64,000 nucleotides of DNA from Nodularia sp. LEGE 06071 (lineage in GTDB: Bacteria; Cyanobacteriota; Cyanobacteriia; Cyanobacteriales; Nostocaceae), in assembly GCF_015207755.1 (NCBI RefSeq), contig NZ_JADEWH010000004.1, forward strand, positions 248,001 through 312,000, read 5' to 3'. The position numbers were made by a program, and so were the translations under genes. This document shows, one piece after another, positions 1 through 64,000 of the stretch. The notes below the pieces were generated by a model. The model ran no database searches and was not told the DNA's origin. It saw nothing but the letters and a program-made list of their open reading frames with translations. Position 1 is the first letter of the stretch, and each line of letters starts with the position of its first letter.

Positions 1-292
1 TCCAATTTTCTAAAATCCGGGTGCTACCAAATCCGCCCCTGGTGCAGAGAATACCCCGACAATCTGGATCTGACCAGGCTGTGCTTAGTTGTTCGCGACG
101 AAACTCGTCTTTTTGAGCTAAATATCCCCATTTATCAGCCAGTTTTGGCATAATTTCCACTCGGTAACCACGCGATCGCCAAATTTCTACACTCCGCCCA
201 AATGCTTCAAATTCTCGCAACGCACCACTAGGAGCAATTACTCTTAATAAATCACCAGGTTGTAGAGGTGGGGGTAATATCTTAGATTGCAT
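1..292 (-). CDS. LD-carboxypeptidase (peptidase S66), 3' part cut by window edge
   Basis: Only the first 97 codons lie in the window; the rest is beyond base 1. Enzymes of this family (LdcA, muramoyltetrapeptide carboxypeptidase) trim the terminal D-alanine from cytoplasmic tetrapeptides during peptidoglycan recycling. The visible part has the S66 N-terminal pattern: PGDLLRVIAPSGA near residues 12-24, then CTRGGFGSTRIL near residues 83-94, whose Ser is the expected nucleophile. The Glu and His of the catalytic triad would lie further downstream and cannot be checked. ATG at 292 is the first Met and follows an AT-rich leader. Confidence 0.8.
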   Translation of the reverse strand, partial: MQSKILPPPLQPGDLLRVIAPSGALREFEAFGRSVEIWRSRGYRVEIMPKLADKWGYLAQKDEFRREQLSTAWSDPDCRGILCTRGGFGSTRILENW

Positions 293-671
293 AAATAATT
301 TACTAGGATTCAAAACTACAGATAAACCAAAATCAAAAAAGTAATTGTTAGGAGCTAGAAATCATAACTCTAACTCATAACTAATATAAATTTTCTGTTA
401 GTATAATATATACTTGACTTTTTAGATAATTTGGTGTGCAATTACCCCGAATAAATATTATTTATTTGAGAACCTTGTGGTCAGGACTTATCATCAAAAA
501 TTGACCAGCCATAGATGAGAAAATTAGCAAATATCTCAATTTCTCAGCTAATTTAGGGAATAATAAATATGGCAAGATTGCTATAACTAGTAATTTGCAG
601 GACAACTATGAAAATGGTTGTTACCGACGAGGAGTAGAATAATATTACCTAAAAGGCAAAGGATTTGAATT
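293..671. other. Intergenic region between divergent genes
   Basis: AT-rich spacer between the S66 peptidase (leftward) and the sensor kinase (rightward), so it should hold both promoters. I see no repeat, RNA gene or convincing ORF in it. Confidence 0.5.
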
Positions 672-2033
672 ATGCTGGCTACGCGTAGCATTACAAATGC
701 CAACGAGCTAAATCTGCGATTAGAGTCAACTTTGCAAGAATTACCTCTGTGGAAGATTCAGATTGAGCTAGAACGCCCAGTAAATGAATTGACTAAACTT
801 TTTGAGCTAGAACCTCTACTCCCAGGAATTATTTTGACTAGAAATAATTCTTACGCGGGAATGATGTCGCGTTCGACATTTTTTGAACATATGAGCCGTC
901 CCTATAGTTTTGGGCTTTTTTCTAAGCGCCGGATCGAACATCTTTATAACTTTCTCCGGCCAGAGATATTTATATTGCTGGGAAAGATACCCATTGTGGA
1001 AGCTACTCAGAGAGCGTTGGAGCGATCAGCGAAACTTGTTTATGAGCCAATAATAGTTTCAAATGAATCGGAAAATCATGGATTACTTGATTTTCATCAG
1101 CTACTATTAGCTAACACCCAAATTCATACCTTAACCCTGTCTCAGTTACAGCGTGTAGAGGAACAATCCAGAGTAGCCAAGGCAGGCTTTGATGATCTTC
1201 AGCACAACTATACCCGATTACTACAGCATGACAAAATGGCGGCTTTAGGTCAATTAGTTGCTGGTATTGCCCACGAAATCAACAACCCAGTTAATTTTAT
1301 TAGTGGTAATCTGGTTCATGCTAAGGACTACAGTCAGAAATTACTTCACCTCATCAGCCTGTACCAACAGTACTATCCTGATCCAGTAGCAGAAATTCAA
1401 ACTGAGATTGATGAAATTGAACTGGAGTTTTTAACAACAGACCTGCCTAATCTCGTTAATTCAATGGATATGGGCTGCGATCGCATCCAGCAGATCGTGC
1501 GCTCGTTAAAAAATTTTTCCCGCCTGGATGAAGCTGACAAAAAAACAGTTGATATCCATGAAGGTATTGATAGTACCCTGCTAATTTTACAAAGTCGCCT
1601 CAAAAAGCCAAAAACCAGTGAGAACATTACCCTGGTCAAAGAATACGGAAATCTGCCTGCGGTGGACTGCTACCCTGGGCTACTCAATCAGGTATTTATG
1701 AATATCTTAAATAATGCCATAGATGCTTTAGAAGAGTCGATAGTCAAGGGTAAAAAACATCATCCTCTCGTCATTAAAATTTCGACTCAAGTCATTGGCG
1801 GAAACTGGATAGAAATTCATATCACTGATAATGGGACTGGCATACCAGAGAATGTAAAGAAGCGATTGTTTGACCCATTTTTTACGACTAAATCCGTCGG
1901 TAAAGGAACTGGCTTGGGACTATCTATCAGTTATCAAATTGTGGTGGAAAAACATGGTGGGCAACTAAACTGTGTATCTATTTTTGGGAAAGGAACTGAG
2001 TTCATTATTAAAATACCACTCGCAAAGAACTAG
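672..2033 (+). CDS. Sensor histidine kinase
   Basis: 453-residue soluble sensor kinase. Residues about 25-125 form an input region of the cyanobacterial type with PLLPGIIL and GMMSR segments, resembling part of a CBS-like module. A short coiled linker (150-190) leads to the dimerisation/phosphoacceptor helix AALGQLVAGIAHEINNPVNF, with His201 as the expected phosphorylation site. The catalytic domain shows the N box (NQVFMNILNNAIDAL), G1 (DNGTGIP), F box (LFDPFFTTK) and G2 (GKGTGLGLS), so it looks intact. There are no membrane segments, so it should be cytoplasmic. No response regulator is adjacent, so partner and signal are unknown. Its TAG stop lies inside a dispersed repeat that begins at 2030. 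Confidence 0.9.
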   Translation: MLATRSITNANELNLRLESTLQELPLWKIQIELERPVNELTKLFELEPLLPGIILTRNNSYAGMMSRSTFFEHMSRPYSFGLFSKRRIEHLYNFLRPEIFILLGKIPIVEATQRALERSAKLVYEPIIVSNESENHGLLDFHQLLLANTQIHTLTLSQLQRVEEQSRVAKAGFDDLQHNYTRLLQHDKMAALGQLVAGIAHEINNPVNFISGNLVHAKDYSQKLLHLISLYQQYYPDPVAEIQTEIDEIELEFLTTDLPNLVNSMDMGCDRIQQIVRSLKNFSRLDEADKKTVDIHEGIDSTLLILQSRLKKPKTSENITLVKEYGNLPAVDCYPGLLNQVFMNILNNAIDALEESIVKGKKHHPLVIKISTQVIGGNWIEIHITDNGTGIPENVKKRLFDPFFTTKSVGKGTGLGLSISYQIVVEKHGGQLNCVSIFGKGTEFIIKIPLAKN

Positions 2034-2123
2034 TACCGCCGTGAATTCAAAAGTCAAAAAGTTGATTATATAGGCTTTTGATTGATTTTAAATAATCTGT
2101 TTATTTACGCCGTGCTGTACTAG
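2030..2123. repeat. Dispersed repeat, family R2, copy 1
   Basis: About 94 bp bounded by ctagtac and gtactag. Both ends also carry a cgccgtg word, in direct orientation, and the body contains AAAAGTCAAAA. The same arrangement recurs at 27362-27469. The stop codon of the sensor kinase is formed by the first bases of this repeat. Confidence 0.6.
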
Positions 2124-2254
2124 TAAAGCCAGTAAAAAGGCAAAACTCAAATGCTCGCCAGATATTAAATGAATATTTAGATGTATGTAGTCACAAATAA
2201 ATGCCAAACTGTACTTAGTTTGAACGAATTTTGTTTTATTACAGTCAAAACATT

Positions 2255-2710
2255 ATGTTTAAAAAATTGGGACTTAGTGTGCTGCTACTGGCAGTTATGG
2301 GAAATTTAGCCTGGACATCGAGTACTAGGGCCAGTTTCCAGGGAAAGCTTACCGTGGAAATTGATGGATTGAGAAACACAGAAGGACAGGTTTGTGTGAG
2401 CATATTTGGTAATAGTCAAGGATTCCCCAGCAATAGCGATCGCGTACTCAAAAAACAGTGTACGAAGATTGCCGACAACTCCTTAAAAGTTACTTTTGAT
2501 AACTTACAAGCTGGTAGTTATGCTGTTGCCGTTATCCATGATCAGAATAAAGACCAAATCCTCAATCGTAATAACCTTGGTATGCCCATCGAAGGCTTTG
2601 GGTTTTCCCGAAACCCAGAAGTTCGCACCAGTCCTCCTAAATTCAGGGATGCCGCTTTTTTGTTAGCAGGCCCAAATACAGTTATCCAAATCCAGTTGAA
2701 ATATTTATAA
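2255..2710 (+). CDS. Secreted DUF2141-family protein
   Basis: 151 residues from ATG 2255; a TTG at 2231 is in frame, but the ATG directly precedes a typical signal peptide (MFKKLGL followed by a hydrophobic stretch and an AxA-like site near residue 27). The mature part matches the DUF2141 pattern: LTVEIDGLRNTEGQVCVSIF, then KVTFDNLQAGSYAVAVIHDQN and a GFGFSRNP segment. This is probably a periplasmic or outer-surface beta-rich domain of unknown function. The last six bases overlap the end of the convergent gene at 2705. Family assignment is from pattern recognition. Confidence 0.8.
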   Translation: MFKKLGLSVLLLAVMGNLAWTSSTRASFQGKLTVEIDGLRNTEGQVCVSIFGNSQGFPSNSDRVLKKQCTKIADNSLKVTFDNLQAGSYAVAVIHDQNKDQILNRNNLGMPIEGFGFSRNPEVRTSPPKFRDAAFLLAGPNTVIQIQLKYL

Positions 2711-3904
2711 CTTCTTCTGTTCTGGCTTTTTGCGATGATCTTCAGGTAGACTCGGCTGATTGGGTAAAACCCGCATTTTATTCATCTGATTCAGCGCATA
2801 CTTGGCCGTAGTTTGCACATCAGCATCCTGGTCTTCCAGCGCGTGGGCTAACATCTGGCTCATTTGAGTCATCATGTCATAAACGCGAGTTAGGTCACGG
2901 ATGGCATTTTGCCGCACTTGTGGACTTTCATCTTGTAATGAAATCGCCAAAGCACGGTTCATTGGTTTGAGTGCGCGAGCGTTAATTTCTGCCAAAGATG
3001 CCAAAATTAAACTGCGTTGTTGAGAATCAGCATCAATCATCAAGTCTACCAGTGGCTGAATTGCCCGTGAGTCGCCTTGCTGACCCAAACTCCAAATAGC
3101 CTTGCGCCGCTTGGTGCGATCGCTACTACGTAAGTCCTGAATCAGTTCATCAATAATACTCAGTTTAGCCAGACGGGAAGTTGTTTCAGGTGGTAATACT
3201 GATGTGGGAATTGATGTTTTTCCTGTTTGTGGATTAATGACAGATACATGATTCTCCTGCGGGGTTGAGTTGTTTTGCAACTCTGGCGACGGTTGCTTGG
3301 TCTGGTTTTTGTGACCAGGACTCGAAGCTTTAAATTCAGTAGTTGTCGATTGTGACTCAACTTTGCTTTGACGATACCATCTCAGCAAGAACAGTAGAGC
3401 GCCAATACTTCCGAGAATTCCCAGACCCAATAATGACCACCAAAGAAACCCTCGCTGGCTCGGTTGCGGCTGTTCTGCTTGCGGCTGTTCTGCTTGCGGC
3501 TGTTCTGCTTGCGCCAGAGTATCAACAGAAGAGGCGGCAAAGAAATTTTTTTCTGCCGCAGCTGCTTTCAGACTCTGCCTAGTTGTCACATCAGCATAGC
3601 CATCTGTTCTTTTTAAATTTCGGAATCTCTGAAACTGAACTACAGCATTTTGGGTATTTTTCCCATACAGTCCATCTATCGCATCATCGTAGTATCCTAA
3701 ATCCTTTAATTTGGTTTGCAATCCCTTCACCTCTGTCCCTTGACTACCGGGTATAAGAAAAGTCGGGAGGGCAGAGATTGTTGAACTTGCTTGGGCAATT
3801 TCTGGAGATGCTAAGTTAGATGTTGCCGTACTTGCGCGATGTGGGTAAAAACCCAGGCAAGTAAAACAAGTAAAAATCAGAATTGAGGAATGGCATGGCC
3901 TCAT
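2705..3904 (-). CDS. Membrane protein with peptidoglycan-binding domain and HEAT repeats
   Basis: 399 residues. An N-terminal signal-like helix (10-25) is followed by a PG_binding_1 domain at about 50-112 (GSQGTEVKGLQTKLKDLGYY, IDGLYGKNTQNAVVQFQ). A Gln/Pro linker with three AEQPQ units (about 131-147) follows, then one transmembrane helix (152-173), a low-complexity cytoplasmic linker and HEAT/PBS-lyase-like repeats (about 255-375: RRKAIWSLGQQGDSRAIQPL, VRQNAIRDL). The layout suggests a cell-wall-anchored scaffold that links peptidoglycan to a cytoplasmic protein-interaction domain. Specific role unknown. It lies head-to-head with the DMT transporter's upstream neighbour region and convergent with the DUF2141 gene. 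Confidence 0.8.
   Translation of the reverse strand: MRPCHSSILIFTCFTCLGFYPHRASTATSNLASPEIAQASSTISALPTFLIPGSQGTEVKGLQTKLKDLGYYDDAIDGLYGKNTQNAVVQFQRFRNLKRTDGYADVTTRQSLKAAAAEKNFFAASSVDTLAQAEQPQAEQPQAEQPQPSQRGFLWWSLLGLGILGSIGALLFLLRWYRQSKVESQSTTTEFKASSPGHKNQTKQPSPELQNNSTPQENHVSVINPQTGKTSIPTSVLPPETTSRLAKLSIIDELIQDLRSSDRTKRRKAIWSLGQQGDSRAIQPLVDLMIDADSQQRSLILASLAEINARALKPMNRALAISLQDESPQVRQNAIRDLTRVYDMMTQMSQMLAHALEDQDADVQTTAKYALNQMNKMRVLPNQPSLPEDHRKKPEQKKL
3465..3514. repeat. 15-bp tandem repeat inside CDS (x3)
   Basis: Three tandem copies of TTGCGGCTGTTCTGC plus a partial fourth. Read on the minus strand they encode the AEQPQ units of the linker between the peptidoglycan-binding domain and the membrane helix. 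In-frame units of 15 bp allow the linker length to vary between strains. Confidence 0.8.
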
Positions 3905-4014
3905 ATTGTCAGTTTCAGCCTGAATGTGCTATTGAAGTTATCGATTCCACAATAACTTTAAGATGTTCAAATGTTAACTTTTAAGGTAACAGAAAAAACA
4001 TTAAACTTACTAAT

Positions 4015-5031
4015 TTATTTATGAGCGGATGCTTCTAAGACTGGTGATTGCTGTGTAGTTTGTTCTTTCTCACTCACTTTGTGATCCTGTCCCGCCAATT
4101 CATTGCGCTGGTTAATGAGATATATACTGATTAAAGTCAGTCCTACTCCTACCCACTGCAAGGGACTGAGAACTTCCGAGAGGAAGAGATTGCCAAATAA
4201 GAGGGCAAAGACGGGAGTCAGAAAAGTCAGAGAACTGAGACTGGTCAAACTACCACTAGAAGCAAAGTAAAAAAATAATCCGTAGGCGATCGCACTCCCA
4301 AAAACTGTAGCATAACCCAAAGCCATCCACTCAGATGTTGCCAGATTCTGCCACTGGTGCGATTCTGTCACTGCGGAAATTCCCCACAACGGCAATCCGC
4401 CCAAAATCATGTGCCATCCCGTAGCGGTTACCGGATCAGCATATTTACACACAAACCGAATCATCACTGTTCCCGCAGCCATTGAGAGGGCAGCTAACAG
4501 CATTAACCATTCACCACTAGCAAACAAATCTTGCCATTCGCCCATAGTGAAATTGACGTTGGCATCAAAAAAGTGAAGAATCCACTCATCGGGCAAACCA
4601 ATTAAACTGATGCCGAGGATTCCCAATCCTAATCCCAGCCATCCCCACAAACCAATATGTTCTTGGAATAGCCACAACGACAACAAAGCCACCGCCAACG
4701 GTTGGGAGTCAATCATCACAGAACCTAAACCAGCAGTCGTTCTGACTAATCCCTCCGCCAAAAAGCCTTGAAATAAAGCCCCATCGATCAAGGCAAATAA
4801 AATAATCCACAGCCATGCTGACCAACCTTTGGGTTGGGGTTTATCCATATATGCTGCGGCTATCAAAATTAACACCCCAGCGGGTAGCAATCGCACACCA
4901 GCCATAAATAGGGGTGTAGTGTGGGGTATAACTCCTTTCATCGCCACCATTGCCGTTCCCCACAGGAAAAACGGGGCGATTAACAGTAAGGGCGCTAAGG
5001 GAAATTTCGATGCACTGAGTTTCAGTTGCAT
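4015..5031 (-). CDS. DMT-superfamily (EamA) transporter
   Basis: 338 residues from ATG 5031; an in-frame TTG at 5058 is less likely. The protein is almost entirely hydrophobic, with about ten predicted membrane helices in two EamA repeats (roughly 15-150 and 185-315). FLWGTAMVAMKG near the N terminus and GSAIAYGLFFYFAS plus SLSSLTFLTPVFALLFG in the second half are typical of the 10-TMS drug/metabolite exporter family. The charged C-terminal tail is presumably cytoplasmic. Substrate cannot be told from sequence. It is transcribed away from the TnpB element that lies just upstream. Confidence 0.85.
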   Translation of the reverse strand: MQLKLSASKFPLAPLLLIAPFFLWGTAMVAMKGVIPHTTPLFMAGVRLLPAGVLILIAAAYMDKPQPKGWSAWLWIILFALIDGALFQGFLAEGLVRTTAGLGSVMIDSQPLAVALLSLWLFQEHIGLWGWLGLGLGILGISLIGLPDEWILHFFDANVNFTMGEWQDLFASGEWLMLLAALSMAAGTVMIRFVCKYADPVTATGWHMILGGLPLWGISAVTESHQWQNLATSEWMALGYATVFGSAIAYGLFFYFASSGSLTSLSSLTFLTPVFALLFGNLFLSEVLSPLQWVGVGLTLISIYLINQRNELAGQDHKVSEKEQTTQQSPVLEASAHK

Positions 5032-5209
5032 GGGTTTGCTGATGCCTTTGTTTAACAAATGCCAAAATTAGTTTACCCAATTTTACCGAAAATAGTGGGT
5101 TTAAAGCCTCGTCCTTCTAGGACGGCTTTTTATTTGGACATTTATTAATTTATCTTTCATTGTAGCGATAGTTAAAAATAATGTATGATGTACCCAGGAG
5201 GTGATAAAA

Positions 5210-6424
5210 GTGTTTAACCTAACCTACGAATTTAAACTCAAGCCGACTCAAAAACAATCGAATACTTTTGAGCAATGGCTTGAGATTAATCGTCGAGTCT
5301 ATAACTATGCTTTGCGCGAACGTAAAGATTGGTATAAATCTCGCAGTTGTCAGGTTAATGCTTGTTCCCTCCGTCGTGAATACATCATTCGGTCCGATAC
5401 TCCCCGTCCCACCTACGCTAGTCAATGCAAATCATTAACTGAAGCCAAAAGGACTAATCCTGATCTAAAATCTGTACAATCTCAGGTCTTGCAACAAACG
5501 TTAAAACGACTTGAAACCGCATTCACAAGTATGTGGGAACAAAATCATGGATTTCCTAGATTTAAAAAATCTGGAAAGATGCGTAGTTTTGTCTTCCCGC
5601 AAATGAAGGGGGATAAATTAAGTGGTGGGAGAATTAACCTACCTGTGATTGGTTGGGTTAAATTCCGACAATCCCGTTCAATCCCAGATGGGGGAGTGAT
5701 GAAACTTGCACGTGTAGTCAAGCGTGTTTCTGGGTGGTACGTCATGTTAACTATCCAGTGGGATGTTAGTCTACCCCAACCCATGCCACACGGGGAAGCA
5801 GTAGGAATAGATGTCGGACTAACAAATTTTATTGCCACTTCTCATGGTCTTTTAGTCAAGCGTCCGAGGTTTTTTGTAGATGCCGAACGCCAGCTGAAAT
5901 TGCTGCAACAGCGTGTCTCCAAAAAGCGATTAGGCTCGAACAATTGGAAAAAAGCACAAAAGAAAGTTGCTTCATTGCATGAGTACGTTGCTAATTGTCG
6001 TAAAGACTGGCACAGAAAGCTGTCTCATCAAATTTGTGACAGCGTTGGCATGGTGTTTGTTGAGGATTTAAATTTAGTTGGTTTGTCCCGTGGAATGTTG
6101 GGTAAACATTGCTTGGATGCTGGATTCGGTCAATTCTTTAATATCCTCGAACAAACTTGTTTTAAACGTGATGTCTATTTCCAAAAAGTAGATGCGCGGA
6201 AAACAAGCCAAATCTGTCCCAACTGCGGAATTAAGACAGGAAAGAAAGAACTTTCACAACGTACTCATGTTTGCTCAAATTGCGGCTATACGACTGATAG
6301 AGATGTTGCAGCCGCTCAAGTAGTCGCAATACGTGGACTTGCAGCCGTAGGGCATACGGTCAAGATGCTTGCTGAGGGTAAATTCATTGGAATCCCCGTG
6401 AAGCAAGAATCCTCGTGCCTTTAG
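5210..6424 (+). CDS. tnpB: TnpB, RNA-guided nuclease of IS605 family
   Basis: 404 residues. The start is set at GTG 5210 because AGGAGGTGA (5195-5203), a near-perfect Shine-Dalgarno, sits 6 nt upstream; the GTG at 5201 lies inside that site. The N-terminal OrfB helix-turn-helix region (FKLKPTQKQ, NYALRERKDWY) is followed by the RuvC core. RuvC-I is GIDVGLTNF (Asp about 201), RuvC-II is VFVEDLNL (Glu about 285), RuvC-III is DRDVAAAQV. A CxxC...CxxC zinc ribbon (CPNCG, CSNCG) lies between II and III. All catalytic acids are present, so the nuclease looks functional. Known family role: dsDNA cleavage guided by an RNA from the element's right end. Confidence 0.9.
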   Translation: MFNLTYEFKLKPTQKQSNTFEQWLEINRRVYNYALRERKDWYKSRSCQVNACSLRREYIIRSDTPRPTYASQCKSLTEAKRTNPDLKSVQSQVLQQTLKRLETAFTSMWEQNHGFPRFKKSGKMRSFVFPQMKGDKLSGGRINLPVIGWVKFRQSRSIPDGGVMKLARVVKRVSGWYVMLTIQWDVSLPQPMPHGEAVGIDVGLTNFIATSHGLLVKRPRFFVDAERQLKLLQQRVSKKRLGSNNWKKAQKKVASLHEYVANCRKDWHRKLSHQICDSVGMVFVEDLNLVGLSRGMLGKHCLDAGFGQFFNILEQTCFKRDVYFQKVDARKTSQICPNCGIKTGKKELSQRTHVCSNCGYTTDRDVAAAQVVAIRGLAAVGHTVKMLAEGKFIGIPVKQESSCL

Positions 6425-6439
6425 GTCGAGGAGTGTCAA
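6280..6439 (+). ncRNA. Probable TnpB guide RNA (omega/reRNA) region
   Basis: By analogy with characterised IS605 elements, the RNA overlaps the 3' end of tnpB and ends at the right-end hairpin (6411-6431), with the guide coming from host sequence just past the element (from about 6440). The hairpin is visible; the 5' boundary is a guess. Confidence 0.3.
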
Positions 6440-6578
6440 CGAACTATGAGTGTTTGTGTTCGCCTTAGCATCTGGGAAGGAGAAGAGAAGAAAATTGTTA
6501 GCGAAGCGTACACAGCGCTGCGAGTATTTTGGATTAATTCCGCCCTGAAGGAGCGGGGGTTGTACCGAAAATTCCCAA

Positions 6579-6608
6579 TCCAAAATCTAAAATCCAAAAT
6601 CTAAAATT
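6579..6608. repeat. Heptanucleotide tandem repeat (AAAATCY type)
   Basis: About four units of a 7-mer alternating AAAATCT and AAAATCC. The same motif occurs at 16022-16050 and, inverted, at 45222-45253. This is the STRR class of repeat known from heterocystous cyanobacteria. Confidence 0.6.
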
Positions 6609-6614
6609 TTTCGG

Positions 6615-6887
6615 TCATTTTGCTTCCAGTTCTGCATCAAGTTGCTGGGAATATTCCTCATCTGTGCCAAGTTCACGACGTTCCACAAATTCCATATTTA
6701 TAGTAGACAGCAGTTCGTTACTCGCCTCAAAGTCTGCATGGAGTTGCTGATTATAGTCCTCAATTCCAGTCTCTATATAAGACAGTAGTTCTTCTGTATT
6801 CGGTTTGTTTTTATACATATCAGCAAATTTTATGCAAGAGTGTTCAAGAGGCTCAATCTCCCCAATAACTATTGTGGCTTTCTCCAA
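6615..6887 (-). CDS. Small hypothetical protein, doubtful
   Basis: 90 codons with no ATG; the only start is TTG at 6887, and the frame is closed by a TAA about 20 nt further up. The product is acidic and helical with a repeated pattern (NQQLHADFEA and SQQLDAELEA), suggesting an internal duplication. No family recognised. It lies between the TnpB element and the MITE and has no evident ribosome binding site, so it may be the remnant of a longer gene rather than a working one. Confidence 0.3.
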   Translation of the reverse strand: MEKATIVIGEIEPLEHSCIKFADMYKNKPNTEELLSYIETGIEDYNQQLHADFEASNELLSTINMEFVERRELGTDEEYSQQLDAELEAK

Positions 6888-7032
6888 CTGCTTTTGGAGA
6901 AATTGCTCTTAACTTCTGTCAAATTATAGATGCCTAAGTAGGTGCGTTAACTAAATGTAACACACCCAAACGTCTAATTTAAACTATATCCTAGCAAAAG
7001 GAATTTGTTTGACATACCTCCTCTTCCTGAAT

Positions 7033-7179
7033 GCTACGGTGTACATACAAGTCCTGCCTGTCTGCGTTTGAGCCTGTTTAGCCCCCTAAATCCCCCAAGT
7101 TTGGGGGACTTTGAAAATTCTTGTTCCCCCAGAATTGGGGGTTAGGGGGCGATTCGATCACTTGTGTGTACACCGTAGC
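7033..7179. mobile_element. MITE, family R1, copy A
   Basis: 147-bp non-coding element with about 20-bp terminal inverted repeats: GCTACGGTGTACATACAAGT at the left end, and the reverse complement with one mismatch at the right end. Inside, GCCCCCTAAATCCCCCAA pairs with a second inverted repeat ending in GGGGGC, so the whole element can fold into a long hairpin. It is flanked by a perfect 9-bp direct repeat TTCCTGAAT (7024-7032 and 7180-7188), a target-site duplication. Further copies are at 18192, 52068 and 61683. Confidence 0.85.
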
Positions 7180-7312
7180 TTCCTGAATGAGAGAGGATTC
7201 CTTAACGCTTCATTGGGTCGATGCTACCGAAATAGTCTTACCATCCCTCGACGTTCATTTAAAGTCTCCCAATGCCCTATGGCGACTAGATTTATTTTAC
7301 CAGAAAGCCGTC

Positions 7313-8971
7313 TTAAAAAGATGGGGCTTGTATCCCGTTATTCTTGGTCAAATTTGCCAAGAGCTTAATTTTAAACTCATCCTCAAACACTGGTTTTTTA
7401 TAATCTAAACTCCAGAGTTCTAAGGCGCATTCATCATCAGGTTTTGAAGGAAAAATCAACATTTTAAATTCCTGGCTATCAGGATGATATTCACAGTTGA
7501 CACGGGCAATCGCCCCAATTTGTCGCCTATCCAATGCAACTGCCAATCTCAACAGCGCACTTAATTGGCTGACTATTTGTCGATGTTCTTTACTCAGCAA
7601 ATTCCGGTAATTTTCGTGTTTCTTCTTGGGCTGTGATTTACGGTGATAACGCGCTAAATTAGCAATGATTTCAATCTCGGTTTCGGTATAGCCGAGTAAT
7701 TCACTATTGCGAACTAGATAGTAGGAATGCTTGTGGTGAGACGAATGGCTAATATAATGCCCGCAATTATGTAAGATGGCCGCAGCCCATAACATTTGTC
7801 GCTCGTTGACTCCCCAATTGTGTAACTTCCCTTGGGTTTGGTCAAATAAACTCATGGCAAATAAGGCCACGCGATCGCTATGTTCTAAATTGATATGATA
7901 CTTGTCAGCCTGTTTCAGAACACTCCGTTGACGCACCGAACCTTGATAGCGCAGTCTATCTTCAATCAAACCGTGGGCTAGCATCCAGTCCACAATCACG
8001 CCTTCCCGGAGAGCGCGTCCGCACACCGTCACTGAATCCACACCTAACAAAGTCATGGCTTCCTGTAAAATGACAGCGCCAGCCAAGATCACTTCCGATC
8101 GCTTATCTGGCATACCGGGTATATTAGCAATCTCCGAGTTAGTCATTTTCCGCAAGCGATATACCCAATTCTGCAAGTCCTTCAGGCTGAACTCGTAACC
8201 ATTAAGGGTAGAAGGTACAGTATCTAAATTTTCTCGTGCGTGAATCATGGCCAGGGTTTCGATCGTCCCGGAGGTTCCCACCAAACGAGGAGATTCACCT
8301 AACTGGATATTTGCTAGCACATCCTCCACAGAACGTTCTAGCATCCCACGTGTGTAGGCTTGCAGGTATTGAAACTCGGCATCGCTGATGGGGTCTTTAG
8401 TGATGTACTCGCTGGTGAGTCTGACTGCACCCACTTTTGTACTGGTGAGACTGCGGGCTTCTTGACTGTCCCCCAAAATTAATTCTGTAGAACCACCGCC
8501 AATATCAACCACGATATGGGGTTGGTTGTTAAATTCCATCCCCGACAGTACACCAAGGTAGATGCGTCGCGCTTCTTCTTGACCAGAAATCAAGTCAACG
8601 CTTAAACCTAATTCGTCTTCTACTCTGTGCAGAAAATCTTTACCATTGGGGGCTTCTCGCACAGCGCTAGTTGCTACTGCGATGATTGTTTCAGCTTTGG
8701 CTGTTTTGGCAACTTCTTGAAAGCGTTTGAGGGCGGTAATCGCCTTGTCAATGATTTCTGGTTTCAGTTCTCCAGTAGCGATATCACGATTACCCAGTCT
8801 GACGGTTTCTTTTTCTTTGGCAATAATCCGAAACGATGGTAGCGTCGGGTCAATCTTTACTACTACCATGTGCAGGGAATTAGTTCCCATGTCAATGGCA
8901 GCAATAATCCGGTTTTGCTTAACTGGTTGAGTGCTAACACTTTCCCAGCTAGCTGAAACTAAATTCAGCAT
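7313..8971 (-). CDS. ppx: Ppx/GppA phosphatase family protein with HD-like C-terminal domain
   Basis: 552 residues. The N-terminal half is an actin-fold (ASKHA) exopolyphosphatase/pppGpp phosphohydrolase domain: phosphate-1 loop AAIDMGTNSLHMVV (about 24-37), GQEEARRIYLGV, and phosphate-2 loop VVDIGGGSTELI (about 147-158). The C-terminal half is HD-like (WAAAILHNCGHYISHSSHHKHS), but the classical HD pair reads HN here. It should hydrolyse polyphosphate and/or pppGpp in the cytoplasm; the two activities cannot be separated by sequence. It is divergent from the solanesyltransferase gene. The ATG at 8971 gives the family's usual start. Confidence 0.88.
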   Translation of the reverse strand: MLNLVSASWESVSTQPVKQNRIIAAIDMGTNSLHMVVVKIDPTLPSFRIIAKEKETVRLGNRDIATGELKPEIIDKAITALKRFQEVAKTAKAETIIAVATSAVREAPNGKDFLHRVEDELGLSVDLISGQEEARRIYLGVLSGMEFNNQPHIVVDIGGGSTELILGDSQEARSLTSTKVGAVRLTSEYITKDPISDAEFQYLQAYTRGMLERSVEDVLANIQLGESPRLVGTSGTIETLAMIHARENLDTVPSTLNGYEFSLKDLQNWVYRLRKMTNSEIANIPGMPDKRSEVILAGAVILQEAMTLLGVDSVTVCGRALREGVIVDWMLAHGLIEDRLRYQGSVRQRSVLKQADKYHINLEHSDRVALFAMSLFDQTQGKLHNWGVNERQMLWAAAILHNCGHYISHSSHHKHSYYLVRNSELLGYTETEIEIIANLARYHRKSQPKKKHENYRNLLSKEHRQIVSQLSALLRLAVALDRRQIGAIARVNCEYHPDSQEFKMLIFPSKPDDECALELWSLDYKKPVFEDEFKIKLLANLTKNNGIQAPSF

Positions 8972-9457
8972 CTAGTGTTCTCTCAATAAAGGAAGGACTT
9001 TAAAAATGTAGTGCATCGGGGTGTTTAGGACTGTAGATATTCAATAAATGTATTCTGAGTCTGACTATGTGCAAAGGCTATGTGATCTCAGAATAGATAC
9101 CTGAATACCGACCAATTCGGCGAATAACTGCAAAAAGACTTAAAAAATTGTGTTTGGGCGATCGCCAAGGAGATTCAGACACAAACGGATAAGTAGGTTG
9201 GCGTAAATAAAGTTAACTGGCTAGGGTCGTCATTTGTCCTTAGCCCTTCGGCTACGCTCAGGGTAAATCATTGGTCATTAGTCACATTGGGAAGTCACAA
9301 TTTTTCCCCCCTGCTCCCCTGCTTCTTCCCCCACTCCCCACTCCCTACTCCCTACTCCCCAGCTATAAAGGTGATACTTTTACAAATATCAAATAACGTT
9401 ATTCTATAGATGTAAAGATGTGTGAATTCATCTATCTAAAGTTCTTACTTGATTTCT
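8972..9457. other. Intergenic region between divergent ppx and 4-HB transferase genes
   Basis: Contains repeat R3 copy 1 (9163-9240), a short palindromic scrap (CCCTTCGGCTACGCTCAGGG, about 9243-9262) and a C-rich tract of CTCCC words at about 9305-9360. The remaining 95 bp before the gene should hold its promoter. No ORF or RNA gene seen. Confidence 0.5.
9163..9240. repeat. Dispersed repeat, family R3, copy 1 (78 bp)
   Basis: Begins CGCCAAGGAG and ends TCGTCATTTGTCCT. A second 78-bp copy in the same orientation, differing at only a handful of positions, is at 10519-10596, on the other side of the solanesyltransferase gene. Confidence 0.75.
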
Positions 9458-10345
9458 ATGCTGAATCCTTACAAAAGTAAACAGGAACCTGTATGGCTAA
9501 CTATTATCCGGCTTTTGCGGTGGCATAAACCAGAAGGACGATTAATTTTAATGATTCCTGCCCTTTGGGCTGTATTTTTAGCAGCCGCTGGAAAACCACC
9601 TTTACCTTTAGTAGGCGTAATTGTCTTAGGTACTTTGGCCACGAGTGCGGCTGGTTGTGTAGTCAACGATTTATGGGATAGGAACATTGATCCGGAAGTA
9701 GAGAGAACACGAAATCGACCTCTGGCTTCTCGCGCCCTGTCTATCAAAGTCGGAATTGTGGTCGCTATTATTTCCCTAGTATGTGCAGCAGCACTCGCTT
9801 TATATCTTAACCCCTTAAGTTTCTGGTTATCTGTGGCAGCTGTACCAGTAATTGTGCTTTATCCCGGTGCAAAGCGAGTATTTCCCGTACCGCAGCTGGT
9901 ACTTTCCATTGCTTGGGGTTTTGCGGTTTTGATTAGCTGGAGTGCTGTCACACAAACTCTTTCTCAGCCAACTTGGCTATTGTGGGGCGCGACTATATTG
10001 TGGACATTAGGATTTGATACAGTTTATGCTATGAGCGATCGCGAAGATGATCGACGCATTGGCGTGAATTCCAGCGCTTTATTTTTTGGTAATTACGCCC
10101 CTCTAGCTATCAGCATTTTCTTTGTTAGTACAGTGATTCTACTAGCTTGGCTAGGTATATTGATTCATCTGAAAATAACCTTTTGGGTTAGCCTCGCAAT
10201 TGCTACTATTGGCTGGACTTGGCAGTGTTTACGTTTAAGAAACCAAGACCTACCCAACCCTGTGTATGGTGAAATCTTCCGCCAAAATGTCTGGATTGGT
10301 TTTATTTTACTGGCGGGAATGATTGCCGGATCTATTTTAGCGTAG
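9458..10345 (+). CDS. 4-hydroxybenzoate polyprenyl (solanesyl) transferase
   Basis: 295 residues from ATG 9458 (a TTG at 9449 is in frame but less likely). It is an integral membrane UbiA-family protein with about eight or nine helices. Motif 1 is NDLWDRNIDPEVERTRNRPL (about 70-89, the NDxxDxxxD prenyl-diphosphate site). Motif 2 is the acidic cluster in AMSDREDDRRIGVNS (about 190-204). In cyanobacteria this enzyme couples a polyprenyl diphosphate to 4-hydroxybenzoate in plastoquinone synthesis (slr0926 type). The gene is framed by two direct copies of a 78-bp repeat. Confidence 0.88.
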   Translation: MLNPYKSKQEPVWLTIIRLLRWHKPEGRLILMIPALWAVFLAAAGKPPLPLVGVIVLGTLATSAAGCVVNDLWDRNIDPEVERTRNRPLASRALSIKVGIVVAIISLVCAAALALYLNPLSFWLSVAAVPVIVLYPGAKRVFPVPQLVLSIAWGFAVLISWSAVTQTLSQPTWLLWGATILWTLGFDTVYAMSDREDDRRIGVNSSALFFGNYAPLAISIFFVSTVILLAWLGILIHLKITFWVSLAIATIGWTWQCLRLRNQDLPNPVYGEIFRQNVWIGFILLAGMIAGSILA

Positions 10346-10794
10346 TAGTGCCAACAGAAAAAACACCATAAAAAGCGACCTAGCCCACTCAGCCAGATCG
10401 TCCTGTCGATTAAAAAGTCGTTAATCTACTAAAAATAATACTTTGAAATCCACTGTATGGGTTTGATATTTATTACTCAATTATTATCTATTTTTTAGAT
10501 ATTTTCACGTATAGCAACCGCCAAGGAGGCTAAGACATAAACGGATAAGTAGGTCGGCGTAAATAAAGTTAACTGGCTAGGGTCGTCATTTGTCCTTTGT
10601 CATTGATCATTAGGAACTCACCCTCTTCTCCCCCCTGCTCCCTGCTCCCCTGCCTCTTCTGTGTCCCATACTTTTACAATAATTTTACAATTTCCTGGGA
10701 TTTGCGGGGATTACGCAAAGTTTTGCTCAATATCTCTGTTAGCAGTGTTTAGTAGTTGGGTAGATGACTATAAAATTTAGATGTACCCAACTCA
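10346..10794. other. Intergenic region with repeat R3 copy 2
   Basis: Contains R3 copy 2 (10519-10596) and a C-rich CTCCCC tract (about 10620-10670), the same combination as the region upstream of the preceding gene. A possible weak hairpin near 10350-10400 was not resolved. No ORF seen. Confidence 0.45.
10519..10596. repeat. Dispersed repeat, family R3, copy 2 (78 bp)
   Basis: Same length and orientation as 9163-9240; both copies share the TAAATAAAGTTAACTGGCTA core and are followed by C-rich tracts. Confidence 0.75.
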
Positions 10795-11373
10795 ATGAAG
10801 CGATCGCATCTTGTCCAAATAGCCATGATAGCTTTACTTTCTCTAGGTAGTCTTGGCATTGTTGGGGGAAGTTTTTTTCTGAGAAAAGCTTTTAGCAGTA
10901 GCAGCGAAAGTCAAGTCATAAATGACCCATCTCGTTATCAAGAAATTCGTCAGCAATTATGGACTAATCATCACCACATTCAACATTTTCCTCATGATCT
11001 GCCCAGTGGGACTAAAAACGTCCGGATTGCTTATTCTTCTGGACTTTCATCAGAAGGTAGTTTTTTTCAAATCAGGCTAAAACAGTCACCAGAAAAAATC
11101 CAAAAATTACTTTCAGAATATCAAACCCTGGCTAAATATCAATACACAGGTGGTAGTACAAACGACCACATTAACCAAGAAAATGGTGTGCCGACCACAT
11201 TCTTTTACACCAGTGATGCCTCTAAAGAATCATTTCCACCCACATATACAATCTTAGTATTAGATGCCCAAGACAGAGGTACACCCGGCTTCAAATGGAA
11301 TCATGGCCATAGTTATGGCGTAGCCATTGATAGTTCAGCCTCAGAGATTGTCTATTGGACTGAAAAATGGTAA
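10795..11373 (+). CDS. Membrane-anchored hypothetical protein
   Basis: 192 residues. An N-terminal hydrophobic helix (about 7-30) should anchor it in the membrane, with the rest outside the cytoplasm. The soluble part has no motif I recognise. It begins with a Ser-rich stretch and a YQEIRQQLW segment, and ends with LDAQDRGTPGFKWNHGHSYGVAIDSSASEIVYW, which looks like a conserved beta-rich end. It is preceded by repeats and followed by the convergent P450 gene, so it is probably a single-gene transcript. Function unknown. Confidence 0.65.
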   Translation: MKRSHLVQIAMIALLSLGSLGIVGGSFFLRKAFSSSSESQVINDPSRYQEIRQQLWTNHHHIQHFPHDLPSGTKNVRIAYSSGLSSEGSFFQIRLKQSPEKIQKLLSEYQTLAKYQYTGGSTNDHINQENGVPTTFFYTSDASKESFPPTYTILVLDAQDRGTPGFKWNHGHSYGVAIDSSASEIVYWTEKW

Positions 11374-11526
11374 CTCCAAGTTATCCTATTAGCAGGCAAA
11401 ACTTCGGACTTTCGGCGCAGCTTCGTCCATAAATGGCGAGCTTACCCGCAGCACAAGAAACTTGGGGAGATTTTTTGATTTTTCAGTGCCTAACTTCCCA
11501 CTCCCCTGATTTCCTGTTCTCTACCG

Positions 11527-12909
11527 CTAAAATTTAGCTTTTACCCTCAAATTAACGCCGCCATTGGGTGCAAATACTATGCCCCGGCGAACAGGATTAA
11601 GCGGCTCTTTATCCAGCAGTTCTAAGGAATAATTTGAGAGGATGGTTGCCAAAACTAATTTCATTTCAAATAAAGCAAATGCCGCACCAATACAGCGACG
11701 ATTTCCACCCCCAAAAGGTAAAAATTCATAGGGAGAAAACTGCCGTTCTAAAAAACGTTCTGGTCTAAAACGCTGAGGTTCTGGGTAAATATCTGGGCGC
11801 TGGTGAGTCAGATAAGTACATATAGACAGCATCATCCCTTTTGGTAAATCATAGCCCATTAATTGCATAGGTGCTTTGAGAATGCGCGGCAAACTAAAGA
11901 AAACAACTGGATAAATCCGCAGCGTTTCCGAACAGACAGCATTCAAATATGGCAGTTGAGTAATTACGGTGGGATCTGCATTAGCTACATCAATAGAATT
12001 GAGTTCTTGCAGCAATTTTTCCCGCACTTCTGGAATAGAATGAACCCAATATAAAGCCCAAGCTAGAGCGATAGCGGTAGTTTCATGACCAGCAAATAAC
12101 ATAGTTATTAACTGATCGCGTAACTCCACATCAGTCATTTCTTCCCCATTTTCATCCCGTGCAGATAATAACAAGCTGAGGATATCATTACCCTGAGATT
12201 CACGATGATGACGACGTTCCCGAATTTCTTGGTAAATCAATTCATTAAACTGTTTTCTGCGCCGGATAAATTTGCCCCAAGGACTCCAAGCACCTAAATC
12301 GCGTTGTAATGACTTGAGAAACAAAAATACAGAACTCAAAGGAGAATTAAAAGTATCCAACATCTCAGTTAAAACTTCCTTGATTTGTTGGTAACGTTCC
12401 CCTTCTTTTAAGCCAAAAACAGCACGTAAAATTACTTGCAAGGAAATATCTTGCATACTAGTACGAGCGACAAAATTTTCTCCCACAGTCCACTGATTAG
12501 TAACTTGCTGAGTAATATCACGGATTAATTGACCATAAGCCCGCATCCGTTCACCGTGGAAGGGAGGCATTAACAGTTTACGCTGTTGTAAGTGGCGATC
12601 GCCATCAAGTAATACTAACGAGTTAGCCCCCAAGAGCGGTTCGATAATTTGGCCTTCTGAATCGATTTCAAACAGGTTAGCATCGGCTGTAAAAACTGCC
12701 TCAATTGCTTGGACATTACTCAGCACTACTTGCGAAGGAAAACTACTAAATTCCGCTAAATAAATATCTCCATAGCGTTGTTGAGCTTCCTCTAAAGAAG
12801 ATATGGGAGTAAAAATTGATTGCATCGTTTGAATAAATCTAGGTGAGCGAAATTTTGGTGGTAATTTAGCACTCTTGTGAATTGCCGAATTTTCTGGATT
12901 TGTAATCAT
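11527..12909 (-). CDS. Cytochrome P450 (CYP110-like)
   Basis: 460 residues, normal for a bacterial class P450. The I-helix oxygen-binding motif is AGHETTAIALAW, the K-helix ExxR is in CSETLRIYP, and the haem-binding loop is FGGGNRRCIG with Cys406 as thiolate ligand. Sequence style resembles the CYP110 group, which is abundant in Nostocales and oxidises fatty acids or terpenes in studied members; the substrate here is unknown. It starts 58 bp downstream of the Coq4-like gene on the same strand, so the two are probably co-transcribed. A ferredoxin partner is not encoded nearby. Confidence 0.9.
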   Translation of the reverse strand: MITNPENSAIHKSAKLPPKFRSPRFIQTMQSIFTPISSLEEAQQRYGDIYLAEFSSFPSQVVLSNVQAIEAVFTADANLFEIDSEGQIIEPLLGANSLVLLDGDRHLQQRKLLMPPFHGERMRAYGQLIRDITQQVTNQWTVGENFVARTSMQDISLQVILRAVFGLKEGERYQQIKEVLTEMLDTFNSPLSSVFLFLKSLQRDLGAWSPWGKFIRRRKQFNELIYQEIRERRHHRESQGNDILSLLLSARDENGEEMTDVELRDQLITMLFAGHETTAIALAWALYWVHSIPEVREKLLQELNSIDVANADPTVITQLPYLNAVCSETLRIYPVVFFSLPRILKAPMQLMGYDLPKGMMLSICTYLTHQRPDIYPEPQRFRPERFLERQFSPYEFLPFGGGNRRCIGAAFALFEMKLVLATILSNYSLELLDKEPLNPVRRGIVFAPNGGVNLRVKAKF

Positions 12910-12967
12910 TACAAACTCCTGTTTTTTTGATATATGAACTCAGTTATCAGATGCTGTAGTTGTGGAA

Positions 12968-13585
12968 TCATGAAGACGTTGCTATTGGAGGTAAAGATAA
13001 GCATTTTCTCACCTCAGCAATTGAGTCTAACCAATGTTCTTCAAATCGATAACCCAAAAGAAAGTCAGCATTTTTTGCCATTTCTCTACCTTGGGACAAA
13101 TTCCTCAAAATTGCTTTAATTTGTTGAGGGGCAAGCATAGGATAGAGTAATTTAGCTATCCATAAACCAATTTTTAGTGCTTTGCTATAGTTCTGCTCAA
13201 CTGCAAAAGCCAGAACCCCGATTTCTCCAGCATAGGTGGTATCAAATCCCAGTAAAACATGAAAAATATCGTGAGTAACCGCATATCGCAAAGCAAACAC
13301 ATTACATCTAGCAACGTCCTCTAGCTCAGGACTGATATTGAAGGGTCGCAGATGATTTGCTTGCATATGGTCAGCATATTCTCGTCCAAAGGAACCTTGA
13401 GGATATTGGCTTAATTTGTCTAAATCAATAAAAGGATGATATCCCACTACTTCTTGAAATTTAGAAGCTACTTCTGGCGGAATTTTTGCCTCAAATAACT
13501 CCGATTTAAGAATAGCTAAATCACCTAAATGGTTTGAGTTTTTATAAGTCAGAAGCATTTTAATTTGTTTCAATTTCTTGAACAT
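12968..13585 (-). CDS. Coq4-like protein
   Basis: 205 residues. The start is ATG 13585, chosen because AGGAGG lies six bases upstream; a GTG at 13591 would overlap that site. The diagnostic Coq4 metal motif HDxxH-x11-E is complete: His105, Asp106, His109 and Glu121 in THDIFHVLLGFDTTYAGE. In ubiquinone makers Coq4 acts on C1 of the head group (oxidative decarboxylation) and scaffolds the CoQ complex. Cyanobacteria make plastoquinone instead, so the role here is open. It is likely to be the first gene of an operon with the P450 below it, which hints at a joint oxidative pathway. Confidence 0.8.
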   Translation of the reverse strand: MFKKLKQIKMLLTYKNSNHLGDLAILKSELFEAKIPPEVASKFQEVVGYHPFIDLDKLSQYPQGSFGREYADHMQANHLRPFNISPELEDVARCNVFALRYAVTHDIFHVLLGFDTTYAGEIGVLAFAVEQNYSKALKIGLWIAKLLYPMLAPQQIKAILRNLSQGREMAKNADFLLGYRFEEHWLDSIAEVRKCLSLPPIATSS

Positions 13586-13590
13586 AATCA

Positions 13591-13597
13591 CCCTCCT
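13591..13597 (-). promoter_or_regulatory. Strong Shine-Dalgarno of the Coq4-like gene
   Basis: On the minus strand AGGAGGG precedes ATG 13585 by about five bases. It decides the start and suggests efficient translation. Confidence 0.7.
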
Positions 13598-13710
13598 GTA
13601 TTTTGGGTAATGCGTAGCTACTTGTCCTCAAACATCACCAAGATCAGGGATGTCAAAGATTTGCGGTCGATTTCATTCATGCGATCGCCTCTAACCTCCA
13701 AGGCAGATGA

Positions 13711-14010
13711 CTCGCCAGTGGTAGTGATAATTTTTACGTCAAATTGTGGAATATTGCTAACGGCGAATGTATCAAAACTTTCAAACCCAGACCTAACTGG
13801 ATTGGTGCAGTGGCATTTAGTCCTGATGGTAAAATTATAGTCAGTGGCGATGCCAACGCTGGGATTAAAATCTGGGATCTGCTCACCCCAAAATGTGTTA
13901 AAAGCTTAAGAACCTCACCCCTGTATGAATCCAGGAATATTTACGGAATTACAGGTGGGACAGAGGCGCAGAAATCGACCTTAATGAATTTGGGTGCAGT
14001 AGAGAGTTAG
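13711..14010 (+). pseudogene. Remnant of a WD40-repeat protein (C-terminal end)
   Basis: The frame opens right after a TGA (13708-13710) with no start codon and encodes the end of a WD40 protein: LASGSDNFYVKLWNIANGE, then AVAFSPDGKIIVSGD and GIKIWDLLTPKCVKSLR. It ends with YESRNIYGITGGTEAQKSTLMNLGA, which resembles the conserved tail of large NB-ARC/WD40 proteins in Nostocales. The N-terminal part of the gene is missing, so this is a decayed fragment. The upstream 13600-13700 sequence shows no matching WD40 coding. Confidence 0.75.
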
Positions 14011-14273
14011 AATAGCGATCGCAGTTAAAATTTCAGCCTATTGCTGACCCTAGCAATCCTAAATCACGCCAAAATTCTTTCTTGTCTGGGCTTTCTTCTC
14101 CGCAGTACGCGCACCTTCAAAGAGAACACCACCCCAGATTCACAGCAAAAGCGTTCACATCCGCAATGCAAAAAAACATTAAACTTCATTGCGAATTAAG
14201 AAGCTAAGGAAAACAATGTGATAAGTTCTGATGATGTAGAGAAACAACACAGCATTAAGTTAAGGAGAATCCA

Positions 14274-14486
14274 GTGGCAATGGAATCAAATATTTCAACG
14301 GGCGCAGTTGTAGCAAATGAAGATTTCAGCGAATATGTTGCCCACTTGCAACTTCACATGACTCTACAAGCCCGCAATCTGGTTCCAACCCTGAAGCAGA
14401 CATTTTCAGTTGCAGATAGCCGAGAGCAACTGCTTCACCAAACTCAAGCCAACTTTGAAAAGCTAATTTCCCGACAAGGGCTGTAA
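14274..14486 (+). CDS. Small conserved-looking protein, function unknown
   Basis: 70 residues. The GTG at 14274 is preferred over ATG 14280 because AAGGAG (14262-14267) is six bases upstream of it. The product is a soluble, helical protein with a hydrophilic N terminus; NLVPTLKQTFSVADSREQLL is its most distinctive part. No domain recognised. It stands alone between the WD40 relic and the GNAT gene. The good ribosome binding site and clean termination argue that it is real. Confidence 0.6.
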   Translation: MAMESNISTGAVVANEDFSEYVAHLQLHMTLQARNLVPTLKQTFSVADSREQLLHQTQANFEKLISRQGL

Positions 14487-14705
14487 TAGTTCCAAATCTT
14501 TCTCGAAAATCTCATAAAATGAAAGCAGATATTGTTGGGTCAACAGCAAGGTTGTTCTCATCAAGTCTGCTTTATTTTGGTTTATTCATGATCATATTTT
14601 AGTATCAAGTTACAAAAATAACTCTTTGGGCGCAATAGCTAGGAGCGGAAAGCCGTTAAAATTAATTATTGCAACAGTTCCTCTGACTCAGTAAGTTAAG
14701 GCTAA

Positions 14706-15962
14706 ATGGCAGCTCGAATTAAAATGACTTCATTACTTCCTCGACACCTCAGCGTTGTCATCCGGCCAGCCCAATACCGGGATCTGGACGGAATTGAACA
14801 AATAACTCAAGACTCATTCACAAGCCTCACTCCCAAAGAAGCTCAACTGGCAATTAGCCAGATGCAATGGTTACGGCGTTGGTATGGATTACTCAAATTT
14901 TTGAGTTGGTTTCCTAACCCCCTCAAGTATCGCTTCTGTGCCTACGTAGCAGAGCAAGGGCGAGTGCTTTTAGGAATGATTCAAGTGTCACCCTTTAACC
15001 GCACACGCAGTACATGGCGGATTGATCGGGTCATGCTGGCTCCATCTGTGGAGAAGCAAGCAGTCGGCTCGCAACTTTTGCGCCATTGCTTTGAGTCGAT
15101 TTTGGAAGCTCGGACTTGGCTATTAGAAGTTAATGTCAATGATAAAGACGCACTGGCACTATATCGCCAAAATGGATTTCAGCGTCTAGCAGAAATGACC
15201 TACTGGGAAATTGATCCCCAATTACTCGCGGAATTAGCCCAAGCAGAGCCTGACTTGCCCAATCTTCTCCCTGTCAGTAATGCCGATGCTCAATTACTCT
15301 ATCAGTTAGATACAGCATCAATGCCTCCTTTGGTGCGTCAAGTTTTTGACCGCAACACTCGCGACTTTAAAACCAGTTTGTTTGGGGCTTTAACTGATGC
15401 TGTCAAGCAGTGGGTAACCAAAACCGAAGTAGTTAGTGGTTACGTCTTTGAACCCCAACGCAAAGCAGCCATCGGCTATTTCCAAGTCCAACTTGATCGC
15501 AAAGGTAAAACTCCTCATGTCGCCACGCTGACAGTTCACCCCGCTTATACGTGGCTGTACCCAGAGTTACTTTCCCAATTAGCTCGTATTGTCCAAGATT
15601 TCCCCCAGCAAGGTTTACAACTCGCATCATCAGACTACCAAGCAGAAAGAGAAGAGTATTTAGAGCGCATTGGGGCAGAACGCATAGAACATACCTTAGT
15701 GATGTCTCGTTCAGTTTGGCATAAGCTGCGGGAGTCTAAATTTGTCTCCTTAGAAGGCATTCAGTGGACTGGGGTGCTGCAAGGTTTGCAACCAGCTCGT
15801 AAACCCATACCAGGTGGGATGACATGGATACAAAAAACGCAGCAACCAGCCTCAGACAGGCCAGCGCCAACCAAATCAGAACCTTTAACCTTTAAGTGCG
15901 AAAATTTGAGTATGGAAGCATTCCCCATTCCGGAGACAACAGATAGAACACAGGAGAACTAG
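14706..15962 (+). CDS. GNAT-family N-acetyltransferase
   Basis: 418 residues. The N-terminal domain (about 15-165) is a GNAT fold: VVIRPAQYRDLDGIEQITQDSF at the start, the acetyl-CoA region WRIDRVMLAPSVEKQAVGSQLLRHC (Q/RxxGxG/A-like, about 112-136) and the end LEVNVNDKDALALYRQNGFQRL. The second half (about 190-370) looks like a degenerate second GNAT-type fold (IGYFQVQLD, HVATLTVHPAY). The C-terminal 40 residues are a polar tail. The acceptor substrate is unknown. It is followed 91 bp later by ruvX on the same strand. Confidence 0.8.
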   Translation: MAARIKMTSLLPRHLSVVIRPAQYRDLDGIEQITQDSFTSLTPKEAQLAISQMQWLRRWYGLLKFLSWFPNPLKYRFCAYVAEQGRVLLGMIQVSPFNRTRSTWRIDRVMLAPSVEKQAVGSQLLRHCFESILEARTWLLEVNVNDKDALALYRQNGFQRLAEMTYWEIDPQLLAELAQAEPDLPNLLPVSNADAQLLYQLDTASMPPLVRQVFDRNTRDFKTSLFGALTDAVKQWVTKTEVVSGYVFEPQRKAAIGYFQVQLDRKGKTPHVATLTVHPAYTWLYPELLSQLARIVQDFPQQGLQLASSDYQAEREEYLERIGAERIEHTLVMSRSVWHKLRESKFVSLEGIQWTGVLQGLQPARKPIPGGMTWIQKTQQPASDRPAPTKSEPLTFKCENLSMEAFPIPETTDRTQEN

Positions 15963-16021
15963 TTTGAGCAATTTTTTGTTAATAGTACAAGTCCCCAGCC
16001 CAGATTTATCTGTGAAATCAA

Positions 16022-16050
16022 TCTAAAATCTAAAATCTAAAATCCAAAAT
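16022..16050. repeat. Heptanucleotide tandem repeat (AAAATCY type)
   Basis: About four TAAAATC/CAAAATC units immediately upstream of the ruvX start codon, so any ribosome binding site of ruvX would have to lie within or beside the repeat. Confidence 0.6.
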
Positions 16051-16053
16051 TCT

Positions 16054-16530
16054 ATGACACCCCCAGAGCAGCCACAGCCGTTTATTTCAGCATTGGGTTT
16101 AGATTTCGGTCGCAAGCGGATGGGTGTAGCGGGGTGCGATGGTACGGGTTTAATTGCTACAGGACTAACCACGATTGAGCGTACATCCTTTGAGCGAGAT
16201 GTCCAGCAAATCCGCAACTTAGTCAATGAGCGTCAGGTGCAAGTTCTGGTGATTGGTTTACCTTACTCAATGGATGGGACTCTCGGATTCCAGGCGCGTC
16301 AAGTGCAGAAATTTGCCAAAAAACTGGCGAAGGCATTGCAATTGCCTGTGGAATATGTAGATGAGCGATTAACTTCTTTTCAAGCAGAGCAACTGTTAAT
16401 AGCTGAAAATCGCTCCCCATCACGCCATAAAGGTTTAATTGACCGGAAGGCAGCATCGATCATTTTGCAACAATGGCTGGACACTAGGCGCGCCAACTTC
16501 TCTAAATCGGTGCTAGCCTTAAAGTATTGA
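16054..16530 (+). CDS. ruvX: Putative Holliday-junction resolvase RuvX (YqgF family)
   Basis: 158 residues, the usual YqgF length. RNase H-like motifs: LGLDFGRKRMGVAGCD (about 7-22, first Asp), VLVIGLPYSMDGTLG (about 66-80), VEYVDERLTSFQAEQLL (Glu about 107) and the final DRKAASIILQQWLD (Asp about 129). All acidic positions are present. In bacteria this protein acts on recombination junctions and/or 16S rRNA pre-processing, in the cytoplasm. It lies upstream of DUF3727 and YqeG genes on the same strand, an arrangement of small housekeeping genes. Confidence 0.9.
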   Translation: MTPPEQPQPFISALGLDFGRKRMGVAGCDGTGLIATGLTTIERTSFERDVQQIRNLVNERQVQVLVIGLPYSMDGTLGFQARQVQKFAKKLAKALQLPVEYVDERLTSFQAEQLLIAENRSPSRHKGLIDRKAASIILQQWLDTRRANFSKSVLALKY

Positions 16531-16671
16531 TACCTTTTTACATGATATTCTGAAAGCTAATCACCAACACTTGTATCGAGTTCGGAAGCTATTGTTTTGA
16601 CTAAATTGGTCATTAAACAGCCAAGAAATTTGTACATATGCTGGTATTTATTAAAGTTTCACACTCCGGCT

Positions 16672-17244
16672 ATGTTCCCCTCTCCATTTCCTGAAGAAAA
16701 TGATCATGCTCATGCAGGTTCCATCACTCTGACCGATGATACAGGGCGAACCCTCGAATGTTATGTTGAACATTCGCTTTCGGTAGATGGACAAGAATAT
16801 GTTTTACTGCTTCCTGTAGACTCACCCATAGAAATTTTTGCTTGGCAAGGTGACGAAGAAGAAGAAGAGGCGGTTTTGGTAGATGATGATGCTGTCATTA
16901 ACCAAATTTTTGCCACGGCTCAAGCTGTGTTAGCTGAACAAAATTTGATCGTCAAAAATACTGCGTATGCTCTGACAGTGGCGGGTGATTTACCAGCAGT
17001 GGAAGAGTCAGAACTTTTCACCTTAGAAATCGAAGATGAAGAGGCAGATTTGGAGCCTGAGCAATTGCAGCTACTAGCTAGCTTCTATGATACAGATCAA
17101 GAATACGCAGTTTATACACCACTCGATCCTCTGCTGTTTTTTGCCCGGATTTCAAACACCGGCCAACCTGAACTACTTTCCCCAGAGGAATTTAAGAAAG
17201 TACAACCACTGTTAGAAGAGCAACTTTTTAACGAAGTCGAATAA
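16672..17244 (+). CDS. DUF3727 (DUF1292-like) protein
   Basis: 190 residues from ATG 16672; the frame continues up to a TTG at 16597, but the MFPSPFPEE start gives the usual family layout. The N-terminal part (about 15-60) resembles DUF1292 (GSITLTDDTGRTLECYVEHSL, YVLLLPVDSPIEIFAW). A very acidic EEEEEA segment follows, then the DUF3727 core (about 90-185, ending LLSPEEFKKVQPLLEEQLF). It is a soluble acidic protein of unknown function, conserved in cyanobacteria and plastids. Confidence 0.78.
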   Translation: MFPSPFPEENDHAHAGSITLTDDTGRTLECYVEHSLSVDGQEYVLLLPVDSPIEIFAWQGDEEEEEAVLVDDDAVINQIFATAQAVLAEQNLIVKNTAYALTVAGDLPAVEESELFTLEIEDEEADLEPEQLQLLASFYDTDQEYAVYTPLDPLLFFARISNTGQPELLSPEEFKKVQPLLEEQLFNEVE

Positions 17245-17410
17245 ATTCAAAATTAAAATGTTATGCTTCTAGATTTTTAATCGCGGATTTTTCAATCAAG
17301 CATCCATCTATAGCAATCCTATTTGATATGCAAATCCCCTAGTCTTTAGGTTTGGAGAAGTCAATTAGGACTGCTATATAATTTTTATTATTAAGTCGTT
17401 AAATTTGACT

Positions 17411-17950
17411 ATGACCTGGAACAAGCTCTTACAACCTGACTTGATTTTAGAAGGTTCTATATTAAACCTGACACCCGAAATCATTCAACAATACGGGCTG
17501 AAGGGTCTGGTATTGGATGTGGATGAAACACTAGTACCGTTTACAGTGGGGCTAGCTTCCCCAGAATTGCAACAGTGGGTAGAGCAAGTTCGGACTTGTA
17601 CAGATTTGTGTTTGGTAAGTAATAATCTCAGTGAAACCCGCATTGGTGGAATCGCGCGATCGCTAAATTTGCCCTATTATTTAGGCGCAGCCAAGCCATC
17701 ACGACGGAAAATTAGAGCCGCACTCACAGCGATGAATCTCCCAGCAAACCAAGTCGGAATGGTAGGCGATCGCTTGTTTACCGATGTCATAGCGGGTAAT
17801 CGTCTAGGAATGTTCACCGTTTTGGTAGAACCGATTGTCCATCCTGATGCAGCCCTGCGCTCTCATCCTATCCGCAATTTTGAAGTTTGGTTCTCGGAAA
17901 TCTTGGGAGCCACTATTACTCCTAAAGAAACGAAAATTCACAAAACTTGA
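17411..17950 (+). CDS. YqeG-family HAD phosphatase
   Basis: 179 residues from ATG 17411. HAD IIIA motifs: I, LVLDVDETLVPF (nucleophile Asp about 36); II, LCLVSNNLSE; III, GAAKPSRRK (Lys); IV, VGMVGDRLFTDVIAGNRLG. This is the YqeG/phosphatidylglycerophosphatase-like subgroup; cyanobacterial and plastid relatives have been proposed to act on phosphatidylglycerophosphate in the synthesis of phosphatidylglycerol, needed for photosystems. No cap domain is visible. Substrate assignment is by family only. Confidence 0.85.
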   Translation: MTWNKLLQPDLILEGSILNLTPEIIQQYGLKGLVLDVDETLVPFTVGLASPELQQWVEQVRTCTDLCLVSNNLSETRIGGIARSLNLPYYLGAAKPSRRKIRAALTAMNLPANQVGMVGDRLFTDVIAGNRLGMFTVLVEPIVHPDAALRSHPIRNFEVWFSEILGATITPKETKIHKT

Positions 17951-18085
17951 TAAATCATCACCAAAGTAAATATAAAGAAAACATTAAGAAATGTATCTAG
18001 GTGACAAAAATCGGGGATTATTATTATTGATAATATGGGGTCAGCCCAATAAAGACCCTAGTTCATAAAAGATAAAAATAAACCC

Positions 18086-18127
18086 GTAGAGCGTCGGCCT
18101 TCACATATAGAAGGATCGGCGCTTTAC
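18086..18127 (+). terminator. Strong hairpin followed by T run
   Basis: GTAGAGCGTCGGCCTTC pairs imperfectly with GAAGGATCGGCGCTTTAC around an ACATATA loop, followed by AAATTTTT. It may terminate transcription from the YqeG gene, or be the 3' end of a small RNA; it is over 130 bp past that stop codon. Confidence 0.5.
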
Positions 18128-18191
18128 AAATTTTTACGTTCGGTTAGTTGTTGACGATTACCACAATCTAACACCCCACTCCGCAAGCGAG

Positions 18192-18341
18192 GCTATCATG
18201 TTGTACACACAAGTCCTTCCTGTCTGCGTTTGAGCCTGTTTTGCCCCCTAAATCCCCCAAGTTTGGGGGACTTGGAAAATTCTTGTTCCCCCATAATTGG
18301 GGGTTAGGGGGCGATTCTATCACTTGTGTGTAAACCGTAGC
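18192..18341. mobile_element. MITE, family R1, copy B
   Basis: About 150 bp, same orientation and body as copy A. The left terminus is degraded (GCTATCATGTTGTACACAC), the right end matches (ACTTGTGTGTAAACCGTAGC). It is flanked by the direct repeat CGCAAGCGAG (18182-18191 and 18342-18351), a 9-10-bp target duplication. Confidence 0.85.
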
Positions 18342-18407
18342 CGCAAGCGAGGAGGGGAGAGAAGAAACAAAGTATAGAGGTTTCATCAGTCATCCAACGA
18401 ACATGAT

Positions 18408-18449
18408 ATGACTAATGACTAATGACTAATGACTAATGACTAATGACTA
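18408..18449. repeat. STRR: six tandem ATGACTA units
   Basis: Six perfect 7-bp units; the ATG of the last unit (18443) is the proB start codon. Since 7 is not a multiple of 3, the earlier ATGs lie in other frames. Confidence 0.9.
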
Positions 18450-19552
18450 AGACAATTGTTGTCAAAATTGGTACTTCTAGCCTCACCCAACCAGAAACCG
18501 GACAGCTAGCCCTTTCCACCATTGCCACCTTAGCAGAAACACTTTGTGATTTAAGGCAGCAAGGGCATCGGGTGATTTTAGTTTCCTCTGGTGCTGTGGG
18601 AGTGGGTTGTGCCAGGTTAGGCTTAACTGAACGCCCCAAAGCGATCGCTCTCAAACAAGCAGTAGCAGCAGTGGGACAAGGACGGTTAATGCGGATATAT
18701 GATGATTTATTTACTACATTAAATCAGCCAATTGCTCAAGTGTTACTGACTCGTAGCGACTTGGTACAGCGTAGCCGCTATCTCAATGCTTACAACACTT
18801 TTCGGGAACTACTGGGACTGGGAGTAATTCCGGTAGTCAATGAAAATGATACGGTGGCAGTGGACGAACTGAAATTTGGCGATAATGATACCCTTTCGGC
18901 ATTGGTTGCGAGTTTAGTAGAAGCAGATTGGTTATTTATTCTCACCGATGTAGACAAGCTATATTCCGCCGATCCCCGTTCCGTACCCGATGCACAGCCG
19001 ATCTCTTTGGTAAGTAGCCTCAAAGAATTGGCAGAATTACAAGTGGAAACCACCTCTCCAGGTTCTCAATGGGGTACTGGTGGGATGTCAACTAAAATTT
19101 CTGCGGCGAGAATTGCCATTGCGGCGGGAGTTCGTACCGTGATTACCCAAGGACGATTTCCGCAGAATATCCAGAAAATTATCGCAGGGGAACCGCTAGG
19201 GACTCACTTTCAACCACAGCCGGAACCAACTTCGGCGCGTAAACGTTGGATAGCTTATGGTCTAGTCCCGGCGGGAAAATTATACTTGGATACAGGGGCG
19301 ATCGCGGCGATCGCTCAAGCCGGAAAATCATTATTGGCTGCGGGGATTAAATCAGTGTCAGGAGAGTTTGACGCTCAAGAAGCTGTACAGTTGTGCGACA
19401 ACCAAGGAAACGAAATTGCCAGAGGACTTGTCAACTATAGCAGCGACGAACTACAAAAGATTCGTGGATGTCATTCCAGGGAAATTTTCACAATTTTGGG
19501 CTATGTAGGTGTAGAAACTGTGATTCATCGCGATAATTTAGTTCTGACTTAG
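18443..19552 (+). CDS. proB: Glutamate 5-kinase
   Basis: 369 residues, the full two-domain form. The amino-acid kinase domain (about 1-255) starts [14 protein letters not shown] and includes [12 protein letters not shown]-type, [12 protein letters not shown] and [15 protein letters not shown] motifs. The PUA domain (about 275-365) is [17 protein letters not shown]. It phosphorylates glutamate, the first step of proline synthesis; proA is 10 kb away. The start codon is the last ATG of a heptad repeat, so no normal Shine-Dalgarno is present. Translation may depend on the repeat tract. Confidence 0.95.
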
Positions 19553-19765
19553 AAATGCGGATGGAATAAAATTGACGCAATTCAAAAGCGGGGTGAGATT
19601 AAAAACCAAATTTTTATGTGATTTAATTCATATTCTTTAGCGATTAAATGACTATGAATGCTATAATAGGTAATAGTATGCAATCAGCTTTTGGGCAAAA
19701 TAGCGGAAATAAATAATTAACCGCCGATCAGTCTAATAGCATTTACCTAATTTAAATACATATCT

Positions 19766-19850
19766 GGAGAGGTGTCCGAGTGGTTGATGGTGACGCACTC
19801 GAAATGCGTTTTGGGGAAACCCAACGGGGGTTCGAATCCCCCCCTCTCCG
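19766..19850 (+). tRNA. tRNA-Ser (anticodon CGA)
   Basis: 85 nt class II tRNA with long variable arm. Acceptor GGAGAGG pairs with CCTCTCC, discriminator G at 19850. Anticodon stem ACGCA/TGCGT holds the loop CTCGAAA, anticodon CGA, reading UCG. The T-arm contains GGTTCGAATCC. CCA is not encoded; a TTTTT run follows. Confidence 0.95.
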
Positions 19851-19978
19851 TTTTTATCTCTGGTATTTTTTGTCTGGGTTCAGGTTTATTCATTTAACTT
19901 TGTTCCCAGAATTACTCTATATATACAGAAATTACTGAGCTTTGGGCTAAACTAATGCCATTGTGCGAGGAGTAAACA

Positions 19979-21160
19979 ATGGTAAATCAAAGACTGGTGC
20001 AATTACTGTCATTTGGTTTTATTAGTGGCTGTTTTTCTCTAGGTATTGGGATTGGAGTCTTCATTCGCTTTGGACAATTTCAAGTATCAGATGCGACCGC
20101 TCCATTGACTGAATCAGAGTTATATGTTTTTGCTGAACCAGAACCAACACCACCGCTAAAGGAAGCGGAAACTGTTTTAGATACCATTAGCATCAAAGCG
20201 GTTGGGGATATGATTCCGGGAACTAACTTCCCTGATGATAGATTGCCTCAGTCAGAAGCTCAATTGTTACCAAATCCTGTGAGAAAATACTTGCAAGGAT
20301 CTGATATTTTGCTTGGTAACTTTGAAAGTACCTTCACTAACCATCCCTACAGTGCTAAAAATATCAGTCGGGGAAAAGTTTTTGCTTTTCGTTCTCCACC
20401 TATCTATGCCAAATTATTCGCTGAGGTGGGGTTTAATGTTTTCCATATAGCCAATAACCATGCAATGGACTTTGGACAAGTGGGTTTTGAGGATACAGTT
20501 AAAAACCTGACAAATGTGGGTATTGCTACATTAGGTCATAAAAATCAAATTCTGTATTTAGAAGCAAATAAGATGGCGATCGCCATAATTGGTTTTGCTC
20601 CCTATAATATGTATAATTCTATTCATAATTTGCCAGCAGCCCAAGCCCTTGTCACTGAAGCTAAAAAGAATGCTCACATTGTAGTTGTATCTATGCACGG
20701 TGGAGCGGAAGGAACCGCAGCACTGCACGTTAGAAATAAAACAGAGTTTTTTTACGGAGAAAACCGAGGTAATTCCATCAAGTTTGCTCGCACAGTCATA
20801 GATGCAGGCGCAGATTTAGTGCTAGGACATGGCCCTCACGTTCCCAGAGCAATGGAAATGTATAAGGGTAAATTAATTGCTTATTCTTTGGGTAACTTTC
20901 TCGGATATCGGACTTTATCCACAAAGGCTGAAACTGCATACTCAATGATATTAGAAGTGAAGCTCAATTCCCTGGGTGATTTGGTTGCGGGTCGGATTAT
21001 CCCTGTACATTTAAATAGTCAGGGAATACCTGAAATTGATCAGCTTTTTCGGACTGTGGGACTGCTGCGTGATTTAAATAAAAATAATCACCTTGTCGAG
21101 CCAATACAAATTAACGATCAGGGGGAAATTGTTTTGCTGAAGAATGATCCAGATATTTAA
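19979..21160 (+). CDS. CapA-family protein (PGA_cap metallophosphatase fold)
   Basis: 393 residues. An N-terminal membrane anchor (about 8-30) and an acidic/proline linker precede the CapA domain from residue 70. Motifs: KAVGDMIPG, GNFESTF, HIANNHAMDFGQVGFEDTV, VVVSMHGGAEGTA, GHGPHVPRAMEMYKGKLIAYSLGNFLG. Asp, Asn and His residues typical of metallophosphatase-like sites are present. Members are linked to poly-gamma-glutamate capsule synthesis in Bacillus, but capB/capC are absent here, so a general extracytoplasmic hydrolase role is likelier. GAGGAG sits 7 nt before ATG 19979. Confidence 0.85.
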   Translation: MVNQRLVQLLSFGFISGCFSLGIGIGVFIRFGQFQVSDATAPLTESELYVFAEPEPTPPLKEAETVLDTISIKAVGDMIPGTNFPDDRLPQSEAQLLPNPVRKYLQGSDILLGNFESTFTNHPYSAKNISRGKVFAFRSPPIYAKLFAEVGFNVFHIANNHAMDFGQVGFEDTVKNLTNVGIATLGHKNQILYLEANKMAIAIIGFAPYNMYNSIHNLPAAQALVTEAKKNAHIVVVSMHGGAEGTAALHVRNKTEFFYGENRGNSIKFARTVIDAGADLVLGHGPHVPRAMEMYKGKLIAYSLGNFLGYRTLSTKAETAYSMILEVKLNSLGDLVAGRIIPVHLNSQGIPEIDQLFRTVGLLRDLNKNNHLVEPIQINDQGEIVLLKNDPDI

Positions 21161-21429
21161 TAGCACTCTCAGATAAATTAACATGAAGCTGCATGGAATA
21201 AAATATCAAGAATAATTGAACGCAGATGGACACAGATGGACGCAGATGAAGATGGATTAATCAAGAAATTTCAGGATTATGTGCAGCCTCACATAAATTG
21301 GTATTAGATAAATCTAGGCGTTAAAATTGGCGAAAAATTCTAATTCCAGGTGCGTTAGCCTACTGCATAACACACCCTTCGTTAAATACATCCTTTCTAA
21401 CGTCGATGGAATTGTCCGCGCCGACTAAC

Positions 21430-22038
21430 TTAACTCGCGGCTAATTTACCCCAACTCACATAAGGCAGTTTAGCAGCCGTTGCTCGAACTTCCTCAGCAT
21501 TAGCGACTAACTGACCGCAAGCATCCCATGTACCAGCAATAAAAGTGCTGCGAGTCCCTTCATTCATGGCAACTTTGGCAGTATAATCACCGATTTGCAC
21601 TTCTAAGGTTTCCAAGTTCACTGTCATGCTGGCTTGGGCATTGGTAGCGACAAGTGTTTGCAGTTTTTTGACTGTAGCTGCATCGGCTGTCAAGCAAGGT
21701 ATGCCCATTGCTACACAGTTACCAAAAAAGATTTCGGCGAAACTTTCACCGATTAAAGCTTTAATTCCCCATTTAGCGATCGCCTGGGGTGCGTGTTCTC
21801 TTGATGAACCACAGCCAAAGTTACGGTTAACTATTAAAACGTTTGCCCCTTGGTACTGGGATTGGTCAAAGGGATGTTCGCCTTTTAATGCTGTGCGGTC
21901 ATCGATAAATACGCCTTCGCCTAATCCATCAAAGGTGATGGCTTTCAAATAACGGGCGGGAATAATTCTGTCTGTGTCTATATCATCCCCGATAAGGATT
22001 ATACCGCGCCCTGAGATTTTTTTAACTTCACTGACCAT
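21430..22038 (-). CDS. leuD: 3-isopropylmalate dehydratase, small subunit
   Basis: 202 residues from ATG 22038; an upstream in-frame TTG is unlikely. The aconitase swivel domain is clear: [16 protein letters not shown] near the start, [14 protein letters not shown] (about 72-85), and [18 protein letters not shown]. Together with leuC it isomerises 2-isopropylmalate to 3-isopropylmalate in leucine synthesis. It lies 192 bp downstream of leuC on the same strand. The spacer contains a dispersed palindromic repeat, so it may not be tightly coupled to leuC. Confidence 0.95.
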
Positions 22039-22165
22039 AAATTTTAATTTTGACTCGATTTTTGACAACAATCTGGTTGGAAAAGATTTTTATCCACAGA
22101 CATATCAACGTACACAGATGAGTTCTAATTTACACAAGGGCGGGCAAGACTTGTACTGAGCTTGT

Positions 22166-22192
22166 CGTTCGCGTAGCGTGGCGTTAGCCATA
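22166..22192. repeat. Palindromic dispersed repeat, CGTTCGCG-AGCGTGGCGTTAGCC
   Basis: 27 bp in the leuC-leuD spacer; the same word with one change is at 39846-39872, and related GCGCTACGCG words occur near 51939 and 60273. A common type of small repeat in Nostocales. Confidence 0.55.
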
Positions 22193-22230
22193 GTATGCCC
22201 ACCCCACAAGATATATCTGTGGTTTTCTTT

Positions 22231-23634
22231 TTATAGCAACTCGCGCACGTCTGAGATTTCGCCGCGGATAGCCGCAGTCGCTACCATCGCCGGACTCATG
22301 AGTAATGTGCGCCCAGAAGAGGAACCTTGTCTACCTTTAAAGTTGCGGTTAGAAGAAGAAGCGCTGATTTGTCTACCTTGGAGTTTATCGGGGTTCATGG
22401 CTAAACACATAGAACATCCGGGTTCACGCCACTCAAAACCCGCTGCTTCAAAGATTTTGTGCAGTCCTTCGGCTTCGGCTTCTTCTTTCACCCGTTCCGA
22501 ACCAGGGACAACAAAGGCTTTGACTCCCTCAGCAACGTGGCGACCTTGAGCAATTTTTGCCGCTTCTCGCAAATCGCTGATTCTGCCGTTGGTGCAACTC
22601 CCAATAAAGCAGACATCAATTTTAGTGCCTTTTATCGGTTGACCGGGAAACAAATCCATGTATTGATAAGCTTCTTCCGCAATAAATCGGTCTTCTTCTA
22701 GCAATTCTTCGGGCTTGGGGATAAATTGGTTTACGCCGATACCTTGACCGGGTGTAATTCCCCAAGTGACTGTGGGGGAAATATCCGCCGCGTCGAAGAC
22801 TACAATATCATCGTATTCGGCATCAGCATCACTTTTGATGGATTCCCACCAAGCCACGGCTTTGTCCCATTCTGCACCTTTGGGGGCGAAGTCTCTACCT
22901 TTTAAGTAATCATAGGTGACTTGATCCGGGTTGACATAACCGCATCTTGCGCCACCTTCAATAGCCATGTTGCAAACGGTCATCCGTTCTTCCATGTTCA
23001 TTTGCTCAAAGGTGGTTCCTGCATATTCATAGGCATAACCTACGCCACCTTTTACACCTAATGTCCGAATGATGTGCAGGATCACATCTTTGGCGTACAC
23101 ACCAGGGTTTAAAGTCCCGTTAACTTCTATTTTGCGGACTTTGAGTTTCGATAAAGCCAGGGTTTGAGAGGCGAGAACGTCCCGCACTTGGCTAGTACCA
23201 ATCCCAAATGCGATCGCACCGAATGCGCCGTGGCTAGATGTGTGGCTATCTCCACAAGCGATCGTCATTCCTGGCTGAGTCAGTCCTTGTTCTGGGGCGA
23301 TGACGTGGACTATCCCTTGATTACCAGAACCGATGTTATGAAAGGTAATATTATTTTCTTGACAGTTTTGTTCTAAAGCCTGGATCATATCTTCCGCCAT
23401 GCGATCGCTAAATGGCCGGGCTTGATTTTCAGTCGGGACGATGTGATCGACTGTGGCTATAGTTCGTTCTGGAAACAGCATCTTCAAACCCCTTTCCCGC
23501 AACATGGCAAAGGCTTGGGGACTGGTGACTTCGTGAATCAGGTGAAGCCCGATAAATAGTTGCGTCAGCCCTGAAGGAAGTGTTCCAACGGTGTGTAAGT
23601 TCCAAACTTTATCAAACAGGGTGCCTTTGCTCAT
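22231..23634 (-). CDS. leuC: 3-isopropylmalate dehydratase, large subunit
   Basis: 467 residues, full length. It carries the aconitase catalytic domain with the three 4Fe-4S cysteines: [15 protein letters not shown] (one Cys) and the pair in [13 protein letters not shown] (about 400-412). [23 protein letters not shown] and [12 protein letters not shown] are also standard. It forms a heterodimer with leuD for the second step of leucine synthesis. The start ATG at 23634 is followed by the usual [10 protein letters not shown]. Confidence 0.96.
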
Positions 23635-23776
23635 ACGAAAATCGTTATTTCACGAATCAGGAATACTATCGTATCAAAAAAGTGTCCGGCTTTTGCTGTT
23701 TTACGTTAAATGTACGGCTTCCTACTATTTAGGCTAAGATAAAGTAGGAAAAATTAAATTACCTTTTGGTAATACC

Positions 23777-24001
23777 ATGCAAGCTGAAAAACTTTCTATT
23801 TCCTTACCAGCGTCTTTGGTGCAGTTTGTGGAGAATTACAAAGTTACTAAAGGGTGTAAATCTCGTTCTCAAGTGATTGAGTTAGCAATAGAGTTACTGC
23901 GATATCAAGAGTTAGAACAAGCTTACCGCGAAGCAGCGGCAGAATTTAACCCAGAATGGGATGTCACCGTCGGGGATGGACTGACAGATGAAACGTGGTG
24001 A
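23777..24001 (+). CDS. Antitoxin of MazEF-type module (RHH-like)
   Basis: 74 residues. LSISLPASLVQFVENYKVTKGCKSRSQVIELAIELL has the ribbon-helix-helix pattern of DNA-binding antitoxins; the acidic C-terminal tail (EFNPEWDVTVGDGLTDETW) would wrap the toxin. It overlaps the toxin gene by 14 bp, the usual coupling. Such antitoxins neutralise the partner RNase and autorepress the promoter. It starts about 140 bp after the divergent leuC start. Confidence 0.85.
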   Translation: MQAEKLSISLPASLVQFVENYKVTKGCKSRSQVIELAIELLRYQELEQAYREAAAEFNPEWDVTVGDGLTDETW

Positions 24002-24326
24002 AATTTACTTTGCAAATCTCAGTCCCGCAGTCGGTTCAGAAATGGATAAACGCCGTCCTGTACTCATTGTCAGCAATGACGCTAATAATAATGCTTCAAA
24101 TACGGTGACGATTGTACCAATTACATCTAATATAAATCGTGTGTATCCTTTTGAAGTGTTGTTAAATCCAGAAGATTCTGGTTTATCCAAGCCTTCAAAA
24201 GTACAAGCGCAACAGGTACGCACGATTTCTAAACAGCGCATTTTGGGAGATATGGTAGGCTGTTTGAGTCAAGATTTCATAGAATTAGTTGATGCTGCTC
24301 TCAAGTTGCATTTAGGTCTGGAGTAG
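23988..24326 (+). CDS. MazF/PemK-family toxin (endoribonuclease)
   Basis: 112 residues. The family signature is intact: MKRGEIYFANLSPAVGSE, then KRRPVLIVSND, VTIVPITSN, and SKVQAQQVRTISKQRI, with the catalytic Arg/Thr region expected in RRPVLIV and the last segment. Members cut mRNA (or other RNA) at short motifs and inhibit growth when the antitoxin is lost. It is encoded in overlap with the upstream RHH antitoxin. Confidence 0.9.
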   Translation: MKRGEIYFANLSPAVGSEMDKRRPVLIVSNDANNNASNTVTIVPITSNINRVYPFEVLLNPEDSGLSKPSKVQAQQVRTISKQRILGDMVGCLSQDFIELVDAALKLHLGLE

Positions 24327-24453
24327 GATTTAAAGTATTTTTAATGGGTTTGGGCTTTTATCTGCTGTCTTTAGCCAAAGTTATAATGTGGCATGGCTTA
24401 GTAGTATAAATGATGAATATCTTTCATTCAATTACTGTTTTTTCAGGTAGAAA

Positions 24454-25434
24454 ATGACGACACAACTCAAAGAATGGTCTGAAGAAACGATTTTTTCTAT
24501 GATTAAAGATGGCGTTCAGGAAAACCTTGAACTTGATTATAAAGAATGCGGTTCACTCTTCCCACTTACTGATAAAAAGAAAACAGAACTTAGTAAAGAT
24601 GTCTCATCTTTTGCCAACTCTGCTGGAGGTATAATTATTTATGGTGTAAAAGAAAAGGATCATCTTATTACTGAAATTGATACAGGATTTGATCCTAATA
24701 ACTTATCTAAAGAGAGATTAGAACAGATTATAAATTCAAACATTCATCCTCGTATAAACGGACTTATCATTAAGCAAATAGAACTGCGTACTTCTAATCC
24801 TGGTCATATATTGTATGTAATTTCAATTCCTCAAGCTACAACAAGAGCGCCTCATCAAGCTGCCGATAAGAGATATTACAAACGTTTCAATTTTGCATCA
24901 ATCGCGATGGAGGATTATGAAATCAGAGATATTCTCCATAGAGCAACAACGCCTGATCTAAACTTTGTTTTTTCTCTTGGTGGTCAGCATACTGTCCCAA
25001 TTCAATTTCATCAGGATCACCTATTCAGTGAAGAAATAGATTTAATTATTAGCGTAGAGAATAGAGCAGAAGAACCTGCATCTTATGCTGTGATGGATGT
25101 CTTTATAGATTCAGCTCTCAAGTTGCAGAACTGTGATGATTTAAAAAAGACAGATAATTTATTGATTTATTTAAAAGATGATGAAACAATTTCTGTTACA
25201 CATCTTAGTCAAAACTGGGCTATTCCCGCAATGTTACCTATATTCAAGGGGACTAATTTTAGAATTACAGATAGACCCATCAAACTTACTATTCCAATGG
25301 AAGATGCTGATTCAGAAAAAGAGTATATCTGTATATGGCGAATTAGATCACCTGGAATGATTAATCATGGTAGTTTTACATTTGTCCTCAATAAAAATTG
25401 CTTGACAGTAAGTAATGCTGACAAGATGCAGTGA
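24454..25434 (+). CDS. AlbA_2/Schlafen-like domain protein
   Basis: 326 residues, AT-rich compared with neighbours. The N-terminal domain (about 10-165) matches the AlbA_2 (Schlafen AAA_4) pattern: ENLELDYKECGSL, DVSSFANSAGGIIIYGVKE, the NIHPRI region and RYYKRFNFASIAMEDYEI. The remaining 160 residues are a beta-rich C-terminal domain of no known family (VENRAEEPASYAVMDVFIDS). AlbA_2 proteins are common in defence and regulatory islands and may bind nucleic acid. It follows the MazEF genes by 127 bp and may be part of the same acquired block. Confidence 0.75.
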   Translation: MTTQLKEWSEETIFSMIKDGVQENLELDYKECGSLFPLTDKKKTELSKDVSSFANSAGGIIIYGVKEKDHLITEIDTGFDPNNLSKERLEQIINSNIHPRINGLIIKQIELRTSNPGHILYVISIPQATTRAPHQAADKRYYKRFNFASIAMEDYEIRDILHRATTPDLNFVFSLGGQHTVPIQFHQDHLFSEEIDLIISVENRAEEPASYAVMDVFIDSALKLQNCDDLKKTDNLLIYLKDDETISVTHLSQNWAIPAMLPIFKGTNFRITDRPIKLTIPMEDADSEKEYICIWRIRSPGMINHGSFTFVLNKNCLTVSNADKMQ

Positions 25435-25495
25435 TCGCTCAATTATTAAATCTCAAAACCAGGCTGAAAGGCTAGATTAAATTCATAACTTATGC

Positions 25496-25531
25496 AAAAA
25501 AAATCCCCAATTCGCGAACTGAGGATTTTTT
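25496..25531 (-). terminator. Intrinsic terminator of tRNA-Val (possibly bidirectional)
   Basis: AAATCC (25501-25506) pairs with GGATTT (25523-25528) with further pairing around TTCGCGAA, and A/T runs on both sides. It lies nine bases past the tRNA 3' end, and could also stop the convergent AlbA_2 transcript. Confidence 0.7.
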
Positions 25532-25539
25532 CTTTTAGA

Positions 25540-25612
<73 letters not shown>

Positions 25613-25736
25613 GTTTTCTCTTACAGTAAACCAATATAGCAAAGTATTTCTAATCGCGCAAGCCCTTTGGGAAAAGTTTTTTTTCACGTACAATAATAAC
25701 TCAGTAATCCTTTGTACACAGGCGATCAACTGACTT

Positions 25737-26318
25737 ATGCCCTCTGGTGGAACGCACGATCGCATCACTTTATATTCTCTGCCTGTAATCGCCGGTGTGA
25801 CTTTATGGCAAACTCGCAGCAGCAATTTAACTTTGTTGGTTGCTAGTGGGTTTATGTTTAGCGGTCTGATGTTCGGCCCGGATTTGGATATTTACTCGCG
25901 TCAGTTCCAACGCTGGGGCTTTTTGCGCTGTATTTGGCGACCTTATCAAAAAAAGCTGCGCCATCGTTCTGTTTTTTCTCACGGGCCGATTATTGGGACA
26001 ATTATCCGGGTGATTTATCTGGGGTGTTTCCTGGCGCTGGTGGCGATCGCATTTTTGCTAGTGGGGGAAATGCTGGGGATTTTGGCGGTGACTTGGCAGG
26101 ATTTGAGTCGGGCTTTGGGGCGATCGCTTGTGGTTTATACTACTGAATATTTGGCTCTGTTTTTGGGGTTGGAACTCGGTGCGATGAGTCATTCTCTCAG
26201 CGATTGGGGGGGTTCGGCTTATAAGCGGGTGCAGAAGCAGGGGGTGCGGAGTTTGTTTGCTGGGAAGAAGGGGAGGAGGAGGAAGGGAGGAGTTAAACGC
26301 AGAGGTACGCTAAGGTAA
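25737..26318 (+). CDS. DUF2227 putative metal-binding membrane protein
   Basis: 193 residues. It begins MPSGGTHDRITLYSLPVIAG, with the His/Asp pattern of DUF2227 (distantly like membrane YdjM/LexA-regulated hydrolases). Other polar membrane motifs are GPDLDIYSRQFQRWGFLRCIWRPYQ and HRSVFSHGPIIGT; hydrophobic helices are at about 35-55, 85-120 and 130-160. The basic C-terminal tail (KKGRRRKGGVKRRG) is cytoplasmic. Conserved His/Asp residues suggest a metal-dependent enzyme, but the function is unknown. The next gene, mazG, starts 79 bp later. Confidence 0.75.
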   Translation: MPSGGTHDRITLYSLPVIAGVTLWQTRSSNLTLLVASGFMFSGLMFGPDLDIYSRQFQRWGFLRCIWRPYQKKLRHRSVFSHGPIIGTIIRVIYLGCFLALVAIAFLLVGEMLGILAVTWQDLSRALGRSLVVYTTEYLALFLGLELGAMSHSLSDWGGSAYKRVQKQGVRSLFAGKKGRRRKGGVKRRGTLR

Positions 26319-26397
26319 GCACACAAGTACGCGGTGAACCAGCGCTGCGGGAGGGTTTCCCTCAGTAGGCCACTGGTGAACCCGAAGGGAGGTTTTT

Positions 26398-27204
26398 ATG
26401 GATCAGAGTTTGGCGGCGTTGCAAGAGTTGATTGAGGTAGTGGCGAAATTGCGATCGCCTGATGGGGGTTGTCCTTGGGATTTGGCACAAACTCCTGAAA
26501 GTCTGATTCCTTATGTGATTGAGGAGGCTTATGAGGTGGTTGATGCCATTCGTGAGGGGGATCAGCAGGGGATTAAGGAGGAGTTGGGGGATTTACTTTT
26601 ACAGGTGGTTCTGCAAGCCCAAATTGCTGGGGAATCAGGGAATTTTGGGTTGGAGGAGGTTGTCAGGGGAATTTCCCAAAAGTTGATTCGTCGTCATCCC
26701 CATGTGTTTGGTAATGTGTCTGTGGAAGGTGTGGATGAGGTGCGGCAAAATTGGGAGGCGATTAAGGCACAGGAGAAGGGGGAAGTTCCAGAGAAGCATC
26801 AATTTAGCGCTAAACTGGCTCGTTATTATCGGACTCTTCCCCCGTTGATGGCGGCAATGAAGATTTCTGAAAATGCTGCGGCTGTGGGGTTTGAGTGGGA
26901 AAATGTTGATGGGGTTTGGGCGAAGTTTCATGAGGAGTTGGGCGAGTTCCAACAGGCTTTGGCTGAGGAAACACCAGAACGTCAACAAGCGGAGTTAGGA
27001 GATTTATTATTTGCAGTTATACAATTGGCGCGTTGGCATAATTGTGACCCTAGTGCAGCGTTACAGGGGACAAATCAGCGCTTTGTGCAGAGATTGCAAA
27101 AAATAGAGGCGGTTGTTGATCGCCCCCTTTCTGATTACAGTTTGGATGAGTTTGAGACTCTTTGGCAGGAGGCAAAAGCCCAAATTGCCAAAGAGCAGTC
27201 ATAA
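26398..27204 (+). CDS. mazG: Nucleoside triphosphate pyrophosphohydrolase MazG
   Basis: 268 residues, the two-domain MazG form. Domain 1 (about 10-120) has GGCPWDLAQTPESLIPYVIEEAYEVVDAI and the EELGDLLLQVVLQAQ helix with metal-binding Glu/Asp residues. Domain 2 (about 155-255) repeats this with EELGEFQQALAEE and QAELGDLLFAVIQLARW. It hydrolyses NTPs/dNTPs to NMP and pyrophosphate as a house-cleaning activity. It should not be confused with the MazEF module at 23.8 kb; in some bacteria MazG counteracts ppGpp, which is relevant to the Ppx/GppA gene in this window. Confidence 0.93.
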   Translation: MDQSLAALQELIEVVAKLRSPDGGCPWDLAQTPESLIPYVIEEAYEVVDAIREGDQQGIKEELGDLLLQVVLQAQIAGESGNFGLEEVVRGISQKLIRRHPHVFGNVSVEGVDEVRQNWEAIKAQEKGEVPEKHQFSAKLARYYRTLPPLMAAMKISENAAAVGFEWENVDGVWAKFHEELGEFQQALAEETPERQQAELGDLLFAVIQLARWHNCDPSAALQGTNQRFVQRLQKIEAVVDRPLSDYSLDEFETLWQEAKAQIAKEQS

Positions 27205-27361
27205 TTTATAGTTTTATTGTAACAGTCTTGACTTGTGTGTATTGTTGTAGTCCATATTCGCCGAGTTCTCGACCCATACCGGGCTGTGTCACAATTTACC
27301 CAGACTGTACCCGCCCGGACATCAGCAAAGACTGTGGGTGGAATCAAGAAACTGCGATCGC

Positions 27362-27469
27362 CTAGTACCGCCGTGAAGTCAAAAGTCAAAAGTCAAAAGT
27401 CAAAAAGCTTATAAAATGGGCTTTTCATGGATTTTGAATGGTCTGTTGATTTCCGCCGTGTTGTACTAG
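27362..27469. repeat. Dispersed repeat, family R2, copy 2
   Basis: 108 bp from CTAGTACCGCCGTGAA to GCCGTGTTGTACTAG; same orientation as 2030-2123. It differs mainly by extra AAAAGTC heptamers (four in tandem here), which explains the length difference. Confidence 0.6.
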
Positions 27470-27542
27470 TTAATTTTTTGAGTTCCACCGCAAGCATAGC
27501 GCCTCCTGTTAATTTAAAGCTGGGATGAGAAATGCTCAGAGT

Positions 27543-29531
27543 CTAGTAACTCAAAAATATAGTCAGGAATATTCCCAGGATCATCGACGCACCGCCCAGG
27601 ATTAATGCCCAAAAACGATGGTAACTATTGACAATTGTGCCATTTTCACTTTTAAGTTGGACGAGATCCATCCAAGGTGCTATACCTCGGCGGAACCAAC
27701 CGACAGCCCCAACTTGTTCACCAATTAAGCTTTGCACTCGCTTCATCCCAAAGAAGAAGTTACCAATGGGGCCAAAGCGTGAGGAGTAACGCAGATAAAG
27801 CATACCGCTACGGTCTTGGATTTTTAAATCGGAACCAAATTTATAACCAGCGTCGCCACGACCAATTAGTTGACCTGCCAATTTTGCGGGTTGTCCGCGT
27901 AAAGGACTAGCATAGGGATCTGACATCAAGGTGAGAAGGTCAGTGGCTGGTGCTTGCTGGTAGTCGGGGAACATCACAAAGGTTTTAATCAGTATTCCTA
28001 AGCCTATACCGATGAATGGCGCACCCAGTATTAAACCTGGATTGGCAGAACTTGACCAGGAAATGATACCAATTACCAGGCCAGCTAAGAAACCAATGAT
28101 TTCAGCCAGGTATAAAGCTATGTCTGCCAAGAAGTTACCGTAAAGCTTCTTCTTATTCAGAGTTTTGCCTTCTCCGATGACTCTTCCCATGTCGAACTCG
28201 ATTGGTAAACCTAACTGTTCAGCATAGGTACTCAGCGCCCGGACGCGTTTACCTGTCAAGGGGTGAGTGGAATTTAACTCCATCCACCAAGCCCAAGGGT
28301 TAAACATATCCCACAAAAAGACGCGACCAATTTTTTGGGTGTCAGATGCAACTCGATAGGCGGTTCCTGTGGAAGTTGCGGCTTTATGGTCATAAATACC
28401 CAAAGCACGAGTACCTTCAATCAAACGACTGGGTTCAGGCGATCGCGCTCCTTCTTCTACAATTCCATAGGCAATCTTCACCAAAGCACGGGATAATCCA
28501 TTGGGGTTCCCTGTGGTTTCGGCGGCGAAGTGGTCGGCAAAATATTCTCTGGTACGGGAGAGATACAGTAATAAATAAGTGCCGATTAGATAAAACACGT
28601 AAGCAAGGGAAGCAGCATATTGCAAAGAATTTTGGACGATGTTATCCCCACCACGACCCCATCTATTACCTGTAGTGTAAATTAGGTAGCAAATCTGCAC
28701 CAAGGTAGAAGCTACTGTCATCACGGCAAAATCCCAATGGACGATGTGTCCTAATTCATGGGCGTAGACTGTAGCAATTTCTTCATCATCCAGGTAAGTA
28801 AAAAGTCCCTGACTGACCACTAAGCGAGCGCTATTAGGTAAGGAACCATAGGTAAAAGCTGTGGGGTTTTGGTCGTTAATGATTCCCAATCGGGGAATTT
28901 TCAGATTTTTATCCTTGCAGATTTGACGAATGATTTTAGCTGTCTCTGGGCTGAGGCTTTCAACTTCTGCTAATTCTACCCAGCGCCTCTGGTAAAGCCA
29001 GCTTTGGGTTAAGTCCATGAACCAGGGAGACAGGAAAAAGGCAGCGATATTGAAAATTAAGGTAATGGTGATCGCGAAGAATAACCCTTGGAGTGGATTA
29101 TCACTACCCAAAATAAATACTAAGTTCAAGCCTAATACCAACACCATCCCAAACATCAAGGTCATGGTGACAGCAGAAGCTAAAACTAAATTACCACCCA
29201 CACCGCCCATCGCTAATTTGACACCAGCAGCAGCACGTCCAGCTTTTTGCGTGGTGTGAGGCTGGTTGACTGACTGTTGAGTAAAAGATTGGCTGGCTTT
29301 TTCTGCCCATTGACGCACCTTTGGGTTTTGACTCGTCGTTAACTTTTGACACAGAAGTTTCGCTTTTTCGATTTGGCCTGCACTTTTGTAGGCTTTCGTC
29401 AGCCACATCTGTGCTGAAAGATAATCAGAGGAATCGTGATCAACGCAATTACGGCTGAATTCTTCGAGTAATTCCACCGCTTCCTGATAACGTTTTTGTT
29501 GAAAGGCTTCTAATCCAGATTGCAATGACAT
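27543..29531 (-). CDS. M48-family metalloprotease with TPR-like N terminus
   Basis: 662 residues from ATG 29531 (an in-frame ATG at 29567 would add 12). Residues 1-80 are TPR-like helices. Four to six membrane helices follow, in about 108-180 and in the second half. The zinc site is AHELGHIVHWD (His258-Glu259...His262), with the third ligand expected in REYFADHFAAE. The C-terminal domain (about 510-630) is beta-rich and unlike HtpX. The protein is probably a membrane-bound endopeptidase in protein quality control, related to HtpX/Ste24. Larger than HtpX, but of a size seen in cyanobacteria. Confidence 0.88.
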   Translation of the reverse strand: MSLQSGLEAFQQKRYQEAVELLEEFSRNCVDHDSSDYLSAQMWLTKAYKSAGQIEKAKLLCQKLTTSQNPKVRQWAEKASQSFTQQSVNQPHTTQKAGRAAAGVKLAMGGVGGNLVLASAVTMTLMFGMVLVLGLNLVFILGSDNPLQGLFFAITITLIFNIAAFFLSPWFMDLTQSWLYQRRWVELAEVESLSPETAKIIRQICKDKNLKIPRLGIINDQNPTAFTYGSLPNSARLVVSQGLFTYLDDEEIATVYAHELGHIVHWDFAVMTVASTLVQICYLIYTTGNRWGRGGDNIVQNSLQYAASLAYVFYLIGTYLLLYLSRTREYFADHFAAETTGNPNGLSRALVKIAYGIVEEGARSPEPSRLIEGTRALGIYDHKAATSTGTAYRVASDTQKIGRVFLWDMFNPWAWWMELNSTHPLTGKRVRALSTYAEQLGLPIEFDMGRVIGEGKTLNKKKLYGNFLADIALYLAEIIGFLAGLVIGIISWSSSANPGLILGAPFIGIGLGILIKTFVMFPDYQQAPATDLLTLMSDPYASPLRGQPAKLAGQLIGRGDAGYKFGSDLKIQDRSGMLYLRYSSRFGPIGNFFFGMKRVQSLIGEQVGAVGWFRRGIAPWMDLVQLKSENGTIVNSYHRFWALILGGASMILGIFLTIFLSY

Positions 29532-29723
29532 AGTATCTCTTTGGCAAAGGAGTAGTCTTTTATTCATGAATACTCAATAGATCCAATCCCCGTCATCAGA
29601 ATTACGGAAAAGTAATAAGTATAATATCGAGAATTTCACCCCCAGCCACTTTCCTGAGCAAGGAGAAGGGAGTTTTTGAAGTTCCTAAGATTGATAGGAT
29701 GGGGAAAAGCTAAGTTTTGTGAC

Positions 29724-31031
29724 ATGACTATGATTCAAGATACTTCTGGTTTAATTGCGATCGCTCAAAAAACCCGCGCCTGTGCAAGTAAATTGGCACT
29801 TCTGGACACTGAAGCGAAAAATCTAGCCCTAGAAGCGATCGCCCAAGCTTTGGAATCAGCCAAGGATGAGATTTTGCAGGCAAATATGGCTGATTGTCAA
29901 GGCGCATCTGCGGAAGGTATTGCCAAACCACTGTATAAACGCTTGCAATTAGATGAACATAAATTAAGAGATGCGATCGCTGGAGTGCGAGACGTGGCTA
30001 AACTAGCCGATCCAGTGGGACAGGTGCAGATTCACCGCGAACTTGATACAGGTTTAGTTCTCAAACGCATAACTTGTCCTTTGGGCGTGTTGGGGATTAT
30101 TTTTGAAGCCCGTCCCGAAGCAGCAATTCAAATTGTCTCACTGGCGATAAAATCAGGTAACGGTGTAATTCTCAAAGGTGGAAAAGAAGCGATTCGTTCT
30201 TGTGAAGCCATAGTTAAAGCCATTAAACAAGGACTTTCTCAGACTGCGGTGAACTCAGATGCAGTGCAGTTATTAACAACGAGAGAAGAAACTTTAGAAC
30301 TTTTAAATTTAGATAAATATGTAGACTTAATTATTCCCAGAGGTTCCAATTCCTTTGTGCAGTTTGTCCAGGATAATACGCGCATTCCCGTATTAGGACA
30401 CGCCGAGGGAATTTGTCATCTATATATAGATCAAGCGGCTGATATTGCCAAAGCCATTAAAGTTAGCGTAGATGCTAAAATTCAATATGCCGCAGCTTGT
30501 AATGCCATTGAAACTTTATTAATTCACAAATCCATAGCCGCAGACTTTTTACCAAAAATTGCCGAAGCTTTGCAACGAGTTGATGTAGAATTAAAAGGTG
30601 ATTCCCGCACCTTAGAAATATTACCTGATATTGCCCAAGCCACAGCTACAGACTGGGAGACAGAATACAGCGATTTGATTTTAGCGATTAAAATAGTAGA
30701 CTCAATAGAAGATGCGATCGCTCATATTAACGAATATGGTTCCCGTCATACAGAAGCCATTATTACAGAAGATTTAGCATCTGTAGAAACCTTCTTTGGA
30801 CTCGTGAATGCAGCCGGAGTATTTCATAACTGTTCTACCCGCTTCGCCGATGGTTTCCGCTACGGATTTGGTGCAGAAGTAGGAATCAGCACCCAACAAA
30901 TGCCTCCCCGTGGTCCAGTCGGTTTAGAAGGATTAATCACCTACAAATATCAAATGACTGGTGACGGTCATATTGTCGCCACATACACCGGAGAAAACGC
31001 CCAATCATTTACACATCAAGATTTAGGATAA
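29724..31031 (+). CDS. proA: Gamma-glutamyl phosphate reductase
   Basis: 435 residues from ATG 29724 (a TTG far upstream is in frame). Aldehyde-dehydrogenase fold; family motifs are [44 protein letters not shown], and the catalytic Cys in [13 protein letters not shown]. The end, [22 protein letters not shown], is highly characteristic. It converts glutamyl-5-phosphate to glutamate semialdehyde, the step after ProB. proA and proB are not in one operon here. Confidence 0.95.
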
Positions 31032-31163
31032 AAACCCTCAAAAAAGCCACTCAAAAAAGCGTATAATTACACCATCACAGCAAATATTCACCTATATTTA
31101 TCTGTGTGCATCTGTGGTTAATTACCTCTTCCATTGCAAAACGCCATAAATGTCAAAATTTAG

Positions 31164-32063
31164 ATGATTGTTGCAAAACCAAATTGGTTACAAGTGGCTT
31201 TACAAATCAAAGGTTCAGTAGTTCCGGCAATTTTTCCCCGACTAATTTTGTGTAGTGGATTAGGATTTATCGTATCTGTAATTAACCACTACGGCTATAA
31301 TTTACCACAACAAATTTTCAGCAGTGTAATTAGTAATGTAGCCTACAATCTTGTCTTAGGCTTATTAATGGTATTCCGCACAAATACCGCATATAGCAGA
31401 TATTGGGAAGGTAGGCAAATCTGGGGAACTATAGTTATTAATAGTTTAAACTTAGGGAGAAAAATTCGGCTATTAATTCTAGAGAAAGAACTTCTTGATA
31501 GAGAAAAAAAAGCAGCAGCCGTAAAATTAATAAGTGCCTTTTCCATCGCTACAAAATTACAACTACGACGGTTACCCGTGAATAGCGAACTAGAAGCCTT
31601 ACTCACACCATCACAATATTTAGAAATCAAAAATGCAAAAAGCCCACCCTTAAGAATTGCTTTATGGATTGGTGATTATCTCAAACAGCAGCAAAACCAA
31701 AATCGCCTCACAATATTTGAATTAATAGCCATGAACACCGCATTAGATAAAATGGTAGAAGGATTCATTGGTTGTGAACGTATTTTAACAACACCTGTCC
31801 CTTTAGCTTATTCAATATATTTGAAGCGAGTTTTATTAATATATTGTCTAATATTACCCTTACAACTTGTATATAATTTAAATTGGTGGACAGCCCCAAT
31901 CGTTGCAGTCATCAGTTTTATTTTGCTAGGCGTAGAAGAAATTGCCAATCAAATAGAAAATCCCTTTGGAATCGAACCCAACGACTTACCAGTAGATCAA
32001 ATTTGCAGCAAATTAGGCACAAACCTAGAAGACTTAATGAGTGCAGATTTAAATCTTGAATAA
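31164..32063 (+). CDS. Bestrophin-like anion channel (UPF0187)
   Basis: 299 residues. The N-terminal region has membrane helices (about 20-45, 55-75), followed by the signature [21 protein letters not shown], then a long cytoplasmic helical part and two helices at about 215-260. [26 protein letters not shown] near the end is the acidic cluster conserved in bestrophins. Bacterial homologues form pentameric ion channels; plastid relatives (VCCN/BEST) carry anions in the thylakoid membrane, so a role in ion balance is plausible. It has its own promoter region of 130 bp after proA. Confidence 0.9.
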
Positions 32064-32200
32064 TTTCTCAAACTTTCTCCTTCCCTCCTGGGCGTATTTT
32101 GCGTAATTGGCGGTTAGTTCTCAAAACCGAAAAACTTATCATTTTCTTAGGTGATAACTTTCGGTACAATACAAAAGCCTCACTCTTTTTTCTCAACATC

Positions 32201-33289
32201 ATGGGCAATACTTTCGGACATCTATTTCGCATCACGACATTTGGCGAGTCCCACGGCGGCGGTGTGGGGGTAATAATTGATGGCTGTCCTCCCCAATTAG
32301 AAATTACAGCCGAAGAAATTCAAGTAGAACTAGACAGAAGACGACCGGGACAAAGCAAAATTACCACACCCCGCAAAGAAGCGGACACTTGCGAAATCCT
32401 CTCTGGAGTATTTGCAGGGAAAACCTTGGGAACACCCATAGCCATTATGGTGCGGAACAAAGACACCCGTCCCCAAGACTATGACGAGATGGCACAAACC
32501 TATCGCCCATCCCACGCCGATGCAACCTATGATGCTAAATATGGCATTCGCAACTGGCAAGGTGGTGGCAGATCCTCAGCCCGTGAGACAATTGGTAGAG
32601 TTGCAGCTGGTGCGATCGCTAAAAAAATCCTCCGACAAGTTGCTAATATTGAAATTATTGGTTACGTCAAGCGGATCAAAGACTTAGAAGGCGTAATTGA
32701 TCCTAATACTGTCACCTTAGAACAAGTAGAAAGCAATATTGTGCGCTGTCCCGATGCGGAATGTTGCGATCGCATGATTGAATTAATAGAGGAAATTGGC
32801 AGACAAGGTAATTCCATCGGCGGTGTAGTGGAATGTGTCGCGCGGAACGTTCCCAAAGGTTTAGGCGAACCAGTATTTGATAAATTAGAAGCAGATATTG
32901 CCAAAGGTGTGATATCTCTCCCAGCTAGTAAAGGCTTTGAAATTGGTTCAGGTTTTGCTGGGACACTATTAACAGGAATTGAACATAACGACGAATTTTA
33001 TATTGATGAAAACGGAGAGATTCGCACCGTCACAAACCGTTCTGGAGGCATTCAAGGGGGAATTTCCAACGGCGAAAATATAATTTTAAGAGTTGCATTT
33101 AAACCCACAGCCACAATTAGAAAAGAGCAAAAAACAGTTACTCAAGCCGGGGAAGAAACAGTATTAGCAGCCAAAGGAAGACATGATCCTTGTGTATTAC
33201 CCCGTGCAGTCCCAATGGTTGAAGCGATGGTAGCTTTAGTATTGTGTGACCATTTATTACGCCATCATGGGCAGTGTCAGGTGTTGTAA
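32201..33289 (+). CDS. aroC: Chorismate synthase
   Basis: 362 residues from ATG 32201 ([19 protein letters not shown], the conserved N terminus); the open frame extends further up but that sequence is not conserved. Other signatures: [37 protein letters not shown], and [15 protein letters not shown]-dependent anti-elimination of EPSP to chorismate, last step of the shikimate pathway. Cytoplasmic, homotetrameric in known cases. Confidence 0.96.
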
Positions 33290-33303
33290 TTCATAATTTA
33301 AGG

Positions 33304-33378
33304 ATGAGTAAAGAAACTGGTTATGAGCAAGATTTTCTGCTGTGGACGCAACAACAAGCTGAGTTGTTGAAAAATTGA
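33304..33378 (+). pseudogene. Truncated DUF29-family fragment
   Basis: A 24-codon frame from ATG 33304 to TGA 33378: KETGYEQDFLLWTQQQAELL. This is the conserved N terminus of DUF29 proteins (about 140-150 residues when complete), stopped before the core. It lies 14 bp after aroC. The rest of the gene is absent, so it is a relic. Confidence 0.6.
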
Positions 33379-33447
33379 GCAAATTCTTGACCCCAGTTTC
33401 TTCGTTTAACTGGAAGCATCTCTACAGAAAAATTAGGAGACTGTTTC

Positions 33448-34542
33448 ATGACAAAATTGAGCAGTGAAAAGCAACTCTCAAGAATTATTTTAAAGGGTTT
33501 TAAATCCATCGCCGAATGTGACATCCAGCTTTCTGAACTCAATATACTTATTGGCTGTAATGGTGCTGGTAAATCTAACTTTATCGGCTTTTTTCGCATG
33601 GTGCAACAGATACTTGATGAACAGTTGCAACTTTTTGTAAGTCGCCAAGGTGGCCCAGATACAATCTTACATTTTGGTCGAAAAAAAACCAAACAACTAG
33701 AAATTGAGCTTTACTTTGGCAACAACGCATATTTTGCCACCTTTGAACCAACTCAAGATAATCGTCTCATGTTTTCCCAAGAGTCTTTTTGGTGGAAGAT
33801 GGGCGGTGGGCGTAAAATCGGCAGTGGTCATTTTGAAACTAAAGCGTCAGAGGGTAATAAAACTCAAATTGACGACTACATATTACCTACTATGCGACAA
33901 TGGCGTGTTTACCATTTCCATGATACCAGTGACACGGCTTATGTGAAGCAACCACATAGTATTAATGATAATATTTACCTGCGCCCAGATGGAAGTAATC
34001 TAGCCGCTTTTTTGTATTTATTAAAAGAGACTTATCCTGATTCTTATCAACGAATTATTAAAACAGTTAGACTGGTTGCTCCTTTTTTTGGCGATTTTTG
34101 TTTACGACCTTCTCCACAAAATAAGGAAGTAATAGAACTAGAATGGTTTGAGCAAAATCAAAATATTCCCTTCAAATCTCATCTTTTTTCTGATGGAACA
34201 CTGCGTTTTATCTGTTTAGCAACGGTATTTTTACAACCGAGTTCTCTACAACCCGAAACGATTTTAGTTGATGAACCTGAGTTAGGTCTTCACCCTTATG
34301 CAATTACTGTATTGGCATCATTAATGCGTGCAATTTCCAGAGAAAAGCAAGTTATTGTTTCCACTCAATCAGTTGAACTATTAAATGAATTTGATGCTAA
34401 AGATGTAATTGTTGTGGATAGAGAAGATGGGAAATCATTACTTCGTAGATTAAAGGCAGATGATTTAGATGAGTGGTTGGAAGACTATAGTTTAGGAGAA
34501 TTGTGGAAAAAGAACATCCTGGGAGGAAGACCTTCAAGATGA
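33448..34542 (+). CDS. AAA ATPase (AAA_21/OLD-like)
   Basis: 364 residues. Walker A is LIGCNGAGKSNFIGF (residues about 34-48); the ABC-type end is FSDGTLRFICLATVFL (signature-like), Walker B with catalytic Glu is ILVDEPELGLHPYAI (about 271-285), then VIVSTQSVELLNEF. It belongs to the SMC/RecF-like ATPases of the AAA_21 group that are often encoded next to nuclease/TOPRIM partners. Its TGA overlaps the start codon of the DUF4276 gene, so the two are translationally coupled. Together they form a two-gene ATPase/TOPRIM-like module. Its ATPase motifs are intact even though the partner is frameshifted. Confidence 0.88.
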   Translation: MTKLSSEKQLSRIILKGFKSIAECDIQLSELNILIGCNGAGKSNFIGFFRMVQQILDEQLQLFVSRQGGPDTILHFGRKKTKQLEIELYFGNNAYFATFEPTQDNRLMFSQESFWWKMGGGRKIGSGHFETKASEGNKTQIDDYILPTMRQWRVYHFHDTSDTAYVKQPHSINDNIYLRPDGSNLAAFLYLLKETYPDSYQRIIKTVRLVAPFFGDFCLRPSPQNKEVIELEWFEQNQNIPFKSHLFSDGTLRFICLATVFLQPSSLQPETILVDEPELGLHPYAITVLASLMRAISREKQVIVSTQSVELLNEFDAKDVIVVDREDGKSLLRRLKADDLDEWLEDYSLGELWKKNILGGRPSR

Positions 34543-35185
34543 TTCGAGTCAATGTTTTTGTGGAAGGACAGACAGAAGAAACTTTTGTCAGAGAATTGCT
34601 TTATGAGCATTTTCAGCGACAAAACATTTACCTCACTCCTATCCTGGTGCGAACTAGCTCAAGAGGGAAAGGTGGTATAGTCAGGTATGAAAAAATAAAA
34701 CCGCAATTGCATCGAAAATGTCTTGAGGATAGTTCGGCATTCGTCACGACAATGTTTGATTTGTATGCCTTACCAAAAGACTTTCCTGGAAAAAATTCTC
34801 TGCCAAATACGAATGACCCATTTAAGAAAGCTGAATATCTGGAACAAGCAATGAGCGCAGATATTGGACAAAAAAATTTTATCCCCAATTTATTACTACA
34901 TGAGTTTGAGGCACTTTTGTACAGCAATCCAACCGCCTTTAAGGGATGTTTTATCAAAGCATAGTAGACCAGCTACAGCGTGAGCGTGATTTGTTTCCTT
35001 CACCTGAACATATCAATGAAAGTCCGATGACAGCACCATCCAAAAGAATTATCAGTTGTTGCCCTAGATATGATAAACCATTACATGGATCTCTAATTGC
35101 CATAGATATAGGATTAGATATAATCCGTCAACAGTGTCAGCATTTTGATAAATGGTTAACGCATCTTGAAAACATTATATTGTAA
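34539..35185 (+). pseudogene. DUF4276-family protein, interrupted by frameshift
   Basis: The first frame (34539-34964) gives MIRVNVFVEGQTEETFVREL, TTMFDLYALPKDFPG and LLLHEFEALLYSNP, then stops. The frame at 34946-35185 continues with VDQLQRERDLFPSPEHINES and PSKRI, and ends DIIRQQCQHFDKWLTHLEN. Adding one T to the TTTT at 34949-34952 restores a single 215-residue protein, the usual DUF4276 size. VEGQTE and the FDLY...DFPG acidic residues resemble a TOPRIM metal site. The ATG overlaps the ATPase stop, and GGGAGGA (34521-34527) is the ribosome binding site. Confidence 0.8.
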
Positions 35186-35313
35186 ACATATTTCTCTTTC
35201 CCTTGGCGCTCTTGGCGACTTCTCCCAAAGGGAGAGGCTAGCGCCAAGGCGGTTCGTTTAAAAAGTAATTTTAAAACTCAGATATAATTCCTATATATTA
35301 CAACCTAACATAT

Positions 35314-35568
35314 ATGGAATTTATCACAATCTTAGGATTATGTGCAGCCACATTAACAACCAGCGCCTTCCTACCACAAATGTGGAAAACATGGCAAAGC
35401 AAATCAGCAAAAGATGTGTCTTACGTCATGCTGATTACATTTATGAGTGGTCTATTTTTATGGTTAATATATGGAATTTATTTAAAATCTTTACCAATTA
35501 TTTTGGCTAACAGCTTCACCTTATTTTTCAACTTCATAATTCTATGGCTTAAAATTAAATATAGATAA
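35314..35568 (+). CDS. SemiSWEET sugar transporter
   Basis: 84 residues, three membrane helices (about 3-22, 38-58, 62-80), the size of a single SemiSWEET/PQ-loop unit. The PQ motif is in TSAFLPQMWKTWQSKSAKDVS, and LITFMSGLFLWLIYGI and NSFTLFFNFIILWLKI are typical. Family members dimerise and let sugars pass through the membrane by facilitated diffusion. It ends 21 bp before the radical SAM gene and may share its transcript. Confidence 0.88.
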   Translation: MEFITILGLCAATLTTSAFLPQMWKTWQSKSAKDVSYVMLITFMSGLFLWLIYGIYLKSLPIILANSFTLFFNFIILWLKIKYR

Positions 35569-35589
35569 ACTTGCTTCTAATAAATACCT

Positions 35590-37245
35590 GTGACATCATC
35601 TCTATTTGCCTCTGAACGCCTTCTATTTACCCCCACAACCCCCAACACCGATGCTATCCCGCTAATTTTTGCCTTTCCCAACGAGTACACAGTGGGTATT
35701 ACCAGCCTCGGCTATCAGGTGGTGTGGGCAACTTTAGCCATGCGTGAAGATGTGCAGGTGAGTCGTTTATTTACCGATATTCAGGAACAATTGCCCAGAA
35801 ACCCGGAAATTGTAGGATTTTCTATTTCCTGGGAACTGGATTATGTAAATATTTTAAATTTACTGGAATCTTTAGACATTCCCATCAGGGCTACTTCCCG
35901 TAATGATTCCCATCCGATAATTTTTGGCGGTGGCCCTGTTCTCACTGCTAACCCTGAACCTTTTGCCGACTTTTTTGACATAGTTTTACTCGGAGATGGG
36001 GAAAATCTGCTACCTAATTTTATTGAGACTTACAAAGAAGTCAGAAACGCTTCTAGAGAAATTCAACTCAAAGCTTTGGCGCAAGTACCAGGAATTTATG
36101 TTCCTAGTTTGTATGCGGTGGAATATCAGGCAAAAGATGGTGAGTTAAAGTCAATTAAACCAATTTTCCCAGAAATTCCCCCAGTGGTGCAGAAGCAAAC
36201 TTACCGAGGGAATATCCTATCTACATCTACTGTGGTGACGGAAAAAGCCGCATGGGAAAATATATATATGGTGGAAGTGGTGCGGAGTTGTCCCGAAATG
36301 TGCCGCTTCTGTATGGCGAGTTATCTGACTTTACCTTTTAGAACAGCCAGTTTGGAAGAGTCGTTAATTCCTGCTATTGAAAAAGGGTTAGCTGTTACAA
36401 ATCGCTTGGGTTTATTGGGGGCTTCTGTAACTCAACATCCAGAGTTTGAGGCTTTGCTAGATTATATTAGTCAGCCCAAATACGATGATGTCCGTTTGAG
36501 TATAGCCTCAGTCCGAACCAATACGGTAACTGTGCAGCTTGCCGAAACTTTAGCGAAACGAGACACGCGATCGCTTACAATTGCAGTCGAGAGTGGTTCT
36601 GAAAAAGTCCGCCAAATCGTCAACAAAAAGCTGCATAATGATGAAATCATCCAAGCTGCCATCAATGCCAAGGCTGGAGGATTAAAAGGCTTGAAACTTT
36701 ATGGTATGGCAGGTATCCCCGGTGAAGAACCAGAAGATTTAGAGCAAACTGTGGCAATGATGCGGAATATTAAAAAAGCTGCCCCAGGATTGCGGTTAAC
36801 CTTTGGATGTAGTACATTTGTTCCCAAGGCACACACGCCATTTCAATGGTTTGGGGTAAATCGTCAAGCCGAAAAGCGGCTACAGATGCTGCAAAAACAG
36901 CTAAAACCCCAGGGGATAGAATTTCGCCCAGAAAGCTATAATTGGTCAATTATACAGGCTTTGATATCGAGAGGCGATCGCCGATTGTCCCAACTTCTAG
37001 AATTAACCCGTGAATTTGGCGATTCTTTAGGTAGCTACAAACGTGCTTTCAAACAACTCAAAGGGCAAATCCCCGACTTAGAGTATTACGTTCATAGCAA
37101 CTGGTCAACAGAGCAAATCTTACCTTGGAATCACTTGCAAGGGCCGCTACCACAGTCTACACTATTGAAGCACTTGGCTGAAGCTACCAGTCATTTCAAC
37201 TCAACCCCCAAAGAACTACAGCCATTAAATGCAAAATACTGCTGA
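35590..37245 (+). CDS. Radical SAM protein with B12-binding-like N terminus
   Basis: 551 residues from GTG 35590. The N-terminal 200 residues look like a cobalamin-binding-type Rossmann domain (EIVGFSISWELDYVNILNLLESL, IIFGGGPVLTANPEPFADFFDIVLLGDGE). The radical SAM cluster is RSCPEMCRFCMASY with Cys234, Cys238 and Cys241 (CxxxCxxC). GLKGLKLYGMAGIPGEEPEDLEQTV is typical of the SAM-binding barrel. It is widespread in cyanobacteria with unknown substrate. Its last 17 bp overlap the CPXCG gene. Cytoplasmic 4Fe-4S enzyme. Confidence 0.9.
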   Translation: MTSSLFASERLLFTPTTPNTDAIPLIFAFPNEYTVGITSLGYQVVWATLAMREDVQVSRLFTDIQEQLPRNPEIVGFSISWELDYVNILNLLESLDIPIRATSRNDSHPIIFGGGPVLTANPEPFADFFDIVLLGDGENLLPNFIETYKEVRNASREIQLKALAQVPGIYVPSLYAVEYQAKDGELKSIKPIFPEIPPVVQKQTYRGNILSTSTVVTEKAAWENIYMVEVVRSCPEMCRFCMASYLTLPFRTASLEESLIPAIEKGLAVTNRLGLLGASVTQHPEFEALLDYISQPKYDDVRLSIASVRTNTVTVQLAETLAKRDTRSLTIAVESGSEKVRQIVNKKLHNDEIIQAAINAKAGGLKGLKLYGMAGIPGEEPEDLEQTVAMMRNIKKAAPGLRLTFGCSTFVPKAHTPFQWFGVNRQAEKRLQMLQKQLKPQGIEFRPESYNWSIIQALISRGDRRLSQLLELTREFGDSLGSYKRAFKQLKGQIPDLEYYVHSNWSTEQILPWNHLQGPLPQSTLLKHLAEATSHFNSTPKELQPLNAKYC

Positions 37246-37417
37246 GTACTACTGCGCTTATTGCGGCGAACAAAACTTAACTTTTATCGATTTGAGTGCT
37301 GGGTCACAACAATCTTATGTAGAAGATTGTCAAGTTTGCTGTAACCCGAATATTTTGTATGTGCGGATTGATGAAGATACCCTAGATATAGAAATTGAGA
37401 CTGATTGTGAAGGCTAA
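37229..37417 (+). CDS. CPXCG-motif cysteine-rich protein
   Basis: 62 residues. AEYYCAYCGEQNLTFIDLSAGSQ and YVEDCQVCCNPNILYV give the paired CxxC (CAYC and CQVC) expected to bind zinc; the first pair reads CAYC rather than CPYC. An acidic C terminus follows. It overlaps the radical SAM gene by 17 bp and is probably co-translated. Function unknown. Confidence 0.85.
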   Translation: MQNTAEYYCAYCGEQNLTFIDLSAGSQQSYVEDCQVCCNPNILYVRIDEDTLDIEIETDCEG

Positions 37418-37436
37418 ATTTTAGGTTTTTCTATCC

Positions 37437-37886
37437 ATGTTGCACTTTCAACATTCTTCAGTAATTAATGCGCCACTCGAAGTAGTGTGGAAATTCCACG
37501 AAAGACCAGATATTTTGCAACTACTCAACCCACCTTGGCAACCAGTTCAAGTAGTCCGTCGTGAAGGCGGGCTAGAAGTGGGCGCTATTACTGAATTTCG
37601 TCTGTTTTTAGGGCTATTACCTTTAACTTGGTTAGCGCGTCACACTGAATGCGAAAAAAATCGCCTGTTTATTGACGAACAGATATCTGGGCCTTTTGAG
37701 TCTTGGGTACATCGACATGAATTTAGTACAGAAAATGGTAAAACCAAGTTAACTGATGCTGTTTCCTTCTCTATGCCCGGTGGTGGTACAGTTGAATTTG
37801 TCAGTGGTTGGCTCATACAAGCGCAATTAGAAGCCATGTTTCGCTATCGTCACCATGTCACAAAACGCGAGTGTGAATCACGATAA
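37437..37886 (+). CDS. SRPBCC (START-like) family protein
   Basis: 149 residues. FQHSSVINAPLEVVWKFHERPDIL is the N-terminal beta1-helix pattern of SRPBCC/polyketide-cyclase-like proteins, followed by alternating strands (HRHEFSTENGKTKLTDAVSFSMPGG) and a C-terminal helix (LIQAQLEAMFRYRHHVTKREC). These proteins hold hydrophobic ligands in a cavity; the ligand is unknown. Its last 63 bp are duplicated at 38866-38928 beyond the VapBC module, and its last 9 bp overlap the end of vapC. Confidence 0.85.
   Translation: MLHFQHSSVINAPLEVVWKFHERPDILQLLNPPWQPVQVVRREGGLEVGAITEFRLFLGLLPLTWLARHTECEKNRLFIDEQISGPFESWVHRHEFSTENGKTKLTDAVSFSMPGGGTVEFVSGWLIQAQLEAMFRYRHHVTKRECESR
37824..37886. repeat. 63-bp direct repeat, left copy (3' end of SRPBCC gene)
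   Basis: Differs from 38866-38928 at three positions only. Both copies encode QLEAMxRYRHHVTKRECESR and a stop; two of the three changes are synonymous. The two copies bracket the VapBC module. Confidence 0.9.
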
Positions 37887-38318
37887 CGCGTTAGGATTAA
37901 CCGCAGTAATTTCCGAGTACCGGACAAAATCACTAATATTAAATGTCAGGATATGAGTTAAGCCATGTACCAGCATAGCTGCAACCAGTCGCGCATCATG
38001 TACGTTAACTCCTCTAACGCCATAAGTAACTACCAGCCTTTCCCATTCTTGATAAATTGCCTCAGTATCTAGTAATAATGGGAATAACACCTTTAAACGA
38101 TTCACTTGTGCTTGTGTTTCTGTCACACTACGTCCTAAACCATTCCTCTCGACTGGGCGTGTGTAGACGTTCCAAAATTCAATCAAGTTTTGCGGTACGA
38201 TGTGCAATTGTTCACCACTATTACGTATCATACTAATAGCATTGACCGCATTCGGGTTCATAGGATGGCTAAGGTCTACACTCCTTAATAAGACATTAGT
38301 ATCTACAAGATACGGCAC
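37878..38318 (-). CDS. VapC-type PIN-domain toxin
   Basis: 146 residues from GTG 38318. PIN-domain acids: YLVDTNVLLR (Asp6), NLIEFWNVY (Glu about 46), GVRGVNVHDARLVAAML (Asp about 106) and LTFNISDF (Asp about 127). All four are in place, so the RNase looks active. Family members cleave tRNA or rRNA and inhibit translation. It starts directly after the antitoxin's stop codon (TAA then GTG), so the two are translationally coupled. It overlaps the convergent SRPBCC gene by 9 bp. Confidence 0.9.
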   Translation of the reverse strand: MPYLVDTNVLLRSVDLSHPMNPNAVNAISMIRNSGEQLHIVPQNLIEFWNVYTRPVERNGLGRSVTETQAQVNRLKVLFPLLLDTEAIYQEWERLVVTYGVRGVNVHDARLVAAMLVHGLTHILTFNISDFVRYSEITAVNPNALS

Positions 38319-38630
38319 TTAACCTCGCTCTCCATAAATACTTTCTCGGCTAATGGCTGCATCTGAAAGTGTTGGAAGGTTAAGTTCTCGATAGCTTTCT
38401 ACCCACTCTTGAAATGCTGTTACCCACTCTTGAGGGGTTGCAGTTTCATAGAAAGGAAGCTCACTCTGTGGTTGTACTAACATCTGAAGCATGGTATCCA
38501 AGTGTGGTTTAATCTCATCTGGATTACGGTTTGTTATTTGAGCTAACAAACGAGTTATTGTCTGAATATCCTGACTATAAATTTGTTCTAACTCATTTAC
38601 AAGAGATTTTGGTTGATTGTGCATAGCCAT
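38319..38630 (-). CDS. Antitoxin of the VapC module
   Basis: 103 residues. It has no recognised DNA-binding domain; predicted helices (SLVNELEQIYSQDIQTITRLL) are followed by an ETATPQEWVTAFQEWVES segment and a short tail (LSDAAISRESIYGERG) whose DAAISRESIYGERG part resembles PIN-toxin antitoxin tails. Position directly upstream of vapC supports the role; antitoxin type cannot be named. A second start (38624) is possible. Confidence 0.75.
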   Translation of the reverse strand: MAMHNQPKSLVNELEQIYSQDIQTITRLLAQITNRNPDEIKPHLDTMLQMLVQPQSELPFYETATPQEWVTAFQEWVESYRELNLPTLSDAAISRESIYGERG

Positions 38631-38983
38631 TCCAAATAAATCGCTTAATCTTTAGCTTACTACTCAACCACAAGAATTTGAAAAAATGCTAATAAATGTA
38701 GAAGAAAATAGGAGCATCCTAAATTTGCAAGTTTAATCTATTTATGAGATTTTGACTGAGAGAGGAATGGAAAAACGAACCGCCAAGACGCAAAGAACGC
38801 CAAGGAAAGAGGGTTTAATAGGTCTTTTACATCGGTCTTCTATATTTTTACCAAATTGGGATGCCCAATTAGAAGCGATGCTTCGCTATCGTCACCATGT
38901 CACAAAACGCGAGTGTGAGTCACGATAAGAAATTGACAAATAAAAACATCCAAAAGGTTTCTTTTTTAATGATTCTCATGCTC
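38631..38983. other. Intergenic region carrying the duplicated gene end
   Basis: Holds the VapBC promoter near 38640-38760, a short repeat scrap with CCGCCAAG/CGCCAAGG words around 38778-38812, and the right 63-bp copy (38866-38928). The 38929-38983 stretch is unremarkable. Confidence 0.6.
38866..38928. repeat. 63-bp direct repeat, right copy
   Basis: Second copy of the SRPBCC 3' end, 980 bp downstream of the first copy's end; no start codon or upstream part of the gene accompanies it. See the finding on the VapBC segment. Confidence 0.9.
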
Positions 38984-39466
38984 CTACAAACGGTAATTTT
39001 TGATGCGGAAGACAAAAGAGTCTTCAATTGCCTTCATATCTTTGACAAAATGTCGGAAGAGTGACCAATAACTGCTGTTCCGATTAACATCATGCCAAAA
39101 GTACTCGCTGTCCCAACAACGGAGAGCATAATATGCAAACATATAGAAGGCAACATGACGTTTCATTATGCCGGAATATATCATTAAAGCAACATCCTCA
39201 TAGAACCCTAGAAGCTCAACCTTTTCCGACCAAGGAAGTTTAGCTAGTTTAGGGTCATTTTCCTCAAGCAAGTCAAGTAATTTTGGAAAAGTTTTACTCT
39301 CTCTAAACCGCTTTCGCATTTCCGCGTACTGCTCACTTCGTTTTTGCGCTACCTGGCGTGTGTATTCATAAACGCCCTTGATTAAGGTTAGCAAAGTAAT
39401 AATTGTCCCTGCGATTATCGCAATGTTACGCCAATTATCTAGCGTCAAAGAAATAGGTTCACTCAT
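38984..39466 (-). CDS. Membrane-anchored protein, possibly DUF4760-like
   Basis: 160 residues. One N-terminal helix (about 13-33: IAIIAGTIITLLTLIKGVYEY) is followed by a cytoplasmic helical domain with RKRFRESKTFPKLLDLLE, SEKVELLGFYEDVALMIYSG and YFWHDVNRNSSYWSLF. The W/Y-rich ending recalls DUF4760-type proteins, but I cannot confirm the family. It may be part of the same accessory segment as VapBC; function unknown. Confidence 0.6.
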   Translation of the reverse strand: MSEPISLTLDNWRNIAIIAGTIITLLTLIKGVYEYTRQVAQKRSEQYAEMRKRFRESKTFPKLLDLLEENDPKLAKLPWSEKVELLGFYEDVALMIYSGIMKRHVAFYMFAYYALRCWDSEYFWHDVNRNSSYWSLFRHFVKDMKAIEDSFVFRIKNYRL

Positions 39467-40542
39467 AAAAATAATTATCCATTTTATTACATTTATTACT
39501 TAATTACGATTTGCTGTTTGATGATAATTTCAAATATTTTGTTAAAACTTAAATAACCATAAACCTATAATTTGTATATTAATTAAATTTTGAGCAAGTA
39601 TTAATTTATTCGCACTAATACAAAAGAATTGTGAACTTCATAAATTTTTGCTAATGCTTTTCAATTATCAGGATTCATAAAAGTATTAACTGATATAACT
39701 TTTTTTTTATTTGAATAAAGAGATAAGCGAATCTATATTTTTATCAGTTAAAACGATAAGCGATATGCTTCTGTACCTCCAATATTTAATTTTTCTTTAT
39801 TTTGATGTAAGTAGGTTGGCGGAAAAATTTATAACTATGTCATTGCGTTCGCGGAGCGTGGCGTTAGCCATACGGAGTAAAGCGGAGTGAAGCAATCGCA
39901 AGGGTTTTGGAAGATTTACATTTTGTTATATACTTATGTTTATTTGTGCCTATCTACTTAGCAAATCTATGTCAATTGCAATTATAAGCACATTTAACTG
40001 TAATGACAAGAGTTTAAATGGTAAATTTTTCATGATTACTCTTGAAAAAATAAATACATCCTATAGAGGATTTTAAGTAAATTCCGCATTAATTGACATA
40101 GAGCTATTCCACCCCCATAAATCTTTAGTAGGGAAGAGTGCCTAGCAATTGAATATGGGGCAATACAAAAATATGTAAAGCCACATATTGAAACATGAAC
40201 AAACTACTGGTATATACTTAAGCCTAAATATTTAAACTATTGGTAAATGACTACATTATTATACAGACTACTAGAAAATACTTGTTCCAATGCAACTTAG
40301 CCTACTGCCCATAATCCAACATTCTTGAGGGAAAAGCTATGAGGAGCGATCGCAGATATCATAGATTGTAATTATTTTTTCTGTATTCTTTAGCATAAAC
40401 ATGGGAAAATCAGCCGACTAGTCAATGAGCTTGTGGAAAAGCTGCGGCTGATGATCAGGTATTGCCAGCATTTTTGATGCTTTCGATAATTGGCAGGTAT
40501 TTAAGGATGGCGATCGCAATGTTTGATTATCCTTACTTTTGC
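39467..40542. other. 1.1-kb AT-rich intergenic region
   Basis: No convincing ORF on either strand. It contains a dispersed palindromic repeat (39846-39872), a variant of the TAAGTAGGTTGGC word found in repeat R3 (near 39809), and GCGATCGC sites near 40346 and 40512. Its length is unusual between genes here; it could hold a small RNA or decayed genes, but I see neither. Confidence 0.5.
39846..39872. repeat. Palindromic dispersed repeat
   Basis: Same 27-bp word as 22166-22192 with one difference (CGCGGAGCG for CGCGTAGCG), followed by GTAAAGCGGAGTGAAGC. Confidence 0.5.
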
Positions 40543-40758
40543 TTACATACTTATATTTAAGTTTATTTCCACCGACCCACTGATATCCTTTTGAGCAATC
40601 AAGAAATTTGTAATATTTTTATCCTTCTGTTTGTCCTTATCTTTGAATTTATCGAAATCATCATCCTCATCATCTGAGTTTTGTCCACCAGATAAAAGTT
40701 CTTGCTCCACTAAAGTTAAGTCAAGGAGGAACATAGAGTATAAATTTTCATTTTTCAT
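40543..40758 (-). CDS. Double-glycine leader peptide, bacteriocin/RiPP-like precursor
   Basis: 71 residues. MKNENLYSMFLLDLTLVEQELLSGGQ has the leader pattern of cyanobacterial double-glycine precursors, with conserved L/E positions and GG (about 24-25) as cleavage site. The core after GG is highly acidic (SDDEDDDFDKFKDKDK) and ends in a hydrophobic segment. AGGAA lies seven bases before the ATG. No ABC peptidase-transporter, LanM or other maturation enzyme is nearby, so processing would be in trans. The class is inferred from the leader alone. Confidence 0.7.
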   Translation of the reverse strand: MKNENLYSMFLLDLTLVEQELLSGGQNSDDEDDDFDKFKDKDKQKDKNITNFLIAQKDISGSVEINLNISM

Positions 40759-40835
40759 AAATTAATTCCTTAAATCGTATTCATCCCGTTTGTTTTTACA
40801 GCCGTTGAACCCTCATAAATTTGCAACGGTATTGG

Positions 40836-41654
40836 TTAACTATCTTGATTTTTCAAAGTTTGCCGAGAAACCCACTTCATTAAACCAGGAAATAAACGAT
40901 ATAAACCCTGAGACACATTAGCAGAACCAACCATGACATCTGATTTTTGATGCTGGACTGCATCCCAAATAGCATTGGCTACATCTTCTGGCTTCTCAAC
41001 TACAGGAGTTTTCAGCACATTATCAAGCTGTTCGCGTCGAGTTTGGATTTCTTGTTCATCCTCACCTCGAAAAACTGCCCGTTCCATAAAATTACTCTTG
41101 ATTAAATTCGGATAAATCCCACAAACTTGAATACCTTTTGGCTGTAACTCTGCTTGCAGTGTTTCTGTTAACCCGGTCACCGCAAATTTACTCGTACAGT
41201 AAGGAACCATGTAAGCCGTAGGTACTTTACCCCCGATAGAACTGATATTAACTATGGTTCCCCTTCCCCGTTGCAGAAAATGAGGCAGAAGGGCATGGAT
41301 GGTATGAATATATCCCCAAAGATTAGTGTCTATAACTTGATGCCAATCTTTGAGAGAAAATTGTTCTACTGGCCCTGATGCAAAGATACCTGCATTATTT
41401 ACCAGAACATCGATATCACCATAATTTTCCAATGCGTTCTGCACTAATCTATCTACCTGAGATGGATCTTTGACATCGCAAGTAATCGTTAATGGTGCGG
41501 GATGACCAAGGTTTTGCACCTCTTGGGCTGTGGCTGCCAATGTGTCAGCTTGACGCGCTGTAAGTACGAGATTATAACCTTTGCGGGAAAATAACAGAGC
41601 CGTTGCTTTGCCGATGCCTTGAGACGCACCTGTAATTAATACTGTAGGAGCCAT
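40836..41654 (-). CDS. Short-chain dehydrogenase/reductase
   Basis: 272 residues of Rossmann fold. Motifs: TGASQGIGKATA (TGxxxGxG, residues 7-18), NNAGIFASGP (about 86-95), and the active site SSIGG followed by YCTSK (YxxxK, about 152-156). ADTLAATAQEVQ-type helices are standard for classical SDR. The substrate is unknown; NAD(P) cofactor likely. It lies close to, and convergent with, nothing else: its neighbour is the peptide gene 77 bp downstream. Confidence 0.9.
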   Translation of the reverse strand: MAPTVLITGASQGIGKATALLFSRKGYNLVLTARQADTLAATAQEVQNLGHPAPLTITCDVKDPSQVDRLVQNALENYGDIDVLVNNAGIFASGPVEQFSLKDWHQVIDTNLWGYIHTIHALLPHFLQRGRGTIVNISSIGGKVPTAYMVPYCTSKFAVTGLTETLQAELQPKGIQVCGIYPNLIKSNFMERAVFRGEDEQEIQTRREQLDNVLKTPVVEKPEDVANAIWDAVQHQKSDVMVGSANVSQGLYRLFPGLMKWVSRQTLKNQDS

Positions 41655-41988
41655 TCTCTAAAGTTTAAACAAATTACCGTATATCTATTAGTTTGGATAA
41701 CAACACTCACGAAACCTTCTAACTTTCGTTAGATTTTTTATGACTTCTGAGATTTTTTTACTCTGATTGCCAGTGTTATGGCATTGCTCAATAATTTGTG
41801 CCAAAGGAGTTCCTGGTATCTTTAAAATACCGGAATTCTGGCATTTTCAATTTTCAAGAGTATTCCTCACAAACTTGAATAATTCCTCCTTTAGACTTGC
41901 TGACACTTTGGTACTAAAGACAGATAGCACTAACTGAGCAAGTAAATACTATGAAAAAGGTGATTTTATACTTTCAGGAAAATTGATT

Positions 41989-42180
41989 ATGGGACTTTAT
42001 CCTAGTGATGCCACTGAAACCGCTTACAATGACAAAGACCGTAACGCCTTGAAATTTGGGTTTACGCCTCAATCTGAACTTTGGAATGGACGCTTGGCGA
42101 TGATCGGTTTTTTCGCTTACCTACTTTGGGATGCCAACGGCTACAGTGTAGTGCGGGAAGTCATCAAGTTCGTTTCCTAA
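41989..42180 (+). CDS. High light-inducible protein (Hlip, CAB/ELIP family)
   Basis: 63 residues from ATG 41989. Single thylakoid membrane helix with the chlorophyll-binding consensus ELWNGRLAMIGFFAYLLWD (ExxNGRxAMxGF), preceded by a polar N terminus (SDATETAYNDKDRNALKFGF). Hlips bind chlorophyll/carotenoids and protect the photosystem assembly machinery under light stress. The gene precedes crtW by 314 bp on the same strand, suggesting joint light-stress function though not necessarily one operon. Confidence 0.93.
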   Translation: MGLYPSDATETAYNDKDRNALKFGFTPQSELWNGRLAMIGFFAYLLWDANGYSVVREVIKFVS

Positions 42181-42494
42181 TCTGTCCGGCTCAGTTGTCG
42201 GTTGGGGCTGTTGAGAACATATCCACGATAAAATACTAGGTGTTGCGGATACTAAACTAATCAGTATCTTCACCCTGATTAATTATTCTCTTTAAAGTGA
42301 AGACAGTTTTTGGTATGGCGATTATTATGTGTAATAATAGTTAAGTTATCTTAATATTTGTACACATTATGGCAATCCTTGGCACTACCTAATGCAGAAC
42401 GCTTACCACTAAAATTGGTTGCTGGCTAATGCTGAGTGCTTTTCCATAACTATATTTTGAGAATTTTCACCTGAAAGCTACGCGGAGTAAAAGC
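42181..42494. other. Intergenic region between Hlip and crtW
   Basis: AT-rich, no ORF or repeat of note; probably carries the crtW promoter. No clear regulatory motif recognised. Confidence 0.4.
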
Positions 42495-43265
42495 GTGATC
42501 CAGTTAGAACAACCACCATTACCTCAAATAAAAATCATTACCACACCAGCAGTGAAAAGTAAACCTCAGTTCTGGGGAATTTTCATGGCGATCGCCATTA
42601 TTAGTGTATGGGCGATCAGCTTGGGTTTGTTACTTTATCTTGATATATCCCAATTCAAATTTTGGATGGTGTTGCCGATCATATTTTGGCAAACATTTTT
42701 ATATACGGGATTATTTATTACAGCTCATGATGCCATGCATGGGGTGGTTTTTCCAAAAAATCCCCAAATCAACCATTTCATCGGCTCATTGTGCCTGTTT
42801 CTTTATGGTCTTTTACCTTATCAAAAACTTTTAAAAAAGCATTGGTTACATCACCATAATCCAGCCAGTGAAACAGATCCAGATTTTCACAACGGAAAGC
42901 ATAAAAACTTCTTTGCTTGGTATTTATATTTTATGAAGCGTTACTGGAGTTGGCGACAAATTATTACATTAATGATTATTTATAACATCGTCAAATATGT
43001 ATGGCATCTTCCAGAGGATAATCTCACTTATTTTTGGGTAATTCCCTCAATTTTAAGTTCCTTACAATTATTTTATTTTGGGACTTTTTTACCCCATAGT
43101 GAGCCGGCAGAAGGTTATAAAGACCCTCATCGTTCCCAAACTATTAGCCGCCCAATTTGGTGGTCATTCATAACTTGTTACCATTTTGGTTACCATTACG
43201 AACATCACGAATACCCTCATGTTCCTTGGTGGCAGTTACCAGAAATTTATAAAATGTCTAAATAA
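42495..43265 (+). CDS. crtW: Beta-carotene ketolase CrtW-type
   Basis: 256 residues from GTG 42495. Membrane fatty-acid-hydroxylase-like diiron enzyme; His motifs: TAHDAMHG (HDxxH), HWLHHHNPA (HxxHH), and HYEHHEYPHVPWW (HxxHH). The typical CrtW segments FQTFLYTGLFIT-like (IIFWQTFLYTGLFITAHD) and FGTFLPH are present. It adds 4-keto groups to beta-carotene (echinenone/canthaxanthin), which are required by orange-carotenoid proteins and help against light stress. GGAG lies before the GTG. The adjacent convergent gene begins directly after its stop. Confidence 0.93.
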   Translation: MIQLEQPPLPQIKIITTPAVKSKPQFWGIFMAIAIISVWAISLGLLLYLDISQFKFWMVLPIIFWQTFLYTGLFITAHDAMHGVVFPKNPQINHFIGSLCLFLYGLLPYQKLLKKHWLHHHNPASETDPDFHNGKHKNFFAWYLYFMKRYWSWRQIITLMIIYNIVKYVWHLPEDNLTYFWVIPSILSSLQLFYFGTFLPHSEPAEGYKDPHRSQTISRPIWWSFITCYHFGYHYEHHEYPHVPWWQLPEIYKMSK

Positions 43266-43955
43266 TTATTGGGGGTTTGAAGGTAAAGGCGATGGGCTAC
43301 GCCCCACCTGCGGCGATAGCGAAGCGCTGCTGCAAGCAGATCGCACAGATAAATAAATCAGTGGGCCGAATAGGGGAATCAAGGTGATTAACCAGAATAA
43401 TGGCTGATTTTTCATCCCCCGACGTGCCATATCATCTCCCAATAATGCGGGAAATAAGAGAGAAAGTACGCAGAAGTCTAAACTCATCACATGGATGAAG
43501 CGGCTGGTTTGCCACTGCTGCACAAAATTTCCCCAATCTCCTTGTAAACCAGATGCGACTAGAATCACTGCGGCTATAGTCAAAATCAAACCAGTAATCC
43601 GAGAATCTAGCAACTTGAGCCAGAGATTCTTTTCACCAGAAAACTCCTGATTTGGTTCCCGTAAAGCTAAATAAGGCAATAAGGCAAAAGCCCCAACGGC
43701 AAAAGCAGCAGTAGCAAATGGCCAAGCTGGTATTTTTTGCCCTCTACCATCAAAAAACAAGACGGCACTGTAAATTACAGGCCAGATACCCATGAGGTTG
43801 AATAATGCGATGACTAGGGGGTTAATACCTTGCCATTTACCAAGAGAAAGATTTTGAATTAACTCAAATGTATCAGGTTGATCGGGAGGAGCCAGGAGAA
43901 AAGCATAGGTAAGAAATCCCAACCATAGTAGACTAAAGGCAATTTTTCTGAGCAT
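43266..43955 (-). CDS. DUF2834-like membrane protein
   Basis: 229 residues. Seven or so hydrophobic helices: about 5-20, 45-65, 77-95, 117-135, 150-170, 183-202. Family signature LLALFNLMGIWPVIYSAVLFFDGR-like region and GLILTIAAVILVASGL are typical of a cyanobacterial/plastid DUF2834 group. The last 25 residues (SACSSASLSPQVGRSPSPLPS) derive from a palindromic repeat that extends the frame, so the native stop was probably lost. Function unknown. It stops exactly where crtW stops. Confidence 0.75.
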   Translation of the reverse strand: MLRKIAFSLLWLGFLTYAFLLAPPDQPDTFELIQNLSLGKWQGINPLVIALFNLMGIWPVIYSAVLFFDGRGQKIPAWPFATAAFAVGAFALLPYLALREPNQEFSGEKNLWLKLLDSRITGLILTIAAVILVASGLQGDWGNFVQQWQTSRFIHVMSLDFCVLSLLFPALLGDDMARRGMKNQPLFWLITLIPLFGPLIYLSVRSACSSASLSPQVGRSPSPLPSNPQ

Positions 43956-43967
43956 GATTTAAATAAA

Positions 43968-45065
43968 TTAACTAAAAGCTTCAGAGAGGTAATCAGCCGC
44001 AGCCGCGACAACTGCGATCGCACTTTCATAATCCAGGCGTGTCGGCCCCAAAACTCCCACACTTCCTACAGGTAGCAAACCTCGGCGATAGGTAGAAGTA
44101 ATTAAGGTGCAGGTGCGTATCGGTTCTAGGGGGTTTTCTGTCCCAATGCGAACGGTTACCCTGGACTTACCCACCTCTTCCCCTTCCGGTTCTTCAAAGA
44201 TTAATCGCCACAGTTGCTCTTGTTCTTCTTCCAGCAGGTGGATAATTGTCTGTGCTTGCTGTAATTGCGAAAATTCTGGCTGACGCAAAACTTCTGCTAC
44301 CCCCCGCACCATAATTTGGGTTGTAGTTGGTGTGAGATTGCGGCGGGTTAATTCTGCAACTGAACCTTTCAAGAAGTCGCCATAACGTTGAAACTCTTGA
44401 TCCAACTCACTCCAGTCCAGAGTGGCTAATTCCAAGAGACTGCGCCCCCGCAAGTGGGTATTCAAAAAGTTAGAGACAATCTGCAATTCATGATCTATTC
44501 CCTCTGGATCAAGTTTGGCTTCTTCCTCGGTTGGTGACAAATTCATCAGCTTGGAATGGGTTTCATAAGAGTCTGTGACCACAATCAGCATGATTTTGTT
44601 GGCTTCAATTTGCACTAATTGCAGATGTCGCAAAATTGCTGTCGTGGTTTGCGGCATAGTAATCAAGCTAATGCAGCCACTCACGGTTGCTAAAATTTGC
44701 GCTGCACCTTGTAGTACGGCTTCCAAACTCCAATCTTCCCAGTGGAGACGATTTTGCAGCGCTAGTTCTACCTCTTTGGCTAAAACATCCGTTCGCGTCG
44801 CCTCTCGCAGACCAGGTGTAATTAACTGGTCAACATAAATGCGATAGCCTGAGTCTGAAGGTATTCGTCCAGCAGAGGTGTGTGGCTGGTAAAGTAAACC
44901 AGATTTTTCTAACACACCCATCACATTCCGAATTGTGGCTGAACTTACACCCAGGTTATAGTCATCAACCAAAGCTTTTGAACCTACAGGCTCTGCTGTC
45001 GCGATATAGTGGCGTACTGTTGCCCAAAGTATATGCTGTTGTCGATTCGTTAACTGGACTTGCAT
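43968..45065 (-). CDS. hrcA: Heat-inducible transcription repressor HrcA
   Basis: 365 residues. The N-terminal winged helix (about 1-75: [65 protein letters not shown]) is diagnostic. A GAF-like dimerisation domain follows. It represses groESL/dnaK-type operons via the CIRCE element and responds to GroEL; in cyanobacteria it acts with light and heat control. No CIRCE is visible at its own promoter in this window. Confidence 0.94.
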
Positions 45066-45536
45066 AGGGTATGTTTTGCTGAAGGCAAATTTTAATTAAA
45101 CTGGGAAAATTTCGGATTTGAAAGCCATAAATATGAATAATAGTTAATTAATTTAGCAAAATATTTAATTTTGTTGTACTCACTAATAGTCAACTTTCAG
45201 TTTTACGAGCAAAGTCAAACAATTTTAGATTTTGGATTTTGGATTTTGGATTGTCGATTGATTATACAGATAAATCTGGAGGTTTGTACCATTAAGGAAC
45301 TATTGGTCAGTATTATTAAGTATTATTGCAGCTTCTGAAGCAAAAACCTGTATTTTTAAATACTTATTTTTAGAGAAAATTCATATATGCAAAATGTGTA
45401 AAGTCCAACTACTGCTGAGAGTAGCGAGTTTGATTTGCTTGATCCTCAACTGAGACAATCCTGTGTTAAGAATAGCATTGCTCCGATGTCAAAATTAGCC
45501 GCATCTTCGCAATGCCATCTTTCAGGGGATGATCAA
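45066..45536. other. Intergenic region upstream of hrcA
   Basis: AT-rich; contains the heptad repeat at 45222-45253 and otherwise no ORF, RNA or CIRCE (TTAGCACTC-N9-GAGTGCTAA) that I can see. Confidence 0.45.
45222..45253. repeat. Heptanucleotide tandem repeat (inverted AAAATCY)
   Basis: TTTAGAT/TTTGGAT units, four to five in tandem; the reverse complement of the tracts at 6579 and 16022. Confidence 0.6.
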
Positions 45537-45896
45537 CTAATATTGGGGAATTGAATCATCAACTAATAGAGAATAGGCATCAATGCCACCCGTAATATTT
45601 TTAACATTTGTAAAACCTTGAACCATGAGCCACTGGCACATCTGGGCAGAGCGAATACCGTGGTGACATAATACAAGGGTTTCAGCTTGGGGATTGAACA
45701 TGGTGGGGACTTGATCGCCCCATTCCACAAACTCGCTGAGGGGGAGGTTGACAAAACCCTCAATTTTAGCGGCTGCTAGTTCTTGAGGTTCGCGCACATC
45801 TACTAACTGAATACTTGCATCACCAGAAGACAGACGTTGCGCCAGTTCCTCTACACTAATCTGAGTAATGAGTTGACCAGAAGGATTCCCTGTCAT
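45537..45896 (-). CDS. Rhodanese-like single-domain protein
   Basis: 119 residues from ATG 45896 (MTGNPSGQLITQISVEELAQRL). An in-frame ATG at 45983 would add 29 unusual residues. The active-site loop is LVLCHHGIRSAQMCQWL with the catalytic Cys; LVDVREPQELAAAKIEGFVNLPLSEF is the rhodanese N-terminal half. It should be a sulfur carrier or sulfurtransferase; the partner is unknown. Confidence 0.88.
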   Translation of the reverse strand: MTGNPSGQLITQISVEELAQRLSSGDASIQLVDVREPQELAAAKIEGFVNLPLSEFVEWGDQVPTMFNPQAETLVLCHHGIRSAQMCQWLMVQGFTNVKNITGGIDAYSLLVDDSIPQY

Positions 45897-46067
45897 GAGA
45901 TTTTTGTAAACAACCTTATCACCTTTATGGTGACAGAAAATCTTTCTCCTAGCATCAGCATCTATTCCCCAGGGAGTAGCCATGAGTCATTTTCCATTAC
46001 TCATTCAGCAATTCGCCGCTGATGGGCTTGCAAATCCAATCACTATCAAACTTCTTTCTGGTTTAGT

Positions 46068-47726
46068 ATGTCTAATGTCAATAGTCAACGCTCATTGTTT
46101 GGTTTCTTGGTAGCTGGTGCGATCGCACTACTGATCATGTCCGCCGGATTATACTGGTTTTTCGCCAAATCTCCGGTTAACCTCCTGGCCTCTACCTCTA
46201 GTCCCAATGCTGCTATTTTCGTGTCAAAATTGGCTCCGGTGACGGTTTCGCTGCTAACGAATCCTGAGCGATTGCAATCTTTGGAGCGTCAAGGTGAATT
46301 ATCTCAACTCAAAACCAGTTTATTGGCTAAGAGTGGCATCAATTACAAACAAGATATTCAGCCCTGGCTAGGAAATGAAATTACCCTCTCCGTCACGACT
46401 GTAGATATTGATCGCGACGCGGAGAATGGACGACAGCCAGGGTATCTCATGGCGCTAGCAACTGATAAACCAGAGAAAAGCCGCGAGTTTTTAGACTTGT
46501 TATTTTCTCGTAGGGTATTGGCTGGCGCAAATTTGGCTGTTGAGGAATATGAAGGCGTAAAGCTGATATCTGACTCCCAACCACAGCCGGATTCCCTAGC
46601 TGGTGCAGTTGTCGATGGCTTTGTCTTATTTGCCAATGATCGGTCGGTGCTGCGAGATGCAATTAATAACGTCCAGGCTCCTGATTTAAATTTGTCCAGT
46701 TCGTCTCAATACCAAAAAGCCACCCAACAACTGCCTAAAGCCTCCCTAGCAACGGCTTTTCTCAATCTTCCCGCCGTGGCCGAATGGCAAGGTTTAGAAT
46801 TACCAGAAGCAATCTTCCATAGCCAAATTATTTCTTTGTCGTTGAACTCCAAGGGACTGCTAGCAGAAACTAACTTTCTGACTGATTCGGAAATTATCCC
46901 GGCTTCTGCACCACTTTCTCAAACTGTAAAGGCGTTAGAATATATACCAGATGCGGCAGGTTTGGTGATTTCCAGTTCTCATTTAGACAATTTGGGTAAA
47001 AGTGATTTAGCCCAACTCTGGACACAAGTCAAAACGGCGCTCTCTGGTTCTGGAACTGATGCAATTTCTACCTTGGTAAAACCTTTGGCAGAAGTTCAGA
47101 AAAGCCAGGGGATAAATTTGGCAGAGGATATCTTTAATTGGGTAAAAGGAGAATATGCCTTAGCGGTGTTACCCCATGCTGGAGAAGGCGCTGCTGGTTG
47201 GGTGTTTGTGGTGGAAAAATTAGAGGATGTCCCAGAAGGAATTTCGCGTTTAGATGCGATCGCCTCGTCTCGTGGACTCAGTATTAGTTCTTTCAACTTG
47301 AATCAACAAAAAATCTTTGCTTGGACAGAGTTAAATGCTGTCAGTAAAGAAACTGAGACTAAAGCCAGCCCAGCATTTGCTATTGAGGCTAAAGTTCAGG
47401 GAGTACACACAACTCTCGGAAATTACGAAATTTTTGCTTCTAATTTGGAAACTTTGAACGAAGTCATCACCACCAAGAAAGGTTCTTTGATTAGCGATGA
47501 CAATTTCCAAGATAGTATCGCTACTATTCCCCAACCCAATCAGGGCTATGTCTATCTCGATTGGACAAAAAGCAAAACCCTCTTAGAGCGTCAACTACCG
47601 ATTTTGCAGTTAGTGGAAGTAGTGGGTAAACCATTTTTTCAAAATTTGCGATCGCTCACAATCAGCAGTTACGGTCACGAGAAAGGATTACTCAAAGGCG
47701 GAATCTTATTCAGACTTGACCATTAA
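46068..47726 (+). CDS. DUF3352 family membrane-anchored protein
   Basis: 552 residues. An N-terminal anchor (about 12-33) follows a short cytoplasmic tail; the rest is exported. The DUF3352 core shows NAAIFVSKLAPVTVSLLTNPERLQ, NYKQDIQPWLGNEITLSV and GYLMALATDKPEKSREFLD. It is a cyanobacterial surface or periplasmic protein of unknown function. The divergent start lies 171 bp from the rhodanese gene. Confidence 0.85.
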   Translation: MSNVNSQRSLFGFLVAGAIALLIMSAGLYWFFAKSPVNLLASTSSPNAAIFVSKLAPVTVSLLTNPERLQSLERQGELSQLKTSLLAKSGINYKQDIQPWLGNEITLSVTTVDIDRDAENGRQPGYLMALATDKPEKSREFLDLLFSRRVLAGANLAVEEYEGVKLISDSQPQPDSLAGAVVDGFVLFANDRSVLRDAINNVQAPDLNLSSSSQYQKATQQLPKASLATAFLNLPAVAEWQGLELPEAIFHSQIISLSLNSKGLLAETNFLTDSEIIPASAPLSQTVKALEYIPDAAGLVISSSHLDNLGKSDLAQLWTQVKTALSGSGTDAISTLVKPLAEVQKSQGINLAEDIFNWVKGEYALAVLPHAGEGAAGWVFVVEKLEDVPEGISRLDAIASSRGLSISSFNLNQQKIFAWTELNAVSKETETKASPAFAIEAKVQGVHTTLGNYEIFASNLETLNEVITTKKGSLISDDNFQDSIATIPQPNQGYVYLDWTKSKTLLERQLPILQLVEVVGKPFFQNLRSLTISSYGHEKGLLKGGILFRLDH

Positions 47727-47798
47727 TAGCAGAGAATAGGGAGTTATCAAGTCTCCCCTCTCCTTACTAAGGTTGGGGGTGAGGTTCTTTATTAAAGG

Positions 47799-50700
47799 TC
47801 AAACTGAATCATCCAACGCATCTACTAACAAAATGCTGTTGAGTAGATTTAATTCACTAGAGGCGAGAAAATAGCGATCGCTAAAAATAGTTTCCAATTG
47901 GCTAAAAACCCTCCGCCCAGCCACAGCCGCCCAAGGAAATTTTTTATATTGTGGAACTACAGGCATAACCAAACCTTGTGGTGTTAAACTTCTTCCTAAA
48001 GTCTTCTTCCATGTATCGGGTTCTTCTAACACTTGTTTTGGACTATCATCGTCTGAATCTTTCCGCCAAAAATGAGGATAATCAAGGGGAATACTCACAA
48101 CAATATTTTGTGTTCTCAAACTTTGGAGTGTGGAATATTCTAAAGTTGATTCTTCCTTTTCTCGAATTAAAAGTTGATGTAATTCCTTCGCCGGACGTTT
48201 GAGTTTAGGTGGAAACTTGCCATTTTTATCTTGATAAATTACTCTCAGTAATCCTAAAAGTTGCTGGCTATGTTCTTGAATATATTTCCGCCATCCTTCA
48301 AAACTAAATTTTTCCTCGGTGCGGCGATTAGACCAGTCTTCCATCCAGAAAGGACCAATACAGGTTAAATAATCAGGAATTACTAAATTGGCATTTTCTA
48401 AAGATGGTAATAACAGACTTAAAGGTGTAGATACAGCTATGATAAAAGCTTCCAAATTAGCATAATCTACATAAGATTTGGCTTGTCTATCACCGATATT
48501 ACCCTTTAATGTAAACTCAGCAAAGATTTGTCGCGTTAACATCTCTGCTTTTTTGACAATACCTTTCTCCTCTTCTGATTGATGATCATAGACAAAAACT
48601 CGTGCTTCTTGCAAAAAAGTCCAGACATCATCAGACATTAAATTTAATAATTCTTCATCCCCAACTGACCCCACCGGGACTAAAGCCAGACGCTGGTTTT
48701 TCAGTCCCGCATCCCCTTTAATCCGGGTGTGAATTGTAGAACGTAGCATCATCAATAAAGTTAATAAATCACTAGATTGACGTAACCAGCGCCTTGAGTT
48801 ATCAATATCCTCCTCTACAACAAAACCATCATTAATCAGCATTACCAATCGTCTGGCTTTATCATCTCCAGAAACTAGCGTTTTTGTCTCAGGATCTGTA
48901 TACATTCCTCGACCTCGATAGATAAGTTGCGCGACTTCCATCAAAGCAGCTTCTATGTTAAATCTAGGAATTGCGGCAATAATCCAATCAGTTTTGGGAA
49001 AAGAAACACCTCTAGCCCCTGAAGAAGTCATTAAAAAAACGCGGATTTTATCTCTTTTTTCTTCTTGGACTAATTCTAATCGCTTGTTAGGAGGTACACT
49101 TTGATCTAAGATTTCCACTTCAGAATTTTGACAAAGAGCATTTTTACCCCCTATCAATTTCTGCTTTAATTGACGTAAAAAGGCTTTGTCTTGGGCAAAG
49201 AAAATTAATTGCTCTGCCCCTGCTTTTAACCCACGTTCAATTTCTTTGTAGGCGTTATTTAATAATTCTTCGTCTAATGTAGCTCGTATTGCTTGACGAA
49301 TTTGTTGTTGAATATTTGTTTTGATTAGCTTCGGTGTGATAGGTGAAAGGCGGATACTATATTCAATATTAAGTTGAGAAGCCGGATAGCTATTAGTCAT
49401 GATATGTAATACTGGGTGTTTTCTCAACCCAATTTTGATATCAGTACCCGTAACGCGAAATGGCGCTTCCCCTTGAGTTGGACTAATTAATACTTTATCA
49501 GGGGCAGAATCCCCCGAATTAAGATAACTATTCAGGACTATTTCATTACTTAAAGAAGCATCAGCAATAATCAGAATTACTTTAAACGGTGATTGACTTC
49601 CTTCAAAAGGTTCAATAAACTGTTGCTGCAACCAATCTGCTAATTTATGAACAAATAGCGCCCCTGCACCATCACCAGCCAATTCATCAACCATTGCGAT
49701 GATAGTAGGGATTCTGGCTGCAAAATTGCGGCGTTCTTGTTGTCCTGGTTTGGTATGAGCTTTTTTAGCAAATAAATTTCCTAAAGCATCAATTGTAGTT
49801 TTTTGATCCAGGTGTCGATAACCTTGAATTGCTGCTGTCATCACCAGATGATTTACTTGGGGATTGTGTTCTAATAATTTACGGGCGGAACTGGCAAGAG
49901 TTCGGAATACACCGGGACGAGGTATTGATTCTACGCTGTCTTCTCGTTCATTGCGACGACGTTTAAAGCGGCCAGAAGGGACTCCGTTACAATCAATTTC
50001 GTGTTCCTGTTCAGGGGTTAAAAAAATGGTACTACCATCAGGATAATTTAAGTTTGTGATGCCATCGACAACTACTGCACTATCTACACAATGTTTCTTA
50101 CCTTTTGGCTGCATTTCTTCGTACCACTCAGGCGCTGTGGCAATTAAATGAGCATTAGTAGTAATGGTTAAAATATCACGGTGATTTTCATGTTTTTTGG
50201 CAAGTTTGGCGGTGACATCCCGATTAATTACCACTCGTGGACTGAGATAAATAAACATAAAACCTTCTGACTGTGCTTCCAGAAATTTAATCACAGCGGT
50301 GGTTTTACCAATTCCTGGATTTCCTTCTAAAGCAATAACATTCAGCCTTCCAGTTTGGGCAGATTTCAGACCAGTAATAACTGCACTTTCATGGATTGTT
50401 CGCAGAGGAATTTGTTCTGGTAGGTGTTGAAAGATGGATTGAAAATGAACCAGAGGACTACTACCAAAGAATTTATGCAGCGATTCTGTTGTTTCAATAT
50501 TGGCGATCGCATCCTGCTGAGAAAATTCTTGCATAGGGTTGTAGAAACCTGTCACCTGTTCTGTAAATTGGTAGTGCAGTGACGTTTCTGAATTAGGTTT
50601 TTGCCTGAGTTGCTTGGCTTGGCGCTCAAAATCCGAGGGAAGCGATCGCACCAATTTATTAAAGGCTACACGGATTTCTGTTGACAGTGCATCAGGTTGG

Positions 50701-51671
50701 TCATCTAATTTGCGGGTGTGGCGATATGCTTCTCCTAGAGATGTCATCAGCTTAGTTCTAGGATTTGGTTCTGATTCTTCAAAAAAATGGGCAGCAATAC
50801 TTTCACAGCCATTGGAAGTAATAGCGATCGCTCTAGCACTACAACCACCCTCTAACCGTCCTTGTTTTCTTAACAAATTTATCAGCCGCTCAGTATAAGA
50901 TGAGGCTTGACATAACTTAAACAAAGGTTTATCCAAACCACTGAAAGCTGCCAGGTGATTTTTCAGACTTGACGAAAACAAAAATTCCCCACCTTCCACC
51001 TCAGCACAAACCCTAGAAAAAACACCTCGTGAATCAATATAACGAGCATAACGGCTCATTTCCTCTCGGTGAGCAGCTTCTGTGGTAAAGTCTGCCAATT
51101 TTGCCGGCGCATTATAGGAAAACTCCAAACACAGAAGGAAATGCTCAAACTTTTGTCTGGTATTCTTTCCACTCGATAACCAAAGCAAAAAATCTGCTCT
51201 TGCTGGTTGTCCTGTTGTGACTAATCCTAAATCTGGTTGTCCAGCGAGATTAAAAGCCGCCTTAAATTCTTGTGCTGTTTTCTCCTTTTCCGCTTCACGT
51301 TGCATCTGCTGTGCCGGAAGCATCAACGGACACCAAATAGCTGCCAACTGTGGCTGACGGACTGGTACATACTTGAGGCATTCCCGCATTGCTGTCCAGC
51401 CTAACCCATAGCCCAATCCCAGCAGATGACGCACCATTGAGCCAACCCATGCTTGAGCATTTGGATCGGTCAACTTCAGAGTTTTCACCAACTGGCTATA
51501 GATGTCTGCATTCTTGACCTCTTGCCAAGGTTTCAGCAGCAGATGTTGGTCACTAAGTAACTTTTGATGAATCAGATTTTGCAGAACTCCGCGTTTGACA
51601 GCAATTTCAAACACCTGTCCCCATATAGATGCTTGTTCTAAAAATGAACTTTGCTTAACTTCCTGTTCCAT
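47799..51671 (-). CDS. Large SF2 helicase-like protein, system candidate gene 1
   Basis: 1290 residues from ATG 51671; the frame runs 48 codons further up, but that part comes from a repeat-like sequence and is not plausible protein. Walker A is ALEGNPGIGKTTAV (450-458). A Walker B candidate is IIAMVDELAGDGAG (about 657-670); VILIIADASLSNE (698-710) could be motif III. IFFAQ near 823-827 is a motif IV-like strand. TSSGARGVSFP (882-892) is motif V-like, and VAQLIYRGRGM (913-923) is motif VI-like, as in DinG/XPD-type helicases. An N-terminal segment at about 159-185 (ADFLLW...LLCLEFS) resembles a nuclease fold. No close family recognised. It lies downstream of the 1062-aa gene on the same strand, separated by 615 bp with a MITE. 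Confidence 0.75.
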   Translation of the reverse strand: MEQEVKQSSFLEQASIWGQVFEIAVKRGVLQNLIHQKLLSDQHLLLKPWQEVKNADIYSQLVKTLKLTDPNAQAWVGSMVRHLLGLGYGLGWTAMRECLKYVPVRQPQLAAIWCPLMLPAQQMQREAEKEKTAQEFKAAFNLAGQPDLGLVTTGQPARADFLLWLSSGKNTRQKFEHFLLCLEFSYNAPAKLADFTTEAAHREEMSRYARYIDSRGVFSRVCAEVEGGEFLFSSSLKNHLAAFSGLDKPLFKLCQASSYTERLINLLRKQGRLEGGCSARAIAITSNGCESIAAHFFEESEPNPRTKLMTSLGEAYRHTRKLDDQPDALSTEIRVAFNKLVRSLPSDFERQAKQLRQKPNSETSLHYQFTEQVTGFYNPMQEFSQQDAIANIETTESLHKFFGSSPLVHFQSIFQHLPEQIPLRTIHESAVITGLKSAQTGRLNVIALEGNPGIGKTTAVIKFLEAQSEGFMFIYLSPRVVINRDVTAKLAKKHENHRDILTITTNAHLIATAPEWYEEMQPKGKKHCVDSAVVVDGITNLNYPDGSTIFLTPEQEHEIDCNGVPSGRFKRRRNEREDSVESIPRPGVFRTLASSARKLLEHNPQVNHLVMTAAIQGYRHLDQKTTIDALGNLFAKKAHTKPGQQERRNFAARIPTIIAMVDELAGDGAGALFVHKLADWLQQQFIEPFEGSQSPFKVILIIADASLSNEIVLNSYLNSGDSAPDKVLISPTQGEAPFRVTGTDIKIGLRKHPVLHIMTNSYPASQLNIEYSIRLSPITPKLIKTNIQQQIRQAIRATLDEELLNNAYKEIERGLKAGAEQLIFFAQDKAFLRQLKQKLIGGKNALCQNSEVEILDQSVPPNKRLELVQEEKRDKIRVFLMTSSGARGVSFPKTDWIIAAIPRFNIEAALMEVAQLIYRGRGMYTDPETKTLVSGDDKARRLVMLINDGFVVEEDIDNSRRWLRQSSDLLTLLMMLRSTIHTRIKGDAGLKNQRLALVPVGSVGDEELLNLMSDDVWTFLQEARVFVYDHQSEEEKGIVKKAEMLTRQIFAEFTLKGNIGDRQAKSYVDYANLEAFIIAVSTPLSLLLPSLENANLVIPDYLTCIGPFWMEDWSNRRTEEKFSFEGWRKYIQEHSQQLLGLLRVIYQDKNGKFPPKLKRPAKELHQLLIREKEESTLEYSTLQSLRTQNIVVSIPLDYPHFWRKDSDDDSPKQVLEEPDTWKKTLGRSLTPQGLVMPVVPQYKKFPWAAVAGRRVFSQLETIFSDRYFLASSELNLLNSILLVDALDDSV

Positions 51672-51914
51672 AAAACTAATCCAAATCCTTGAAAAAAAGG
51701 GCGTTGCTGATTGAAAATATGAATTAGGCTCACGCAAAGGCGCATTCGTTGAAAACGTTCCCGTAGGGTAGGCGCAAAGGTAGGAAGAAAAATTAAGGTA
51801 ATTTTGGCATTTCATACTTTAGTTCAGCAACGCCAAAACAAGAATTGAAATGTGAATCTTGCAGAACCCTCATCAGGAAAATGAGCGAACCAAAACCACT
51901 CCTTCTGCTCTCTC

Positions 51915-51966
51915 TGTGTCCTCTGCGCCTCTGCGGTATGCGCTACGCGCACGCTACGCGAACGTT
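51915..51966. repeat. Dispersed palindromic repeat, copy 1
   Basis: Starts TCTGTGTCCTCTGCG and runs through GCGCTACGCGCACGCTACGC to AACGTT; a close copy is at about 60259-60302. Confidence 0.55.
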
Positions 51967-52067
51967 AAAAAAACTGACTAAAAAATTGGGTTATATCAAG
52001 TCCGTTTGAAGACTTACGAAACACGAAAACCTGCCAAACCTTTGCTTTATCTCCCCTCCTCGCTTGC

Positions 52068-52212
52068 CTACGGTGTACACACAAGGGATCGAATCGCCCC
52101 CTAACCCCCAATTATGGGGGAACCAGAATTTTCAAAGTCCCCCAAACTTGTGGGATTTAGGGGGCTAAACAGGCTCAAACGCAGACAGGCAAGACTTGTG
52201 TGTACACCGTAG
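52068..52212. mobile_element. MITE, family R1, copy C (inverted orientation)
   Basis: About 145 bp, inverted relative to copies A and B: it starts CTACGGTGTACACACAAG, the interior reads CCCCCTAACCCCCAATTATG..., and it ends ACTTGTGTGTACACCGTAG. Flanked by direct repeat CCTCGCTTGC (52058-52067 and 52213-52222). It interrupts the space between the two large genes. Confidence 0.85.
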
Positions 52213-52286
52213 CCTCGCTTGCGGGGAGGGGTTGGGGGTGGGGTTTTATGATTGTGGTAATCCTAACTAATTAAACAGACATAATA

Positions 52287-55200
52287 TTACTTCCTGCGGT
52301 GCAGAACTTGAGAAATATGAGTTAGTAAAGCCGGATAGCTGAGATACACCTTACCTTTGCGCCGATTATGTAATACTTCCACCTCTCCCGCCGCCTCAAC
52401 AGTATTTGGTGATATCCAACGAAAAGGATCTAAAACGGGAATCAGTTGTCCACGTTCCGCTTCAATAAAATGTAACCCCCGCAAAACAGCAATTAAGCAA
52501 GGATTAACAGGAGAATTTTGCTCTGCATTCACAAGATGTTGGCGAGCGCGTTCTGTCCAAGTAATATCACTTACCCGTTGGTCAGACACTAGAAAATAGA
52601 CACAAAAACCAGACTGTGGCCGTTCCTGTTCTTGAACTGCAAACAGTGTCGCAAAAGTGTAAACCGGAATTACATCTCGCACCCGAACAGTTTCTACAGA
52701 ATGCAAAAAATTAGTGTGATCTGCTGCGTGTAAAATTTCAAATGCAGCTTCACCTTTAGCGCGGTTTTGTAATCTTGTCGCTGGGAATACATCCCGCAGC
52801 ATAGTATAAATATTTAAATCAGGAAAAGTTTGAAAAACATCTTCTAAAAATTCCTTCGGTGTTAAAGCCGAATTGTAATCTGCTGTGCGGTTAAACCTGC
52901 GACCACGATAAGCATGAGACAGCAAAATAATATGCTCACAGCCTTGGTTTTTTAGATAACGAATTTCTTCTTGTACTAAGCGTTGCTTTTTCAACTGTTC
53001 TGGAGAATCAACAATATCAGACTGGATTCTTTCCGCTTTGAGTTCATAACCAGAAACAGGATTAACTACAGCAGTAGCAGTATAACTTTGAGTTAGAAAA
53101 AGATAACCTTTTTCTTCTGGATTTAAGTCAACAGCCTCATTACAAGGACGAGTTGCATAGGAAATTAAACCAATTTTTGGTACTTCTGGAGGTACTGGTG
53201 TACTAATAGCCAAAGGAAAAGCACTTAATAAAGCATTAAAAATATTTCCTTTTATAAATTTAGTACTTTTATTCTGTTTAGCCAAATTGTCGAGAATAAC
53301 TCCTTGCATTCTGATATTAGTATCTTCAGCTAATATCGCTTCTAAAGTTTGGGCTGCTGCATAGACGTAATTATCACCACTGGTTTCGTCAGTAGTTTTA
53401 CCTTGCTCTTGGAGTCGTAGCATTAAGGTAGTAAAATCAGACTTCCTGCTTTGGTTTAATTTATCAATAATCCGCCATAAACAGCAGTAAACCAATACTG
53501 TAAAAGCAGCAACAGCCGCCGCATGATATTGTTTATTTTTTTCATCCCTTTTTTGTTTGTTACGATTTAAAAGTTCAGCGTCATAATCAATGATGACTGC
53601 TGCTGGTAAAGTCCATTCTCCAACATGACCAGCATTGGGAGATAATTCATACTTCCATTGTTTTTCTTCTTTATTAAAAGAGAAAGAGCGAGGAACCCAA
53701 ATAATTTGCAGCAGTTTTTGTGTTAATAACCTTTGGGCTTGAATTGGATAGCTATCGCCTTTGGTTACTAAATCATGTTCAGAAATATCTGTAGTTACAT
53801 GAACAGAAAATAAAAGCCCTGGTGTTTCAGGAGTATTGCAAATTTCAATGTGTTTAAACCATTCGACATTTTCACGGCTAGTTTGAGGAGAACTTTTAAG
53901 TAAATCCCTGACTCCAGATTCTGCACCTTCTAAACGTGACCATTCAATAATGCTCCGTTTGACACAAATAAATTGTTGAGAAGATTGCTTTTGCACCTGG
54001 GAAATAACTTTTTCACCTTTGGTTTTGAGTACATCAATTAAACTAGAAGCAATTGTTTGCATTGAAGACTCACGTTTTCGTAAATCCGCTATAACTTGTT
54101 GGATATCTGTCTTAGAAGATGTTTTCATCTCTGTGATGATTTTTTCAACAAAATTAGGTAAAGCTTCTGCACTTATTCCTTCTTCATCTTTAAGAGGAAT
54201 AACAATTCTTAAAAAAATCAGTTCAGCTAGGCGACGACATACTCTCCAAGGGTTTTGGGCTACTGTTTTATCATCTGTTTTTAGTTCTTCTTCAATTTTG
54301 TCAAGTCGTGCTAAAAAAGCGGATTTCTGCTGCTCAGGATTATTACCATTAATCCGAAAGCGATAGCTAACCTCGCGGACTACCCCATAACTCGTTCCTT
54401 GCTGATTTCTGGTTTTTTCCTCGAAGATTTGAGTTTCCCATTCCGCCCAAACTGGGAGACAGTAATAGAAAGTTGCTTTATTCAAGTATTCTGATAAATC
54501 AAATTCAGCACCAACGCCAAAACCATCCGTTAAATCAACGCTGTAACCGACTTCTGTTGCAGATGTGAGTAAATTGCTGACACGATGGACATATTCTGCT
54601 AAAAGCTGGTGTTTGGGTTGACTATTCGTGGGACTATATTGAGCGATCGCCTCCATAATCCGCAGGGTAATTGTCTGTCTTACCCGTGCTAAGGCTTCAT
54701 CATCTAAAAAGTTAAGAAATCGAGTTAATTGGCTATCTGTTCTATCTCGCTCTGCACGTAAGCTATCAATAGCTGCTTCAATATCATCTTCATCCCAATC
54801 TAGCTGATTCTGCACATAGTCCCTAACTGCACTACACATCCGTTCAAAGTAATCATCAGCATCAATTTGTTCACGAGCTAAAATTACCTTGGCGACAGAC
54901 TTATTTTTGATATTAATCTTAGCCTCAGCATCAGGGAAAGCAATCGGCACAAGGTTAGCTGTTTGTGGTTTATGCTGAAAATAAGCCCCTGTATTTTTTG
55001 CTAGTTGCTGAAGTTGTTTAATCGGTTGATCTAGCAACAGTGTTGACAATGAATTTTCTTGGGGTAATGCAGCCTCAAGCTCTTGATCAATAGCTGCTAT
55101 TAACTTATCTACAGCAGCAGATAGCCTAACTGTACTTTTTTCTGTTAAGTTACCACCAACCAGGGACTTAGTTCCAAATCCTGATAATTCCAAATCTTGA

Positions 55201-55475
55201 ATAAACCCGCTACCTTCTTCGGGGTTAAAAGCTTCTTTGAAATCTGATAGTCGAAATAGCCTCCGTAAAACTGCTGAACTACAAAGCCGTAACTGTTGCT
55301 TTTGACTATCGAAATCAAACGCCTGCTTGTAGACAGGATCTAAGCTAGTTATATTTGTTCTATTTTCTTTAGTGGGAATAGATTTAGCTAGTAATTCTAC
55401 CAGCGTTGCTAGGTCAATAGAAGGTTTAGGTGAGCTTGCCTGAATTTTGGCACTACCAATTTGATCTGACGACAT
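52287..55475 (-). CDS. Very large protein of unknown function, system candidate gene 2
   Basis: 1062 residues; ATG 55475 is preceded by AAAGGA. No family recognised. The first 300 residues are helical with charged segments (LDWDEDDIEAAIDSLRAERDR, residues 225-245). The middle (about 400-620) is mixed. One hydrophobic helix is at about 652-670. The C-terminal third (about 767-1062) is the most structured: IGLISYATRPCNE (768-780), YLFLTQSYTATAVV (791-804), GCEHIILLSHAYRGRR (845-860), LNIYTMLRDVFP (887-898), CVYFLVSDQ (958-966) and the end GKVYLSYPALLTHISQVL (1041-1058). Three strands, helix, strand, helix, strand suggest an RNase H/PIWI-like fold, but catalytic residues are not assignable. It is the first gene of the pair with the helicase. 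Confidence 0.7.
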   Translation of the reverse strand: MSSDQIGSAKIQASSPKPSIDLATLVELLAKSIPTKENRTNITSLDPVYKQAFDFDSQKQQLRLCSSAVLRRLFRLSDFKEAFNPEEGSGFIQDLELSGFGTKSLVGGNLTEKSTVRLSAAVDKLIAAIDQELEAALPQENSLSTLLLDQPIKQLQQLAKNTGAYFQHKPQTANLVPIAFPDAEAKINIKNKSVAKVILAREQIDADDYFERMCSAVRDYVQNQLDWDEDDIEAAIDSLRAERDRTDSQLTRFLNFLDDEALARVRQTITLRIMEAIAQYSPTNSQPKHQLLAEYVHRVSNLLTSATEVGYSVDLTDGFGVGAEFDLSEYLNKATFYYCLPVWAEWETQIFEEKTRNQQGTSYGVVREVSYRFRINGNNPEQQKSAFLARLDKIEEELKTDDKTVAQNPWRVCRRLAELIFLRIVIPLKDEEGISAEALPNFVEKIITEMKTSSKTDIQQVIADLRKRESSMQTIASSLIDVLKTKGEKVISQVQKQSSQQFICVKRSIIEWSRLEGAESGVRDLLKSSPQTSRENVEWFKHIEICNTPETPGLLFSVHVTTDISEHDLVTKGDSYPIQAQRLLTQKLLQIIWVPRSFSFNKEEKQWKYELSPNAGHVGEWTLPAAVIIDYDAELLNRNKQKRDEKNKQYHAAAVAAFTVLVYCCLWRIIDKLNQSRKSDFTTLMLRLQEQGKTTDETSGDNYVYAAAQTLEAILAEDTNIRMQGVILDNLAKQNKSTKFIKGNIFNALLSAFPLAISTPVPPEVPKIGLISYATRPCNEAVDLNPEEKGYLFLTQSYTATAVVNPVSGYELKAERIQSDIVDSPEQLKKQRLVQEEIRYLKNQGCEHIILLSHAYRGRRFNRTADYNSALTPKEFLEDVFQTFPDLNIYTMLRDVFPATRLQNRAKGEAAFEILHAADHTNFLHSVETVRVRDVIPVYTFATLFAVQEQERPQSGFCVYFLVSDQRVSDITWTERARQHLVNAEQNSPVNPCLIAVLRGLHFIEAERGQLIPVLDPFRWISPNTVEAAGEVEVLHNRRKGKVYLSYPALLTHISQVLHRRK

Positions 55476-55915
55476 ATTTACTTTATCCTTTACACCAGCC
55501 TGTTGACTGCTTCACTTGCTTCAACGATCAAGTTGGCACAAATGGAACCTTTCCATTAAATAACTTAAGTATAAGTAATTTGTCAAGTTATGGCAGCCCC
55601 AGGTATAGTCAGCTACAAAAATATCTGTGTTAATTACAACAATTTTCAATAAATTAGACCACCATCTAGAGACATTGCATACAACACTCTCCGAGGGGTT
55701 AAATTCCTTTGTGTATTTCATTTACCTGAAAATAGCTGTAATTGTGTAGCTCATCAAGCTGGTAATTGCCATAAACTAAATTCATCAACGTTTTGTGACA
55801 TTTTTACTTTGATCCCTACTGTGAAAGTTACCTATTGTCTAAAAATTTATCTGGAATTGTTGCACAATCAAATGTTGTATATATCATCAAGATAAAGCCT
55901 GTTGGAGGGCTACTT
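55476..55915. other. Intergenic region upstream of the large-gene pair
   Basis: Divergent promoters expected, leftward for the large gene and rightward for the secreted protein. AT-rich; no repeats or ORFs supported. GGAGGG lies at 55904-55909 as the ribosome binding site of the next gene. Confidence 0.5.
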
Positions 55916-56407
55916 ATGGAATACCGTCGCCCCCGGCATCATTTTCGAGGTAGCTGGATGGTAGCGATTATTGCCGCCATTACAGCTACACCAGCAATAG
56001 CAGAAACATCACATTTTGGTAAATTCAGTCTATCACCGGGTTTTGAACCAGCAGAAGGAACAGTTACTGGTCACACAGGTGGTTCTTACTCCCTGTCCGA
56101 GATTAGCAGACGCGATCGCCATAGAAATCCCTGCGTCGGTTTTGCTGACCCCCAACCAGATCACATTCTGACCTTGGAAGAAGACTTTGATCAGCTGAAC
56201 ATACAAGTCAACAGTGGCGAGTATGACACCACCTTACTCATCCAAGGCCCAGACGACAAAACAATTCACTGCGGCGATGACACTGGGACAAACAAAGATG
56301 CCAGCATTGAAGACAAAGACTTTAAAAGTGGTACTTATCGGATTTGGGTAGGTACTTTTAATCCTGGCTTGAGGCGTAACTATACTCTGACGGTGCAGCA
56401 GAAATAA
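55916..56407 (+). CDS. Secreted protein with PPC-like beta domain
   Basis: 163 residues from ATG 55916, chosen because GGAGGG sits six bases before it; the frame is open further upstream. A basic N terminus and hydrophobic helix ending at about residue 36 (ATPAIAETS) form a signal peptide. The mature part contains a beta-sandwich-like region: VGFADPQPDHILTLEEDFDQLNIQV, TLLIQGPDDKTIHCGDDTG and YRIWVGTFNPG, similar to bacterial pre-peptidase C-terminal domains. It is likely a periplasmic or secreted adhesin-like domain, function unknown. Confidence 0.75.
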   Translation: MEYRRPRHHFRGSWMVAIIAAITATPAIAETSHFGKFSLSPGFEPAEGTVTGHTGGSYSLSEISRRDRHRNPCVGFADPQPDHILTLEEDFDQLNIQVNSGEYDTTLLIQGPDDKTIHCGDDTGTNKDASIEDKDFKSGTYRIWVGTFNPGLRRNYTLTVQQK

Positions 56408-56587
56408 CTCCCCAATCGCCAGAAAACAAGAACGGGAAAAAGGGATAAAAATTTTGCTCCGAGTCCAATTCCCCCCTGCACCCTGCCCCCTGCACCTCTG
56501 CCTCTTCCTACTCCCCAACTTTCAGCGTTGACCCAGGAACGATATTATGAGATAGTAGCTCGTTTTGCTTTCCGAGGGTCCTATCTC

Positions 56588-57352
56588 GTGCTATCTAGAC
56601 TACGTGCTGATTTTCGCATCATATTTGAACGTGACCCCGCTGCCCGTAACTGGTTAGAGGTCTTGTTTTGTTACCCAGGTTTGCAAGCCCTGCTATTCCA
56701 TCGGCTGGCTCACTGGCTGCATCATCTTGGACTCCCATTTTTTCCCCGCTTGATTTCTCACACAGCTAGATTTTTGACGGGAATCGAAATCCATCCAGGC
56801 GCAACAATTGGGCAGGGTGTGTTTATTGACCACGGTATGGGCGTGGTAATTGGTGAAACGGCGATAGTGGGTGATTATACCCTGATTTATCAAGGTGTCA
56901 CCCTTGGCGGAACTGGTAAACAAACCGGCAAGCGCCATCCCACAGTCGGGGAAAATGTCGTAGTTGGAGCCGGTGCAAAGGTGCTGGGCAATATTCAAAT
57001 TGGCAATAATGTCCGCATTGGCGCTGGATCAGTTGTTCTCCGGGATGTGCCGACTGATTGCACAGTGGTAGGCGTACCCGGTCGAATTGTCTATCGTTCT
57101 GGTGCGCGAGTTGCTCCCCTAGAACACAACAACTTGCCAGATTCAGAAGCTGAAGTCATTCGTGCCTTAGTTGATCGAATTGAATCCTTGGAACAACAAA
57201 TCCAAAATCTCCAAAACAATCAATCGTCTGGGAAAACTCATGTTTTGGCCGTTTCTGTAGTTTCTCCCGAAAGTGATTTGTTAAAAGATGCTCCCTTGTG
57301 TAGCCTCAGAGATAAAGCCATTCAGCAATTTCTCGATGGTGCAGGGATTTAA
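56588..57352 (+). CDS. cysE: Serine O-acetyltransferase
   Basis: 254 residues from GTG 56588, giving the usual [21 protein letters not shown] start; a TTG at 56528 is an alternative. The left-handed beta-helix (hexapeptide repeats) covers [32 protein letters not shown] to [25 protein letters not shown]. The catalytic His/Asp pair lies in FIDHGMGVV and the acetyl-CoA site in the GLGGTGKQ-like segment. It makes O-acetylserine for cysteine synthesis. The C-terminal 60 residues form a helical tail that may bind cysteine synthase. Confidence 0.93.
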
Positions 57353-57420
57353 AGAGGCAGGGGCAGGGGGAGAAGAGGCAGGGGGGCAGGGAGCAGGGAG
57401 CAGGGGAGAATAAACTTCCC

Positions 57421-57462
57421 AATGAACAATGACTAATGACCAATGACCAATGACCAATGATT
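57421..57462. repeat. STRR: six heptamers of AATGACC type
   Basis: Units AATGAAC, AATGACT, AATGACC (x3), AATGATT. Related in sequence to the ATGACTA tract before proB. The tract abuts the stop codon of the next, convergent gene, and follows a G-rich spacer. Confidence 0.75.
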
Positions 57463-58039
57463 AAGGATTAATTTCCGCGCTAGACCATTCTTGCTGCTCA
57501 TTGCGGTAGTAGATTCGGCGATTTTGTGGTTCACCCCGCAATTCTAAATGGTCTACCTGTAAAGGTTCGAGTAGTAGTAGACAAAAATTTGGCACTGGCT
57601 GGGCGGGATTAGGTGGTGATGGCTCAAAGGCTTCTGGCTCATCTACTCTGGGTTTACCAGGATGAGGCCAAGCAAATTGTAACCGCGCTGCATCACTTAA
57701 TTCTTGCCAAATTTTGATTCGCGCTGGTTGGAGGAGAGGGTGAGAATCATCTATTAAACTTAAGCAACCAGAAAGCCGAAATTGTTCTCGCGTGTTGGGG
57801 AAATACCAACAAATTTCTGCCCAAGGTTGTTTTTGTATTTGGTCAACTTTATCACTACGGGCATCAGTAATAAATTTTAACTGGTTGCTATCTTCCAGAA
57901 AACCCCGAAAAACAACGGTACGATTAGCAGGGCGATTATTTTCCCCCACTGTTGCTAGTTGTAGGTAACGGGCGTAAACAAGGCTACGATTACGATGCAG
58001 CGCACGAGCGATCGCGCTTCGCCAAGGAGCAATGGACAT
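57461..58039 (-). CDS. Alr4036-type FMN-binding pyridoxamine-phosphate-oxidase-like protein
   Basis: 192 residues. Split-barrel fold: SLVYARYLQLATVGENNRPANRTVVFRGF, ITDARSDKVDQIQKQPWAEICWYFPNTREQFRLSG. These match the Alr4036/Npun-type flavin-binding family (PNPOx-like). No catalytic residues beyond the FMN pocket are known. It likely binds FMN and acts in redox or vitamin B6 metabolism; substrate uncertain. It lies 13 bp after the helicase gene. Confidence 0.85.
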   Translation of the reverse strand: MSIAPWRSAIARALHRNRSLVYARYLQLATVGENNRPANRTVVFRGFLEDSNQLKFITDARSDKVDQIQKQPWAEICWYFPNTREQFRLSGCLSLIDDSHPLLQPARIKIWQELSDAARLQFAWPHPGKPRVDEPEAFEPSPPNPAQPVPNFCLLLLEPLQVDHLELRGEPQNRRIYYRNEQQEWSSAEINP

Positions 58040-58051
58040 TATTCTAATTAC

Positions 58052-60214
58052 CTACCACAGTAAAATTTGTTTTTTAACTTCTATAATATCTAAGTAATCT
58101 TCCGTAAACGCTTTTCTTAACAGGGAATGGGGGATAAATTGATCATATTTTTGCAATTCTGGAGCTTCTGCGGAACTGACTAAATGTTCTGCGGTAATTC
58201 TTTGTTCACACAATGAAACAAGTTCTGTTTGCAGAAGTTTAAATTTATCTTTACCTAATTTGATTGTTAAATAATAGGGATTCACCCCACCAATACTGTT
58301 AATTTCTAATGATTCTCGACAAAAGGAATTAAGCAACCTTTCCAAAGTCCGGTAAGCCACTGTACCCATCCAAGGAAAGATACAACATTTGCCTTTTTCC
58401 AATTGTAAAATATTTTGTTTATCTAATCCAGCATTTCGGATGATTTGCCGAACTAATTTTAAACGTTCTTGAGCATTCTTTTGTAAATAACTATATTCTA
58501 AATCTTCTAGTAATACTTGCCGCATTCTTTGCAAAACTCTGGTGTGAATACTACCACTACCACCACGCCAATAAATAGTAGCTTTACCTGCTACTTGCTT
58601 CACTAAAATTACCTTTTTTTTAAAGTCAACTTCTAAAACTTCCCAAGTTCTACCTGCTAAGGCGAATTGATTACCCACAGGGGTTGGTATGGCAATACTG
58701 CCAATTTCCGTTGTTCCTTGCTTGACCGCATATTCTTGAATATCAGCAAAAACAGCATAAAACTGAAATTTCCCGACTATCTTTTCTCCTGCTAAACCAA
58801 TAATTAATTTACCTTGTTCTGTTTTATGAATGTGGTCTATATCAATTAAATAGTGTAATAATGACTTAAAATCTGCTGAAGAAATAGCCGCAAAGGGTGA
58901 TAAATTTAAAATTTGTTTAGCTAAAGCCGCAGGTGTAATTTCTCCTGTTGCTGCTAAAATGCTCATTGTCTGATGATATAGCAAACTCAAAGGATATTTA
59001 ATCGGTTCTATCGGTTCAATCCAACGTTCTTCTAAATAAAGTTGAATAATGGCAATACATTGTAAAAGTTGCCAAGGAATTTGTTCGGGTAAAGGTGCTT
59101 CAGATAATGGTTGATTTTCCCCACAAATCAAGCGCATATCAGCAGCTTCACCTCTCCGACCACTGCGTCCTAAACGTTGTAAAAAACTAGCAACAGACAA
59201 AGGTGATTCTAACTGAATGACTCGCTCTAAATGACCAATATCTATGCCTAATTCTAAAGTGAGAGTAGCCGCAGTCACCGCCGGATTGTCAGGTTCGCGT
59301 ATGGCATTTTCCGCAGCTTGGCGTAAGCTAGCAGATATACTGCCATGATGTACGTGATAGATGTCTGGTAATGCTTGTGCTTTAGCAATTCGGCGTAAGG
59401 ATGCAATTACTGATTCAGTTTGCGTGCGATTGTTCGCGAAAATTAAGCATTTACGAGATTTGCTGAGGTTAAAAATATATTTCTCGTAAGCTGTGGCTTC
59501 TGATTCATCGATTTCACTCTCAAGATAAAAGTGTTCTACAGCCAGTTTAATTTGGCGTTTTTCTGCGGTGATATCCGGAGTAATTACTGACTTGTCAGTT
59601 CCAGAACGTAACCACTCTTCAGCCATTGCATAATTACCCAGGGTGGCTGATAAACCAATGCGACGGGGTTGGGTTTTTGTCAAATTGGCTAAACGCTGTA
59701 ATTGACAAATAATTTGACAACCACGTTCAGAACCCATAAAGGAATGGATTTCATCAATGATCACAAATCGTAAATCACCAAATAAGCGCATCAAATCATT
59801 ATTCTTGTTAATTAACAAGCTTTCTAAAGATTCTGGCGTAATTTGCAGAATACCTTGGGGATTCTTGATCAGTTTATTTTTACGACTTTGTGCTACATCA
59901 CCATGCCAGTGCCACACGGGTATATCTGCTGTTTTCAGCAAGTCGTTGAGGCGTTCAAATTGGTCATTAATTAAAGCTTTGATCGGTCCAATATATAATA
60001 CACCGATAGTATTGGCTGGTTTTTCATGTAAGAGCGTCAAAACTGGTAAAAATGCAGCTTCTGTTTTTCCCGCCGCAGTTGCAGCCGCAATTAACAAATG
60101 AGCATCAGTGTTAAATATAACGTCACTAGCTGCTAATTGTACTGGTCGTAATTCAGTCCAGTTGTGATGGTAGATGTATTCTTGGATGAAGGGTGCAAGT
60201 TTGGAAAAAGTCAT
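58052..60214 (-). CDS. DEAD/DEAH-box helicase, Lhr-like
   Basis: 720 residues. Motifs: Q/I LRPVQLAASDVI, Walker A AAATAAGKTEAAFLPV, Ib ITPESLESLL, II VIIDEIHSFM (DEIH), III GLSATLGNYAM, IV LIFANNRTQTESV, V TLTLELGIDIGHLE, VI SFLQRLGRSGRRGE. The C-terminal 250 residues include a winged-helix/beta domain typical of Lhr-type helicases (ATP-dependent 3'-5' DNA/RNA helicase). The full SF2 set makes activity likely. Possibly in one transcript with the flavin protein. Confidence 0.93.
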   Translation of the reverse strand: MTFSKLAPFIQEYIYHHNWTELRPVQLAASDVIFNTDAHLLIAAATAAGKTEAAFLPVLTLLHEKPANTIGVLYIGPIKALINDQFERLNDLLKTADIPVWHWHGDVAQSRKNKLIKNPQGILQITPESLESLLINKNNDLMRLFGDLRFVIIDEIHSFMGSERGCQIICQLQRLANLTKTQPRRIGLSATLGNYAMAEEWLRSGTDKSVITPDITAEKRQIKLAVEHFYLESEIDESEATAYEKYIFNLSKSRKCLIFANNRTQTESVIASLRRIAKAQALPDIYHVHHGSISASLRQAAENAIREPDNPAVTAATLTLELGIDIGHLERVIQLESPLSVASFLQRLGRSGRRGEAADMRLICGENQPLSEAPLPEQIPWQLLQCIAIIQLYLEERWIEPIEPIKYPLSLLYHQTMSILAATGEITPAALAKQILNLSPFAAISSADFKSLLHYLIDIDHIHKTEQGKLIIGLAGEKIVGKFQFYAVFADIQEYAVKQGTTEIGSIAIPTPVGNQFALAGRTWEVLEVDFKKKVILVKQVAGKATIYWRGGSGSIHTRVLQRMRQVLLEDLEYSYLQKNAQERLKLVRQIIRNAGLDKQNILQLEKGKCCIFPWMGTVAYRTLERLLNSFCRESLEINSIGGVNPYYLTIKLGKDKFKLLQTELVSLCEQRITAEHLVSSAEAPELQKYDQFIPHSLLRKAFTEDYLDIIEVKKQILLW

Positions 60215-60258
60215 TAGTCATTAAATTTACATAAAAACACTCTCAAACTCTTATTTCT

Positions 60259-60302
60259 CTGTGTCCTCTGCGGTATGCGCTACGCGCACGCTCCGCGAAC
60301 GT
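60259..60302. repeat. Dispersed palindromic repeat, copy 2
   Basis: TCTGTGTCCTCTGCGGTATG followed by GCGCTACGCGCACGCTCCGC; close to 51915-51966, with one change in the palindrome. Confidence 0.55.
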
Positions 60303-60309
60303 ATACTCA

Positions 60310-61524
60310 TCAGTTCAAAAATTTTTCTACACTGCGAACAAACATTTCCACACCCATTGCTAAGGCGGTTTCATCAAAATCAAATCGGGGATGATGATGG
60401 GGATAGGCTAAATCTTTCTCAGGATTGGCAGATCCCAAAAAGAAATAACAACCAGGAACTTCTTGTAAGAAGAATGACATATCCTCACCTCCCATAGTTT
60501 GGCATTCTGGGACAATACCCATAGGAGTTTCGATGACTTCTTCTGCTACTGATCTCACTAATTCCGCTATACGCGCATCATTTATGACTGGTGGATAAAG
60601 ACTCCAGTATTCTAAGTCATATTTTGCACCATGACTTTGACAAACTCCGGCGATAATTTGCTCAACTCGCTGGTTAAAAAATCCTTTGAAATTAGGGTTA
60701 AAATACCTGATAGTCCCACTCATACGGGCTTTATCAGCAATGATATTCAGCTTCGTTCCGGCGTGAAGTTCGCCGACGGTTACCACGGCTGAATCAATGG
60801 GGTTAACGTTACGCGCCACAATGGTTTGTAGGGCATTGACAATTTGGGCGGCAACGACGATAGAATCAATGGTTTGATGCGGCATAGCACCATGTCCACC
60901 TTTACCCAAAATGGTGCAGTTAAAGCATTCTACAGATGCCATTAACGCCCCAGCCCGGACACCGACTGTTCCTAATGGCAAATTATTCCATAGATGTAAC
61001 CCGATAATTGCATCCACATCGGGGTTTTTTAGTACCCCAGATGCAATCATGGGTTGTGCGCCGCCTGGCCCTTCTTCTGCTGGCTGAAAGATCATTTTCA
61101 CCGTACCACTAAAGTTGTGCCGATGCTTGTGAAGATAGTAAGCTGTACCAAGTGCGATCGCAGTATGTCCATCATGTCCACAAGCGTGCATCACTCCATC
61201 ATGTTGTGATTTATAAGGAACCTGATTCAGTTCTTGAATTGGCAAAGCATCCATATCAGCCCGAATCGCCAACACTTTTTCCGAACCGGGTTTATTTCCC
61301 TTGATAATAGCCACAATACCAGTTTGAGCTATACCAGTTTCATGTTCAATTCCCCATGCTTGCAACTGGCTAGAGACTAACTCAGCCGTGAGTTTTTCTT
61401 TAAACCCCAACTCTGGTTTTTGATGCAGTCGCCGCCGCCACTCTACCAATCGCGGTTGTAACGAGCGAATTTCCAGACGAACGCGAGATAAATCGACAGA
61501 AGAGTTGGGAAAAGTGGAAACCAT
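60310..61524 (-). CDS. M20-family amidohydrolase
   Basis: 404 residues from ATG 61524 (an in-frame TTG lies two codons up). Zinc-peptidase motifs of the M20D group: AIRADMDALPIQE, MHACGHDGHTAIALG (metal-binding Cys/His), EEGPGGAQPM (catalytic Glu), and HHHPRFDFDETAL at the end. Members cleave N-acyl amino acids or indole-acetyl conjugates. Cytoplasmic, metal-dependent. No partner genes nearby. Confidence 0.93.
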   Translation of the reverse strand: MVSTFPNSSVDLSRVRLEIRSLQPRLVEWRRRLHQKPELGFKEKLTAELVSSQLQAWGIEHETGIAQTGIVAIIKGNKPGSEKVLAIRADMDALPIQELNQVPYKSQHDGVMHACGHDGHTAIALGTAYYLHKHRHNFSGTVKMIFQPAEEGPGGAQPMIASGVLKNPDVDAIIGLHLWNNLPLGTVGVRAGALMASVECFNCTILGKGGHGAMPHQTIDSIVVAAQIVNALQTIVARNVNPIDSAVVTVGELHAGTKLNIIADKARMSGTIRYFNPNFKGFFNQRVEQIIAGVCQSHGAKYDLEYWSLYPPVINDARIAELVRSVAEEVIETPMGIVPECQTMGGEDMSFFLQEVPGCYFFLGSANPEKDLAYPHHHPRFDFDETALAMGVEMFVRSVEKFLN

Positions 61525-61870
61525 GATCAAAACAAGCTCGTTTCAGTAACAGCTAACTGAGGATATTTTCCAAGTTTAATCGTTCTCAAAGAGTTCAGCG
61601 TGGATATTTCATGCCTGTTTTTTGAGGAATGCGGATTTAATCCAATACACTAACCTCACCCCCAACCCCTCTCCTTAGCAAGGCTAGCGTGTACACACAA
61701 GTGATCGAATCGCCCCCTAACCCCCAATTATGGAGGAACAAGAATTTTCAAAGTCCCCCAAACTTGGGGGATTTAGGGGGCAGAACAGGCTCAAACGCAG
61801 ACAGATAAGACTTGTGTGTACGCCGTAGCCTTGCTAAGGAGAGGGGAGACTTTGCGAGTCAAAGGCTATA
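61525..61870. other. Intergenic region with MITE copy D
   Basis: Contains the MITE at 61683-61829 and a CACCCCCAACCCCTCTCC scrap at about 61659. The rest is a short AT-rich spacer. Confidence 0.6.
61683..61829. mobile_element. MITE, family R1, copy D (inverted orientation)
   Basis: 147 bp; begins GCTAGCGTGTACACACAAGT and ends ACTTGTGTGTACGCCGTAGC. Here the flanks are not a direct repeat but an inverted one: CTTAGCAAG before and CTTGCTAAG after, reverse complements of each other, so the palindrome continues into the flanks. Confidence 0.8.
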
Positions 61871-62545
61871 TTAGCTTAATCTTTCCCAATCCAGATTTGA
61901 TGCGACTTGCGCGAGTTTATCCAAATCTTCCACATTATCCAAATAAGGCAAACAACCTAAAACTGGCGTATGAGTCAGCGATTGAATCAAATCCGATGGT
62001 GTCCAGTCGGCGATTTCCGCATCTGTCCGGGGTTGTACACAATTCAGCACAATACCTTTGAGATTCACCTTTGATTGCCTAGCCAATGCCACATTTGCCA
62101 CGGCTTGAGCGATCGCACCTAATCTGACTGGTACTACCAATACCGTAGGTAAACGCCAGTCTCCCGCCAAATCAGCCACTGTCAACTCATCAGTGATCGG
62201 TGAACCTAAACCACCCAAGGCTTCTACCAACAAGAAGTCACGCTGCGATCGCAACTTAGAAAAAGCTTGCCACACCACAGCTAAATCCACGCTACGATTT
62301 TCCTTAGCGGCGGCGATGGGAGGGGCTAGGGGTGCATCAAAATACAAAGGTGTAATTTCCTCAGCCGATTGCTCTAAAGAAAATAACTTTTGATATAATT
62401 CGCGATCGCCTATCCCCGATTGAATTGGTTTCATAATTCCCCAGCTACGCTGCGGATAATATTTTTGCCAATAGGCTGCCAAGGCTGTTGTTAAAACAGT
62501 TTTTCCAGCCTCCGTATCAGTACCAGTAATCAGTAATGTGTTCAA
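61871..62545 (-). CDS. bioD: Dethiobiotin synthetase
   Basis: 224 residues; the start is TTG at 62545 (another TTG is one codon upstream, 62548). P-loop: LLITGTDTEAGKTVL (about 4-18) with the conserved Thr/Glu positions of BioD, then GIMKPIQSG, DAPLAPPIAAAKENR and EALGGLGSPI. It makes the ureido ring of dethiobiotin from diaminononanoate, CO2 and ATP in biotin synthesis. No other bio genes are adjacent. Confidence 0.9.
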   Translation of the reverse strand: MNTLLITGTDTEAGKTVLTTALAAYWQKYYPQRSWGIMKPIQSGIGDRELYQKLFSLEQSAEEITPLYFDAPLAPPIAAAKENRSVDLAVVWQAFSKLRSQRDFLLVEALGGLGSPITDELTVADLAGDWRLPTVLVVPVRLGAIAQAVANVALARQSKVNLKGIVLNCVQPRTDAEIADWTPSDLIQSLTHTPVLGCLPYLDNVEDLDKLAQVASNLDWERLS

Positions 62546-62604
62546 CAATCTATTCGGTGATTACTTTTTAAGTATACATATCAATTGTAATACATCCTAG
62601 ACAC

Positions 62605-64000
62605 TTATAACTCTGGTGTGCTATCAGTCGGGGCATTATTTTCCGCGCCAAAGTCTGGTCTAGGTATGGGCGGTGGTGTGAGTGTTGGTGTGGTCAGTGG
62701 AATTTCTGTTGGTGTGGGAATAGGAATAGGAATGGGAGTTTCTATTGGCGTTTCCGTTGGCGTTGGTGTTGGGATGACTGGGTTTTCTAACACAACATCG
62801 AGACTGTAATCGCTTGCGGCAATTTCTGGTTCTGGAGTCAACTGAATAATATATCTCCCAGTCATCGGCAATATTCCCTCATAGGTTGTTACTTGCTGGG
62901 CATTAGGAGCAATTGGTTCTTGATTGACATCTAAAACCGTGAGCAAAATGCCATTTCCTTGGTTAATAAATGCCGTTAACTTGGCTCCTTCTTCCCCAAA
63001 AAATGTGTACTGAATGATTTGATTTTCTTTGATAGTGTCTTCAACTGTGGTTGTGTCAGATGCGGCAAATATCAGCCGTCTACTAAATATTACAGGTTCA
63101 ACACGGATGGGTGTGGGTTCTGGTGTAAGTTCTGGCGTGGTTTCTGGCGTGGGTTCTGGTGTGGGTGTTTCCTCGCCAGTCACAACTGGTGAAGGGAAAG
63201 TTTGTGGTGGCGTTACATCTGGTGGTTGATTTGACTGATTGCGGATAGAACTTACCAAAGCCCAAGAACCAACTCCCGCTAAAATTACTACGGCACTACC
63301 AATAGCACCCAGCGCCAATGGACTATCTAAAATTGAGTTAGACCGACTGGGTATAATCACTTGCTCAGGTTTGCGCGGTGCAACGGGCTGTGGTACTGAG
63401 TCGGGGGGACGACCGACAGCGATTGTTTGGAATTGGGAGACTTCTGGAGTCGGAATACGGGGTTTTTCCAGAATCTGTAATGCTTGAATGACATCAGCCG
63501 CACTATGGTAGCGATCGCCTGCATGACTACTTAACATCTGATTCAGAACTTGGGCAAATTGTGCATTCACCTTGACCCACTGTTGCCAATTCCAAGTGAG
63601 TTGAGTGACATCAAATAAATCAGTTGGTTCTTTCCCCGTCAACAAAACTATCCCTGTAACCGCTAGTGCATACAAATCACTATGAGGGTAAGCTTTTCCT
63701 GTTTGCATTTGTTCAGTGGGAGCAAAGCCTAATTTACCCACGCTAGTGATTGGCGTTGTGCTATCTGGAAACTGTAAACGCGTTGCTAGTTCTGTCACCA
63801 GTCCGAAGTCAATTAACACTGGCTGGCGATCGCCATCGCGCAAAATAATATTTTCCGGTGAGATATCCCGGTGAATAATCCCTCGACCATGAATATGCTC
63901 TAAAACTGGCAGCAAAGAGCGAATCAACTGCAATACTTCTGCCTCAGTGAAAGTTTGACCAGCCGCAAGACGTTCACTCAGCAGAGTCCGGTAAGCTTTA
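62605..64000 (-). CDS. Ser/Thr protein kinase, 5' part cut by window edge
   Basis: The frame runs off the window (upstream residues KAYRTLLSERLAAGQTF are visible beyond the first internal start). Catalytic loop HRDISPENIIL and VLIDFGL (DFG) are Hanks-type kinase motifs, and GKLGFAPTEQ is the APE-like segment. A transmembrane helix (LGAIGSAVVILAGVGSWALV) follows, then proline/threonine linkers and a beta-sandwich PPC-like domain near the C terminus, and another P/T-rich tail. It is probably a membrane-bound kinase with extracytoplasmic sensing; substrate unknown. Confidence 0.9.
   Translation of the reverse strand, partial: KAYRTLLSERLAAGQTFTEAEVLQLIRSLLPVLEHIHGRGIIHRDISPENIILRDGDRQPVLIDFGLVTELATRLQFPDSTTPITSVGKLGFAPTEQMQTGKAYPHSDLYALAVTGIVLLTGKEPTDLFDVTQLTWNWQQWVKVNAQFAQVLNQMLSSHAGDRYHSAADVIQALQILEKPRIPTPEVSQFQTIAVGRPPDSVPQPVAPRKPEQVIIPSRSNSILDSPLALGAIGSAVVILAGVGSWALVSSIRNQSNQPPDVTPPQTFPSPVVTGEETPTPEPTPETTPELTPEPTPIRVEPVIFSRRLIFAASDTTTVEDTIKENQIIQYTFFGEEGAKLTAFINQGNGILLTVLDVNQEPIAPNAQQVTTYEGILPMTGRYIIQLTPEPEIAASDYSLDVVLENPVIPTPTPTETPIETPIPIPIPTPTEIPLTTPTLTPPPIPRPDFGAENNAPTDSTPEL

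Follow-up and report, generated by a model that had tools for sequence, protein, structure and literature searches.

The window, a 64,000-nucleotide stretch from Nodularia sp. LEGE 06071, contains an inserted unit encoding a predicted Argonaute-like protein of 1062 aa (BIG) and an SF2 helicase of 1290 aa (HEL), which form a widespread, mobile and nearly inseparable pair. The pair probably recognises and removes invading DNA, a defence role that we infer from the architecture, the patchy spread, the plasmid carriage and the neighbours of the two genes. With moderate confidence, BIG and HEL are interpreted as a two-protein, Argonaute-centred system that would remove invading DNA by working like DdmDE and ApsAB.

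Gene organisation and insertion site

BIG (52287..55475) is the upstream gene and HEL (47799..51671) the downstream gene of an operon on the minus strand, the latter assigned from its ORF, Pfam, the alignment and the predicted fold. Both reading frames are open from end to end, as expected from the initial annotation, which had described two adjacent giant genes of 1062 and 1290 aa on the same strand. The HEL frame can be read from 51815 (47799–51815, 1338 aa); homologues begin at an internal ATG, which places the start at 51671 and gives the 1290-aa protein. Both genes are under purifying selection, with dN/dS values against three relatives of 0.18–0.28 for BIG and 0.13–0.20 for HEL. The spacer between the two genes (51672..52286) measures 615 bp in the window, compared with about 100 bp or less in most relatives, and its right part, at about 52052–52251, is a repeat present in dozens of copies genome-wide; hence, a small repeat element has probably inserted itself into the operon between BIG and HEL.

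The initial annotation named the neighbouring genes hrcA, rhodanese, DUF3352 and cysE. Matches to the two flanking genes are separated by 8.8 kb in the window and by 706–757 bp in all four congeners. Alignment of the flanks locates the extra DNA at 47718..55785 (8.07 kb), where the four congeners have 35–40 bp instead, and the view that the 7.7 kb occupied by the genes arrived as an inserted unit is borne out. In two further genomes (G028 and G031), the flanking genes are 0.4–0.7 kb apart and the BIG–HEL pair lies on another contig. No integrase, transposase or other recombinase ORF was recognised in the ORF list of the insertion. The DNA upstream of BIG up to the insertion boundary (55476..55785) presumably contains the operon promoter.

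Spread and co-occurrence of the pair

GTDB genomes were scanned with the HEL alignment, and the best 80 of 177 relatives gave at least 79 HEL loci in cyanobacteria, beta-, gamma- and alphaproteobacteria, and Chlorobi. Among these loci from the best 80 relatives, 73 of 79 contain BIG sequence, which adjoins HEL in 69 of the 73, with an open-frame gap of up to 300 bp or an overlap counted as adjoining; in the other four (L070, L077, L084, and L092) both genes are present apart from each other. Both genes are intact, by our own criteria, in 57 of the 79 loci from the same best 80 relatives. Six loci have no BIG: one begins inside HEL at a contig end (L064), three carry a truncated HEL (L052, L053, and L071), and two carry an intact HEL with no BIG within the surrounding stretch examined (L040 and L065). 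In terms of synteny, homologues are nearly always paired, and the intact orphan HEL genes of L040 and L065 are the exceptions.

A second set, which shares some genomes with the first, comprises 244 cyanobacterial genomes, each searched with the profiles of both proteins. BIG was found in 36 and HEL in 38, and all 36 coincide (Fisher p 4.5e-41, with the genomes treated as independent); the two HEL-only genomes carry HEL remnants, and one of the 36 (G032) carries remnants of both genes. Weak partial matches with E values from 1e-4 to 1e-3 had been dropped before the counts, for BIG in G227 and G619 and for HEL in G123, G182, G230, G640, and G644. Within this set, 34 of the 41 BIG places lie within 400 bp of HEL, four lie farther away (the window, with 636 bp between matches; G165, 475 bp; G043, 2 kb; G228, 7.5 kb), and three have no HEL on the same contig. 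BIG is thus found in 36 of 244 cyanobacterial genomes, compared with 17 of 194 for a Pfam Piwi match and 6 of 194 for pPIWI-RE, in samples of unequal size drawn from this phylum. The tree distances of BIG and HEL are correlated with r 0.994 over 64 pairs, a value inflated by the deep split into two clades and reached in none of 999 permutations. Plasmid records contain BIG in 4 cases and HEL in 11, the latter including conjugative cyanobacterial plasmids; none of the viral contigs searched for HEL or the phage records searched for BIG carry them.

Joint function, which the initial annotation had only surmised, is strongly supported by the adjacency, the co-occurrence in 36 of 36 genomes, the matched trees, and the empty site in all four congeners. 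Two unrelated selfish or accessory genes held together through shared mobility alone would likewise lie within a single insertion; however, the gene order kept across the sampled phyla, the overlapping or abutting ends, and the matched trees argue against such an origin, and the co-occurrence comes close to refuting it, leaving it very improbable.

A distant cyanobacterial version of the pair consists of a HEL of about 1220 aa and a partner of about 1010 aa, which is related to BIG along most of its sequence (profile comparison, 99.6% probability, 938 columns). The genome of the window itself contains a second locus of this distant type (L153, contig C13), with a 1008-aa BIG-type gene at 6738–9764 and, at 5867–6610, a 247-aa N-terminal remnant of HEL. 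By eye, this second locus adjoins a gene resembling trpE, and the orphan HEL of L040 likewise has a trpE-like gene downstream.

Predicted structure of BIG

The predicted model of BIG retrieved Argonaute/PIWI entries in all 50 rows listed by Foldseek and in 49 of the 50 rows listed by VIA, with whole-chain TM-scores that are low (0.16–0.23 of the query). The remaining VIA row is a chain of the yeast CKM (7kpv_D), which we take to be Med13. BIG is accordingly predicted from its model to possess a MID–PIWI fold and to be a fold-level member of the Argonaute/PIWI superfamily.

A motif corresponding to the MID-type pocket for the 5′ end of a guide, Y705-x3-Q709 ... Q724-G725, was located by alignment at 53301..53363 on the minus strand. 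Q724 and G725 are present in all 51 aligned BIG rows and in all 12 of the distant clade, Y705 in 47 of 51, and residue 709 is Q in 42 and K in 5 of the 51 rows; position 742 is K or R in 40 of 51. The MID reading follows the motif given in PMC11096173.

The PIWI (RNase H-like) region extends over residues about 765–1062 (52290..53183, minus strand). The positions of the catalytic tetrad were placed from the secondary structure of the model together with the known Argonaute motifs. In the two segments that received tetrad aspartates by eye rather than by superposition, residues 767–776 and 849–856, acids occur in at most 1 of 51 rows, and the PIWI domain is predicted from these alignments to have lost its catalytic acids and to be catalytically dead. 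Simultaneously, other acids are kept, namely D779 in 39 of 51 rows and D895, D919, E1007, and D1016 in both clades, and these may form a non-canonical active site.

By sequence, BIG is without a recognised family, in agreement with the initial annotation: it has no significant Pfam match, and Piwi (PF02171) gives none at E ≤ 1; the window genome, too, lacks a PF02171 match. No Pfam pPIWI-RE match was found for BIG, and PF13032, which is present in the library, has none for the window genome. PADLOC gave no match for BIG or HEL, and the NCBIfam matches of both are all far under the cut-off; for BIG, the highest-scoring is ZorA2 at residues 435–508, with 16.9 bits where 700 bits are required. 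PHROGs gave nothing better than E 0.03, and PDB sequence profiles of BIG and of its distant clade gave nothing useful. Comparison of BIG with Argonautes by sequence (Pfam, PDB profiles, and profile–profile comparison with pAgos) returned no match and is uninformative as to pAgos, because canonical pAgos and pPIWI-RE fail to match each other by the same comparison. No housekeeping family claims either BIG or HEL in the profile searches.

The helicase partner, the appearance of 7kpv_D among the structural matches, and the position of several copies beside genes that look housekeeping-like by eye are all compatible with BIG and HEL being a host regulator or repair factor for R-loops or for replication or transcription conflicts, with no role in defence. 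This explanation is improbable, as the patchy distribution (36 of 244 cyanobacteria), the decayed copies, the plasmid carriage, and the differences between congeners are unlike a core function.

Helicase core and N-terminal domain of HEL

The Walker and SF2-like motifs reported by the initial annotation are real. G450, P452–T457 (Walker A), DE at 662–663, and DAS at 704–706, as well as Q915, Y918, R919, R921, and G922 of motif VI, are identical in all 44 aligned HEL proteins, including that of the window. In Pfam, Helicase_C alone exceeds the cut-off, accompanied by weak P-loop matches, and HEL is thereby assigned a generic helicase domain only; the PDB profile search returned helicase C-domains, P-loop proteins, and unrelated weak matches, and no DinG-type model matched. 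The predicted model has a pLDDT of 87.2 over the first 1191 aa. On the basis of the motifs and the predicted fold, HEL is considered to carry an SF2 helicase core at residues about 420–1000 (48672..50414, minus strand), supported by Pfam and the alignment.

In front of the core, the N-terminal domain contains a conserved cluster (50895..51194, minus strand) formed by D160, E/D183-x-S185, K248, K252, and Q255-x3-Y259. D160, K248, K252, Q255, Y259, and the acid at 183 (E or D) occur in all 44 aligned proteins and S185 in 43 of 44. Pfam and PDB profiles gave no useful match for the N-terminus; the domain is a candidate for a RecB/Cas4-type PD-(D/E)XK fold with a displaced lysine. At the C-terminus, no D...(D/E)xK set was found among the columns listed as invariant or nearly so.

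Comparison with known Argonaute–helicase systems

Several described systems join an Argonaute-like protein to a helicase. In the case of DdmDE from Vibrio cholerae, PMC12409362 describes DdmE as a dead Argonaute that locates plasmids by means of DNA guides and brings in the helicase–nuclease DdmD. The present pair resembles it in combining an Argonaute-like sensor, predicted to be dead, with an SF2 helicase effector; however, the PD-(D/E)XK nuclease of DdmD is C-terminal, whereas the candidate nuclease region of HEL is N-terminal. Searches of PADLOC and NCBIfam gave no DdmD or DdmE match for BIG or HEL, and no protein so named appeared in the PDB sequence searches. The PADLOC models presumably include Ddm. 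DdmE and DdmD are also absent among the structural matches listed, including the 50 VIA rows of BIG, an absence from which no conclusion is drawn.

ApsAB of E. coli ST38, which according to PMC11096173 pairs a helicase–nuclease with an Argonaute-like protein and rids E. coli of plasmids, is reported there to have relatives in some cyanobacteria. ApsAB and the present pair share this composition and the Q-G of the MID motif, but they also differ. ApsB is described there as being without typical PIWI and PAZ domains, whereas PIWI entries match the model of BIG. At the second MID position, the ApsB motif (Y-x3-K-xn-QG-xn-K) has K, whereas BIG has Q in 42 and K in 5 of 51 rows. In ApsA, the Walker A sits at residue 218 and the nuclease is C-terminal, whereas in HEL the Walker A (450–457) is preceded by a long N-terminal region. 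In the present pair, the extra domain of the helicase lies at its N-terminus, and the Argonaute gene comes first.

In the pPIWI-RE triad, a PIWI-fold protein is likewise encoded beside an SF2 helicase and is proposed to act on invading DNA (PMC3702460). The initial annotation had pointed to pPIWI-RE loci with a DinG-like helicase as an analogue, which holds for the kind of system but not for the family: no pPIWI-RE Pfam match, no DinG-type match, and no REase exist in the two-gene unit. Membership of BIG in pPIWI-RE is not supported by the profiles, with no Pfam match and a probability of 0.2% against five cyanobacterial pPIWI-RE proteins, a comparison in which the control of canonical pAgos against pPIWI-RE fails too. 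The long-B pAgos, described in PMC6299218 as long, catalytically inactive, and accompanied by nucleases and helicases in operons, are similar in these traits but differ in that Pfam Piwi misses BIG and one helicase is a near-constant partner here.

Known systems were also searched for by sequence. A degenerate DNA pattern of the published ApsA motif VI had no match in 13 genomes and then four in 369, and all four were rejected as ApsA, three lying in open frames of 196–354 aa and one not encoding the peptide. Four regions read in E. coli islands reached via Shango helicases contained no apsAB-like gene pair. In 274 gammaproteobacterial genomes, which may or may not include carriers of ApsAB or DdmDE and of which each contributed two first-look candidates for scoring, the BIG and HEL profiles found the Acinetobacter pair already known and, beyond it, short matches of low significance, for BIG in 5 other genomes (E 0.018–0.16) and for HEL in 10 others (E 2.6e-5 to 0.009). 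Scans of 9 of the 10 HEL matches and of a single one of the 5 BIG matches showed AAA/P-loop proteins, a DEAD-box helicase, a KaiC/RadA-like protein, a P-loop protein carrying an LPD7 domain, and a histidine kinase; none of the nine HEL matches looks like ApsA or DdmD.

These comparisons bear on whether the BIG–HEL pair represents a divergent branch within the described ApsAB/DdmDE superfamily. Both have the same two-protein logic, the Q-G is common to both MID motifs, and cyanobacteria are named in PMC11096173; since ApsAB-like systems are reported there, BIG and HEL may already sit in the tree of that paper. Nevertheless, the Walker A position and the nuclease end differ between ApsA and HEL, ApsB lacks the typical PIWI and PAZ domains where the BIG model matches PIWI, and none of the nine scanned weak HEL matches in the gammaproteobacterial genomes resembles ApsA or DdmD, so that such a branch is judged unlikely, although less so than a purely host function. 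Compared by descriptions rather than by sequences, the pair appears to be a sequence family separate from DdmDE and ApsAB with a different domain order. A third lineage of Argonaute–helicase immunity, in which a slicer-dead, guide-binding Argonaute cooperates with a helicase carrying an N-terminal RecB-type nuclease with a relocated lysine, is tentatively put forward, at somewhat less than even confidence.

No description of the BIG–HEL pair was found in searches of the open-licence PMC literature, and the words PIWI and Argonaute are absent from PMC10853773 and PMC12839542. Within that literature, the claim of an undescribed nucleic-acid system stands, as a predicted Argonaute-like protein with an SF2 helicase; its defence part we still infer.

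Proposed mode of action

In the favoured Argonaute-centred reading, the MID pocket of BIG would hold a small guide by its 5′ end, and BIG, on meeting matching DNA, would recruit HEL. HEL would then load on the displaced strand, translocate, and unwind the duplex, while its N-terminal domain, as a RecB/Cas4-like nuclease whose lysine is displaced, might cut the DNA. The most likely targets would be plasmids or other DNA entering the cell. An Argonaute-like protein missed by the Pfam, PADLOC, and NCBIfam models tried would enlarge the set of guided defence systems and, if the pair eliminates plasmids, could help to account for the difficulty of transforming some cyanobacteria. Furthermore, the guide carried by BIG, the sparing of the cell's own chromosome, and whether Argonaute–helicase pairs arose more than once become testable questions.

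Genomic neighbourhood

Flanking proteins were taken from 66 loci (224 candidates), of which 100 were scanned, and the first 25 families were listed per scan from totals of 67 and 71. Among the families listed are type I, II, and III restriction, McrBC (2), GmrSD (2), Mrr, NsnA (2), HEC-01B, a YhaV toxin, integrases (4), and RepB (3), together with ordinary metabolic ones. The defence and mobility families around the pair, counted without a control set, are suggestive only.

In the Acinetobacter copies (L011, L072, and L074), the same two genes follow the pair on the same strand, and those following the L011 pair are annotated as HNH-domain and WYL-domain proteins, perhaps an accessory nuclease and a regulator. 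At L048, L051, L059, and L069, a small gene that by eye resembles an HTH regulator lies beside BIG on the opposite strand.

Within the window, a BrxHI/SngC-type helicase is encoded at 58052–60214 (PADLOC SngC, 846 bits). Four proteins near it were scanned for SngA and SngB; three had no PADLOC match, and the fourth had neither among the 25 of 33 families listed. A Shango/BREX reading of the neighbourhood was therefore rejected, and the gene looks like an orphan helicase. At 62605–63933, a 442-aa protein is encoded whose N-terminal part matches the PADLOC PD-T4-6 models.
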